DNA from: Pseudocercospora fijiensis CIRAD86
Lineage: Eukaryota; Ascomycota; Dothideomycetes; Mycosphaerellales; Mycosphaerellaceae
Length of the DNA stretch: 64,000 nucleotides
Direction: 5' to 3'
Assembly (NCBI RefSeq): GCF_000340215.1
Contig: NW_006921532.1
Span: 6,910,550-6,974,549, forward strand
In this document: positions 1 to 64,000 of the stretch, in pieces
Numbering within the stretch: the first letter of the stretch is position 1
Layout of the letters: each line of letters starts with the position of its first letter
The notes under the pieces: model-generated
The model's input: only the letters and a program-made list of their open reading frames with translations
What the model was told of the DNA's origin: nothing
Database searches by the model: none
Program-made: the position numbers and the translations under genes

Positions 1-546
1 AATCTAATCTAGGGCTTTAAAATCCTTACCTATAGTCGTAACGCGATTTACGTAGATAGCTATAAGGACAATAGCTAAAATAGTATTAGTATAGTTCCAA
101 AAGAGGTAGTGGAATTTAGTAGGAAATTCTACCTAGATATCTTCCGCAGTTACTACTTTAATAGTAATAATACTACTATATATAGTCTAACTATCTAGTA
201 TAAAGACCCGGCTAGAGGTACTAGCTATAGTAATCTTATAAGTAACCTAACTCTATTACTAGGAAATATAATAAATATCTATACTACGGTAGGCTATACT
301 AAATAAGTTAGCTATTTAGTAGGAATAGGCCTACTACCGTCTCTATATACCGGCTCCGAGTGCCGACTATGCCTCTAGATTTAACTCCCCCCTATCTCGA
401 AGGCTAAGGTACCGAGTAGAACCCCTATACCTTATATCTACTCGGTTATCGCGGAGCGCCTATAAGTAAGATATTAAAAAAGTATATAAAATATACGAGA
501 AGAGCATCCTAGGATATAGGTCGTTAGTAAATAATAGTAGTACGCC

Positions 547-2415
547 TAGTTATTTATATAGTACGTTACTCTAAACGACTAGGAGCCTATATTATCTCGT
601 ACTTCGCTTATAAGACTATATTATATACGACCGGGTAAGTATAGTAGGGAGGTAGAGGTAGTATCTTAGAACGAGGCTTCTATATATCTTAAAATCTCTT
701 ATACGGGCTATACGTTCTTCTTCGTTAGACTCGTAGGTAGAGTCGTCGCTAGACTCTACTAACTTATACTATCGATCTCCTCCCTAGTTATCCTAGCTAT
801 ACGAGTAGCGGTAAGCGATAATATCTAGATCGTATAACGATCTCTCTTCTTCTTTAGTTATATATACTTCTACTTCTTAGTATAGTTAAACTACGAATAC
901 TATTAAGGCAAGCCGGGATATAGAAAGAAACTAGTCTAAATATAGCTCGTCTCTGTAATAATCGAGTAAACATAAGGCGCTAGGTTTCTACTTCGTACCT
1001 TATATCTAGGTATAACGCGGGAATAAAACTAGGAGTATAGCCGGTATATATAGCTAGTAAAAGGATGCGAAAATAGGCCTCCTCCTAGGTTAATAGAACG
1101 ACTAAATACAAATCCTAATTAATCCGCTATAAACCGACGCCAAATCTTAGCTAGAAGCTATATATTTTTATATTAAAGAGCAACCCGCTTCGTATAGATA
1201 GTAAGGAGGTTAGAAAGCTTAAACTCGGTTATAAGAAATATCTAGGGTTGCGTTAGTCTACTTTACCCCTCGCCTACGTTCGGGGATTTAAACTATACAT
1301 AAAGACGCACTTTCTAAGTAGGCTATACGTAAAAGTCGACGATAGCACTATTATAGAGTAAATATAATAGGAAACTAAATATAAGTACGATAAGAGATAA
1401 GAAACAGTAGATTTCCGCTATATTAGTAACTAGTAAATTGCGACTAAGGACCTTAATCTAGCCTCTTAGCAAAACTCTAGTCTACTATATAATCGATTAC
1501 TTTATATATCGGCCTATATATCTATTATATAATCTACTACCCTCTCCGCCCTCTCTGCCTTAGTTAACCGCTTAGTACGTACCCTCTTTATATTTTCGCC
1601 CTTTTTACGCCCTATACTAAGTTTTCTATACTCTTTATATACTAGAAAGAAAGAATGCGAGGAATACGCGCCTTAGAATAAGGTAGACTAGCTTACTAAG
1701 GATTATATAAGAAAACGGCGGTAGTAAAGTCTATAGCTATAATATACTCGGATAAGGCTATATATATAATATTTAGACTCGCGGTTCCTTACTATACCTA
1801 CCTAGATATCCGAATAGGACTAGAATATACGATTATATCGAGGTTTACGTATAGCCTACTAAGAAAGTGCGATTCTATATATAGTTGAAATCCCCGCGAC
1901 TACGGGATAAAGTATAACTAACGAAACCCCGGATACCTTCGTAGCTTTCGAGAGATTACTAATCGCTATAGCCGTAAATTATATACTAGACTTAAAATCT
2001 AATATAATTACTTAGACAAGTCGCTAGAAGGGAGTTATAGAGATTAAAAGCTCGGTCTACCTTTTATCTTAGAATAGCCGGATCTCGCGAAGGGTAATAG
2101 TATCCGGTTTAAGGCGCCGCTTCTTTATCGTCTAAACCTACCTTTTACCCTTTTTTATAGAAGAATAGCTTTTCTTCGTAATAGTCTTCGTCTGTCTACC
2201 TTTTTAGCTACTCTATCCTTCTTATATCTACCTAAAGTATTCTTATTTCGTAGTACTGTTTTCCGAGTAACCCCCTTCCCTTATATATACTATATATAGT
2301 ATTCCTCTTCCGATATTTCGTTCTCGCTACGGTCTTCCTATACTTAGCTTACTTTACTCGTACTCTATTCTAAGTTCTAAAGGTATCTTTATATACGTTC
2401 GGGCGACGAAGGTAT
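547..2415 (-). pseudogene. RIP-decayed histone H3-fold protein, left-arm copy, split by insert
   Basis: Inverted-repeat counterpart of the plus-strand copy at 2620-3790, read on the minus strand. It carries the same basic tail (ARTKYRK near 2325) and the same H3 core. The core is broken in alpha-2, within the codons for EATEAFLV, by the 693-bp element at 1241-1933. Stops are TAA/TAG as expected from RIP. The endpoints are projected from the right-arm copy. Confidence 0.65.
1241..1933. mobile_element. MITE-like DNA element with ~55-bp terminal inverted repeats, TA target
   Basis: Present in the left palindrome arm and absent from the matching site in the right arm (near 3098-3103), so it is an insertion. 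The left end TCTAGGGTTGCGTTAG and the complement of the right end TCCGGGGTTTCGTTAG begin inverted repeats of about 55 bp that share ACTTTA, CCC and GGGGATTT blocks. TA flanks both sides (1239-1240 and 1934-1935), as for Tc1/mariner-type elements. At 693 bp with no visible transposase it is probably non-autonomous. Confidence 0.72.
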
Positions 2416-2573
2416 ATCGCTAAGACCTAGAAAAATTAATAAGCCTATAATTGTAAAGAGATATTTATACTTCTTATACTCTAGACTAAATAGTCTTCTA
2501 TTAAACCGTCCTAGTCGGTTATCGTTAGATTCGTAATTAGGATAGTCCGTGTCCTTACTAGGAAGTATTATAG

Positions 2574-4150
2574 AATATCTCTTTACGATTATAGGCTTAT
2601 TAATTTTCTAGGTCCTAGCGATATACCTTCGTCGTCTAAGCGCATATAAAGATACCTTTAGAGCCTAAAGCGCAAGGTTAAAGCAAGCTAAGTATAGGGA
2701 GACTGTAGCGAGAACCAGATATCGGAAGAGTAAGACTCTCCGTAGTATATATAAGGGAAGGGGGTTCCTCGGAAAACAGTACCGAAAAACAAGAAGGCCT
2801 TAGATAGATAAGAGAAGGCTAAAAGGAGTAGGTACACGAAGACTATCGTAAAGAAAAGTTATTCTTCTATTAAAAAAGGGTATAAGGTAGGACTCGACGA
2901 TAAAGAAGTAGTACTTTAAACTAGGTACTATTACCCTTCGCTAGATCCGGCTATTCTAAGACAAAAGAGGGACCGAGTTTTTAATCCCTAAGACTCTCTT
3001 CTAGCGACTCGTCCGAGAAATTATATTAGATTTTTAGTCTAGTATACGATTTACGGCTAAGGCGATTAATGCTCTTTAGGAAGCTACGGAGGCATTTCTT
3101 GTAACCGAGTTTAAGCTTTATAACCTCCTTGCTATTTATACGAAGCGGGGTACTCTTTAATATAAAGATATATAGCTTCTAGCTAAAATTCGGCGTCGGT
3201 TTATAGCGGATTAGTTAGACTTTGTATTTAGTCGTTAGATTAACCTAGGAGGAGGCCTATTTTCGCATCCTTTTACTAGCTATATATACCGGCTATACTC
3301 CTAGTTTTATTCCCGCGTTATACCTAGATATAAGGTACGAAGTAGAAACCTAGCGCCCTATATTTACTCGGCTATTATAGAGAAGAGCCATATTTAAATT
3401 AGTTTCTTCGTATATCGCGACCGAGTAGATAGTTAGCGAAAGGGCGATAGAACGTTTATAATACGTATCTATTTAGACCTAAAATACAAAGGTCCTAAGG
3501 AGCCCTAATATACTAACTATAAAGAGATTCTTTAGTATTAGCACTTTAATCTTCTATACTACGAGGCAGATAGTAAGCCTACGAGAGAGAAATTTTAATA
3601 AGAGATTCTCTATAATACGTAGCGCTATTATATAGCGACAGATACGTACTAAGTCCGGCAACTCGAAGAAGATTAAGATAGCGACTAAGGAAGAGATCGA
3701 TAGTATACTAGTAGAGTCGAGGTCTTATAAGCGAAGTACGAGATAATATAGGCTCTAGGTCGTATAGAGTAACGTACTATATAAATAACTAGGCGTGCGA
3801 CTCTTATTTACTTACGACCTATATCCTAGGATACTCTTCTTATACTTTTTATACTCTTTTCTAATACCTTACCTATAAGCGCTCCGCGACAACCGAGTAA
3901 ATATAAGCTATAGGGTTTCCGCTCGGTACCTTAGCCTCCGAGATAGGGCGGAGTTAAATTTAGAGCGATAGCCGGCACTCGTAGCCGGCATACAGAGATG
4001 GTAGTAGGCCTTTTCCTACTAAATAACTAGCTTGTTTAGTATAGCCTACCTAACATTTCTCATATTTCCTAGTAATAGGCCTAGGTTATTTATAAGATTA
4101 CTGTAGCTAGTAAGGCAATTACTAAAGAATATCTATACTATAGTAGGATA
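2574..4150 (+). repeat. Right arm of ~4-kb inverted repeat
   Basis: Reverse complement of the left arm, uninterrupted. It carries the more complete copy of the histone-fold frame on the plus strand. Similarity to the left arm fades near 4150, where the two outer flanks differ. Confidence 0.9.
2620..3790 (+). pseudogene. RIP-decayed histone H3-fold protein, right-arm copy
   Basis: Frame with codons starting at positions equal to 2 modulo 3. Read through TAA/TAG it gives a basic N-terminal tail (ARTRYRKSK at about 2708), then an H3 core. Recognisable are LGTITLR (RPGTVALREIR region), TEFLIPK, RLVREI, RFTAKAINAL, EATEAFLV, YNLLAI, TKRGTL, KDI and LLAKIRRRF, ending near 3202. These align colinearly with the alpha-N to alpha-3 helices of histone H3. 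Loop 1 is short as in H3, not lengthened as in CENP-A. The same frame then continues about 185 codons beyond the usual H3 end with no frameshift seen, so the fold may sit inside a protein of roughly 390 residues. The true start and end are unknown. The H3 identity is firm by motif order; the extension is inference. Confidence 0.75.
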
Positions 4151-4638
4151 CTATTATTACGCCGAGTGTTTGTTAAAAGGAGGCTTTTGCCTATTACTAT
4201 ACCGGCTATATATACCGGCTATATTTCAAAGTTTGCCGCACCTGCCTTTTTTAGCCGTATCTAACTTCTTTTCTTGCTCTAACGTTACTATAATATAGGC
4301 TTGCGCGACGCTTACTCTATTACCTAGCGATACCGCGATACTACCTCTCTCGCTATATTTAACCTTCGTATCGATACCTATACCTCTACGCTCTATATCT
4401 ACTACCTCCGTAATATCCTCGCTCCGCGCGCGCCTTCGTATACCTTCGTAACGTACTTTCTTTATTAATTCGACGACTTTTATAATACCGAGTCTACTTA
4501 ACTAAGTTATAACGACTCGTACGAAGGGACCTACTACTTCTACGGGTTATAATAAGACCGGAAGTAGTAGAACGAGTATAGTATATTAACGCAAGAAGGC
4601 TACTACTACTACCGCTAGCTCTAGTACTAGAAAGAGCG

Positions 4639-4738
4639 NNNNNNNNNNNNNNNNNNNNNNNNNNNNNNNNNNNNNNNNNNNNNNNNNNNNNNNNNNNNNN
4701 NNNNNNNNNNNNNNNNNNNNNNNNNNNNNNNNNNNNNN
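4639..4738. other. Assembly gap, 100 N
   Basis: Exactly 100 N, the usual placeholder for a gap of unknown length between contigs. Continuity of order and orientation across this point rests on scaffolding only. Confidence 0.99.
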
Positions 4739-4739
4739 C

Positions 4740-7700
4740 GACGACTAGGCAAGACGACGACTAGCGCTTCTACTACTAGTAGCAATAATCGCACGAAGCG
4801 TCGATAGCGCCTAGGAAGTAAGTCCTATCTATAGCCGGTAGCGTAGCCGGCATTCTTACTATTCTTTTACTAATCCTTCTTTAGCCGTAGCCCTTCGTTA
4901 GATTCGGATATATTAGAAGGATACTAAACTCCTAATCCGTAAAGCTCCTTTCTAACGACTTATTCGTAAAATTGCCTAGTATATTATATAGGACCTTCGC
5001 TTCTAAGCCTCTATAATAGATACCCTTTAAGAGGCTTTAGAAGCCTACCTTATTTGTATCTACGAATATATATTTCTCTTCTACCTCTTTTCGAACTATA
5101 CTAATACTATTTTAGCTATTGTCCTTACAGCTATCTACGCGAAGCGTATTACGATTATAGATAAGATTTTAAAGCCCTCGATTAGATTCTAAAAGGCTAG
5201 AATGTCTATATTCGAAATAGTACTACTATATAGGATAGATATTATAGTAGGAAGGATGTTCTTAGTGTTATCTATAAGCGTTTTCTATATACGAAATAAG
5301 CCGCTATTATACGGCGCTATATACCGCGCTCTAAATACTCCCTAAGTATATATATATATATAGTATAGTATACTTTATTAGCCGTACGGAATAGAAGTCT
5401 TCAAAAATCCCGTTAGTACTAAGGAGTAACAACGCCGGCTACGCTACCGGCTACGCTAATAGCTACGCTACTAGGTCTTTTAAAGAACTAGAAGAAGATA
5501 GATATTTTAGTTAATTTGTATTAGTTTAGATTTTTATAAAAAGAAAATAGGGAAAAGGAAGGAAGGTTAAAGAGCCTAATACTTATAGTTATAGGCATTA
5601 TCCCTGTTTTCTAGACTATATTATATACCTGCCTTCGCAACTCTACCTAATACTTACTCTAAATATCCTTATACTCTACCTACTAGAAATTCAACTAGAT
5701 ACCTAGACCTATAGCTGCCTCTATATCTTTTACTATCTTCTATAGGTTAAAGGACTCCTCTATAGCAGCCTCTACATCCTTATATAATACGAAGTTACTA
5801 CCTACCCTACCCTTTATATCTACTAAATAACTAAGAGTTCTAAGGAACGAACTAGCATTCGGCCTTAGTATAGCGAGTAACTAGTAGAACGTAGTATAGA
5901 GCTATTTTATAGCTCTTTTATATACTATACCGATACCGAGGGAAGAGCTATCCTATTACTTAATATTAGAGAATAGTTTAGTAGGAAAGTGTTAGAACTT
6001 CTTAAAGAGGGCTTCTAGGGAAATCGATAAGTTCTACCTAGATATAGATAATAATATTCTACCGAGTAGTTAGGGAATTAAATAGCGAGCGAAAGGATGA
6101 AATTTATACCTAATAAGTGTAGTTTCTAAACTAAACCATAATAGCTTGTATATATATATGCTCGTAATTAGTTAGTGCCCTTAGCTAATTATCTATAGAT
6201 TTAGGGTTATATAAGTACCTTCCTACAACTAAAAAATGCCGGCTACGCTACCGGCTATACTCTCGTGTCTTATAAAGGGCTTGCTTCGAGTTACGTATAT
6301 ATTCTTATACTTCTTAGAAACCGATAAATTCTATAATTCGAACTAGCTACTCCTATAGTTGCTTAGCAAACTAACCTAAACCAAACTAGATCTTTAGCTT
6401 AGCAAACTAAACTAAACTAAACTAACCCGAACTACTACGGGGTCTAGTCTCGACTCGTACGAGTTCCATACTACTTTAGGTACCGCTACCTAGCTTCCCT
6501 ATTTTTTATAGTATCCCGTTATACTTCTTAGTAGATATAATATATAGTTTTCGTCCCCGTTGTAATTATACCGTAGTTAACTAAAGCTAAGGCGAATAAC
6601 GCCGTAGGCTTAGAGCTAGTACTACTATATTAAAAGGGCATATAAGGCTACAGTTATTATTAAGTATATTGTCTCTACGAATACAAAACTAAAGAGCTTA
6701 CTTACGAGTCGGGTAGAATCGAGTATAACAACGCTTACTAACGATAATAATAGTTATCTTCGGCTACTTCTCCTTACTACCGTAGAGCTTCGTAAAGGCC
6801 TTTTCGAAAGACGGTAGTTCTATCTACAGGACTAGTTTATACTAGCCTTCCGAGACGCTATTCCGGTAAATAATAACTTTGTTTAGTAGAGAGCTATTCT
6901 TCTTATACTACAAATTTAGACGCTTAATTACCGTTTCTTCGAGCCTATTAGCTGTTTCTTAGCGGCTATCCTACATACAGATCGAGCCTAGCTATTAGAG
7001 TACATACTTATTAACGCTAGTAATAAGCGTAGCTATTAATAGCGTACCTTCGAGGAGCCTAGCGACGGGTAGGTAATATTAATACTAAATAGTAGTGTTG
7101 TCTCGTTATCGAGCAGTTCACCACTAAAGGCATTTAGTACACAGTACGCTACGCTACTATCCTTTAAGTTAAACTTAAGTACTAGATTACTAATATATAT
7201 GCCCTATCTAATAGGCTTCTAAAGCTTCGATCCTAGAGAGTAGATAGTATATATACTAAATTTAATATTACTAAATTATTTAATACGAGCGTATAACTAC
7301 TTATCGGCTTCCGGAATAAATACAAAGAGGAACCTAATACCTATACTCTCCTAGGCCGCTATCGCGAAGATATTAGTATTATATTACGTAGCTAGCGGTT
7401 ACTAAAGTCGCGATTCTATATAGTAGTAAGGGTCTCTAGTAAGATTTCCTACGTAGGCTTAATACGCTAGCCTATACTAATACTATATAACTTTATATAC
7501 TTTTTAACTCTCTTAATTAAGTTTTAAGATTACCTAGGTCCCTATATAGCGTATTGCCTCGATTGCCTTTACGGTTAATAATTAAAAACGACTACCTATT
7601 AGATTTTCTAGGTCTAGTAAACTTAACGCCCTATAAGTTCTAGGAGCCCTTCTACGGCGTAACAGGTTTCGAATTCGAACTACAGCTTACGTAAAGAGTA

Positions 7701-8855
7701 TCTAGGATATAGTCGGATACTATAATTATACTAGGACCTACCGAGAAGCTAAATAGCCTTATAGAAGTTAACTAAGGATTACTATTAGGATTAGTAAGAC
7801 AGAAGAGTTATATACTATTCCTAAGTCTAGTACCGGGAGTTCTAGTAACAGATATAGCGTTAAGATTTAAAAATCTAGCTACGAATTTAAGTATCTTAGA
7901 AGTCTAGTTGCTACTAAGTAGGCGTCGATAAGGCTAGCTAGGACGGACTATATATAACTTTATAGGCAGATATTAGTAATTAGCGCACGTACCGACGTTA
8001 AGTACTAGACGATCTAGGTACCTACTAGTAAGGGCAATTCCGTAGTACTAACGAAAGTAATTATTAACCGTAATCTATCGTAGTATAGTATTTATAGGGT
8101 CGATAAAGCAGAATATAACCTAGTTAGTATTACTTAAACGCTAGACCTAATTCTTGTCGGCGACCTTCGTAAAGCCGATAACAGTCCTAATCTTAACTCT
8201 AATTAGCTCTTACTAGCTATCTTTTATATCGGCGGTATCGACCTTTAATATACAAAAGAAAGCTTTAAGCTAGTTAAGATTACTAGTACGCGCGTTAGCC
8301 TAAAGCTAAAGTAGAAGTCTAGGTTAGTAAAAGGCACTAGCGGTAAGGTTTAAATTAACTAGTAGACGCCGGTTAACTACTAGGCGAATAGAGGAGTAGT
8401 AGCCTTGCAGTACTTATAGCCTCCGCCTAAATCGGAAAGCTCCTTTCTAGATAGCTATAGTATAGATAGAATTTGTTTTAGCCTACGTTATAAACGGTAT
8501 TAGTCTCGTCTAGCGCCCTAGTTTAGACGATGTTTATAAGTAGTAGTATAATTTAGAGTATTAGGCATTTCAAATATTTCTTTAAATATTCTCCTATTCT
8601 TTTCTAATATTATACTAAAACTATCGTCTAGGCCCGTCGTAGTACCACAAGCTTAATAAGAGAGTAAATTAGGCTATAAAATTAAAACAATTCTAGGATA
8701 TCCTATTAAGTAGTCTCCTATTACTAAAATTTACCCTTATCTTCCTAACGGGTAGATAGGGTATTATTTGTTTATATATATTAGTAGATACTAAGATAAT
8801 ATTAATAGAAACTACTATACCGTTACTACTAGACAACTTAGTCCTAAATAAAATT
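4740..8855. other. RIP-decayed sequence, no identifiable gene
   Basis: About 4.1 kb of TA-rich RIP sequence. Plus-strand stretches near 6600-7400 and 7530-8540 give runs of plausible protein broken by TAA/TAG, but no family was recognised. Only the GC-rich motif noted separately stands out. Confidence 0.5.
4834..6259. repeat. GC-rich 24-bp motif as inverted pair, with internal copies
   Basis: The motif GCCGGTAGCGTAGCCGGC at about 4837-4854 recurs inverted as GCCGGCTACGCTACCGGC at about 6239-6256. A tandem partial copy lies at 5433-5475. Related CCGGC motifs occur at 350-366, 3969-3991 and 4198-4222. The pair could be the termini of a 1.4-kb element or simply dispersed GC motifs. No transposase was recognised between them. 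Confidence 0.4.
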
Positions 8856-8857
8856 AA

Positions 8858-9185
8858 TATATAGATCGAATACGTACCTCGAATCTAGCGCGAATCTAAC
8901 GCCGCTTTCTATCTGGAAAGCAAAATACGTTTGATTAAATTTCTCGGCGGTCTCTTAATATAACCTAATAAAAAGTATATCGTTAGAACCGCGCAATCTT
9001 ATTCTATCTGGTATAAAACTTTCGTATAAATCGAGAACGTATCTCGAATCTAAGACGAATCTAACGCTGCCTTTCTAATCGGAAAGCGGTATACGTTATT
9101 TGGATATCTAGGCGGTCTCTAGATGTATTTTAGTTAAAAGTACCTAGTTCGAACCGCGTAATAAGGTTCTATATTCTAACTAGCT
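8858..9185. repeat. Two tandem copies of a ~170-bp unit
   Basis: Unit 1 (about 8861-9020) and unit 2 (about 9035-9185) share CTCGAATCTA, GCGAATCTAACG-like, GGAAAGC, GGCGGTCTCT and a terminal GAACCGCG block. Unit 2 contains AGTTCGAACCGC, which resembles an RNA polymerase III B box. The units could be a tRNA-derived or SINE-like repeat, but no complete A box or cloverleaf was confirmed. Confidence 0.5.
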
Positions 9186-9980
9186 CGATACTATCGTACT
9201 ACGAGCGGATATTATACTACTTGTAATTAGTATTAGCTACGTCAAATACTACGAAAGGGTCTGAGAGAGGTGCTTAGGTTGTTGCCTCGCCCCTCCTAGT
9301 ACCTAGACATATATAGCAAACCGGGCCTATAGTCTCTAAAAATAGGGGACGTTAGGCTATTCCCTATACCCTAGGAACTCGCTTAGCTAAACTTAAGTTT
9401 TCGGATTTTATATATTATAAGTTAAAACCGTCGGTATTATATATAATTATTATTAATATATTGTCTTCTAGACGCGGTAAGGTATAATAGTACCCGCTAA
9501 ATTCGGATTTACGTATTTCGAGGTATAGTTGTTGCTTATTATTATAGTATCGTAGTATTATCGTTAGTCTTACTAGTATACGTTAGAATTCTCGGTTAGT
9601 CCTATAGAGTATCTATACTAATAGTTGCCTATATAGCGATAGCACAATAAGGAACCTAGATATACTCTAAATTACCTTACTCCCTATACTTTATACTATA
9701 AGAATTCGAATAGTATTAATAAAGGCCTACTATAGGCGGAAGAGAGGGTTCTAAGAGGGGATTCTTCCCCCTAGTATAGCGCTAGGACTTGTTACTAGAA
9801 TACAGACACCCTTATTAACCTAGTATAATATACTATTCCTATATTATCCTAATAGAGGTGCTATTATAGTGCGCTATATACTATAGTATAAATTATAAGT
9901 AGACTCTTCTAACTACTAAGTATAGCTATATATACTACGATAGGTTATACTACCTATAGAACCTTATACTATTATAGCTA
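9186..9980. other. Unassigned RIP-decayed sequence
   Basis: No coding or repeat structure was recognised between the tandem units and the trinucleotide tract. Confidence 0.4.
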
Positions 9981-9981
9981 A

Positions 9982-10197
<216 letters not shown>

Positions 10198-10200
10198 GAG

Positions 10201-11600
10201 TATTAGCCTCCGCTTAGTACTACCTACTAGGAATCTAATTTACTAGTAACATTTAATTTGCTATATAGGCCTCTAACCGTATACTAATTATATAGGTTAA
10301 CCTACTATTTGTCGAGATATAGTTAATACTATAAGGAGCTATAACTAGCTAGCAATAGTTAATACCTAAATAGTAACTACTCGCCTATCGGATTAAGTAT
10401 ATACGTTATATTCGCGTTAGACTTTGCGATACTCGTTAAATATTATTATAAATCTAAGCGTTTATAGAGGCAAAATATGTAGCTAGAACTAGGCAATAGT
10501 TCAGATTAATATACTATTAGTCGAGGTATAGCTCAATTTAATTTACTATATAGTATTATATTTAGTCTAGTAGCTATTAATATACTAGGTATCTATCTTA
10601 GATCTTAGGTAGATAAAATATTTAGAAGGTTATAATTGTAACTCTTAAGCCTATAGGTAGCCTATATAGACTAGAATAATCCTTAGGTTGCCTTGTATTC
10701 TCCTATATAGAAACCCTTTTTCTTCGGGCCTAGAGGCTAGTAGATAAAGCTTAGGTCCCTTCGTATTAGAATACTAGTTATACTCCTAGTGCTTATTTAA
10801 TAGGTTTTAAGTTACTATCTATAAGATACTACTAGTATTCCTATAAAGTCGTCTAGTAATATGCTAGCTCTACGTTCTTTAGTACTCCTAATAGTATAAG
10901 GTTTTATTCTATTTTTATAATAGACTATTACTAGTATATATTAGTAGGATAACGAGTCGAAGGCTAATTACAAGTATACGAAGATATACCTAGTATATTA
11001 GTTTAAGTATTATATATAACGAGATTATAGTAGAGTACTCTATTAGGGTCGAATAAGACATACTAAGTGTATGCGTAGACACATAGCTATACGTTTACGT
11101 ATATCGGATCGGGAGACCGGCAATCCCGGATACGAAGATTCTATTATGCTAGGATTATATATTACGCTAAGTAAGGATATAATATCTTTGCGCTTTTCTA
11201 TACGCTCGAACCCTCTTCTTCTTTCTCTACTACAAACTACTCGTACGTATTAGACCTAGAGCCCTCTATATATACCTATACGCATTCCTAATTCGCTTAG
11301 TACTAGAATCAATTCTAGTGTTTATATATACATCCGCACAAAGCTATATATATAGCAGTCGACTATACCGTAGGATATTAAGGGCTACGTATTCCCGAGC
11401 TCGCTCGTTAACGGTAGCGTAAGTACATTCCTATAGCTATACGTCGCTATATACTAATACGTAAACAGAGCAGCTACCGCAAGTACAAAAAGCGTCTACT
11501 TGCTAGCGAGCTAGTCTCTCTACTAATTCTAGATATCGTCGTAAGCATTCTTCTACCCTTACCTATCTATATACTTATATATATAGATATGCCTAAAGAA
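10201..11600. other. Unassigned RIP-decayed sequence
   Basis: No gene or repeat was recognised. A 60-codon open stretch at 11071-11253 has no visible family motif and is likely chance. Confidence 0.4.
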
Positions 11601-11659
11601 GAAAGTGCCCGCTATTCGCCTTTTTATAGGTAAGGTCGTTTGTCGTATACCGGCTAGTA

Positions 11660-12513
11660 CTAAAAACTAGAGTCGATTTATCGACGCTACGGAGGATAAC
11701 GGGTATAGTTATACTATTACATATATCTATATATAGCACTAATCTCTATAGTAATAAGAGTTTAGAGGATATATACGACGAGGAGGGCATATATTATATA
11801 TAACCTAGCCTTCGCGTATACCTATATATTCTACTAATACTTGCGTAGATAATATACCGCGATATAAGGACACTCGCGACGCATATTTAGTATAGGGTAT
11901 ATATTATCCCCGAATAGATCTACTTATACTTATGCCTTTATAGTATAGCGGCGTCGTCGAAGAGGGACGTAAGGAAGATAGCAAGCGGGATACCGGCGGT
12001 CGCTATATCCCGGAAGACAAGTTAAAGCGCTATATAGGTATAGCTATACCTATATATTTGCCTATTAATTCCTATTAACGAGCCTTAGAATTCTACGACC
12101 GCCTCTAGGAGATATACGAGGACGAGGCGCGAGAGTATACGTAAGTCTACGATTATAGATATGCGTATTCTAACACCTATCTAGTAAGGGTCCCTCTAAG
12201 GCGACCTCGAAGAAGGCCGATATAGGTAGCGACGAGACTAGCGACGAGGGCAGCGACGAGACTAGCGTCGAGGCTAGCGACGCGGCTAGCGACTAGACTA
12301 AGAACGAGGCTAAGAGCGAGGCTAAGAACGAGGCTAAAAGCAAGGCCAAGAACGAGGCTAAAAACAAGGCTAAGAATAAGGCGAAAAGCAAGGCTACCGA
12401 TATAGCTACCGATAAGCCCTCTACTAAAGGTCCTAAGACCCCGACTATAGTTATTAAGTCGTCTATAGAGGACGAGGACGAGGACGAGGAAATGGATTCT
12501 AGGTCTAAGTAAG
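11660..12513 (+). pseudogene. Decayed frame ending in Ser-Asp-Glu and Ala-Lys-Asn-Glu repeats
   Basis: From about 12200 the plus strand reads SKATSKKADIGSDE, then repeats of ASDE/GSDE type, then tetrapeptide-like units KNEA, KSEA, KNKA and KSKA, then ATDIATDKP. It ends in an acidic patch EDEDEDEE before a TAA at about 12510-12512. Few stops interrupt this tail. The upstream part (11660-12200) is in the same frame with TAA/TAG breaks and shows no recognised domain. A charged, low-complexity C-terminal tail is typical of nuclear proteins, but the identity is unknown. Confidence 0.5.
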
Positions 12514-13290
12514 GGTATATGCTTAGATATAGTTATAGAGACTTGTCGCCGCTAATATATATAGCAAATTCGAGCTTATACTTACCTCGAAGTCTAGCAG
12601 GGTAAGCATAAGGCTAGCCTTATCTATGCTTATACTAATGCGCGTAGGTTAATAGGACGCTTACGAACAACGACTTTAAAAGGCGCTTCCCTAATATAGC
12701 CGTACCCTATAATACTTATAAGGCTGCCGGTGCGAAGACGAGTATACCTATCTATCCGTTTTAGTCTATTAGTATACTAACGGATATATAGACTGCAAAT
12801 GGGGTAACTATACCTACGAGAATATAAAGGCATACGTACTCTAATCTATAGCTATACCTACGCGTATAGACAAGAGTACCGTAGGGCTCGTACCGGGAAA
12901 AGGGATTCGTTAGGGAATTAGATAGCTATACGCATACGACCGGTTATAGCTATAGCTCGCGCCTTGATTTAGCTTTACGCTAGCTAATGTTTGGCTTAGC
13001 GGCGGGAAGAGTATATAGATTAACATCCTATAGCGTTTAGTATAGAGTGATTTATATACAGACCTATGCGCTAACCTATACGTATAGCAAGGTTTATACT
13101 ACTGCTTATAGTATAGCTCGTATATAGAGGCATAGCTTACGTTATACTATTTTCTGCAACTTTTTTTAATCGCTAAGACGTACTTTAGCTAGCGTCGACC
13201 GAGCTACCGGCGGGTAGCGGGAGTTTTATATATACGGCTATTGCTATACTTATACGTCTAGCTATAGCTCTGTTTACTCGATACCCTCTC
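12514..13290. other. Unassigned RIP-decayed sequence
   Basis: AT-rich sequence with many ATAGCTATA-type motifs. Nothing was recognised. Confidence 0.4.
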
Positions 13291-13295
13291 TAACC

Positions 13296-14490
13296 TTATA
13301 TATATATTAATAGAAATATTATCTCTAATATAATTATTATAGTTAAAGCTTAGTTTTGTCCTACTTTATTATCCCTTTACGCATACCTATGTACTAGCGA
13401 TTAGGCACTCCCTATTCTATGCGAGAAACTATATAGGTATGCACATATCTCCTGCTATAGATATGCGCCCCTTCTTCCGTTTTAGTAATAAAGGCTTAGT
13501 ATTATTTTATATTAGTATAAGATTATTACGCTAGTGTAATATAAAGTAAATAGTTTAACTTGTTTACCTATATAGTAGAAGACCCTATATATATATAGCT
13601 AAAAAGATCTTTTTATTTTTATATTTATACTTGTTAATAATACTCTATAGCTATTACATTTTATGTTATTACGATATCGCTCTCTCTCTAAATTTTCTCG
13701 TTATATATATATTAATAGAAATGTTATCTCTAATATAATTATTATAGTTAAAGCTTAGTTTTGTCCTACTTTATTATCCCTTTACGTATTATTCTATATA
13801 AGACACTATATAGGTATGCACATATCTCACGCTATAGATATGCGTCTGTTCTTCCGTTTTAGTAATAAAGGCTTAGTATTATTTTATATTAGTATAAGAT
13901 TATTACGCTAGTGTAATATAAAGTAAATAGTTTAACTTGTTTGCCTATATAGTAGAAGACCCTATATATATATAGCTAAAAAGATCTTTTTATTTTTTTA
14001 GATCTATACTTATTAATAATACTCTATAGCTATTATATTTTATATTATTACGATATCGCTCTCTCTCTAAATCTTCTCGTTATATATATATTAATAGAGA
14101 TATTATCTCTAATATAATTATTATAGTTAAAGCTTAGTTTTATCCTACTTTATTATCCCTTTACGTATTATTCTATATAAGACACTACATAGGTATGCAC
14201 ATATCTCACGCTACAGATATGCGTCTGTTCTTCCGTTTTAGTAATAAAGGCTTAGTATTATTTTATATTAGTATAAGATTATTACGCTAGTGTAATATAA
14301 AGTAAATAGTTTAACTTGTTTGCCTATATAGTAGAAGACCCTATATATATATATAGCTAAAAAGATCTTTTTATTTTTTTAGATCTATACTTATTAATAA
14401 TACTCTATAGCTATTACATTTTACGTTATTACGATATCGCTCTCTCTCTAAATTTTCTCGTTATATATATTAATACAAATATTACTTATC
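13296..14490. repeat. ~380-405-bp satellite, three tandem units plus partial fourth
   Basis: Units begin at about 13296, 13701 and 14080, each with TTATATATATATTAATAG. A divergent partial fourth starts at 14461. Shared blocks include AAAGCTTAGTTTTGTCCTAC, CTTCCGTTTTAGTAATAAAG, TTATTACGCTAGTGTAATAT and GCTAAAAAGATCTTTTTATT. Units 2 and 3 (379 and 381 bp) are nearly identical, and unit 1 is longer (405 bp). Confidence 0.9.
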
Positions 14491-14929
14491 TCTACTACTA
14501 TTATTCTAGTTACTACCTCTATTCTGTATACGGCTGCGTATAGGTATGCGCATACCTTACGCTTTAGGCATGCGCCTACATTTCCTTTTAGTAATAAAGG
14601 CTTAATATTATTTCAATATTAGGGTAATTTTAGCCTAGTTTATCTACCCTTTAAACATACCTATACGCTTACGATAAGGCTCTCCCTCGAGTTATGCCTG
14701 TATATATATGCTCGACTATGTCTATATACGTAATATATGCTAAAAAGATGTTAATATAACCTATATATATAGCTATCTCCGACCCTCTCTTAACTAGCGA
14801 GCTATCTCGTCGTATACCCGTAGCTGCGCCCGTAGATACTCCGCCTATAAACTAGCGATCTCTGCTAGTATTAGCGGATATATTAAGGTAGGTTGTATAA
14901 CCGGAGGCATTAAGGAAGGCATTATCGCG

Positions 14930-15165
14930 GCTATTAGTATAGCTATTAGGGGCTGCATTAGCTATCCTATCGGTAGCTATATTAGCTGTCCTATCGGTAG
15001 CTGCATTAGCTATCCTATCGGTAGCTGCATTAGCTGTCCTATCGGTAGCTGCATTAGCTGTCCTATCGGTAGCTATATTAGCTGTCCTATCAGTAGCTGC
15101 ATTAGCTATCCTATTAGTAGCTATATTAGCGGCATTGTTAGTAGCTATATTAGCTATCTAATTAT
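14930..15165. repeat. 24-bp minisatellite, about nine units
   Basis: Unit ATTAGCTGTCCTATCGGTAG plus CTGC, repeated with transition-type variation. On the minus strand each unit encodes eight residues, AATDRTAN, so it may be a repeated C-terminal tail of the minus-strand frame that lies at higher coordinates. Confidence 0.85.
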
Positions 15166-15169
15166 CGGC

Positions 15170-18100
15170 TAGTTATAGCTAGGGACAATTCGGGTTTAAT
15201 CTTAAAGTTAAATCCCGTCTTAAGACATATCTATAGGCGTACCTATAGGCGTTCTAATACAGCTAGGTCCTAATATAGCGGTGTTAGTAACTAATCTCTA
15301 GTTTCCCCTTTCTCTAGGCGTAGGAACGCGTAAAGGTAGAGGTATACTTTCCGTACTCGCTCGCTTTCGTCGCCGGCTAGTAATCTCTAGTTTAGGATCT
15401 CGGATAGGGATTATATATAGGCGAATCCCGGGTAGTAGGCTTAGGCGTTGTAACGGTCGTAGGGCGGGCGTAGGGCTTAGACTTCCGGTTAGGCGTTATA
15501 ACGGTCGTAGATATAGCGGTAGGCTAGGCTCGATATCCTATAATTGTAAACGTGTTTCCTATTCTAGGAGGGTCCTCCGGGTAGGAATTGTTCTAACCTA
15601 AGCTCTAGCGGCGCGATGCGCATTATTAACCCTAGTAGTACGCTTATCCTTACTATTACTCCTATGCTTATAGAGATTGCTAGAGGCCTGCTCTTAGTAC
15701 GCTAGCCTTACAGCCTTTTCCTGTTTATATCTAGTCTTCTTTACAACTACGGCTATTAGTACGGGCATAAATCTGCTAATAGGTAGCTCTTACCTTGCTT
15801 CTATAGTGCCCTCTCGTATCTAGACTAGATAGAGACATTTACTAACGTATGCTTTACGCGGTAGTCGGTCTAACCCTAGAACTAATCGACATCGCGTATA
15901 TCTATAGTCGTAGCTCTAGAAATACCTATTATTAAAGGTAGGTCGGTTCCGAATAAGTATAACTTATATCCCGTCTGTTCGTTAGTATTTGTATCCGCCC
16001 GTCTACTTCTATATATGTCCTTGTTTATAAGCGTATACTCGGGGTTAAGCGCGGCTATAATAATATCGTTTTTCTTATTCGTCGCCTAGTTATAGAGATC
16101 TTTGTTCCGGGACCCTATATACATTAGCGAATGTCTATAGCTATATATATAGACGTACGTTAGAGGATGCCGATAATCGTATAGTACTCTTACCTACTCG
16201 GAGCGTCGATAAGGGATAGTATATCTTCTCGCTCTTTTATAGTAACCCTACTACGCTATTTGCTTATAACCTTATCTACGTTCCTAATAAAGTGTATACG
16301 ATAGAGCATAAGTATATACTATAGGTAATACTCTGCTATATAGAAGGGGTCGATTTCGTATAGGTAGAGACTAAGGCCTATAGGTTAGTATAGGTACGGG
16401 CATAGGCTAGGGCATAGATACTAGCATATTGGTACCCGAGCTAATCGACTGCGACATAGTGCTACCCGTCCGTATCCCCGTAGATATATACCTACCTATA
16501 TCTGCCTATACCTACGATAGCCGCTAAGGTCGTAAATAGGCGCTTCTATACGAGATAATATATCTAATTAGTATTCTTCTCGTTACAGATAACCCGAGCT
16601 AAGGTAAAGACTATCTTATTAGCAGGTATATAGCTATAGGTTAGCCTATATATACGCTTTCTATTCTGACCTAACTTAACCGCAAAGATAACCTCGTTTG
16701 TGTTAGATCCTACGATACGTTTATAGGATATATCGACGTCGAATAACTAGAGAGACGTAAAGATCTCTGCTTGTTCCCTATAAAAGTATACTACTATCTA
16801 TATGCCTATAGGGGAGATATATACGTCTTAGATATATTGCTACTAAATTAGCGTATATTAGCATCTATAGCTATAGATAAGGACGTATAGTCTTCGGGTT
16901 GAGTTTCTGCTATTTGTATACCTATTCTACTACGTTAATATCGCGAAGGTAACTATACTCCGTATACTTAAGCTTTACTATTATCGCGGTTAAGCGCGAA
17001 GTATTGTTTAAAGCAATATAGAGCTTAGCAAGTAATAGTACCCCTTTTTTATTAAGGAACTGCTATAATATCGGATAGACCTAGAATCGGGCTAAGGACT
17101 ACGTAAGCGGAAGTCTATAGGTATAGCTATATATATACCCGTTGTTAGGTCCGGCGAAATGCACTTCTTAATTAATTCCTTTAGCTCTTCCTCGATAAGA
17201 GTAGGGACTTTCGTCGGAGGGGGTAGTATATACGTATATTTGCCCCGAGATACGATTATTATATAGGGCGTCCTTATAGGATCGCGCGGGACGATAAAAT
17301 CGAACTTAACCTTACACTCTTACGTAACGAGCTTGCCCTGCCCTTATAGGTAATCGACTTCTACGCGGTATTAGCTAATCTATGCCTATAGGTCTAGACG
17401 TACCTACGGTATGTCGTATAAACTACCTTTGTCGGCTTAACAACCGTATAAACGTTAGTCGGACCTGCTAGTAGATTTTGGAAGAAGTCTTTAAGTATAT
17501 CGATTAACTATTTCCCTTCTTTTAGAATAACTTAGTAGAAGCATAATAGTCGTAGGTATATATAGTAGTTAGTATATACGAGTAAGTACTAGTAATAACT
17601 AGCTAGCGTCTATACAGTTAGCTATAGATATGCCTATATATATAACTAATTACTTATAGGCGTCTCTGCCTCCTCGTACGTTAAACTATAATCTTCGCGT
17701 TAATCGTCGTAGGCTTTTCTCGACCGGAATCTTGCTTGTGCTATATACTAAAGCCTATGCCCGTAGGTTAGTACTCGGTAAACTATCTAACTACGGATAT
17801 ATATACGTATGTAAGTTCTCTACCTAGTATTGCGTCTCTTCTCCTCTTAGTACGAATATCCTTACGAGCGGAGGTATAGAATTAACCCTCTAGTTTAGGT
17901 ACTCGTCCGTAAGGCGATAGTACGTAGCGCCCTCCCGGAGATATAAGCAAGTATATTAATATATCTTAATACCGCTACAATTCTTCCGTACCCGAATATA
18001 GGATACGCTATTAAAGTACGACGCTTTAGTTTCTTTCGAGGAATAGGGCTACCTTGCCCTATATTGTATCTAATATATATTAGTATATATATAACAATAT

Positions 18101-18490
18101 ACACGCCTATATATACTCTATATTTAAGAACGGCTAGAATCTTTATAACGTTCTCTAGGATAAGATCGGTATAGTTATAGTAATCCGCAAGTAGAACGAC
18201 ATATATATAGCTATAGTTATAACTACTTAGGTATTCTAGTATCGTAGTAATATGTTCGATATACTTAATAGAAAGCGGGGCATATATAGCATTTGTAATA
18301 AGGGTAGGCCCGGGTCGAGGAAGTAGCTAAGTCTTATTAGAAAGTATAGACATACTATTAGCTATAGCTAAGCCTATAATGTTGCTTTCTAGCTGCTTAT
18401 CTTCTATAGCCTCTAAGGCGATACGATCTTCTTCCGCAAGTATTCCTAACGTAAAGACATTAGAGGCCTATATCTCGGTAAGCTAAAGGG
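15170..18490 (-). pseudogene. Decayed unidentified coding sequence, minus strand
   Basis: Reading the minus strand through TAA/TAG gives long protein-like runs. At 18,060-18,480 there is a continuous stretch including EEDRIALEAIEDKQLESN and YVVLLADYYNYTDLILENV. At 17,700-18,000 there are LREGATYYRLTDEYLN and RIFVLRGEETQY. At 16,300-16,620 there are GDTDG and YQYASIYALAYARTYTN. The runs look like one or more transposon-encoded proteins. I cannot name the family. Element A is inserted at 18,508, and minus-strand coding sequence resumes beyond it at 45,104. Confidence 0.45.
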
Positions 18491-18507
18491 TATATATATC
18501 TATATAC

Positions 18508-18695
18508 TATTAGAGGCTACACGTAATTAGTATGTAACTAGCTCGAGTGAAGCTAGGGTCTTAGTGCCTTAGGCAGGGCTTAGCGCTTAGCGTTAGGTTA
18601 ACTAGCCTGCCTTCCTCCTTCTCCTCCTAGTTCTCTATCGAATACTACTCGTACCTACTACTACCCTATCTACCTACTAATAAACCCTTCTTATA
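18508..18695 (+). repeat. 5' LTR of element A
   Basis: 188 bp, starting TATTAGAGGC (probably TGTTAG before RIP) and ending CTTCTTATA. It matches the 3' LTR at 44916-45103 and is about as similar to the 198-bp LTRs of B in its central part. Confidence 0.92.
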
Positions 18696-18759
18696 TAGTA
18701 TTCGATCTACCCTTTAAGGGCAGTAGCTAGATAGTCCTTATTTCAAGCTTTTAGCGGTA

Positions 18760-19426
18760 TAGCTACGAACAAGACTAATCTAACTATATTGCGCCTAAAG
18801 AACGGGACCTATACGTACTATTCTATTAAAACAACCGTACTAACTGTTAAGCAAGGCCTTCTATACGGCCTATTATACTAAGTCAAGTATACTAGACCGA
18901 TATCTACTAATTCCGCTATATCCGTATCTTAGGGGCTAACAATACATTATTAGTATCGCCCCTTATAATAGCCGGTTTATTACGAAACAATAACCGTGCT
19001 GCCGCTAGCAGCGCTAGCAATAACAATACTAGTAGCACAGTGCCTACCGAAGTACCTACTAAAGTGCCTACTAAAGCACCTACTAAAGAGCCTACTACTA
19101 GGCCTGCCGAAGAACCTATAGTTCTAGGCAATAATCTAGAATTGCCTATTAACGACATTCTTAACAATATTGTTAATCGACGATGTAGCTAACTAGCCTT
19201 CGGGCCCTAACTAGTAGGGAGACTTTAAGAAGCTACTCAAAACAGGCTTACTGCCCTACGTTAAGAGTAGTAGCTAAAAGATAACCTCCTCGAGCTTCGC
19301 CGCCTTTAGGGGGCCCTAACAACTAATACTAAGCCGATAGCAGGGCCTTCTTTACTACCCGTTATAGTCTAAAAGAAGGATACTAAACTTAAGGACTGTA
19401 CCGTATTTAATAGCTCTAGCCGAAAG
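18760..19426 (+). pseudogene. Element A gag, 5' part
   Basis: Plus-strand gag frame. It includes IIAGLLRNNNRAAASSAS, a Pro-Thr-Lys repeat region (PTEVPTKVPTKAPTKEP) and LELPINDILNNIVNRR at 18,950-19,190. The equivalent frame is found on the minus strand of B at 25,915-26,200. It is cut at 19,426 by insertion of B and resumes at 26,627. Confidence 0.85.
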
Positions 19427-19624
19427 TGTGAGAAGGGTTATATTAGCAGGTAGATAGGGTAGTGGTAGGTACGAGTAGTATTCGATAAGGAGCTAGAAGG
19501 AGAGGGAGGAAGGTAGGCAAGTTGGCCTACTGCTAAGCGCTAAGCCCTGCCTAAGGTATCGAGACCCTAGCTTCACTCGAGCCCGGTTATATACCAATCA
19601 CGTATAACCTCTTTAGTCCTAATA
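19427..19624 (-). repeat. 3' LTR of element B
   Basis: 198 bp. It begins TGTGAGAAGGG and ends CTAATA in window orientation. It adjoins the purine tract GAAGGGAAGCG (minus strand) at about 19,627-19,637. Confidence 0.94.
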
Positions 19625-20859
19625 TACGCTTCCCTTCTAAAGGCCGCGCCCTCGTAGCCGGTCTTTGTTCTAGCCTTAACCTCTATTGCTACTAACTTAG
19701 CAGGTCTAATAAGCCGCTTAGTCCGCGCTAAATCGAACGCACAACTACCGATTATGTAACTATATCAAACTTTACCTCTAATAATACAATGTACAACTCC
19801 AACTGCGCTATCTCTATATACAATGAACTATAAAGTAATATATATCTATAAGAATTAAGAGCCATCGACTAATTACAATACGAGCGCGTCTTCCCTACTG
19901 TAATAGGTAGACGTACGAGGTATTGCAGCACTGCCTCCGTTCTAAGTAATGTCGTACGAGTTCTTTGCGTCTACTCTAACAGACCTAGAAATGTCCGCTC
20001 CGAGGGTTTATCCGTTCCGAGGGTTGTTCTTATTATTATAAGGGCTATTATTTACTGTCGTAGTTTCGCTAGCCTAAATTGGTTAGGTTTGGCAGCCTTT
20101 AAGTGTTAACCAATTATATCTTTTTAAAAAACTTAGTTCTTCTAGTTTCTATAGGTAAAGGCTATTATAAGTATAGTAGTAGAGGTTCGCCTCGCTTAAA
20201 GGGTCGGAAAGATCGAGGAGTAACCTATTGTCCGTAAGATCGACCCTAGCTAGCTTAGCTCTATAGTTTTGCCCTTAGTTAGTCTATTAGTCGCTTAATC
20301 TTTTAACTTAGTTAAAGTTTTAACTTGGCCTCAAAGTTTTAATTAAACCTTTAACAGGCTTAAGGCTTTAATCAAAGTTTTGATTAAGGGTGCCTTAGGC
20401 TCGTAGTGTAGGTAAGGTTGTGTCTATAGGCGCAGCGATAATAGCAAGTAATATTGACAATAGTAGCGCTAGTCGTCTTAGCGCTAACTTTACCTTGCTT
20501 TCGATTTCCTTCTTCGACTAATAATACACTCGGCAACACCGTTACTAATATAGCTATATCCTTCCTTTCTTAAATAGTAACACACTCCGCAACACCGTTA
20601 CTAACATAGCCGCGCCGGCCGCGCCGTTACAAGCGCGACGCCGTCCTTGCCGACCGCCTAGGCCCCGAGGCCTCGACAGAATAAAGGAGCAAGAGGGGGA
20701 CCTATAGGGCGCGTTAGTAAAGAGGTGGATTCCTTAGAAGAGTATGCGATTAATTGACGCGTCGTAGCGTGCTTGTTAACACTCGGTGCGCGTTTACTAT
20801 AGTAGTGTAGTCTTATTGTCTCTCGTTACTAACAATTGCTTGTAGCTAATTAGTTAGCT
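19625..20859. other. Long 3' untranslated region of element B
   Basis: About 1.2 kb between the border palindrome and the 3' LTR. It holds a direct repeat of GCAACACCGTTACTAA (near 20,533 and 20,590) and a GC-rich GCCGCGCCGGCCGCGCCG block. Element A has the same region at 43,695-44,915. No coding frame was recognised. Confidence 0.6.
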
Positions 20860-20882
20860 AATAGTACCCCGGGGGTAGCATT
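20860..20882. repeat. 23-nt border palindrome, copy 1 (element B)
   Basis: Near-palindrome of the form AATGCTACCCC-N-complement. It lies 23 nt beyond the pol stop codon of B (20906-20908, minus strand). Confidence 0.85.
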
Positions 20883-20905
20883 AATCCTAGGCCTTAATAG
20901 TGACA

Positions 20906-23900
20906 TTATAAGCTTTTAGTCTTCTTCTTGTTCTTTACACTAGTCTAATACTTATCTAACAACTCAGTTATGTCTTTAAAAGAGTCTTTAGCTTCCTACG
21001 AGTCCTATTTAGGTGAATAGCCTTGCTATCTTAGTAGGTACTCCTTCTTGCCTTGCCTAGTACGATGCTATAGGATACGTTCTACAGACTACAGCTCTTT
21101 ACTATTAGCTAAGACTTCTTCTAACTTAGTAGGCGCTTTATCGCCTTCGCGCTAGTAGTATAGTTTAAGGAGGGAGATATAGAAGGTGTTATAGATAGTG
21201 TAATAGGGTAGAAGCTATAACTAGTAGGCCTAGCTATTGCCCTTCGGTTCTCGGATGCGAAATAGGCTAATGTATCTTAGTGCGAGCTTAGGCCTTGTTT
21301 TGCCGTTAGGTAATAGGTGCTTGCGGATACAGAGGTTCTTAGTACTTAGCATAACTATATCGCCTTATTTGAAGGTTATCGGCGTATAGTGCTTGTCGTA
21401 GTAGGTCTTTTAGTACTCTTAAGCCTTTGTCAACTTCTCGGCCATCTCGGTATAGATTTCTCGCATCTTCTAGATACGTTCTATTGCCGCTAGTGTCTCT
21501 AGTACTTAACGCGCTTCTCTTTCCTTGCGCTCGGCCTCGAGCGAGGTAAATAGATCTTATAGCAACGCGGCGTTTTGACCTATTATAGCTATATATAGTA
21601 AAACCTTAGTTAATAAGTATATACTGTTGTTGTATACGAATTCTATAGGCTGTAGGAGATTGACCTAATCCTTAGGATTCTCGTTAATGTAACTACGCAG
21701 GTACTGCTATAGGGTGGCATTCTGCCTCTCTATTTAACCGTTAGTCTATAGATAGAAGGCTGTTAATAGCCGATGCTTCAGTCTTAGCTATAGGCATATT
21801 TCGCTCTAATAGTGCGATATGAATGTCGTGCCCCTATCGGAGACTATCCCCTTAGGGGTTCCCTAATAGGTATAGAAGATGTTAGTCTATAGCGCCTCTA
21901 CTATATTAATAGCAGTCCAATCCTTACGCGCCGGGATGTATCGAGCGCCTTTAGTGAATCGATCTACTATAACAAGGATAGCATTATATACATCCTTGCT
22001 GCCCCTACGATTAGTAGGAGGAAGGCCTATAATAAAGTCTATTATAAGCTTAGCAAATGGTTTCTTTAGAATAGGGAGCGAGGACAACTCGCCGAACGGT
22101 AAGTGCTTCGGTGCTTTAACTCGCTAGTATACTATATAGGTCTGTATATACTCCTTTATATGCCGCTTACTATTTAGCTAGTAGTATGTGCGCGATAGTA
22201 ACTCGTACGACCTCTCTATGCTATAGTGACTAGCGAGCTTACTATTATAGTGCCTCTTTAAAAGCTCTTATCGGATCGATTATTTAGCGGGGATATAGTA
22301 TCTGCCCTTGAACTTTAAGTAACCTTTATCGTCGATCGACTAGTTGTTACTCTTGCTAGATCGAGTCGCCCGTCTACTTACAAGCTTATTAATGCGCTCG
22401 ATAGCAAAGGCGTCCCTCTACTAAGCACGCAACAGCTTATCTATAAACGATTAACTATCCCTATTTGTAAGGTCGTTTAATAGCATCCGTGCTATCGAAC
22501 GAGGTACGTATTATATGCATCTAATAGCACTAGTAGCCGGAACTACTGCAACCTCTTCTATAGTGCTATCGCTGTATAGGCTATTACTATAGATAGCAAT
22601 GTCTTTAATCGAGTTATTATAGCTCGAGCGATCTACGTCCTTTCTTTTAACGTATACTAGAAGAACGACAACTCCGCTATAGTATTTGTTGTCGCCGCGG
22701 GGTCCGGAAGTCCGCTTATCCTACGCTTGCTTATTAATAATACGGGCTATAGCAATCTTATACTATAGGGTTGGAAACAAAGAATTAATGTATTAGGTCT
22801 CGCTGTCGTAATTAGGTCGCCTCGATAGGCTATCGGTAGGGTTACTTACGCCTAGCCGGTATAATATATCAAAATCAAACCTAGCGAGGTAGACGGCCTA
22901 TCTAGCCTATCGACCTATAACCCTAGTAACCTTAGTAATACTACGGAGGTTGTTATAGTCTGTATAGACCTAAATGGTGTGCTATGCACTATCGAGATAG
23001 TGCCTCTAATGCTTAAAGGCCTCGACAATAGCTAGGAGCTCTTGCTCGTAGGTCTCGTAGCGACGCTCTATATCGATTATCTTTTGTAAAAAGAAGGCAA
23101 TCGGGTGCTAGTAATAGTCCTTATCTGATTGCTGTAACATAATAGCCGATATAGCGAACTGTAAAGCGTTAGTCTTAATACGGATCTGCTTGCTTAGTAT
23201 AAAATAGTATAGCAAGGGGACATTAGTAAAGCGTTGCTTTAGGCCGTTAAAAGCGGCTTGTACCCTGTTAGTCTATTTAAACTCCCTAGTTAGGTTAGCC
23301 TTAGTTTTAGTAAGCTCAGTTAGGGGCATTATATGCCGTAAATAGCCCTTAATAAAGCGGCGGTAGAAATTAGCGAAGCCGAGGAACGATTGAAGTTCCT
23401 TAATAGACGTAGGAACAGGCCATTTAGTAATAGTTTTAATCCGATTAGGATTAGCCTTAATACCCTTAGTTAAAATGAGGAAGCTAAGGAATAATACCTC
23501 TTTAGTAGCGAAGGTGCATTTAGAAGGTTTGCAATATAGTCTATAGGCTCGTAGGCGGTCGAGGACCTTGCGTACTACGGCCTAGTGTTCTGCAATATTA
23601 GGTAAATGTGTGTAAACTAGGATGTTATCTAGGTAAACTATATAGAGATAGTCTAATAGGCCCGAAAGGGCCCGATTAATATAGGACTAGAATGTAGTAG
23701 GGGCATTAGCTAGCCTAAATAGCATAACTAAGTACTCGAAATAGCTATAACGAGTGCGAAAGGCTGTCTTCTATTCATCGCCCTTACGAATACGGATGCG
23801 GTAATAGGCGTCCTTAATGTCTAATATAGTATAGTAGTAGGTACTAGAAAGGCGATCGAGGGTCTTATTAATAAGCGGAAGTAGACAGCGGTCTTTAATA

Positions 23901-26210
23901 GTAATAGTATTAAGTCTACGGTAATCAACGTATAACCGTAGGCTACTATCCTTCTTTAGAACAAATAGGATTGGTGCACTAGTAGGGCTGTTACTGTACC
24001 GAATGCGACTATTAGCTAGGTTTTCCTCTAGGTACTTACGTAGTATAGCAAGCTCTCGCTTACTAAGGTTGTAGAGGGGGCTAAAAGGAACCTCCTTGCC
24101 CTCTATAATGTCAATCTTATAGTCTGTCTCTTTAAACATAGGCAATGTCGATGCTAAGTAGTGTTTGAACATATTAATATAGGTCTCTCGAATAGGTTCT
24201 AGTATACGCCTAAGTTGTTTAGGATCTATGCTATTAGGGGGCACTAGTTTATCGTTATCGCTACTAAGCAGGTCGGTAGTCGGATTAGCTAAGGTAGGTG
24301 TTAGGTTGCTAATAAATAGGACCCTAATATCATTAGGACACTCGCTAACATTAATGTGTTTAATGTCCTCTTTCCTAGCGATTCTAAATCGCTACTTCTA
24401 GAGGCCCAGGTCTACAGCTATAGCGTAGTACTTGAGAACAGGGTTGCTAATAATAATATCGGATAGGAGGCTATCTATGTCTACTGCGTAGGTAGTAAAG
24501 TCTAATAAGCGCTCATTTCCGAGGTCGTCCTTTAGAGCTATAGGAATATAGTAGGCCCTATAGGTTAAGTGCCGAGCGTTATTAAACTAAGCAAGGGTTA
24601 GCAGGTTAGTCTTCGGCAGTTATCGAAGGTCTAATTGCTTGGCTAGGCGATGGCTAATAAGGGCACTAACTGAATTTCCTAGATCTAGTATAACCTTAGT
24701 TTGATAGGTAGTGCCCTTCGTATCCCACACAAGGCAGGAGCGTATTATAGCTAGCACAATATCGATAGTCTTACGCCGCACAAGGCTAACAGTTAGTGCA
24801 GCGCTTACTCTTTTTTCGAAGGTTAGCCTATAGGGGTAGCGTTAGCTACTAAGAGGTGCTTTCGGTGTTTAGCGGAAGTACGATTAATTCGGGCCTAGTC
24901 CTTAGGTTTGTCGTATTAGCCTAGTAGATAGCTAGTGCTATTACAATTAAAGCACTTCAATCCGGTTAGTAGACTACCGTAGCTATTATTGTTAGTTGAG
25001 CGGTTAGTACTATAGGGATACGAGCCCCTTCTACGGCCCCTATCGCGGCCTCCTCTATATAGCCGCCGGCTACGGCCTCTTCTACGGTCGTTGTTACTAT
25101 TCCTACTGTTAGTATTGTTGTCCTAGTAGGAACCTTAGTTTCCTCCGCGGCTACGGTTGCTACGGTTAGTGCTAGTTAGTCGGATCCTTAATTCTAGTCG
25201 TTATTAGAGCTAAACAGCTCGTTCGGCTGTTTCTACTTCGACTATAAATTAAATGCGTATTAGATTGGCTTGTTCGAACACACGGCGACGGTCCAATTCG
25301 AGGATAAGCTCCTATCTAAGTTTTAGGCGTATCTCGGAGATCTATATAGAATTAGTCTTAGGCGGAAGGTCGTCTTTAAGGGTTTTTAAATAGGCTTTAA
25401 ATAAGCGAGCCGATTGATTAGTCTTTTGTTTAGCTCGAAGATACAGGTCCTAAGCATGTTATTGCCTTAGTATAGGGTTTCTAAGGGTATCTAGCATAAT
25501 AGTTTTATAGGTCTACTACTAAATAGCGGTCTAGTCGTCGAGGGAGTCGAAATAGTTATCCTATATGCGCTTTAGGTCGCTATTGATGTACTATATAGCG
25601 TGTACGACTAAGGAATAGTCGTCTAGTAGCGCTCTTAGTACATTGCGCTAGTTGAGTTTATAGTTACGAATGTAGTCGTTGTACTGCTTTCGACTAGAGC
25701 CGTTAAATACGGTATAGTCCTTAAGTTTAGCATCCTTCTTTTAGATAGGTAGTAAAGAAGGTCCTGCTGCTAGCTTAGCAGTAGTTGTTAGAGATTCCTA
25801 GAGGCGGCGAATCTCGAGAAGGTTATCCTTTAGCTATTGTTCTTAACGCAAGGCAGTAAGCCTGTTTTAGGTAGCTTCTTAAAGCCTCGCTACTAGCTAG
25901 GGGCTAAAGGCCGGTTAGCTATATCGACGGTTAACAATATTGTTAAGAATGTCGTCGACAGGTAGTTCTAAGTCGTTACCTAGAATTATAGGTTCTTCTT
26001 TAGCAGGTCCTATAGTAGGCTCTTCGGTAGGAGGCACTCTAGTAGGTGCTTTAGTAGGCCCTTTAGTAGGCACTGTGCTACTAGCGTTGTCGTTGCTAGC
26101 GCTGCTAGCGGCAGCACGGTTGTTGTTGCTTCGTAATAAGCCGGCTATTATAGTAGGGGGTAACACTAATAATGTATTGTTAGCCCCTAAGATACGGATG
26201 TAGCGGAATT
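20906..26210 (-). pseudogene. Element B gag-pol polyprotein, RIP-inactivated
   Basis: Minus-strand order: gag (IIAGLLRSNNNRAAASSAS at about 26,150), zinc knuckle near 24,914-24,955, and a protease with DLGNS in place of the usual D-S/T-G. Then reverse transcriptase (24,244 to about 23,600, with LYVDYRRLN, TILDIKDAYYRI and YLDN), RNase H, and integrase. The integrase has DFIIGLPP at about 22,050, SDRGT near 21,840 and a GQTERQ-type block near 21,740. Last is a chromodomain (VERILQHRTRQGKKEYLLRW near 21,080), ending KTKSL-stop. The second catalytic Asp of YLDD is Asn, explicable by RIP. Dozens of TAA/TAG stops. Confidence 0.9.
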
Positions 26211-26423
26211 AGTAGATATTAGTCTAGTACGATTAACTTAGTATAGTAGGCCGTATAGAAGGCCTTGCTTGATAATTAGTACGGTTGTTTCGATAGAATA
26301 GTACGTGTAAGTCCCGTTCTTCGGGCGCAATATAGTTAGATTAGTCTTGTTCGTAGCTATACCGCTAAAAGCTTGAAATAAGGACTATCTAGCTGCTACC
26401 CTTAAAGGGTAGATCGAATACTA

Positions 26424-26621
26424 TATAAGAAGGGTTATATTAGCAGGTAGATAGGGTAGTGGTGGGTACGAGTAGTATTCGATAAGGAGCTAGAAGGAGA
26501 GGGAGGAAGGCAGGCAAGTTGGCCTACTGCTAAGCGCCAAGCCCTGCCTGAGGCATCGAGACCCTAGCTTTACTCGAGCCCGGTTACATACCAATTACGT
26601 GTAACCTCTTTAGTCCTAACA
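26424..26621 (-). repeat. 5' LTR of element B
   Basis: 198 bp, starting TATAAGAAGGG and ending TCCTAACA in window orientation. This copy keeps the TG start (minus strand TGTTAGGACT). Confidence 0.94.
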
Positions 26622-26626
26622 GAAAG

Positions 26627-28705
26627 CAATACAACGACTATATTCGTAACTATAAGCTTAACTAGCGAAACGCACCTAGGGCTCTTCCGGACGATTACTC
26701 GTTAGTCGTCTATGCTATATAATATATTAATAGAGACCTAAAACGTACCTAGGATAACCATTTCGACTCCCTTACTAATTAGACCGCTGTTTAGTAGCAA
26801 ACCTATAAAACTATTATACTAGACACCCTTAGAAACCCTATACTAAGGCAATAACATACTTAGGACTAGTACCTTCGAGCTAAGCAAAAGACTAATTAAT
26901 CGGCCCGCTTATTCGAGGCCTATTTAAAAACCCTTAAAGATAACCTTCCGCCTAAGACTAATTCTATATAGATCTCCGAGATACGCCTAAAACTTAGATA
27001 GGAACTTATCCTCGAATTAGACCGTCGCCGTATATTCGAACAAGCTAATCTAATACGTATTTAATTTATAGTCGAAGTAGAAACAGCCGAACGGGCTATT
27101 TAGCTCTAATAACGACTAGAATCGAGGATCCGACTAGCTAGTACTAACTGTAGTAACCGTAGCCGCGGAGGAAACTAAGGTTCCTACTATAACAACAATG
27201 CTAACAATAGGAATAGTAACGACCGTAGAAGAGGCCGTAGCCGACGGCTATATAGAGGAGGCCGCGATAGGGGCCGTAGAAGGGGCTCGTATCCCTATAG
27301 TACTAATCGCTTAACTAACAATAGTAGCAATAGCGGCTATAGCAACCTTCTAACTAGATTAAAGTGCTTCAATTGTAATAGCACTAGCTATCTACTAGGC
27401 TAATGCGACAAACCTAAGGACTAGGCCCGAATCGACTATGCTACCGCTAAGTACTATAAGCATCTTTTAGCCGCTAATACTACCCCTATCGGTCCTTCGA
27501 AAAAAGAGTAAGCGCCGTACTAACTGTTAGCCTTATACGGCGTAAAACTATCGACATTGTACTAGCTATTATACGTACCTGTCTTATATAGGATATATAT
27601 AGAGACAACTATAAGACTAAGGTTATACTAGATCTAGGAAATTCAGTTAGTGCCCTTATTAGCTATCGCCTAGCTAAGCAATTAGACCTCCGACAATTGC
27701 CTAGAACTAACATACTAACCCTTGCTTAGTTTAATAACGCTCGGCACTAGACCTATAGGGCCTACTATGTTCCTATAGTTCTAAAGGACGACCTCGGAAA
27801 TAAACGCCTACTAGACTTTACTGCCTACGTAGTAGATATAGACAACCTATATAGGGGAGCTACTATTGTTATTAGCAACCCTATTCTTAAGCACTATACT
27901 ATAGTTATAGACTTAGGCAGTTAATAATAGCGATTTAGAATCGCTAGGAGAGAGGACATTAAATATATCGATATTAGCGAGTATTCTAATAATATTAGGG
28001 TCCTGTTTATTAGCAACCTAATACCTGCCTTAGCTAATCCGATAGCTAATCTTCTCGGTAGAGATAACGATAAACCTATACCCCCTAATAGCATAGACCC
28101 TAATTAGCTCTCTCGTATACTAGTGCCTATTCGAGAAACCTATATTAATGTATTTAAACACTACTTAGCGTCGACATTGCCTATATTCAAAGAGACGGAC
28201 TATAAGATTGACATTATAGAGGGCAAAGAGGTTCCTTTTAGCCCCCTCTACAACCTTAGTAAGCGAGAGCTTACTATATTGCGTAAGTACTTAGAGGAAA
28301 ACCTAGCTAATAGCCGTATTCGGTATAGTAACAGCCCTACTAGTATACTAATCCTGTTTGTTCTAAAGAAGGATAGTAGCCTACGGTTATACGTTAATTA
28401 CCGTAGACTTAATACTGTTACTATTAAAGACCGCTATCCACTTCCGCTTATTAATAAGACCCTCGATCGCCTTTCTAGGGCCTACTTTTATACTATACTA
28501 GATATTAAGGATGCGTACTATCGTATCTGTATTCGTAAGGGCGACGAATAGAAGACGGCCTTCCGCACTCGCTATAGCTATTTCGAGTACTTAGTTATGC
28601 TATTCGGCTTAGCTAATGCCCCTACAATATTCTAGTCCTATATTAATCGGGCCCTTTCGGGCCTATTAGACTATCTCTATGTGGTTTACCTAGATAACAT
28701 CCTAG
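26627..28705 (+). pseudogene. Element A gag end, protease and reverse transcriptase, 5' part
   Basis: Continues the gag frame of A after B. The zinc knuckle is at 27,365-27,406 (CFNCNSTSYLLG then Cys), with its His changed to Tyr as RIP of CAC/CAT would cause. The protease reads VILDLGNSVSALIS at about 27,625. Reverse transcriptase lies at 28,123-28,705 with SLRLYVNYRRLN, TILDIKDAYYRI, LFGLANAP and YLDN. It is cut directly after the YLDN block by element C and resumes at 40,954. Confidence 0.9.
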
Positions 28706-28984
28706 TGAAGGACGGAAACTAATACTACTACTACTACGTGTAGTAATAGTATAGGCTACCGAGGGTAATATAACCTATAGCAATATAGGCAGCTATGTTT
28801 AGCAAGATAGGATAACGAGACTATCGCTTAGGCTAATAACTAGAGCCCTATAATATAGGCATTGTAGAAGTGTGATATAAACAATGTACTATACGAGGTT
28901 GATAATCTGTCTACTCTATAGAAGGAGGCCTCTTATATAGGCTCAAAACTAGCCTATAGGTATAGGGCCGGTTACTAGCTAATA
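28706..28984 (-). repeat. 3' LTR of element C
   Basis: 279 bp, from TGAAGGACGG to TAGCTAATA. The same length as the right LTR; most differences are transitions. Confidence 0.94.
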
Positions 28985-29091
28985 TCCCTCCCTTTCTTCG
29001 TGTCTAACTAGACACGCTTTATATTGCGCGCTTAAAACAAATATATATATATCCTTAGCGCTCTTAGCTAAGGCTATTTTTAGAACTCCGT

Positions 29092-29114
29092 AATAATACC
29101 CCCGGGGTAGCATT
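29092..29114. repeat. 23-nt border palindrome, copy 2 (element C, after ORF3)
   Basis: AATAATACCCC-C-GGGGTAGCATT form. It lies 55 nt beyond the ORF3 stop (29170-29172). Confidence 0.85.
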
Positions 29115-29169
29115 CATCCTAGATACTATAATTATGTAAAAACAACTTCCTAAGCAACACTATATAGAC

Positions 29170-31899
29170 TTACTGTTGCTTTAACGCGCCGTAATCCTTA
29201 CTAGCAATAACCTTATCTACTAGTCGGCTCTCGAAATCTCCTCCGTACACGTTAAAGCTATTAGTACCGAAGTACTATCCCTTATAGAGAGCTTAATTAA
29301 CGAGGAGGTTAGTAGCCTTTTCCGTCGCAGCTTTCTCCTAATTATATAGATACTCCTTAAGTCCTTCGTTATTAAGCTAGAGGATCTGTTTAACTTCGTT
29401 CTAAACAACGTAACTTAACTAAGGAATCCTACTAACTAGGGCGTCGGAGATATAGCCGAGGCCTTCGACTAAGATAGCTATAGGGAAAGCGAATAGTATG
29501 AAGGAGTTAGAGGCTAGGAGGGCGGTTAGATTGCGGTACGCTTTAGCAACCTAAGAGACTGTTAAGTTCTCGTAGCCCTTAACCTTAGTACCGTTAATAA
29601 CGCGAGAGTAGCCTAGGTTAATTAATATACGGTTGCTCTTAGTCTTTAGATTACTATATAGTAGGTATAGCATCTAAATAGAGACCTCGTACTCCTTTAG
29701 GGGGTTAAGGATCCACTCCGCTTTACGCCTCTTACTATTAGGCTAACTATCGAATATATAGTCGAGGTCGTCGTCGGTAAGGTACTTATTAGTAAGCTTA
29801 CCGATCTTGCTTAGTAGGACTAGGCTACGAGCCTTAAGCTTCTCAACCTAGTTCGCAAAGACCTCGGGCTAATATATACCTTCGACAATAGTAGAGTAGC
29901 TAGTCTTATCCTTAGACATAAGGCAGACCTTAATACGTAGGTAACTAGCACCTTCGCTAGCTACGAGCTTAACTATATCTTATCCGAGATAAGCAGACTC
30001 CTTAGAAGGACAGTTTTTATAAGTACCGCTAACCTTAAAGAACTTAGTAGGCTTAGGGACGGAGATAAGCTCGTATATATAATTAGGTCGAAGGGCGACA
30101 GCTAAGAGCTATAGGGCAGGGTGCTAGCGGACGATTTAGTTGCTTATACTATAAGTTTAAAGGGCATTACGGCCTTCTTGCTTAGACTTAGGTATTGTAC
30201 GTATATACTAAAGGTACATTTTAAACTCCTCCTATATTAGATCGATAAGGAAAGGAAGATATACTCTACGAGGCTCTTATAACTAACTAAAGACTTAAGG
30301 GAAGATAGCGTTACTAGTCTAGCGAAAGCGGTCGAAGGAGGTACCTTAGCTAAGGATACTAGTAACGAACTTGCTCTAGCGATCTGTTAGCGTAAGGGCG
30401 CGAGTAATAGTACTAGTAGGGTAGAACGCGTAGAGTCCTAGAGATATCGGGGCGGCAATAGGGCGTCTAGGAAACTAGTTAGCATAGGCCTAATTAGCCT
30501 TAAGGGCAGCGAAGGCATCTTAATTAGCGACATTACGTCTAATCTTTAATAGGCGGCTAATAAGGACACTCGTCTTAGTGCTAGCTTAGAGACTATACGC
30601 CTTAGCGGCCTTCTTAATATAGCTAGCATATATAGTAAACGGATCTTCGCCTAGCTTGCTAAGGTCGTCGTACTACTAATAGATAGAAAGGGCGATAGAT
30701 GCTTTGCCTATATCGGCCTTATAAACTATATCGATCTCGGTAATAAGATATACGATAGAGTTACCTTTATAGGAACTATAGATGTTCTTAGTTAATAGCA
30801 TCGGCGAGAGGCCTCTATGCCTACGCTTACTAAAGGAACCTTTAGAGGAAACACTATCTTCTAGTAGCGTATCTAGTATATTAATATCCGAGTTACTATA
30901 GTTAGTACTAGAAGGTGTAGTAGACTTCTTAGCGGCCTTCTAGAATGCCTAGCGAGCCTGCAACGCCTTCTAACGCGCTGCTTCTGCCTTAGCGCGCTTA
31001 TCTTAAACTTCTTAAGGGACCTTACGGTTACGGGTCGAGCGGCGATCTTATACCTATATCTCTATAGCGAGCGCTAGACTAGTAGCCGTATCGGCTTCCG
31101 TCTTAAGGCAAAGGACCTTACGTTCGAGAACATCTACGATAGGGGCCTCTTAACCCTTAACAATAAAGCCTATACTATTAATGCGATAGCCCTTCTCTTT
31201 TAGTAGATCTTTAGTAGACTAGGCGTTAAGATCTACCTCGGCAATAGCGTCCTTATACCGCTTCTAGTAGGCTGTCGTAAAGTCGTTAAGCGCGAAGGTT
31301 AAGTTAACTAATTGCTTACCGTACTTCTTACTAGTAGTAGAGACTCGATAGATTATAGTACGGGAAAGATACTCTACTCCCTCGCGACGGACCGGATACT
31401 TGTTAACAAACGACGCAACCTGCTTAGTACGCTCTTATCTATCGTAGGCGAAGTTAATAAGGCTCTTTAGGAGACTACTCGGACCTTCCTACTACTCGAA
31501 GGCTTAATTAAGGTTCGTAAAGCGTATACGAATCGTAGTGCCCGCCGTCTTGAGGCTATAGACGATAGGAAAGGCTTAATAAAGCTCTATATCCTAAAGA
31601 ACGTCTCGCTTGAAGATACGCTTACTAATATCCTAGCGCAAGTTGTTTATACCGTACGATACTAAGATAGTAGCCTTCTTAATATTTCGATCGATAACGC
31701 GTAGCAAAGTGCGAGCGGTCTTAATCTTCTTTTAGGGGTCGTCGATAGCGGTAACGATCTAGAAATAGTACTCGAGGCTAGTTATAGCGACTAGAGCGCT
31801 ATCGGAGGGGGCTTCGATCGGGACTAGTATGCCTAGGTTTAGGGCTAGTAGGTTGCTACTACTGCTAGCGCCTAGCGGATTTAGGGCGCCGGAAGACAT
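29170..31899 (-). pseudogene. Element C third frame (ORF3), 909 codons, function unknown
   Basis: From ATG at 31897-31899 to TAA at 29170-29172 the frame is exactly 910 codons. No indel was seen, and it is broken only by in-frame TAA/TAG attributable to RIP. The start reads MSSGALNPLGASSSSNLLAL. The middle is rich in Lys, Arg and Ala with helical character (KVLCLKTEADTAT and EARAKAEAA-like). Near the C terminus there is a hydrophobic run (NSFILFAFPIAILVEGLGYI, about 29,480-29,550) that might be a membrane segment. No RT, integrase, protease, zinc knuckle or chromodomain motif is visible. Its place between pol and the 3' LTR is that of env, but no signal peptide or env motif was seen, so function is open. 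It could also be a captured host gene or a second structural protein. Confidence 0.8.
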
Positions 31900-32326
31900 C
31901 TTAGTCGACCGGAGCGGAAAGGAGTTAGTAACGAGTTTATAAAAACGTTCGTAGCTTATTAATAATAATTAAAGGGTTTAGATAGAAGAAGGGGGAGGGG
32001 GGTAGGCGGTAGTAAGTCGGTTAGTATTCGAGTAGAAGAAAGAGCTTAGAAAGCTCGCCTTAAATAGAGTACGAAGGTAGCGTAGTCCGTATGTTCCGGT
32101 AAAGTAAACGGATAACGATTATATATAGACCCTAAAAAGTAAAGCTATATACGAGACTCCTTTATTAGTAGGGCGGCTAAAGTTTAACAATCGATCTAGC
32201 TAATTGCTAGTAGCGACTACGCGCCTTTTATTAATCTCTAGCTTTCGTAGATTCCCGCGTACTCGAAATATAACTAGTTAGTTCGAGTACCTAGTAGTAA
32301 TCTATAGTAGTAAGGCTAGCGGGACT

Positions 32327-32349
32327 AATAATACCCCCGGGGTAGTATT
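32327..32349. repeat. 23-nt border palindrome, copy 3 (element C, upstream of ORF3)
   Basis: AATAATACCCC-C-GGGGTAGTATT form, about 430 nt upstream of the ORF3 start. Confidence 0.85.
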
Positions 32350-32757
32350 AGCTTTTCTCTAGAGATGCTCGGCAACTAGGAGCAAATCGCCTAGGCCTAG
32401 CGTAGCTTATATTAGCCTATAGCACTATCGTTATAAATGCAGCATTACCTTTTATAGTAGTAGGTATGTAAACGTAGCCTATGCGTTCTTCTTTCTTCTA
32501 GATACTAAGCTTAGCGGCCTAAGGTCCCTATTCTTAGAGGCTATAGGCCTAGGTTACTACGTCTATCTAAGAGCTAGGAAGGGAGAGGGATCCTCCCTTT
32601 CTTAGTGTCCTACGTAGCTAATACTAATTAGGGTAGGAACAATCTTCTCTAGCGGAGTATCTTATTATCTTTGCTACCTAAGGGCGGTTGCTAGAGACTA
32701 GGAAACTAGAGGGAAGTAGTCCTAGAAGGGCGGGAGGTTAGGTTCGGCTAGCTTCCG

Positions 32758-32780
32758 AATGCTACCCCCGGGGTATTATT
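32758..32780. repeat. 23-nt border palindrome, copy 4 (element C, after pol)
   Basis: AATGCTACCCC-C-GGGGTATTATT form, about 255 nt beyond the pol stop. Confidence 0.85.
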
Positions 32781-33033
32781 CGGAAGTTATTCCTCGTATA
32801 GTTCTTTCTAAGGAAAAACAAAAAAGAGTAAAGCTATAGCAACATTAATCGAAGGCAAAAGAGCAAAACAACCGATAAGGTAAAAGTAAAAGAGGGTAAC
32901 AACCGAGAGTATTAATATTAGTAGGAACAGGTAGTAAGGACTAAAGCTATAGGGCGGCACTACATTAACAGCGCGGAGAATAGTTAATAGAGGTAAGGAA
33001 AGCAACGTAGTAGAGGCAGGAAAGGATATACGA

Positions 33034-36000
33034 TTATTTAGTCTTAGGGTCGTCTAGCTATAATTCTAGGCGGTCTTTATCGCTAGACTAGTTAGGTTCC
33101 TCGGAGTTAGAGTTAGATAGCTAGAAGTCTAGTTTACTATCGGAATTAATATCGGAAATGCTCTATATATAGTTAATCCGTATATAACCCTCTCTTTGTT
33201 CTTAAGTTATTCCTAATAGCTTACTAAGACGAATCTAGGGATAGGTATAGTTCTTAGGTAGAATAGGATCTAGAATAGCGGTAGGATCCTCCTCCCGATA
33301 GGTATCTAAGGACGGTAGAGGGTCTATAGAGGCACTAACTTCCTCCTCGGTCGGCGGAGAGCGGGTAGGTTCGCGTAACTTAACGATCTTCTTTAGATTA
33401 GCCCGAGGGTAAGTGTACTTTAAGGTAGTACTATCTAGCTCCTAAAGAAGGTATACGGAACCCGAGTAAAGGACCTCCTTTACTCTATAAGGACCCTTCT
33501 ACTTAAAGGCTAGCTTATAGGAGTAACTATACTCTAGTTCGGACCGGTATAGAAGGACTATATCGCCAACCTTTAGAGGTTCCTAATTAACAGCATTATA
33601 GTTATTAAAATACTACTTAGCCTCTTCCCGAAGGCGACGTTATCGAGTAAGACCCTCTTAAGAAGTCGTAGTTATATCCTTAAGAGCCTTAGCCCGTAGA
33701 GTAAGAAGATCTGCCCTAGTACGAACAGACCCCTAATCGTAAACGCCGTACGTACGATAGGACAATTTAATAGGAAGAACGGCGTCCCTCCTAATTATAA
33801 GTTCCGCTAGTGTAAGTCTAGTCGTATCGATAATAGTAGTTCGGTCCGCCTAGAGTAGGGCTAGGACGCGGGTAGAGATAGGAACTAACCTATCGCTACT
33901 ATTAGTTATCTTAGATAGGGCATCAATTAAAGACCGATAGCTACGCTTAATAATAGCATTCGACTAGGGGTAGTACGGAGAGATACGAACGTTCTTCGCC
34001 CTATACGAAACAAGTAGTACTTAAACTTCTTTAGCTATATTGTTCGTAGCGTTGTCTAAGATAACCTCGTAAGGTATTCCCTAGCGGCAAAACAGATCCT
34101 TAAACAGGAAGGTAGCTATATTACGGGCATTAATAGCACCGCAACCCTTATAGAAATAATAGGCCTCCGGCTATCGAGAAAGACCCTCTCGAATAATATA
34201 TAGGCTATTATTGCGGCTAAGATAGACCCTATTACTATACTACCTCTCCCTAACTAACTAGGTAGTAGGGATACGTAGCTCTCCTAGACGTCGGTAGCTA
34301 TTCCTAAAGTTACACTTAGGATAGCTCTTATAGTAGCGGGAGACATTAGCCTATACGCCGTCCTACTAGTAGCGTCGACGAAGGACATCGAAGGTGCCCT
34401 CCGCCGCCCGGTAGCCGAGCTTATTATAAACGGAACGAAGGATTTCTTGTCGGGCTGCCGGATCGTTAATAATACGCTAGAGCGGTATATTAACTATAGC
34501 CTATCGCTAAAGGATACGATCCTTAATAAGGAACCTCCGAGAATAGCGAATAATACGATAGTATTAACTCTTTAATAGACCGGGAGCCCTCTTCGTATAG
34601 GTAAGGAAGTAGGCGATATTATAGGAGTCGTTAGAGTAGACCCTATTAAGGATATTACTCCTGCCTAGTTCGCCCGCCTTAGTATCGTCCTAGTCCTCGC
34701 CGTTAGTAGTAGGGTCTTCGTTAGGCTAGTTACTAGGTTAGTCGTCGGTAGTAGGCCTAGTAATTACCGGTATAGCGTTAATATAGAAGGTAGTAAAGAA
34801 GGTACGGTTAATAACCGCGTCGATATCCTCTTCTTCTATTATCTCGGCGATGTCTTCTTCTATAGTAGGCCTTCTAGAAAGGCTATCCGGTCTAGTATGC
34901 TTCTTACTAGGAACATAGAAGACGTCGAAATTAAACAAATAGATCTAGGCAACCTACCGAGCTATCGTAGAGTTAGGTAGGTCGGAGGCTATACGGTTAA
35001 GTTAATAGACTAGCGTCTAAGCGTCGACTTCTAGGCGAAAGAATACTCTAAAGAGCTAAGGTCGGAACTTCTTAAGAGCTTTATAGATACTAAGGCACTC
35101 CCGCTTACTAGCATTATATCGGGCCTCGATAGGTTTCTATAGACCGGACTCGTACCGGATAGGGTAACGTAAGAAGGGCTCCTTACGATTACACTATATT
35201 AGTATCTCGCCGTAGCCTTCCCCGCTCGAGTCGATAGCAACAATTAGTAGACCCGCGCCTTCCGAGTAGTTAATAGAGGTAAGCGTAGGCGCGCTAATAA
35301 GTGCCTTAGTAACCTTGTCCTTAGCGGCTTAGTAAACGGAGGTCTATTTAAACTCTGTATCCTTCTTAAGTAAGGCGTATAGAGGCTTATATACTAACGT
35401 AAAGTTTTCGACTTAGATACGGAAGTAGGAGACTACTCTAAGCTAGATCCGGACATCTTTCTAATAGGTAGGGTCTAGCTAGGATACAATCTTTAGGACC
35501 CGTATATTGTTAGGATAGCGGCCGTTCTTATTAGTAATAAACCCGATAATGTTTATACGCTTGTATAGGAGCTAAAGCTTCTCCCTATATACCGTTAGGT
35601 TAGCTCGCTCTAGGTCGTAGAGGACACTATCGAGGTTCTAAATGTATTCGAGAAAGAACCTACGGATGCTAGGCTCTACTTCTTTATTATCGTACCTAGT
35701 TTTAGGGCCCTTAATGCCGATGTCGTCGAGGAAAGGCATCGCTATATAGGAGATATAGGCCGCGAGGACTTGGTTTATAATACGAACGAACTAGGCTACG
35801 GAGTTAGTTGCCCCTTAGGGAAGGGTAGTCTATCTATATAGCCTAAGAGGTGTCTCGAAACTAGTAAGGTCTCTACTATCGGGGTAGAGAGGTATCTAGT
35901 CGTAGCCCGAGAATATATTAACTAGTAAGGCTACTATATAATTAGCAAAGGCTTCCGAGAACCTATTAGTCTCCGGGGGAAGGTTAGTATCTCTAATTGT

Positions 36001-36740
36001 AACCGCGTTAAACTTCTAGGTAGCGTTAATTAGCCGATACTTCTTTAGTTCCCTAGGAGCTGTCTTCTTCTAAACTAGGAAGTATAGATTGCGATACGAG
36101 GTATAGGAAGGCTCTAAGGTGCTAGCCTTTATACGCTGCCGTATTATATCCTTAACTATACCTCTTAGGCTTAGGTTTAGCTTAAACCCTAAGTAAGCCT
36201 AAGGCTTATACTCGATCGTTCGGATCCTTTATAGAGGGGCAACCTCCGGGTTAATCCTACCTAGATACGTAAAGTTATATACTAATACGGCTTCGCGATT
36301 GTATAGAAGCTCGTATAGCAAATCTAGTTTAAGATCCGAAAGCTCGATACTAGGTTTAATATTCGCTAGTCTCTCCGGCGTTAGCCTCGATCCCCTAGGA
36401 ATAGCGGAGAACTTTTTAGTAATATACCTCTAGTCGTATAGACTATCCCTAGGTATTAATATCGCTTCGCGGTTAAGGCACTTTTGTCGCTAGTTAGGAT
36501 TTCCGCTAGGATTAGACCTATCGGTTATATATATACTACTCTTTACGGGCTTAATCTTATTAGCTACCCTCTTATACAAGGTATATATACTAACCGCGCG
36601 TAATACCCGAGCCCTCTCTCTTTAACGTTAGGCCCGGAGATTAGCGTAATAGAATAGCGCGTAAACTTTATTCGAAGTCTCTTTAAGTCGGTAGGTATAT
36701 AGCTAGTAATCCTAATTTATAATTCCGGCGAAAACGTTAG
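33034..36740 (-). pseudogene. Element C pol (RT, RNase H, integrase), RIP-inactivated
   Basis: One continuous minus-strand frame of about 1,235 codons. RT lies at about 36,150-35,640 with RNLYFLV, KKYRLINAT, TNRFSEAFA, FSGYD, FETPLRLYR and the catalytic FLDDIGIKGP (35,703-35,739). The end of RNase H reads FDVFYVPSKKHTRPDSLSRR at 34,938-34,850. Integrase lies downstream, with GIPYEVILDNATN near 34,070. In the block expected to carry the catalytic Glu (33,960-33,940) it has SNAIIKRSYRSL, with Lys where Glu is expected. The frame ends near a C-terminal acidic region and TAA at 33,034-33,036. No chromodomain was seen, unlike A and B. The FLDD core of RT is retained. Confidence 0.88.
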
Positions 36741-36746
36741 ATTCCT

Positions 36747-36769
36747 AATAATACCCCCGGGGTATTATT
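36747..36769. repeat. 23-nt border palindrome, copy 5 (element C, gag/pol border)
   Basis: AATAATACCCC-C-GGGGTATTATT form, a perfect 11-bp inverted repeat around one base. It is placed between the gag-side frame and the pol frame. Confidence 0.88.
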
Positions 36770-36779
36770 CGATCGGCGC

Positions 36780-39700
36780 TCTAATTAGTTAGTTCGGATT
36801 CGGGCTCGGGTAGATCCGCTTCCGGCGGCGATGCCTACGATAGTATTATTACTAAGATTCGTGCACTAGGTAGTCGTTATACTATTATACTCGCTATCGC
36901 TTCGAGCATTCGTCTCCTTAGTATAGAGCCTAGAAACTAGGCTTATCGTACGGAGCGGCGTACCTCTAGATATAACCTATTTAAGCTATATTAACTTATA
37001 GCGCAGATTGCTAGTCTTATAACCGCACTATAGCGTTTCCCGAAGAGCGTTTAGAAGTAGCAAGGATATCCTCGTAGGACTTGTAGCTAGTGTTTCCGAT
37101 ATAACTAGTAAATACGACTCGGTTGCCCTTCTAGTTAGCGATAGTTCCTTCCTAGGAGCTATCGTCGTAGTTACGCTAGATACCCCGGGTTATACGAGAC
37201 TATAGACGACCTAGAATAATTAGCGTATTCGGGTTAGCGGCAATCTAGAAGGTAAAGGAAAAGTATATACCGAAAGCGTCTACTATAATATTATAGTAGG
37301 CACCTACTAGCGCAACCTCCCTATTCACTCCCTATATACTAAGGGAAATATCTCTATTTATTAGTAGTCGGAGCTGTTTAGCCTAGCGCTTACTTATAAT
37401 AAGTAACTCTAAACTATTATTAAGCATTACTAGCAACTACTAACTATAGCTTCCGATAGTAACTTAAATATAGATAGCGGGAACGACGGTAAAGGAACGG
37501 GTAACTACGGAAAGGTCTATATTATTAGGGATAGAGTAAAGCTCCTTAGGTCGAGGAGGTCCTACTCGACCGATTTATTAGCTAGTAAATCGGACAGCCT
37601 TAATAGAAACTAAAACCGAAGCAGGGTCGGCATTATTACTATCCCCTCGGCCTATCTCCTTAATCCCCTCTTCGTTAGTATTATCGATAGTCTCCTAGCT
37701 CTCGTAGGTTACTAATTCGCCTTCTGCTAACTCCTAGGCCCCTAAAAATTTAGGAAGGAACTATAGGGAAGAGACGTCGATATAGTCCTCTCGCCTCTAT
37801 TTACGTCGGAGGGCTGTAAGGTCTTTTATAAAGGTAGCATCGTTAGGAATCCGGCTCTAGAATAGGTTAGTAGGCAAACCGTATACTAGAAGCTCTCCTA
37901 TAGATACGTTAGACTTAAGGTCTAGGAACTATAAAGCCTAGAAGAGAGCATTTGCCTTTATATCGTAAGAGTTAGTAGGCCCGGCACTATACTTCTTTAT
38001 ATACCTATTAAAGCGAAAGCTCTTTAGGTCGGCTAACTTTCGTTTGTAGGCCGGCGGGTTAGCTAGGCCTAGGGTACTACTAAGGTCGGTAGTAGCATCC
38101 TCTATATCGATATCTAGAGTTTCTAGTACCTCCGGAGTAGCTATACTAGCTCGGGTTGCACGGTCTTTAGCTATCTAGAGTGTCTTAGTCTTAGCGACTA
38201 ATTCTCGCTATTTCTTAGCCTTATTAGCTACCTGCTTCTTAAGTATCCTAGTAGGGGCTGCCGTACTAGGGCGGGTAGGGTTCTACGGGCTCTTACCCTT
38301 GCCCTAGGACTAGGTTTAGGACCTTATAGTAGCGTAGACATCTATACTATTCTTAGTAACCGCGTAAACATTAGTAACTGCGTCCGGGTCCTAAGACACA
38401 AAGTTGACTTTAATAGGCTTAGTAGTACCGTTACTACTCCGCTCCTTAACCTGTTTTGCCCTAACCTTCTAAGTTTCTCGTTTAGTAATAGCGGCGAGGG
38501 TACTATTCCTAGTGTCCTTAAACTCGATCTTGCTACTATACTTCTTCTCTAGAAGACTCCTTAGTTAAGGTAGCTTCGGGGCTCTACGATCCTACTCGAA
38601 GTCAATCTTGTCGCCGGTATCGGTATAGTAGAACCGACTATTTACTTATATAACGAGCTTCCTCTTAAGAAGCTCCTTCTAGATAGGGCAGTCTAATTGA
38701 ATATATTTAAAACCGCCGCATATCTAGCACTTGCTATCTAAGTTAGAATAGATCTTCCGCATAGCGTAGACGTTAACTAAAGGGGCCTTAGGATAGTTAG
38801 GATCGGAAACCTAGTAGACTAGTAGTATATCCCTTAGTATACTAGTATTAATAACCTCCCTAACTCGCTATAGTACTTTCGTATTAAGGTTAAGCTAGGC
38901 TAGGGATTTAGCTAAGTCCGTAACGTCCTAAGAGTGCTTAGTAATAGTAGGAGTTACGGTCTTAGGACCGCTCTACGACTTAGGAAGGAACTTAGGTCCT
39001 CTGCTTCCCGAGGCGTCGCTCTTTACCTAAGCTAGGTTATTCCGGTCCTCGCCGTAAATAAACTTCTTCGCATCGGCGGAGCTATTAATATCGTCCTTAA
39101 TAGCCTCTAGGACCTCTTTATACTTCCTAAAGGTCTTAGGATTAGCTTCGCTAAGCTTATAGCGACGGAAGACACGCTTAGCCGTAGACTACGGCAACCC
39201 TTTAAGGAGTAGCCTCGTTCTTTAAGAGTTCTCGAGGTCCTGCTAGTTAATGCTGTCCGCTAACTTAACAAACTCGCGGATATACTCCTTTAGGTCGTTA
39301 TCTTCGGTACGCCTCTCTATATAGAGGTTCTTAAGCTACGTACGACTGCCTTTAATACGACGGCTATCGCGATCCCGATACTCCCTTATAAAGGCCTACT
39401 TAAAGACCTCCTAGTCGGTATTAGACTTGTCGTCCTTTTCTAGGTAGCTAACTAGGGTTCTAAGGGTTCGGTAAAGCTTAGTAATAGTAGTCCTCGTAAG
39501 GGACCGGACCTTATACTAGTCCGACTCCTCTTCGAGTCCGTACTCGGCTAAGTTGTCCTTAAAGCGTTCTACGTGCGCCGTAGCGTTCCACCCTTCGAAT
39601 AAAGAGTTCCTACTACTTCCTAGCTCTAGTAGGCGACGCCTATTCTAACGGAGAAGGTTAGTTTGCCCTTAAATTATCTTTATAACGACATTATAGAGAG

Positions 39701-39890
39701 CCTCGGGCGTAGAAGGCTCGATAGCCCCTAGGTCGATAGCGCTTATAACAACTAGTCGTCGCCTAATTTCTTCGTTAATAGGGTCCGGTAGGTTATTAGA
39801 TTCCGAAGATTCTGCTAATTCGTAATACTTGCTTTCGCTAGATAGTAGTAGAGCTTATTCGATTGTTATAAAGTAGTTAAAATAAAGTGC
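36780..39890 (-). pseudogene. Element C gag region, RIP-inactivated
   Basis: A minus-strand frame from about 39,880 includes LYRTLRTLVSYLEKDDKSN, YREYRDRDSRRIKGSRT-like and LKEYIREFVKLADSIN, typical of Gypsy gag capsid helices. A zinc knuckle lies near 38,729-38,690: Cys-(Trp)-Ile-Cys-Gly-Gly-Phe-Lys-(His to Tyr)-Ile-Gln-Leu-Asp-Cys. Around 36,990 the protein-like frame shifts to another phase (NNTIVGIAAGSGSTRAR at about 36,800), so a frameshift, a separate small frame or an indel is possible. Protease was not recognised with certainty. Confidence 0.75.
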
Positions 39891-39974
39891 TATAGGAAAG
39901 TGTTTTTAGTATATATTATAGGTTTGTTTCGATGTTGCTATACGAGAAAATAGTATGCTAGGCTGTTTTCTTCT

Positions 39975-39997
39975 AATATTACCCCTAGGGTAGCATT
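39975..39997. repeat. 23-nt border palindrome, copy 6 (element C, upstream of gag)
   Basis: AATATTACCCC-T-AGGGTAGCATT, an imperfect copy about 90 nt upstream of the gag frame. Confidence 0.75.
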
Positions 39998-40670
39998 AGA
40001 GTTTTAGCCTCCTAGGGGTCGCCTAGACACCCCTAGGAGCTTTAATTTAGTAAATTTAGACAAAAGCCGCTTAGAGGAAGGAACTGTAATCTCTATTTAT
40101 ACCTAGATCCTAGAAACTAGCTACTTTACTAACTATCGTTATCTCTTTTAGCTAGGCGGGGGGGCGGGGACCTTCTTTTTCTAGTAGAAGGCTAAGCACT
40201 ATCCGAACGAGGTAGCGAATTCCGAAACAATCTACCTAGTTAATAGGGGAACTGTCTAGGCATCCGACCTATAATCTAGAAATTGCTATCGTATAGATAG
40301 TCTTAGCAAACTAAGCAAGGCCGATAGGTAATTAGTCTATCTCCTCCTTAGGCGGGGCTTATCTCGAGTAAGCGGTACTAAATAGGTCTTCGACCCGGAG
40401 CCGAGTCCTTAGAAGCTAGCTATAGTTATAGACTAGGCCCTAAGCTATAATAGTCCTAAGGGTTTGTAGCTTTTCGGGGTTAAAGCGATGCCCTCGTTAA
40501 GAGGTTTCTCTACTTATCGTAACGGCCCCTTAAGATACTTCGGTATCGTCCGTATCGTAGGCTCTTATCGTACCCTTGCTTCGGTTATAGCTATTCGTAC
40601 TACCTAGAGACTACCTTTAACACACCCGAACCTATTAGATATAAAGAGATAGCCCTACCTTCGGCTCTAA

Positions 40671-40949
40671 TAAAGGACGGAAACTAATACTACTACTACT
40701 ACTTATAGCAATAGTATAGGCTACCGAGGGTAATATAACCTATAGCAATATAGGCAGCTATATTTAGCAAGATAGGATAACGAGACTGTCGCTTAGGCTA
40801 ATAACTAGAGCCCTGCAATATAGGCATTATAGAAGTGTAATATAAACAATGTGCTATACGAGGTTAATAATCTATCTACTCTGTAGAAGGAGGCCTCTTA
40901 TATAGGCTTAAAACTAGCCTATAGGTGTAGGGCCGGTTACTAGCTAATA
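40671..40949 (-). repeat. 5' LTR of element C
   Basis: 279 bp, from TAAAGGACGG to TAGCTAATA. The left LTR still has TGAAGG, so TG has become TA here. Confidence 0.94.
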
Positions 40950-40953
40950 CTAG

Positions 40954-43649
40954 TTTATATATATTTACCTAATATTATAGAACACTAGGCCGTAGTACGC
41001 AAGGTCCTCGACCGCCTACGAGCCTATAGACTGTATTACAAGCCTTCTAAATGCACCTTCGCTACTAAGGAGGTAGCCTTCCTTAGTTTTATCGTATTAA
41101 CTAATAGTGTTAAGGCTAATCCTAATCGGATTAAAACAATTACTAAATAGCCTATTCCTACGTCTATTAAGGAGCTTTAATCGTTCCTCGGCTTCGCTAA
41201 TTTCTACCGCCGTTTTATTAAGGGCTATTCGAGGCATGTAATGCTATTAACTAAGCTTACTAAAACCAAGGCTAATCTATCTAGAGAGTTTAAATAGACT
41301 AATAGAGCATAAGCCGCTTTTAACGGTTTAAAGAAGCGATTTACTAAAGTCCCTTTATTATACTACTTCGTACTAAGCAAACTAATTCGCATTAAGACTA
41401 ACGCTTTATAGTTTGCTATATTAGCTATTATATTATAACAATCGGATAAGGACCGTTACTAGCACCCGATTGCCTTCTTCTTAAGAAAGATAATTAACGC
41501 TAAGCGTCGCTACGAGACCTACGAGCAAGAGCTCCTAGCTATTATCGAGGCCTTTAAGTACTAGAGGTACTACCTCGATAGGGCTTAATATACAATACAG
41601 GTCTATACGGACTATAACAACCTCCGTAGCATTACTAAGGTTACTAGGGTTATAGGTCGATAGGCAAGATAGGCCGTCTACCTCGCCGGGTTTGATTTTA
41701 ATATATTATACTAGCTAGGCGTAAGTAACTCTACCGATAGCCTATCGAGGCGACCTAATTACGATAGCGAGACCTAATATATTAATTTATTGTTTCCAAC
41801 CCTATAGTATAAGATTGCTATAGCCCGTATTATTAATAAGCAAACGTAGGATAAGCGGACCTCCGGACCCCGCGGCGGCAATAAATACTATAGCGGAGTT
41901 GTCGTTCTTCTAGTATACGTTAAAAAGGACGTAGATCGCTCGAGCTATAACGACTCGATTAAAGATATTGCTATCTATAGCGACAGTACTATAGAAGAGG
42001 TTGCAGTTAATCCGGCTACTAGTGCTATTAGATACATACAATGCGTACCTCGTTTAATAGCGAGGGTGCTATTAAATAACCTTATAAATAGGGATAATTA
42101 ATCGTTTATAGATAAGCTATTACGTACTTAGCAGAGGGACGCCTTTGCTATCGGGCGTATTAATAGGCTTGTAAGTAGACGGGCGACTCGATCTAGCAAG
42201 AGTAATAGTTAGTCGATCGACGACAAAGGTTACTTAAAGTTTAAGGGCAGATACTATATCCCCGCTAAGCAATCGATTAGATAAGAGCTTTTAAAAAGGC
42301 ACTATAATAGTAAGCTCGCTAGTTACTATAGTACAGAGAGGTCGTACGAGTTACTATCGCGCATATACTACTAGCTAAATAGTAAGCGGCATATAAAGGA
42401 ATATATATAGACCTATATAGTATGCTAGCGAGTTAAGGTACTAAAGCACTTACTATTTAGCGAGTTGTCTTTACTTCCTGTTCCTAGAAAGCTATTTACT
42501 AAGCTTATAATAGACTTTATTACAGGCCTTCCTCCTGCTAAGCGTAGGGGTAGCAAGGATGTATATAATACTATCCTTGTTATAGTAGACCGATTTACTA
42601 AGGGCGCTCGATATATCCCGGCGCGGAAAGATTAGACTACTATTAATATAGTAGAGGCGCTATAGAACAACATCTTCTATACCTATTAGGGAACCCCTAA
42701 GGGGATAGTATCTAATCGTAGATCGATACTAATATCGTACTATTAGAGCGAAATATGCCTATAGCTAAGACTAAAGCATCGGCTATTAACAGCCTTCTAT
42801 CTATAGACTAACGGTCAAACAGAGAGACAGAATACTACCCTATAGTAGTACCTACGCAGTTATATTAACGAGAACCCTAAGGATTGGGTTAATCTCCTAT
42901 AGCCTACAGAATTCGTATATAACAATAGTATACACTTATTAACTAAGGTTTTACTATATATAGCTATAATAGGCTAAAACGCTGCCCTACCGCAAGATCT
43001 ATTTACCTCGCTCGAGGCCGAGCGTAAGGAAAGGGAAGCGTATTAAGTACCAACCCCTAAAACACTAGCGGCCATTAAGAGGGTTCTAAAGATACGAGAA
43101 ATTCACGCTAAGATAGCTAATAAACTAGCGAAGGCCTAGGCCTATTAAAAGGCCTATTATAACAAACACTATACGCTAATAACCTTTAAGCAAGGCGACC
43201 TAGTTATGCTAAGTACTAAGAACCTCCGTATCCGTAAACACCTATTACCTAATAGCAAAACAAGGCCCAAGCTCGCACTAAGATACATTAGCCTATTCCG
43301 TATTCGAGAAGCTAAGGGCATATAGGCTTACTAGTTGTAGCTTCTACCTTATTATACTATCTATAACACCTTCTATATATCCCTCCTTAAGCCGTACTAC
43401 CTACGCGAAGGGGATAAAGCACCTACTAAATCCGAGGACATACTAGCTAATAGCGAAGAGCTATAGTCTATAGAACGTATCCTAAAGCATCGGACTAGAC
43501 AAGGCAAGAAGGAGTACCTCCTAAGATAGTAAGGCTATCTACCTAAATAGGACTCGTAGGAAGCTAAAGGTTCCTTTAAGGATATAACCGAGTTGTTAGA
43601 TAAGTATTAGACTAGCGTAAAGAACAAGAAGAAGGCTAAAAGCTTATAA
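40954..43649 (+). pseudogene. Element A RT end, RNase H, integrase and chromodomain
   Basis: Continues the RT of A after C (HLPNIAEH-type region). RNase H lies at about 41,330-41,700, with the first catalytic block reading KTNAL where TDA is expected. Integrase has a zinc-binding start near 42,293 (HYNSKLAS), a core with DFITGLPP near 42,510, and GQTERQN at 42,811-42,831 retaining the catalytic Glu. The chromodomain (SIERILKHRTRQGKKEYLLR at 43,467-43,526) is followed by KAKSL and TAA at 43,647-43,649. TAA/TAG stops are scattered throughout. Confidence 0.9.
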
Positions 43650-43671
43650 TGTTACTATTAAGGCCTAGGAC

Positions 43672-43694
43672 AATGCTACCCCCGGGGTGCTATT
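43672..43694. repeat. 23-nt border palindrome, copy 7 (element A)
   Basis: AATGCTACCCC-C-GGGGTGCTATT, 22 nt after the pol stop of A. Same relative place as in B. Confidence 0.85.
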
Positions 43695-44915
43695 AGCTAA
43701 CTAATTAGAGGCCGGCAAACTAGGACAATAAGACTATACTAGACGCGTACCGAGTGCTAACAAACGCGCTATAACGCGTTAACTATTCGCTACTCTTTTA
43801 GGAAACTACCTCTTTATTAGCGTACCCTATAAGACCCTTCTCTTAGCGCTCCCTTATTCTATTAAAAATCTCGAGGCCTAGGCGGTCGGCGGGAATAGCG
43901 CGCGCGGATAGTAATAATAATAATAACGACGGCGCGGCCGGCGCGGCTATATTAGTAACAGTGTTACGGAGTGTGTTGCTATTTAAGAAAGGAAGGATAT
44001 AGCTATATTAGTAACGGTATTGCCGAGTTGTTATTAGTTAAAGAAGGAAATTAGAAGAAGGTAAAGTTAGCGCTAAGACGACTAGCGCCGCTATTATTAA
44101 TATTACCTACTATTGCTACTACACTTACGAAGATAACCTTACCTATACTACGGCCTAAGGCCGGAAGCGCGCTATACTAATTAAGTTAAAAGAATAGCTA
44201 TATTAAAGGTTTAATTAAAACTTTAATTAAAACTTTAAGCCGCTTAAAAGATTAAGCGACTAATAGACTAGCTAACTAAGGGCAAAACTATAGAGCTAAG
44301 TTAGCCGGGGTCGATCTTGCGAATAATAAGTTACTCCTTAATCTTTCCGACTCTTTAAGCGAGGCGAACCTTAACTACTATACTTATAATAGCCTTTACC
44401 TATAGAAACCGGAAGAACCGTGTTTTTTAAAAAGATAAGATAAGATTAACACTTAAAGGCTACTAAACCTAGCTAATTAGGGCTAGCGAAACTACGATAG
44501 TAAATAATAGCCCTCGTAATAATAAGAACAACCCTCGGAAGCGGACATTTCTAGGTCTTTTAAGAGTAGACGTAAAGAACTCGGTACGATATCACTTAGA
44601 ACGGAGGTAGGGCTACAATACCTCGTACGTCTACCTATTATAGTAGGGAAGACGCGCTCGTATTATAATTAGTCGAAGGCCCTTAATTCTTATAGATATA
44701 TATTACTCTATAGTTTATTATATATAGGGATAGCGTAGTTAGAAGTTAGACATTGTATTAGAAGGTAAGGTTTGATATAGTTATATAATTAGGTAGTTAA
44801 GTGTTTAATTTAGCGCGGCTAAGTAGCTTATTAGACTTGCTAAGTTAGTAGTAACGGAGGTCGAGGTTAGAATATAGAAAGGCTACGAGGGCGCGGCCTT
44901 TAGAAGGGAAGCGTG
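43695..44915. other. Long 3' untranslated region of element A
   Basis: Counterpart of 19,625-20,859 in B, with the GGCGCGGCCGGCGCGG block and the duplicated TTAGTAACRGTRTTRC motif. No gene was seen. Confidence 0.6.
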
Positions 44916-45103
44916 TATTAGAGGCTATACGTAATTAGCATATAACTAGCTCGAGTAAAGCTAGGGTCTTAGTGCCTTAGGCAGGGCTTAGCGCTTAGCG
45001 TTAGGTTAACTAGCCTACCTTCCTCCTTCTCCTCCTAGTTCTCTATCGAATACTACTCGTACCTACTACTACCCTATCTACCTGCTAATAAACCCTTCTT
45101 ATA
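44916..45103 (+). repeat. 3' LTR of element A
   Basis: 188 bp, starting TATTAGAGGC directly after the purine tract GAAGGGAAGCGTG and ending CTTCTTATA. Followed by the target duplication TATAC. Confidence 0.92.
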
Positions 45104-45108
45104 TATAC

Positions 45109-45400
45109 TTATATATACGCGCTCGTTAATAGACTCGGTATACGAGATAAGCTTATTAGAATATTTATATTTATAATCTTCCTATATATAGGGAAGAAAG
45201 GTTAATAGAGTCTCTATAGCTTTAGTCGGTGCTTTAGATAGTAGTTTTGTTCGGTACTTGTAATCTATATAGTCTAAGAAGCGGGCATTCGTATAGTAGA
45301 AGGAAAGGGAAGGGAAAGAATTAGTCGATTAGTAGGAAAGTAGATACGTAGGCGCTAATTTGCGGCTAACTATATATACGGTTACGTATAGACTCGGCTA
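45109..45400 (-). pseudogene. Decayed minus-strand frame flanking element A on the right
   Basis: Minus strand reads FYYTNARFLDYIDYKYRTK, LLSKAPTKAIETLLTFLP and KYSNKLISYTESINERV with only TAG breaks. It ends at the insertion site of A. The minus-strand frame left of A (below 18,507) is in the same orientation but not in the same phase after removing A, so it may be the same gene with an indel or intron at the AT-rich site. Family not recognised. Confidence 0.45.
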
Positions 45401-46550
45401 TACGGACGTTAGTTAACTCCGCTTTTAGCGTAGTCAACCGTAGATTTTAGCATAGCTTGTATGTCCTAGAAATTTAGTATACTATTCTTCTAGGCAGGCG
45501 CTACCAAACTTTGTAGGTACCGCCCTAATACTAGAAGATAACCTGTTCCGGGTTAAGTAAGCTATAGGCTATAGTAACGATATAGGTTAAGAAGGAGGGT
45601 GTTCTTAGCTAGCCGGCCTACCTAATTAGGTCGATAGATTAATACGGGTTAGTACTAATATCAATTGCTAGCTATAGGCCTATATTGCTAGCCTATAGGC
45701 CTATATCGCTGTCGCTATATCTACTGCCTATCGCTATCTCTTGCTACTATCTCTATATTAGTTAGAAGTCCTTCTCTTATACTATATCTTACGTATAGCG
45801 TCGTCGTCGTCTATCTAGTTATATTAAGAAGCTACTATAGACTCTAAGCCAAGGTTTATAACCCTAGAAGGTCGCTAAGGCGTTGTAAGGTCTACGAAGG
45901 ACCTTATAGCTATAGCTCTAGGCTCGGTTAAGTCTATCTCTTTAATTGAGTTAAAGTCGATAGGCTGCGCGGACTATATATAAAGGCTAGTAACGCGCCT
46001 TTAAGGCTATTAAGGCCTTTGAGGTAATAGTAATAGTAATAGACGTAAAGGTAACGGCGGAAGCTAAGGAAAGTAAAGGCGCGTAGGTAAAGATAGCGGA
46101 GCCTAATTAATACGTCGTAGTTGCTATCGCGGCGTACGCGCCGTAGCTAGCGCTATATTAGTAGATTAGAAGGTAGATTAGAAGGTTGTCGACCGAGTTA
46201 GAGTCGTTAGTTACGGTAGAAGGCGTAAGGTCTACGGTCGTAGCCGCTTACCTATAAACGTAACTTTAGGAGCTCTAGTCTCGAGGAAGTTAGCTAGTAA
46301 GTAGTTAGCTAGGCTATATAGGGTGTCTTTAACCTTGCGTAGGAAGCCGCGTATATATTTATCGCGTACTATTAGATCGACTGTCTTATCGTTACGGATG
46401 CGATAAAAGTGCTAAGATAGGCCTTCTATAGCCTCGTTGTAGTAAGCCCTTAAATTACGAAGATATAGGTCTCCTATAGTCTACGGCTTCCGCATGTCTT
46501 TATAGCCTTCTAGCTATAATTAATAACTATCTCTCTCTTTTAGAGTCTTT
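45400..46550. other. Unassigned RIP-decayed sequence
   Basis: About 1.15 kb. Short repeats such as CCTATATCGCTGTCGCTATA at 45,690-45,760. No domain was recognised. Confidence 0.4.
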
Positions 46551-48380
46551 CTAATATAGAGCTATTCGCTAACTGTTTAATCTAGTATATTGCTAGATAT
46601 ATAGCTGCTATTAATTGAGTGTAAAGGGCGTAACGAATAGGTAGAACCTAAGGATATAGTAGTATAGTAGGTACGTTTGAAACTATAGAAGGCAGTTGCA
46701 ATAGGCCGGTGCCGGTTAGTTACCTCTATATAGTATAAGGCCGTAGTATATTAGAAGTCCTTTTGCCTTACATTCTTTAGCAATTAACAATTGCTTCCTA
46801 ATATAGTCTTAAGCAGCTAGTAGTTGTAGCTTCTCGAAGAATGGCATCTATTTAATCCTCTAATACTAAGTGCCCTTAGTAGTCCTATATAGTTATAGGT
46901 CGGCCTTATAAAGCAGCCGAGCGTCTATCCTTATTAGCTCGACAATAGTGCTATACATAGATAGCTAGACTATTGCCTTCTTATTATCGTATTTAATAGC
47001 GTTATAGTATCCTTCTAAAGGCGAAGTTGTCCGGATCTATATAAGTAGAGGGTTTTCTAATCGTGCCTAAGTCGCCTATAAATATAACTTCTTACGCTAG
47101 TTATTTAGAAGATATTAGACCTGTTTATCCGAAGCCTGCTTCTTACGTAGCTCTATAGCTATATCGTCTACTATCTCTTAAACCTCGATCTCGCTACGGG
47201 CATAGTAGATAGCGTATAAGAATAGCCGCTAGACCTATAGATACAGCTTCTCGGGGAAGTGTCGTAGGAAGGTCTCTTTAGCGTGTCGTTAGTAGAGATA
47301 TATCGTAATCTCTTCGAGGAAGGCTAGTCGAATAGCGCGCTATTCCTAGGCCGAGTCGTCTATAATAGCTATCTTTAGCTTCTACCGAGGAGCCTACTTC
47401 TTTAAAACCTAAAGCCTAGCCTTAATTAGCTTTGCTCGCTAACTCTATAGTAGTAAATAGCCCCCTAGTATCTAGGAGCTAAAGGAATTGCGGATATAGA
47501 CGGTAAATAGGTAAAAATCGTTGTCGCTCGTTTTATAAGTAGCGTCGAATAGAAACAACTATATATAGACGGTTAGTCGTTGCTATAATAATTTGAATGT
47601 TAGGAAAGCTAAAGCTAATACCTAAGGTACCGAAAGTTAGTCGAGGAAATATCTACCTATATCTCTACTAATACCGCTATTTAGCATCTCTCGCTACTAA
47701 GCACTCTACTAGGCTACTCTATTATAAACGACGCTATTAATACGGACTAATATAGCCTCGTAGGAGAGGCCTATACTAGATATATCGTCCGTAAGAGGGC
47801 TAAGGTTACGGTTAAGGTTATCTAGCTATAGCTTTATATTGCCCTTATTAGCTTAGGTAACTCGCTTCTTATCCTTCTTTATAGACTATACAATAATACC
47901 TTTTTTAGCCTAGTGCGCTCTAATAATCGCTAGGCGAGGTGCATTAGGTCCCTCCTTTAATAGGTAGAATACATAGGCTATATTATAATTATGCTAATCT
48001 ATTAGGCCTTCTATAACAACCCGGAGGCTATTAGAAGCCGATCGGACGTCTATATAGTCTAGTATATAACTGTAAATATAGTTACCTTCCGCCGCCGAGT
48101 TACGACTTCTACGAGCAATTTTATATCTATATAGCTTATCTATACCTTTATTAAATAACGCAATTACCGCGATCGAAGCGTTATACGATAGCTTATTATA
48201 TTCTATCTTACGAATACCCTCCGAGTCGTTACGACTACGATTAAAGTTACGCCGATAGCGATAGTAATAGATAGTCCTTCTCGTTAACCTATCCTTCGAA
48301 CGAGCTAGAGGCTTCTCCTCCTATATATTAGATATAAAGGGCTATACCTAGTTATATTTAGCAGCCTTTAAGAAGCTACC
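46550..48380 (-). pseudogene. MULE-type transposase, RIP-inactivated
   Basis: Minus-strand frame with long uninterrupted stretches. N-terminal part: RTIYYYRYRRNFNRSRND and EGPNAPRLAIIRAH (about 48,300-47,930). Catalytic region: FDATYKTSDNDFYLFTVYIR (about 47,560-47,500), KIAIIDDSA (about 47,370), RRAIRLAFLEEITIYL, and an RHAKETFLRHFPEKL block in the position of the CWH motif. Downstream are TTSPLEGYYNAIK and, near 46,760-46,700, a Cys-rich end resembling a SWIM-type zinc finger. The order fits Mutator-like transposases of filamentous fungi. TAA/TAG stops only. Terminal inverted repeats were not located. Confidence 0.75.
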
Positions 48381-48610
48381 CTCGATTAATAGACTAAATA
48401 GCGATTATCGCAGTTAATATATTATAGAAATAGGCAAAAGATAGGCTATTTTAAAGAGCTAGGATAATAGGTTATAGGTTAGTATATAGGTTAGTATATA
48501 GATTAGCCGAATAGAGGTTAAATAGACACCTATAGTAATAGCTACAATACCTCCTTTTATCGAGAATAGGCTATATACTACTAAGTTTCGACTATATGAA
48601 GTTATAGACC

Positions 48611-49125
48611 CTAGCATCTTCGGAAGGCCTATTTTGGCTGGTAATATCGACACTTCTTAGATGCGGATATCTACCGGAAGCTGACTCGAAAACTGACTCA
48701 AGCACTGGCTCCACCGGCTGCTAAAATACTATGACATCCAAGCATAATTGCAGATTTCTCTGCGCCGCGCAGTGGGCGGGGTTGGAGGGAGGCATGGATC
48801 GGCTGTCCCAATTGGCTGATCAAGGTACCGCGACAAGGGTTTGTCTCGCGCTGTCCGATCCAGGGCACGACCTCGAATGCTGGAGGTGGTGTGGTGCTGC
48901 TCTCCTGCAAACGCTCAGATGGAAGGGTGTATGCTTGCAGTGAACTACCACAATTGCTCAATCCAGAAAGGAGATGTTCGAAGAGAAGGCGGAAAGTAGT
49001 TCTTCTCGAAAGGTTCTTACTGTAGTGTTCGGCGAAACATTATTCCGAACGGGCCTTTCCGTTCTGCTTTCCCCTGCATCAAATGGTGCGCCACCCGATC
49101 CACAGTCCGTTAGACGGTTAGACCG
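48611..49125. other. Border zone with no gene
   Basis: The sequence returns to normal composition (CA, TG and ATG frequent). Two overlapping short ORFs on opposite strands at 48,698-48,961 have no recognisable motif and are probably chance. Confidence 0.5.
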
Positions 49126-49128
49126 TTA

Positions 49129-49743
49129 GGCCCTGTCTACTTGCAACAGGTTATGGCGTAAACCGAGAGATTATAATAACCTCATAAGCGGCTCAGATTA
49201 TGGCGACTTATAATCGGTTATCCATGAGACAGTGCCAGGTGTTAAGACCCACATAATAAGCCTCCGGCTCGGCAGCCACACTCCACCTCTTTGTAGTAGG
49301 CCATATAGCTTCCAGTGGTATTTATGATGATATCGATGACGGCGCAGTAGGTGGTAAATCGGCGGGCGAAGGGCGGGGAGGACGAGTGCTTCGGCGAGTG
49401 TGGTTTGTGGTGTAGTTACTGTATAAATATGCGGTTAGTCGAGCAGCTAGTCTCTCAGTTTGAAGCCATTCGAATACTGGCAAATATGGTCTCCCAATCG
49501 ACGGATTCTCAGCCCTCTCAGGCGCCATGCCGGAAGTCTATAGGGCGCACGGATAGGCTTGAAAGCTCCTCAAGAGTTGGTTATGCTGATCATACCATAT
49601 ATGGCATAATCTCAGCGAGTTTACGAGCACAGCGATAACCAACGATTCAATAATCGTTGTTACATAAGACAGGTTGGTTATTGGAAGAGTTGTTATAATC
49701 TACGGCCAGGTTATGCTATAACCTGTTGCAAGTAGACAGGGCC
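49129..49743. mobile_element. Tourist/Harbinger-like MITE, 615 bp
   Basis: Ends are inverted repeats starting GGCCCTGTCTACTTGCAACA, identical over at least 26 bp and similar over about 40. It is flanked by a 3-bp TTA on both sides (49126-49128 and 49744-49746). A 3-bp TTA/TAA target and a GGCC start are hallmarks of PIF/Harbinger elements and Tourist MITEs. No transposase frame inside. The sequence is not RIP-mutated, consistent with a young or single-copy element or one too short for RIP. Confidence 0.82.
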
Positions 49744-49746
49744 TTA

Positions 49747-50135
49747 GAGAAAGCGTTCCTGCGTGACGACGAGCCTTCGCGTCCAGCAAGGAAGGCACTA
49801 CCGGAGAGACATTCTGCAGAGGTTGGCATCGTCATCTCCTACTCCTCCTTGCAAACATCCTCTACCCCAGCACCCAGAACTTCGTACTGCACTGTCGCTA
49901 TCCAGCATTTCCTACATCGCTCTTTTCCTTGACATCATTTCGCTTGTGTGACGCGTGCCTGGTGTCACGGTCTGCTTGGGCATTGATCGCGAGTGGAGCT
50001 TGTGCGCGCGCATTGTCGATTCACTCGAGGAAGAAAGTTGGTGAATAGTTGCAGGCTGGGCCTGGAACGTGTTGCCACACCCTGTATTGTCCATCTTTCT
50101 CTTATTTGCAACTTCACCTCATTTGAAGCCGCGGC
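49747..50135 (+). promoter_or_regulatory. Upstream region of the mechanosensitive channel gene
   Basis: About 390 bp between the MITE and the start codon. Pyrimidine-rich tracts (CTCCTACTCCTCCTTGC, TTCCTACATCGCTCTTTTCC) are typical of fungal promoters and leaders. No clear TATA box. The MITE ends only 390 bp from the start codon. Confidence 0.4.
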
Positions 50136-52973
50136 ATGGCATCTCACCTACAACCGAGCGCGAGCCAGCGGAAAAGATTCTCGCGCGAAGGCTTCCGCCC
50201 AATTCCTCCTGATCAAGCTGATTACAACCACAACATGGCGCCAAGCGATGTGACGATCGATATCCCACTTGAGCCCGTCAAGACCAGTGCGAGCAGCGGC
50301 GGTGGACTACGGAATCACAGTGCTCAGAATGTCGGCTTGCAGCCCATCAACACCAATTCGCAGAGCAGCGAGAAGAAGAGCTGGATTCGAGGCAGGCGGA
50401 CGAAGCCTGTCGAAGGACAAGGTACGGGTCGAGTCGGATACGATGGCGAGGAAGATACGCTTACAACCATGGGCAAGATCTATGACAAGATCCTGGGCTT
50501 CTCCATCATCACCAGATATTTTCTCTATGTCCTGCCGTTGGGACTGCTGATTGCCGTTCCCATCATTGTCGGATCTTTCTACAGCGAGAAGAACATGCCT
50601 GAAATCGGAGGCGTGTCGCTCGTCTGGTTCTTTACATGGGTCGAAATTGTCTGGCTGTCTCTCTGGGTTTCGAAGATCGTGGTACATTTCTTGCCTTTCG
50701 TCTTCCAGACACTGGTCGGCGTGGTCAGCTCTGGTGTCCGCAAATATGCGACAGTTCTTCGCAAGCTGGAGATTCCATTGTCCCTGGTGGGATGGGCGGT
50801 CACGTCTCTGGCTACATTCAAGCCACTTATGGAGAAGAACCCCTACAATCGCAAGACCGCTCACAATCTGAGCGCTTCTAATACCAAATGGGTTACGATT
50901 GTGCAGGAAATTCTTGGTGCTGCCGTGGTTTCGACTCTGGTCTTCCTTGCTGAGAAGTTCATCATCCAGCTCATCAGCATCAACTACCACAGGAAGCAGT
51001 TCAATGCGAGGATTAAGGATTCTAAACGACAAGTCTACATTCTTGGACTGCTATACGATGCATCGACTGCACTGTTCCCAGCATATGGCGATGAGTTTCA
51101 GGAGGAGGATTATGCCATTGCTGATCAGCTCAACTTTGCCGCTTTCGGCGGCAAGAGGAAGCGGACGCACAAGAGATCGGGATCGGCGACACCTATGCGT
51201 GCGTTGCAAGAACTCGGTCGCTTGGGTGACAAGGTCACGTCTGCTTTTGGAAATGTCGCATCTGAGATTACCGGAAAGGAAGTCTTTAACCCGAACAGCT
51301 CGCACTCCATTGTGGTCGAAGCATTGGAACGACGACGCACTTCCGAAGCCCTTGCTCGCCGTATCTGGATGTCCATGGTGATGGAAGGCCACGAGGAGCT
51401 TCGCGAGGAAGACATCGTCGACGTTCTGGGACCAGATCGCAAAGCTGAAGCCGAAGAGGCATACGAGGCTCTAGATCGAGACGGGAATGGCGATATTTCT
51501 CTTGATGAGATGATTCAGACTGTCGTCGAGTGGGGTCGCGAGCGTAAGGCAATCGCGACCAGCATGGTGGATGTCGCTCAAGCCATTAATGTCTTGGACC
51601 GCCTCCTTCAGACCGTGGTACTGGTCGCCGTGGTCTTCATCTTCATTGCTTTCCTCAACAAAAACTTCGTCACGACTCTTGCGACGACCGGAACAGCACT
51701 TCTCTCGCTGTCCTTCGTCTTCTCGGTCACTGCACAAGAGATCCTCGGCTCCTGTATCTTCCTCTTCGTCAAGCATCCTTTCGATGTTGGTGACAGGGTT
51801 GACATTGCAGACAATGCATTCCTTGTGGAACACATCAGTCTGCTGTTCACCGTCTTCCGCAGGGCGAACGGAAACAAGACAGGGCAGCTGTGCCAGTACC
51901 CGAATATTGTGCTCAACACGCTTGCACTCGACAACATTAGCAGAAGCAAGGCACAGACTGAACAAATCACCCTGGACATCTCCTTCGACACGAAGTTCGA
52001 CGACATTCAAATTCTCAGGAACGAGCTTGTTCGATTCGTCACCGACAAGGACAATTCGCGCGACTTCCTGCCAGACTTGGACGTGGAAGTGCTTGGTACA
52101 TCTGACATGTCGAAGCTGCAGCTCAAGGTGGAGATCAGACACAAGAGCAACTGGGCCAACGAGACACTCCGCGCAGCGAGACGAAGCAAGTTCATGTGTG
52201 CGCTGGTCGCCGCGCTTCGTGCTGTCCCGATTTATGCCCCAGGTGGTGGTGGCGATGCTGCAGGCAGCGCAGCAAACCCCAACTACTCTGTGGCAATCAC
52301 AGATTCTGAAGCCAAGGAGAATGCGCAACACACCGCCGATGAGCGGGAGAAGGCTCGCCTCGTCGCGACCAAGAAGATCCAGGAAGCAAAGGAAGCGACT
52401 GCGATGGGCATGACTGGCATGAAATCTGGCGATGCCAAGGTCATCAACGACCTCAACTCGCGAGATCCAGCTATTGACACTGCTCGGGATCAGGCATGGG
52501 CTTCAGGACGCGACGATAATAGCACTCTCGGCGAACGACCCAGCATCGACCAACAAGACCTGAACGACGTTCGCAGCCTCCTTCGTCGGGAGAGCACACG
52601 TGGCAAGCGCAAGGCTAGTACCGAGCAGTCTCGTCCATATGCTCCAGGTGTCCCTACGATCAACGAACCTCACCAAACGACATCCGCACCACCTCAGGTT
52701 CAATTCCCAGGTTCCGAAGCTCGGCAGCCAAGCCCGAACCAGTTTCCCAATTTCCCGAGTCCTTACAGACCTACTCAGCAGTACCAGTCTGCTCAAGGCT
52801 ACGTCCAACCACGCAGTAATGTTGAGATGAGCCAGATTCCTCAGCAAGGCACGAGTAACCCGTATAGGAGTCGGGGGCAAGAGCAGGCTTTGAGTCCACC
52901 TTCTGCTCGACGGGTGGGGGAAAGAGATGACGAAGATGATGCATGGAATGGGAGGCCATACTCTGGCGTTTGA
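50136..52973 (+). CDS. MscS-family mechanosensitive ion channel with EF hand
   Basis: A single exon of 945 residues. Fungal MscS-like channels of the Msy1/Msy2 type sit in ER or cortical membranes and release ions under osmotic stress. N terminus (1-110) is polar. Predicted membrane segments lie at about 125-147, 159-181, 253-275 and 489-508, with the pore-lining region at 510-545 (TALLSLSFVFSVTAQEILG). The MscS beta domain follows from HPFDVGDRVDI (547-557). An EF-hand loop DRDGNGDISLDE is at 447-458, just before the pore helices, as in Msy1/Msy2, implying Ca2+ gating. Residues 770-945 are Pro/Gln-rich and probably disordered. Length is close to the family norm (about 900-1,000). A downstream Met (residue 34) is an alternative start. 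Confidence 0.93.
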   Translation: MASHLQPSASQRKRFSREGFRPIPPDQADYNHNMAPSDVTIDIPLEPVKTSASSGGGLRNHSAQNVGLQPINTNSQSSEKKSWIRGRRTKPVEGQGTGRVGYDGEEDTLTTMGKIYDKILGFSIITRYFLYVLPLGLLIAVPIIVGSFYSEKNMPEIGGVSLVWFFTWVEIVWLSLWVSKIVVHFLPFVFQTLVGVVSSGVRKYATVLRKLEIPLSLVGWAVTSLATFKPLMEKNPYNRKTAHNLSASNTKWVTIVQEILGAAVVSTLVFLAEKFIIQLISINYHRKQFNARIKDSKRQVYILGLLYDASTALFPAYGDEFQEEDYAIADQLNFAAFGGKRKRTHKRSGSATPMRALQELGRLGDKVTSAFGNVASEITGKEVFNPNSSHSIVVEALERRRTSEALARRIWMSMVMEGHEELREEDIVDVLGPDRKAEAEEAYEALDRDGNGDISLDEMIQTVVEWGRERKAIATSMVDVAQAINVLDRLLQTVVLVAVVFIFIAFLNKNFVTTLATTGTALLSLSFVFSVTAQEILGSCIFLFVKHPFDVGDRVDIADNAFLVEHISLLFTVFRRANGNKTGQLCQYPNIVLNTLALDNISRSKAQTEQITLDISFDTKFDDIQILRNELVRFVTDKDNSRDFLPDLDVEVLGTSDMSKLQLKVEIRHKSNWANETLRAARRSKFMCALVAALRAVPIYAPGGGGDAAGSAANPNYSVAITDSEAKENAQHTADEREKARLVATKKIQEAKEATAMGMTGMKSGDAKVINDLNSRDPAIDTARDQAWASGRDDNSTLGERPSIDQQDLNDVRSLLRRESTRGKRKASTEQSRPYAPGVPTINEPHQTTSAPPQVQFPGSEARQPSPNQFPNFPSPYRPTQQYQSAQGYVQPRSNVEMSQIPQQGTSNPYRSRGQEQALSPPSARRVGERDDEDDAWNGRPYSGV

Positions 52974-53522
52974 GAAGCACCAATGATTGAAGAAAAAGTC
53001 CTCGAATAGACTACCAAAATGGCGTTGGAATGGCCTCCAGCTACACTTGAATTTTGGCTGTGTTTTGGCATGTGAAAAGCATGGAAAGTTTATGACGAGT
53101 GTATACGAAGGTCAGGTACATAGTCGAAAAGAATCCGACAGGACCCGAGAAAGGTGACAGAACGATGAACAATGAAGCAGTTCTTCTCACTTTGCCTCTC
53201 TGGTCTGGATACGACGGCTGTAGATCAGGCTTGGCCTTGGCAGGGTCTTGACATGGCGGCTTCTACTTCTGGACACCGCACCGCCACCACTTGTACCATC
53301 AAGACCAAGAGTATCTAACTTCACCTCGCGAACTGTCCTGAGTCATCTTTCGTTTTGGGTAGGTACTCGGAAGTCAATTTTGATGGAGGTTGATGGGGGC
53401 TTGATGTATAAGTAACAGGGCAGGGGCTGCTTGATATTCACCCAATTGTTTCCTACTACACGATCCTCCGACTTCCCACGCCCTTCACCACTTCCCAAGA
53501 AAAAAGAACCACCAACAAAAAA
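52974..53522. promoter_or_regulatory. Intergenic region with ABC-F promoter
   Basis: About 550 bp. A TATA-like GATGTATAAGTAAC is near 53,402, followed by a pyrimidine-rich leader (CCCACGCCCTTCACCACTTC) and an A-rich stretch directly before the ATG at 53,523. No other gene. Confidence 0.5.
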
Positions 53523-55754
53523 ATGCCAACCCCCAAACCCTCCAAATCCTCAATTTCCTCGGGCCCAGGTTCCTTAACCATCACATCCCAGCAATCTCGT
53601 TTCCACACCGAAACTTCGGAATTTCCCAACACTTTGAAAGAAATCTCGGTGAAGGATCTTAATGTTGCGATTGGGGGAAGGGAGTTGTTATCGCATGCTG
53701 AGTTTCAATTACAGAGGGGGAGACGATATGTTTTGCATGGGAGGAACGGGATGGGGAAATCTACGCTTCTCAAAGCGATTAAGGAGGATTTGATTCCTAG
53801 TGTTCCGAGGGGGGTTAGGAGGGGGTTTGTGGGGCAGGTTGAGATGGAGGAGGCAGGGAGGGATGGTGGGGAGTTGAGTGTGTTGGAGTTTGTGGTTCGA
53901 AGTGATGAGGGACGGGAAAGACTTTTGAGGGAGGAGAGGATGATTTCTGAGGCTTTGGAGAGGGGGGAGGATTCTATGGGTGTTGTGAAGGTTTATCGGA
54001 GGGTTTTTTATGAGAGGTTGGAGAGGAGGTTACGTGATGTTAGACAGATTGCTTTGAGGAGGAGTGGGGCACGGGGGAGGAAGACGAGAGAGGAGGAGTT
54101 GAAATTGGAGGGGGAGGTGGAGGTGGCTCGCCAGAAATGTCTGTTGGAGGAGGCGAGTGTTGAGGAGATGGCGGTTGAGTCGAAGAAAGCTGTTGAGATG
54201 TTGACTGATGTGCAGACTTCGCTGGAGCTTATGGATGCGGAGGGTGCGGAGGCTAAGGCAAGAGATGTTCTGAAAGGACTGGGGTTTTCGGAAGAGCGCT
54301 TGATGAGACCTCGATCACATCTTTCTGGTGGATGGCGGACGAGATGCTCCCTCGCGTGTGCTTTATGTCGAACCGTGGATCTGCTACTCCTCGACGAGCC
54401 TACGAATTTCCTCGACCTGCCCTCAATCATCTGGCTAGAACGCTACATTTCCGAAGAACTCAGCCCCGACACCACAGTCCTAGTCGTAACCCACGACCGA
54501 GCATTCGGCGACTCAATCGCAGAAGAGCTCCTCATCCTCCGCAACCAACTCCTCGAACGCTTCCGCGGAAACCTCTCACAATACGAAACAGATCGTTTAA
54601 AATCCTACAAATACCTCACCCGCATGAAAGAAGCCCAAGAGAAACAAAAATCCCACCTCCAATACCAAATTCAAGGAAACATCAACGCCGCCCGCCGCGC
54701 CGGTGACGATAAGAAATTAAAACAAGCTGCTTCTCGCAAGAAGAAACTTGATGAACGAATGGGAATGGAAGTCAGCGCCAAAGGTACAAGATTCCGATTA
54801 AATGACCAAGCAGGTTACTTCAATTCTTCAAGACAGGAAATCGAAGTCCCGGATTTCGATCCACCCGTGGAATTGAAGATCCCTACGCACCCGCCCGATC
54901 TCAGGTTTTTTGGAAGTCTTGTTTCGTTTGAGGGTGTGGGTTTCTCGTATACCACCTCGATAGAAGAAGGAAAAGGAAAAGGAAAGAAAGCGGAAGAGAA
55001 AATTTTGGTTTTAGAGGATGTGAATTTTACGATTCATCAAGGAGATCGCATGGGGGTTGCGGGTTTGAATGGGTCGGGGAAATCTACGCTTGTGAAACTC
55101 GTGATGGGGAGGAAGGGGATGGAGTTGGATTCGGGAACGATTCAGATGCATCCTCGAGGGAAAATCGCGTTGTATTCTCAACTCTCTGCTTCGGAGTTGG
55201 AGATTTTGGCAAATTCGAGGCCGGGACTTACGGCTTTGTCTCTGCTTCTCGAAACGATGCCGGCCGAGAGCAAGGAACAGGAAGCGCGCGCAATCCTTTC
55301 GGGATTGGGGTTGGTTGGAAAGATTGCTTCGGATGTACCCATCTCTTTGCTTTCCGGTGGTCAAAGAGTTCGATTGGCTCTGGCACGGATATTTGTTGAT
55401 CCGCCGCATCTTTTGATTTTGGATGAAGTCACGACGCATTTGGATACGGATACGATTTTGGGGTTGGTGGAGGCTTTGAAGGGGTATGAGGGTGCGGACC
55501 TGGTTGTTACGCATGATAGGTTTTTTATGAAGACTGTGGTGGAGGGTGTGAGGGTTGGGGATTTGGCTGTTGGGAATAGGCCGGGAGAGAATGAGGGGGA
55601 GAGTGAGGAGAGTGAGGAGGTTGAGGAGGTTGAGATTAAGAGGACGAGGGGTGTGTTTAGATTGGCGAAGGGGAGGTTGAGGAGGTTGGAGCGTGGGATG
55701 GAGGAGTATGAGGAGATTGCTGCTAGGTCGGCGTCGAAATTGGGGAAGATGTAG
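53523..55754 (+). CDS. ABC-F family ATPase (two nucleotide-binding domains)
   Basis: 743 residues, single exon, no membrane segments, so a soluble ABC-F protein of the ribosome-associated type (relatives: Gcn20, Arb1, bacterial Uup). Domain 1: Walker A GRNGMGKST (73-81), signature LSGGW (267-271), Walker B LLLLDEPTNFLD (287-298), H-loop VVTHD (321-325). A basic, helical linker follows (about 355-415). Domain 2: Walker A GLNGSGKST (514-522), signature LLSGGQ (609-614), Walker B LLILDEVTTHLD (630-641), H-loop VVTHD (661-665). Domain 1 has a long charged insertion (about 115-250). Domain 2 reads DEVTTHLD instead of the usual DEPTNHLD. The start is supported by AAAAAAATGCC. Codon choice flips from G-rich to C-rich and back within the gene. 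The exact ortholog group is uncertain. Confidence 0.92.
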   Translation: MPTPKPSKSSISSGPGSLTITSQQSRFHTETSEFPNTLKEISVKDLNVAIGGRELLSHAEFQLQRGRRYVLHGRNGMGKSTLLKAIKEDLIPSVPRGVRRGFVGQVEMEEAGRDGGELSVLEFVVRSDEGRERLLREERMISEALERGEDSMGVVKVYRRVFYERLERRLRDVRQIALRRSGARGRKTREEELKLEGEVEVARQKCLLEEASVEEMAVESKKAVEMLTDVQTSLELMDAEGAEAKARDVLKGLGFSEERLMRPRSHLSGGWRTRCSLACALCRTVDLLLLDEPTNFLDLPSIIWLERYISEELSPDTTVLVVTHDRAFGDSIAEELLILRNQLLERFRGNLSQYETDRLKSYKYLTRMKEAQEKQKSHLQYQIQGNINAARRAGDDKKLKQAASRKKKLDERMGMEVSAKGTRFRLNDQAGYFNSSRQEIEVPDFDPPVELKIPTHPPDLRFFGSLVSFEGVGFSYTTSIEEGKGKGKKAEEKILVLEDVNFTIHQGDRMGVAGLNGSGKSTLVKLVMGRKGMELDSGTIQMHPRGKIALYSQLSASELEILANSRPGLTALSLLLETMPAESKEQEARAILSGLGLVGKIASDVPISLLSGGQRVRLALARIFVDPPHLLILDEVTTHLDTDTILGLVEALKGYEGADLVVTHDRFFMKTVVEGVRVGDLAVGNRPGENEGESEESEEVEEVEIKRTRGVFRLAKGRLRRLERGMEEYEEIAARSASKLGKM

Positions 55755-56006
55755 ATACTACGCAATGTCATATCCGTCATGGGTGGAATGTGAGTGAAGT
55801 AGGACGAGAGAATCAAATCTGGTAATCAAATTCGGATGTCGGCGACTGCCGGCACGTGGAGGTGGCGGCATGTGAACGGCTCCAGCTGTGACGTCGCGGT
55901 CCAGCCCACCTTGGCTTCTCAAGCCCAAGACAACGAACATTCGCGCCCAAGAATAATCTCTGCCTCGCATCCAGACAACCTCGACAATTCACGCCGACAG
56001 CTCATC
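55755..56006. promoter_or_regulatory. Short intergenic region before DID2
   Basis: About 250 bp between the ABC-F stop and the DID2 start, both on plus. Nothing specific was recognised. Confidence 0.35.
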
Positions 56007-56737
56007 ATGTCCGGGCTTGAAAAAGCACTCTTCAACCTCAAGGTCCGCCAATCCAGTCTAGCCTAAGCCTGAGCCTCACTGACCCATCCCTCCCCATCAC
56101 AGTTCACAGCCAAACAACTCAACCGCCAGGCAGCAAAAGCGACCAAAGACGAACAAACCGAGAAAGCGAAGCTAAAGAAAGCAATTTCGCAAAACCACAA
56201 CGACATCGCAAAAATCTATGCGCAAAACGCTATACGGAAAAAGAACGAGAATCTCCAACTCCTCACCCTCGCTTCGCGCATAGATGCCGTGGCTTCAAGA
56301 GTCCAGACCGCGGTCACGATGAGGCAGGTCACGGGAAGTATGGCGAATGTGGTTAAGGGAATGGATAGTGCGATGAAGAGTATGGATTTGGAGAAGGTAA
56401 TAAACAACATACACACATACATGCACGCATGGAGAAGAGCAGAGCAACCACTGATGCTTTTTCACGATAGATCTCAGCCGTGATGGACCGTTTCGAAACA
56501 CAATTCGAAGATTTGGATGTCGCGACGGGGTATTACGAGAACGCTACTTCGAGTGCCACGGCTACGGGGACGCCGCAGGAAGATGTGGATCGGTTGATGA
56601 GTCAGGTCGCGGATGAGGCGGGTGTGGAATTGAGTCAGGAAATGGCTGGGGCTACGCCGGCGAAGAATATTGCGCAGCCGGCGGAGGAGGAGAGGGAGGA
56701 TAAGTTGGGGGAGAGGTTGAGGGCTTTGAGGAGTTGA
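56007..56737 (+). CDS. DID2: ESCRT-III-associated protein Did2/CHMP1, three exons
   Basis: Exons 56007-56042, 56103-56396 and 56471-56737; introns of 60 and 74 bp with GT..AG ends and a CTGAC branch-type site in intron 1. Joined product is 198 residues, matching CHMP1/Did2 (about 196-204). The start [12 protein letters not shown] followed by [10 protein letters not shown] is characteristic. The central part is the basic coiled Snf7 core ([33 protein letters not shown]). The end carries the MIT-interacting motif, [13 protein letters not shown], which binds Vps4. Role: regulating Vps4-driven disassembly of ESCRT-III at endosomes. Confidence 0.95.
56043..56102 (+). other. DID2 intron 1
   Basis: 60 bp, GTCCGC..CACAG. 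Removal joins NLK to FTAKQL, restoring the conserved CHMP1 start. Confidence 0.92.
56397..56470 (+). other. DID2 intron 2
   Basis: 74 bp, GTAATA..GATAG. The AG at 56469-56470 is used rather than CAG at 56475-56477, because only the former keeps the frame (DLEK then ISAVMDRFE). Confidence 0.9.
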
Positions 56738-58092
56738 GGGGGTGGGGCGGTTGTTGTCTTACTTGGGAGGGTTTTATACATGGCGTGGCGTTTTTGGGGG
56801 GGTTGCTATTACTGGAGGATGGATGGGGTGTATTTTTTCTTTGAGAGACGACATGGATGGGTTTGGTTTGCTTGCTGCCGATCACATGGTATGGTTCGAA
56901 ATGTCTCATGATGATTGACATTAGCATTAGCGAAATATCTTCGGTCTCGAAAAGGGCGATCGCAAGAGCGTCAATCACAGCCGCAGCCAAGCGAGCAGCA
57001 CTGTTTCAGGTGGATCATTGTCGTGGTGGACTACGCTCTGGGAAGGGAATCATTTCTGTGAGAGAGTATCTTCGGAAATCTTCCTCTGCAACAGCTTCTA
57101 CTCTGGAACACGAATTCAATGATCATACCACTCTCGAATGCATATCTGCGCTCTTTCTGCAAGACCAAATGCTTACGCGCGAGCCCTGAATCTCAAAACA
57201 GGCAAGAGTCTTGTTGTGCGAAAGTCTTGAGTCTGGAGGCACAATGACTGTGGCTTGTGATCTAATACGCCAAATGTCTTTGGCTTAGGCCTAGGCCTTT
57301 GTCTGAGTTTCGAAATGCAAATCTTGAATATGGACTACCGTACGAAATCTTAGATGAGTAATGCTTCTAATCACCTTGTCATTCATTCTAGATACAAACT
57401 TATCAAACCATCGAGAGAATCCCTCGCAACATACAAAAAAAAAAGACTTCATAGATCAAGCCGGGATGCCAAGGAAACGGCAGAATTGATCGATTCCGAG
57501 AATCTTTGGGTAGGAAGTCGTTGCTGAGCTCGTCTCATCGACTTCCTCATGTTGAAAAAGGACAAGTAGACGTGATTTCGAGTCGCAGGAGGCCTAATTC
57601 CTCCGAAGTATAGAGATAATGCCTCGAGCTTAACCTAAGCGTCTTTTTCATTAGATCGTCGACTAGAGAAGATGGCTTGTTTTGAGCTTGCAGTTTTTAG
57701 GTGGCAGGTGGATAGTAGTCCTATGGGAAAGGATGCCTTCGACTTAGAGGCCTTAGCAAGGACTTGGCGGGCTGAAAGGATGCTGTATGATAGCTCGATT
57801 GTATAAAGGAATGGTAAGGTGATTGCAGGCGGCTTCTATGGCTTGCACTTGAGGCTCGGAATTTGGACTGCATCTTCATGCATACGACACTTTTTTCCTA
57901 TCTTGAAGTTGATCAAAAGTGAATCTTGTCTTTGTCGTGGATGAGACTTCCAAGTGAAGCCGAATTAGCAGATTTATGCTTTCCCCGGCTATACTTCGGC
58001 AGGACGCGTGATTCTGGCAAGCTCTCGCAAACATTCTTGTTTGCAAACACCATCGAGGTCAACAGCACCACCACGCCTCCTAATACCGCGAA
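56738..58092. other. Intergenic region, no supported gene
   Basis: About 1.35 kb. Contains opposing short ORFs (56,857-57,189 plus; 56,652-56,990 minus) and an A-rich run near 57,435. None shows a conserved motif. It probably includes the DID2 3' end and the NIC96 promoter; an unrecognised small or non-coding gene cannot be excluded. Confidence 0.45.
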
Positions 58093-61016
58093 ATGGCACT
58101 TCAGAATTCATCGCAAGCGGCGCCAGCCTATTTCCAGGCGCTTCTCGACCGCGGCCAGAAACGAGCGCCTTCAGACGAGCCGCAACTACAGCTAGGCCTG
58201 CAGGATATCGCGCGCAAGGTCAGGAACTTGGGCAAAGGCTTTACAGATGCACGAGCACACTACTTGCTGTCTGCATCGGGCGTAAACACCAGCGATGCGC
58301 TGCGTGATCTCGAAGAACTGTCGGGTGCAAAGGCTGGCCCAGCACCATCGTCTGAGCCCATGATTACCAGCGGAGTGAAGGAGGATCTTGCGCAGCGATA
58401 CCAGAGCGATTTTCAGAAGATGGTCGACAGCCACATCAAACGCGCCCACGACGACTTTGACAAGATGATTGAAGAACGACTGCACGGTGTGGATTGGGAC
58501 GCGCACCGACAGCGCATCTACGAGCACTTCGGCCTGAAGAAGCCACAGAACATGGAAGAGCAGGGTGGTGCAGAGAGCGCATACGGACAGAGCGGTTTTG
58601 GACGGTCTTCACGACGACCGAGACCGAATAGTACTGCTTCCAAGTCGTTTGGCATGTCTGGCATGTCCCGCTCGGTCATTGGTTCAGTGGGTCAACGTGG
58701 TGTGCGAAGCAGTGTCTTTGGCGATGTTGCCGAAAAGGTACCAGCTGATGGCATTCGACCGGCTCCAGAAGATAACTTGCTGCGAAAGAAGCAGAAGGAG
58801 TATGCTGGAAAGGTTACAGATCTGAATGCTGCACGGAGAGAGTTCAAAAACTACCCAATCCTGAAGCATTTCGCCGAGGTGGAGCAATGGCCTTCGAATG
58901 AAGACACATCAATGCTCGTCCAGGCATTCAAAGCGCTGGTCGAGATCACCAAAGAAAGCGACACGGCAGAGACCTTGACCGACAAAGGTGCGATTCGGGA
59001 GCGAACTTACGCCAAAGCTTACCTGGACGACTCGCGAGATTCGGAAGATGTTGTCCAAATACGCAAGCAAATTTTGAACGGATCTCGAACTTATCTGGAG
59101 AGCTTGTTCAAAGAACAGCTTATCGCCACTGTTAAGAAGAGTCCGCGCGAGGCGAACACAGGCGGCACACCGGATCCGCTTTCTCACGTCAAGGGCTACG
59201 TGCGCGTTCGTGCAGCGCGAAAGGAGCTTGGTCCCGATGCTGAGCTACTCCAAGAGATTAATGGAGACTACTGCTGGGCGGTCATCTTCTATCTGCTGCG
59301 CAGTGGACAATATGAACAGGCTATGAACTACGTCAACGCCAACATTGCGGCCTTTCGACAAATCGATCGCCAATTCACGAAATACCTCAAAGCATACGTC
59401 GACAGTTCAGAGCGACGACTACCCACTGACATACAGACTCAAATCAACAACGAATACTCACAAAGGCAGCGCCTGGCTCCCGAGGACTCAATCGATCCCT
59501 ATCGGATGATGTGCTACAAAGTTATTGGCAGATGCGACATTGGCCGTCGCAGTCTTGACAACATCACAAACGACATGATGGACTGGCTGTGGTTGCAATT
59601 CGCCTTGGCGCGCGAGTACAATCGCTTTGACGAGTATGCGCACGAAGCTTTCAGCCTGGAGGATGTTCGAGCATCAATCAAAGAGATTGGCGAGAGGTAC
59701 TTCGGTGCAGGCAGTGAAATTGCCAACGCACCAACCACACTCTTCTTCATGCAAGTTCTCGCAGGGCTCTTTGAAAAGGCAGTAGCGGACCTCTATCCTC
59801 ACAACTATCTCTCGGCAGTACACTTTGCCATTGGGCTCGACTTTTACGGTCTGCTGCGCGTTAGCAATATCAACAACAGCGATGATCTTCTCACCTACAC
59901 TACTCGACAGCAACCGCAAATTGCATTTGGCAGCATGATAGGGCTCTACACGCGCGACTTCCGCACATCTGAAGCCACGTGGGCTGTCGATTACCTCTCT
60001 CTGATCTGTTTGAATGCTGATCTGGATGGCGATATTGGCAAGGCACAGAAAGAGCTATGCTACCAGGCGCTCACTGAACTGGTGCTCGAGACTCGCGAAT
60101 TCGCTCAGCTGCTTGGTGACATCAAAGCAGACGGCTCGCGGATTCCAGGTGCCATCGAAAATCGACTGTCCCTCATTAAGCTTCAAGGCAACGAATTTCT
60201 GAAGCATATCACGCTCGTTGCAGCCAGAACAGCGCAAGAGCAAGGTCGCACGACCGATGCAGCATTGCTTTACCACCTCTCGGAAGATTACAGCAAGGTC
60301 TTGGCTGTTGTCAACGAAGCACTATCGCTGGCGCTGACGACAGACCTTGGCGATACTCCAGCACGCCTTTTGCCGCTGAAGCCACGCAATATTACAGATC
60401 AAAACAACCAGGACGCTTCCCTGCAGCAAGCCAGCTTAAGCTTGACATCCATCGATGACCCAGTGCAGCTAGCTCAAGATATCAAGACCTTATACCAAAA
60501 CGACGGAACTTGGACGAAGGCCAAGATTGAAGAGAAGCAAATGCACAGCTGCGAAATTCTACTCCTTCTAGCTGCCGCCCGCAGAGAACTCGAAGCAGGT
60601 CGCTGGGCCCCGACCCTTGATGTAAGTCGGTTCAAGCCCTGTCTTACTGTCTCCGCTAACCTAGATATTCCCAGTACATCCACAAAACCGACCTCCTCCC
60701 CACCGACCCCGAAGCACGCGGCAACATCTCCTTCATCCGCTCCAAAGCCCAAAACTTCGAAATCTTACCCCAGTCCGTCGCGAGAGTCATGGGTCACCTG
60801 ATGGTCTGGACCGTCATCGCCTGCTCAAACCAAGTCGAGAGATTGAGTACCCAAGGCTTCGAGAACGCGGGTACGAAACAGTTGATCAAGAATACTGTGT
60901 ATATTGCCAAGGACGTTATGGTCTTTGCGGGCTTGATCAAGTATAAATTGCCTGGGAGGGTTTGGGAGACGATTGCGAGGGTTGGGCAGGATTTGGAGGC
61001 GTTTCGGGTACAGTAG
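58093..61016 (+). CDS. NIC96: Nucleoporin Nic96 (Nup93), two exons
   Basis: Exons 58093-60621 and 60675-61016 joined across a 53-bp intron give 956 residues, in the range of fungal Nic96. Nic96/Nup93 is a scaffold of the nuclear pore inner ring that anchors the Nsp1-Nup57-Nup49 trimer through its N-terminal coil and binds Nup188/Nup192. Visible: an N-terminal helical region with phospho-type Ser/Arg linker (about 150-210), then the alpha-solenoid from about residue 340 (CWAVIFYLLRSGQYEQAMNY, MMDWLWLQFALARE, TTLFFMQVLAGLFEKAV, YGLLRVSNI). The C-terminal exon adds MGHLMVWTVIACSNQVERL and ends EAFRVQ. If the intron is ignored, the frame runs on to 60801 with a nonsense Pro/Ser-rich tail, so the intron is required. 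Confidence 0.94.
60622..60674 (+). other. NIC96 intron
   Basis: 53 bp, GTAAGT..CCCAG, with a GCTAAC branch-type site near 60,655. Splicing joins APTLD to YIHKTDLLP, in frame. Confidence 0.92.
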
Positions 61017-61709
61017 GGGTTGGTTTGAGAGGAGAGTGGAGGGGAAGTGGAAGTGGGTCTTGTATGATGAGTAGCGCTTGAAGACACGAGCGCTGGGTTT
61101 GAAAAGGTAGGTCGGTAGTCGGAATCACGTTTCAGGATCTTATTTTCAGCCTTCGCGTTCACGTGCTGTGCCTGTATATCAAGTCAAGTAGCGAATGTGC
61201 ACGATACCCGCTATCCCATGCCTCAAATATTCATCGGTAGTCGCAACGCAACGCCCAAATATTCATAACTAGTACCATACCATTCGGGAATTTTCTTCCC
61301 AAACCTCTCGAATTCTTGTCTCGCCTCACTTACACCGCCAATTTTAGTCGAATGCACAAAACAAAACAAAAAAACCCCCATCGATTCCTTCAAGACACTC
61401 TTCGAAGTATGAAAATTGATCAAAACGTTTTTGGTACGGTTGCTGTACGCCAAGAACAGAATTACCTTAAGCTATATATGACCTCTCCGTGGACAGAATG
61501 GAAGAAGCAAGTAACCTGCAGCAGCAGCAATCGAATTATTAAGTTTTCAGGCTCTTGAATTAGGACCGGGAGACTGTGCAAAATCCAAGTCTTGGCAAGT
61601 GTTGGTGGCATCTACTATGTATAGACTTGAAGAAGAAAATTGTAGCGCGTTTTTCAGAGCTTATTCGCCATCGAAATTCGCCTCGCATGTTCAATTTCCT
61701 TCTCCTCTA
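61017..61709. other. Intergenic region between convergent genes
   Basis: About 690 bp between NIC96 (plus) and the F-box gene (minus). Only 3' ends are expected here. Short ORFs on both strands lack motifs. Confidence 0.5.
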
Positions 61710-62336
61710 CTACTTCAAATTCTGCCCATCCCGTTGACCAGAATACAACGCCCTTGACATGCCACCCAAATGCACTCTTCCCGCCTTAACAGCCTCATCG
61801 GCAATCTCTCCCAAAGTCGAAGTCCGACTAAAAGGAATCATAACATCATATCCACAACAATGTAATTCAACATTATGTTCAGGATGGTGTGGCACAAAAA
61901 TCTTGCGCCAGCTCTCATACCGCTCGATTGGGGTCGTACCGTCTAAAGTTCCTGGGATTGGATGTCCTCCAGATATGTCTTCGCTCCAGAACATTGAGAC
62001 GTTCATGCCTAAAATGATTGTTTGGGGGTTCGGGATTGGTCGGACATGGGACCAGAATGGGTAGAAGACGTTTTCTAGGGAGAAGAAGAATTTGCGGTAT
62101 TTGTCGGTTGCGTCTGCGAATTTGGATGTTGCGGTGCGACGAGCATCTGGTTGTTCGAGGTGCATGCAGCGGCGAAGGTCTGGCGAGGTTCTGATCAAAG
62201 ATTGGAATGTGGTATTGACCCTTTGTATGACGAATAGTTGTTTCCACGTTGTATGGTTCAAGCTGCCGAGTTGAAGGAGGATAAGTTCTGCTAACTCCGG
62301 AACCATGAAGACTGATGTTGAAGCGTCGCGATGCAT
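61710..62336 (-). CDS. F-box domain protein
   Basis: 208 residues, single exon, minus strand. The N-terminal F-box-like motif (about 10-52) reads VFMVPELAELILLQL then TTWKQLFVIQRVNTTFQSLI and RTSPDLRRCMHL, the pattern of F-box families expanded in Dothideomycetes. F-box proteins bind Skp1 and recruit substrates to SCF ubiquitin ligases. The rest (60-208) has no recognised repeat domain such as LRR or WD40, so the substrate is unknown. Start ATG at 62,334-62,336 precedes the motif by nine codons. Confidence is moderate because the family is divergent. Confidence 0.8.
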   Translation of the reverse strand: MHRDASTSVFMVPELAELILLQLGSLNHTTWKQLFVIQRVNTTFQSLIRTSPDLRRCMHLEQPDARRTATSKFADATDKYRKFFFSLENVFYPFWSHVRPIPNPQTIILGMNVSMFWSEDISGGHPIPGTLDGTTPIERYESWRKIFVPHHPEHNVELHCCGYDVMIPFSRTSTLGEIADEAVKAGRVHLGGMSRALYSGQRDGQNLK

Positions 62337-62942
62337 CTTAGGCGGCTAGGTATGATGAGGAAGCTCTTCCACCGTCTTATGGGAGGATGTCGTCGAACAC
62401 TGGGTCCAGTATTGATGGATTAATTATGGTTCAGGAACTGTGGGTACGTAGGTTGATAGGCCGTTTGAGTCGAGACGATGACATTGCCAACACAAAGCAT
62501 GGTAAGAGATATTTATCCATATCGTACTTCCTACTTCGGCGGGCCACGGATGGTATTGCGACCTGCGCTCTTCCTTGTTGTTCAGCAAAGGGCTTACCTT
62601 CCTCGGCGCTTAGTCGGTAGTGGCATTTGTTGGTGGAGTAAGCTCTAGTCCGTCGCAGTGCGAAGAAGTGCCTGCCCCGTCCCTGAAGCAGTGCTTTCTC
62701 GGTCCATCGGCGGCCTCACTCACAAAAAGCATTCCGAGATACTAGTACGCCAGATTTATCCACATTTGGATCGTCGCGTGTCACATATTGCGAAGTTGCC
62801 CCTAAGCTCCGCGTCTTTCCAGTCGGTGGTTTTATTGTCTGCTTCAATGCTGCGCAACTTGTCGTTTCCGGAACGCTGCTATGCTTTGGATATGCTTTTG
62901 AGATATGCATCGAGATGGAGTGCCAAGTCCTCTTTCAAGCGC
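62337..62942. other. Intergenic region between F-box gene and IES6
   Basis: About 600 bp, holding the F-box promoter and the IES6 3' end. No gene is supported. Confidence 0.5.
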
Positions 62943-63509
62943 TCACTTGAGCACGGTATTTGCACCTCTGGCAGCGAGATACTCCTGCACTTGTGTGGTA
63001 TTGAGACTTTTCACCACAGCATATATCTCAGCATTGTAGTAGTAGAGGCCGGACTTCGGGTCTTTGTATTTGGCTGGCAATCCAGTTATGTCGCAATACT
63101 TCTTCTTTGGCTTCAAGCTGGGAGCAGCAGCGATGCTTGTGTACGTGACACTTGGCGCAAAGCCAGCTGGAACAGGCGTAGGTGCCAGACCATTGTTTTG
63201 TTTGGCATTCTTCTCCAACACCAGCCTGCCCAGATCTTGACTGGCCTTCTCAGGGTTCGGGTTGAGGGAAGGTGTATTCGTGCCGTCGGTGGCTGGCTGT
63301 GGTGTGCTCGCTCCCGAATTTTGCTGAGTGTTCATCAAGCTGTTTTGTGCGCGCTGTGCTTCGGCGAGAATCTGCTTGAGATTCTTGTTGCGACGTTGCG
63401 GTGGCTTCCAGTTCGGGTTGCGGAAGGGCTTGTGGATCTTGTACATGTCGAGGGTGTCAAGGAGGGCGGCGTGCGTCTCCTCGTTGGAGGCAGTGGTGAT
63501 TGGCGCCAT
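62943..63509 (-). CDS. IES6: INO80 chromatin-remodelling complex subunit Ies6
   Basis: 188 residues, single exon, minus strand. Ies6 (INO80C) binds Arp5 and couples the INO80 ATPase to nucleosome sliding and histone exchange. C-terminal YL1-C domain at about 136-166: KKYCDITGLPAKYKDPKSGL then YYYNAEIYAVVKSL. A conserved N-terminal block, HKPFRNPNWKPPQRR (26-40), and NLKQIL are typical of Ies6. The start at 63,507-63,509 is chosen because it has a strong context (CACCATGG) and begins at the conserved part. The frame is open upstream to 63,665 but that extension (MCMRSDMTHEP..) is unlike the family. Confidence 0.92.
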   Translation of the reverse strand: MAPITTASNEETHAALLDTLDMYKIHKPFRNPNWKPPQRRNKNLKQILAEAQRAQNSLMNTQQNSGASTPQPATDGTNTPSLNPNPEKASQDLGRLVLEKNAKQNNGLAPTPVPAGFAPSVTYTSIAAAPSLKPKKKYCDITGLPAKYKDPKSGLYYYNAEIYAVVKSLNTTQVQEYLAARGANTVLK

Positions 63510-63812
63510 GGTGACGGCGATGGCGATATGCTTCCGTCGCGTGCTGGTGATGCCGCGGTGAAGTTGAAGGAAGCTCTGCGCTGCAACGCGAAAACATGGC
63601 ATGCTGACACGTGAAACGTGAAACTCGAGATGTGGCTCGTGCGTCATGTCTGACCGCATGCACACGATACAAGCAGTCTATCTTGCCCCGAAGCATTCGA
63701 TTCGATATACCCCATTGACCAGGCACCACAAATATCAAACCCTTGAAAACCCCCTCCGCAGTCCTTCGGTCCTCTCCTGCACAACACCGCATCCGCATCC
63801 ACAACCGCAGCC
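63510..63812. promoter_or_regulatory. Divergent promoter of IES6 and YKT6
   Basis: 303 bp between two divergent start codons. Contains ACACGTGAAACGTGAAAC (63,609-63,625), a doubled ACGTGAAAC motif that may be a regulatory site, and CCGCA-rich leader sequence before YKT6. Confidence 0.45.
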
Positions 63813-64000
63813 ATGAAGCTCCTCTACATCGGTGTATCACACCCCGCCATCCCACCATCGCTCCTGTAGCACTAACACATGCGCACAGATTCTGAAGAAC
63901 GAAGAGAAGCCCGCAGTCGAACTATGCGTGGAACGTGAACTCTCCTCCTTCTCCCGCTTCACCCGCGGCTCCGTCGGCGAATTCATGACCGTCTTCTCCA
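63813..64000 (+). CDS. YKT6: SNARE protein Ykt6 (longin domain), 5' part, cut by window end
   Basis: Exon 1 63813-63833 encodes MKLLYIG. After a 55-bp intron, exon 2 from 63889 encodes ILKNEEKPAVELCVERELSS then FSRFTRGSVGEFMTVFS to the window end. This is the start of the longin domain of Ykt6, a lipid-anchored R-SNARE acting in Golgi, vacuole and autophagosome fusion. The early intron position, seven codons in, is common in fungal YKT6. The SNARE helix and CAAX end lie outside the window. Confidence 0.93.
63834..63888 (+). other. YKT6 intron 1
   Basis: 55 bp, GTATCA..GCACAG, with branch site ACTAAC at about 63,871-63,876. Confidence 0.92.

Follow-up and report, generated by a model that had tools for sequence, protein, structure and literature searches.

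The genes and features at the locus

The window analysed here, a stretch of 64,000 nucleotides from Pseudocercospora fijiensis CIRAD86, contains two broken histone H3-like genes in the remains of a transposon. The locus combines, head to head, two truncated fragments of an element 9.1-9.9 kb long, with 20-bp TIRs and 8-bp TSDs. Both fragments break off at almost the same point of the element, and the left part of the plus-strand copy is absent. The features, in window positions, are as follows.

1..2546, minus strand: another fragment of this element family, inverted and facing the plus-strand fragment head to head
1240..1932, no strand assigned: insertion of about 690 bp whose ends are inverted repeats, splitting the H3L1 of the inverted fragment
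2574..6446, plus strand: RIP-mutated hAT element, right part only, from about element position 5660 to the right end, matched by blastn to 19 other loci
2623..3238, plus strand: H3L1, a dead histone-H3-like ORF (start, tail, indel near 2870, fold, stop at 3236-3238)
2882..3193, plus strand: H3 fold of H3L1, from Pfam, PDB H3 and phmmer matches
3239..3790, plus strand: claimed C-terminal extension, most likely non-coding
4639..4738, no strand assigned: 100 consecutive N within the tail exon of H3L2, where relatives have tandem repeats
about 4739-4817 and before the N run, plus strand: H3L2 tail exon, upstream of 4885
4818..4884, plus strand: intron-like stretch a of H3L2 (GTAAGT ... CTAAT ... 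TTTAG)
4885..5190, plus strand: H3L2, a second dead H3-like gene, with exons at about 4885-5067 and 5116-5190
5068..5115, plus strand: intron-like stretch b of H3L2, 48 nt, the published "16-aa insertion"
6427..6446, plus strand: right 20-bp TIR, a motif match, near-identical to the TIR at both ends of other copies

The 19 fetched loci fall into subfamilies A (13 loci), B (2) and C (4). Elements with both ends measure 9531, 9922, 9938 and 9132 bp. The 20-bp TIR is present at both ends in four of five copies, the fifth being without the right TIR, and the ends differ at RIP-type sites. Identical 8-bp TSDs, read by eye, flank all four copies that have both ends. The putative assignment to hAT rests on the TIR, the TSD and the published description of the family (PMC6710886). 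DUF659, which that paper reports in the P. fijiensis hAT, did not turn up in the sequence scanned here, one complete copy and parts of three others. Upstream of H3L1, a Dimer_Tnp_hAT trace recurs at the same place in four of four copies (L009, L010, L012 and L025), below the cut-off (12.9-14.6 bits vs 21.4; E 0.029-0.1). In the same four copies and at nearly the same place, tRNA-synt_2e matches another frame with E 0.0056-0.074. Because this implausible match scores as well or better there, the dimerisation trace was given no weight, being probably no better than a chance match. The stretch concerned is among the best conserved parts of the element.

The inverted fragment retains an H3L1 remnant at 1919-2158 on the minus strand. 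The ends of the insertion that interrupts it (1239-1339 and 1838-1935) match each other in inverted orientation, about 100 nt at 77%, of which 59 nt at 86%, and in relatives its flanks adjoin. The insertion is probably a small non-autonomous DNA transposon; a possible TA duplication was seen by eye. Elsewhere in the window, positions 9928-10257 hold an array with 9- and 12-nt steps and 24 overlapping register copies.

Across the genome, 772 H3 candidates were found, and all of the 150 that were scored exceeded the Histone cut-off. Stops interrupt 148 of these; the remaining two are host H3 and CenH3, the stop-free gene L021 being read as the latter. The canonical H3 exon sits on contig 6. RIP turns CA into TA (TG into TA on the other strand), which creates TAA and TAG and destroys TGA. 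CA/TG dinucleotides number 15.8/kb in window positions 1-46000 vs 69.3/kb in 49000-64000. Between 46000 and 52000, AT-rich RIP-mutated DNA (GC 0.34-0.43) gives way to DNA of GC about 0.5. The preliminary description had called the sequence duplicated and destroyed by RIP, and it was right on both counts, given the inverted partner and the genome-wide matches for the one and the composition and stops for the other.

That description had also listed H3 core motifs in the correct order, and a profile search after reversion of the stops bears this out. When the 31 TAA and TAG codons among the 390 of 2621-3790 are read as Q, Pfam Histone PF00125 matches residues 88-191 of the translation with E 4.5e-20. 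PDB H3 chains match it with E about 1e-22, and host H3 as a phmmer query also supports the fold. Judged by these matches, the core is that of H3 and of no other core histone.

Relatives define the rest of H3L1. Not counting its stop, the ORF has 205 codons in L012 and 197 in L027, and the N-terminal tail takes up about 79 codons ahead of the fold (L012). The protein starts MPSSP, and its tail is its own, distinct from that of canonical H3. The start codon (2623-2625) is ATA in the window and ATG in some relatives. The residue reads as M in 4 and I in 5 of 11 copies, A1_C10 having been translated out of frame. Wherever the nucleotides were inspected (L010, L017, L023, L025 and the window) they read ATA, the expected product of RIP on ATG. 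The window copy changes frame at a small indel near 2870, and the tail shared with relatives lies in the frame of 2623. ARTRYRK, previously taken for an H3-like tail, shares the frame of the fold, whereas the relatives' tail reads differently; because of the indel it is not the tail of H3L1, and we rejected it as out of frame. The stop at 3236-3238 is present in all 11 copies compared, which proves little because every one of these copies has stops at other sites too, such as the Q of FQRLV. From the relatives we infer that H3L1 ended there. That H3L1 is an ORF of 197-205 aa and has a tail of its own is added by the present analysis; neither the ORF limits nor the long tail were found in the available sections of PMC6710886.

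The frame beyond the H3L1 stop

Does the H3 domain belong to a longer protein? The preliminary description had noted that the frame runs on in phase for about 185 codons after the core, and proposed a fused extension or an unusual nuclear protein family. After reversion of TAA and TAG, this frame is indeed without TGA up to 3790, but so are all six frames, over 2621-3790 and over 3239-3790 alike. TGA occurs at about 1.05/kb/strand in window positions 1-46000 vs 16.5 in the GC-rich 49000-64000, and 185 codons without TGA follow 82% of frame starts in the former vs 15% in the latter. An open frame is therefore uninformative here, because RIP nearly removes TGA.

The relatives show where similarity ends. 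With L012 (subfamily A) as the reference, local similarity to subfamily C stops at L012 positions 5237-5249 in four of four copies, at most 7 nt from the L012 stop codon at 5242-5244, and the subfamily C alignment has an unrelated insert directly behind the H3L1 stop. Similarity to subfamily B stops at 5374-5377 in both copies, about 130 nt past the stop. The extension is thus missing in C, lost part of the way along in B and present in A. Transversions between L012 and L010 (C) number 14/231 in the tail, 17/357 in the fold and C-terminus, and 71/293 downstream, where much of the alignment consists of unrelated letters. Between the window and L012 they number 13/549 downstream and 16/613 in the ORF; among the window and the A copies, the extension thus appears no less conserved than the H3L1 ORF.

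Protein databases were searched with both versions. The whole frame had no homologue at E <= 0.001 among 2539 candidates. With the H3L1 ORF as query, the 120 matches listed (of 179) are H3 or Histone-domain proteins that span at most 70% of the ORF, and none of those listed is an intact homologue bearing the extension. An NCBIfam scan gave no match.

An H3 domain inside a longer nuclear protein, extended at its C-terminus by about 185 residues, would account for the TGA-free frame and for the similarity of the window and the A copies across it. Against it stand the equally open state of all six frames, the loss of similarity to the C copies at the stop and to the B copies soon after, and the lack of a homologue of the extended protein in these limited searches. 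A synonymous-transversion excess is absent downstream, though it is absent from the H3L1 ORF as well (lowest p 0.1). We rejected the long fused protein on the ends of similarity and the six open frames, and consider it extremely improbable. As far as the broken relatives show, H3 ends at about 3238 and noise follows. H3L1 would then have ended at its stop, and the frame beyond would look open through the loss of TGA by RIP. This artefact will turn up again, since most frames in RIP-mutated DNA look open after TAA/TAG reversion once TGA is nearly gone.

A single protein across both H3 domains, which are in phase in six A and B copies, was also rejected, because the phase differs in the four C copies, TGA-poor frames are open in any case and H3L2 has its own tail exon. 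Separately, in A2-type copies such as L009 about 360 bp lying between H3L1 and H3L2 are duplicated in tandem, which marks the subfamily. The duplicated stretch matches window positions 3604-3955, overlapping the end of the claimed extension.

H3L2, its intron-like stretches and the route of capture

In 10 joined copies and the window, a second H3-like domain lies 1.8-2.4 kb downstream of the first and on the same strand. We aligned this gene, H3L2, from 20 copies (the 19 loci and the window). The exon upstream of stretch a ends in GGAA and is followed by GTAAGT in 20 of 20 copies, a branch-like CTAAT occurs in 19, and H3 homology restarts directly after the final TTAG. The length of the stretch ranges from 67 to 116 nt, with remainders modulo 3 of 1, 0 and 2 in 16, 3 and 1 copies, respectively. 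The full pattern, which was composed after the site had been seen and was searched on both strands, occurs once per element in seven elements and once in window positions 1-46000, always at this site. By eye, stretch a lies one codon from intron 2 of host H3. In L009-L028, stretch a contains 12-nt tandem units of variable copy number, and the tail exon contains 27-nt tandem units (APRKTTAGK-like) whose copy number also varies.

Stretch b combines donor-, branch- and acceptor-like motifs, including CTAAT and TTTTAG, and H3 stays in frame once it is removed. It begins with GTAT in 7 of 20 copies and with ATAT in 13, the window among them. The GT donor is confined to subfamily A (7/13) and occurs in none of the two B copies, the four C copies or the window. 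With both stretches spliced out, 18 of 20 rows keep one frame across the fold; the other two, L016 and the window, carry indels. In all five copies tried, the spliced gene aligns with host H3 for 121-126 codons, with an identity of 52-63%. Stretch b has no transversions in its 48 nt in five of six inter-subfamily comparisons vs 13-22 per 180 nt in exon 3; by this measure it is better conserved than the neighbouring exon, which is unusual for an intron.

How did the two genes enter the element? According to the available sections of PMC6710886, the copies lack introns, a transcript was taken as their source, and the second copy has a 16-aa insertion. Under this account, one H3 transcript or retrocopy gave rise to both genes and the second gained its insertion by mutation. 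The absence of introns from H3L1 at the host H3 positions fits this account, as does the conservation of stretch b. In a 49-row tree, H3L1 (three rows) and H3L2 (four rows) form separate groups with full support, which speaks against a single source, yet an AU test did not reject a common clade (p 0.27). The account is harder to reconcile with stretch a, given its splice-like motifs, its place beside host intron 2, the immediate return of H3 homology behind it and its varying length and remainder. It also fits poorly with the splice-like motifs of the 16-aa insert and with the intact H3 frame after its removal. We consider a single retrocopy unlikely. The two intron-like stretches suggest instead that H3L2 was not a retrocopy, and because of them we think that H3L2 most likely entered the element as genomic DNA. 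Three points tell against this: stretch a is offset by one codon from the host intron, stretch b is better conserved than exon 3, and its GT occurs in subfamily A only. H3L1, which has no such stretches at those places, may have come in as a retrocopy, or else through an earlier capture. The apparent introns thus change the probable route of capture of H3L2 from RNA to DNA and raise the question of two captures. They seem to be new, as the published account describes copies without introns and a limited literature search found no report of introns in these copies.

Histone class, function and published relatives

Over the aligned part, H3L1 is 49-52% and H3L2 52-65% identical to host H3. Neither has the canonical ARTKQTARKS tail, H3L2 keeping only a GKAPRK-like part, and because this tail is lacking we class both as H3-like rather than canonical H3. 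A CenH3 origin is not supported: identity to host CenH3 is lower than to host H3 in 15 of 15 rows, the extra mid-fold residues of host CenH3 are missing from H3L1 and H3L2, and no H3-like row groups with host CenH3 in the 49-row tree.

Were these genes useful to the element? One possibility is that H3L1 and H3L2 were functional cargo kept by selection, for instance because they changed host chromatin or became part of it, rather than passengers. It is in keeping with this that one element carries two long-tailed H3-type genes, that the H3 fold is recognisable in all three subfamilies, and that in Pyrenophora tritici-repentis the H3-like gene H3L of an H3-carrying hAT is described as transcribed and largely intact in the available sections of PMC3538342. 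In the H3L1 fold, 1 of 17 transversions between subfamilies A and C falls at codon position 2, which is suggestive only; transversions in H3L2 exon 4 favour position 3. Pooled over the H3L1 and H3L2 exons, however, the synonymous fraction of transversions is not significantly above expectation (A-B, 0.205 vs 0.195, p 0.46; A-C, 0.265 vs 0.195, p 0.088; B-C, 0.212 vs 0.185, p 0.33); the two control frames gave p 0.31 to 0.92. These fractions fit constraint as well as its absence. We regard selected cargo as unlikely. A bolder version would have a hAT with two separately captured H3 genes, one genomic and intron-bearing and one intronless, both with new long tails and kept because an H3 of its own helps the transposon in host chromatin, with the same cargo acquired independently in another fungal order. 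This we hold to be less likely still.

We have little doubt about the core of our preferred reading, namely that the H3 domain in the window belongs to a RIP-killed H3-like gene, H3L1, and that this gene was cargo of a hAT DNA transposon with hundreds of copies in this fungal genome. The element would have moved by cut-and-paste, as the 8-bp target duplications observed at its ends suggest, and would have carried two H3-like genes, H3L1 and H3L2, in the same orientation. H3L2 would have been taken up as genomic DNA, and H3L1 perhaps as a retrocopy or in an older capture. Once the element had become repetitive, RIP would have converted CA to TA and filled its copies with TAA and TAG. While intact, the proteins were most likely histones of the H3 type whose tails had changed, and they would have been expressed either as passengers or as cargo of slight use. 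What looked like a histone inside a longer protein thus shrinks to a known case of gene capture by a transposon combined with an artefact of frame reading.

The capture itself had been suggested in the preliminary description as a histone variant taken up by a transposon. This was correct and, as the available sections of PMC6710886 show, already published: the remnant is one of hundreds of known H3-like genes killed by mutation. There, Dhillon et al. (2019) describe a P. fijiensis hAT of 9.5-9.9 kb with a 20-bp TIR and an 8-bp TSD, and place the original H3 on scaffold 6. Each element carries one or two H3-like copies, which total 784 and were killed by RIP. A 2026 paper (PMC13041039, available in part) repeats the figure of 784 copies and gives the genome as 74 Mb; the assembly analysed here measures 73.9 Mb. 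Our element agrees with this description in length, TIR, TSD, its two H3-like copies, the 16-aa insert and the RIP-derived stops. The 784 copies compare with our 772 candidates, and canonical H3 lies on the sixth scaffold or contig in both. By length, TIR, TSD, copy number and H3 location, the element very probably belongs to the published H3-hAT family. The difference lies in the introns, since the copies are said there to be intronless whereas the second copy here has intron-like stretches.

The H3-like genes share the H3 fold with host canonical H3 and CenH3 and differ from both in their divergent, longer tails. Another parallel is the P. tritici-repentis H3L (Manning et al. 2013, PMC3538342), which we compared with H3L1 and H3L2 by description only. 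As the available sections describe it, H3L is likewise borne by a hAT, is neither H3 nor CenH3, and has insertions in its N-terminal tail. Its elements differ in being about 5.6 and 2.3 kb long, in numbering 26 copies that are mostly intact, and in having ESTs and a central ORF. No nucleotide similarity was seen between the P. tritici-repentis and P. fijiensis elements, according to the sections of PMC6710886 that compare them.
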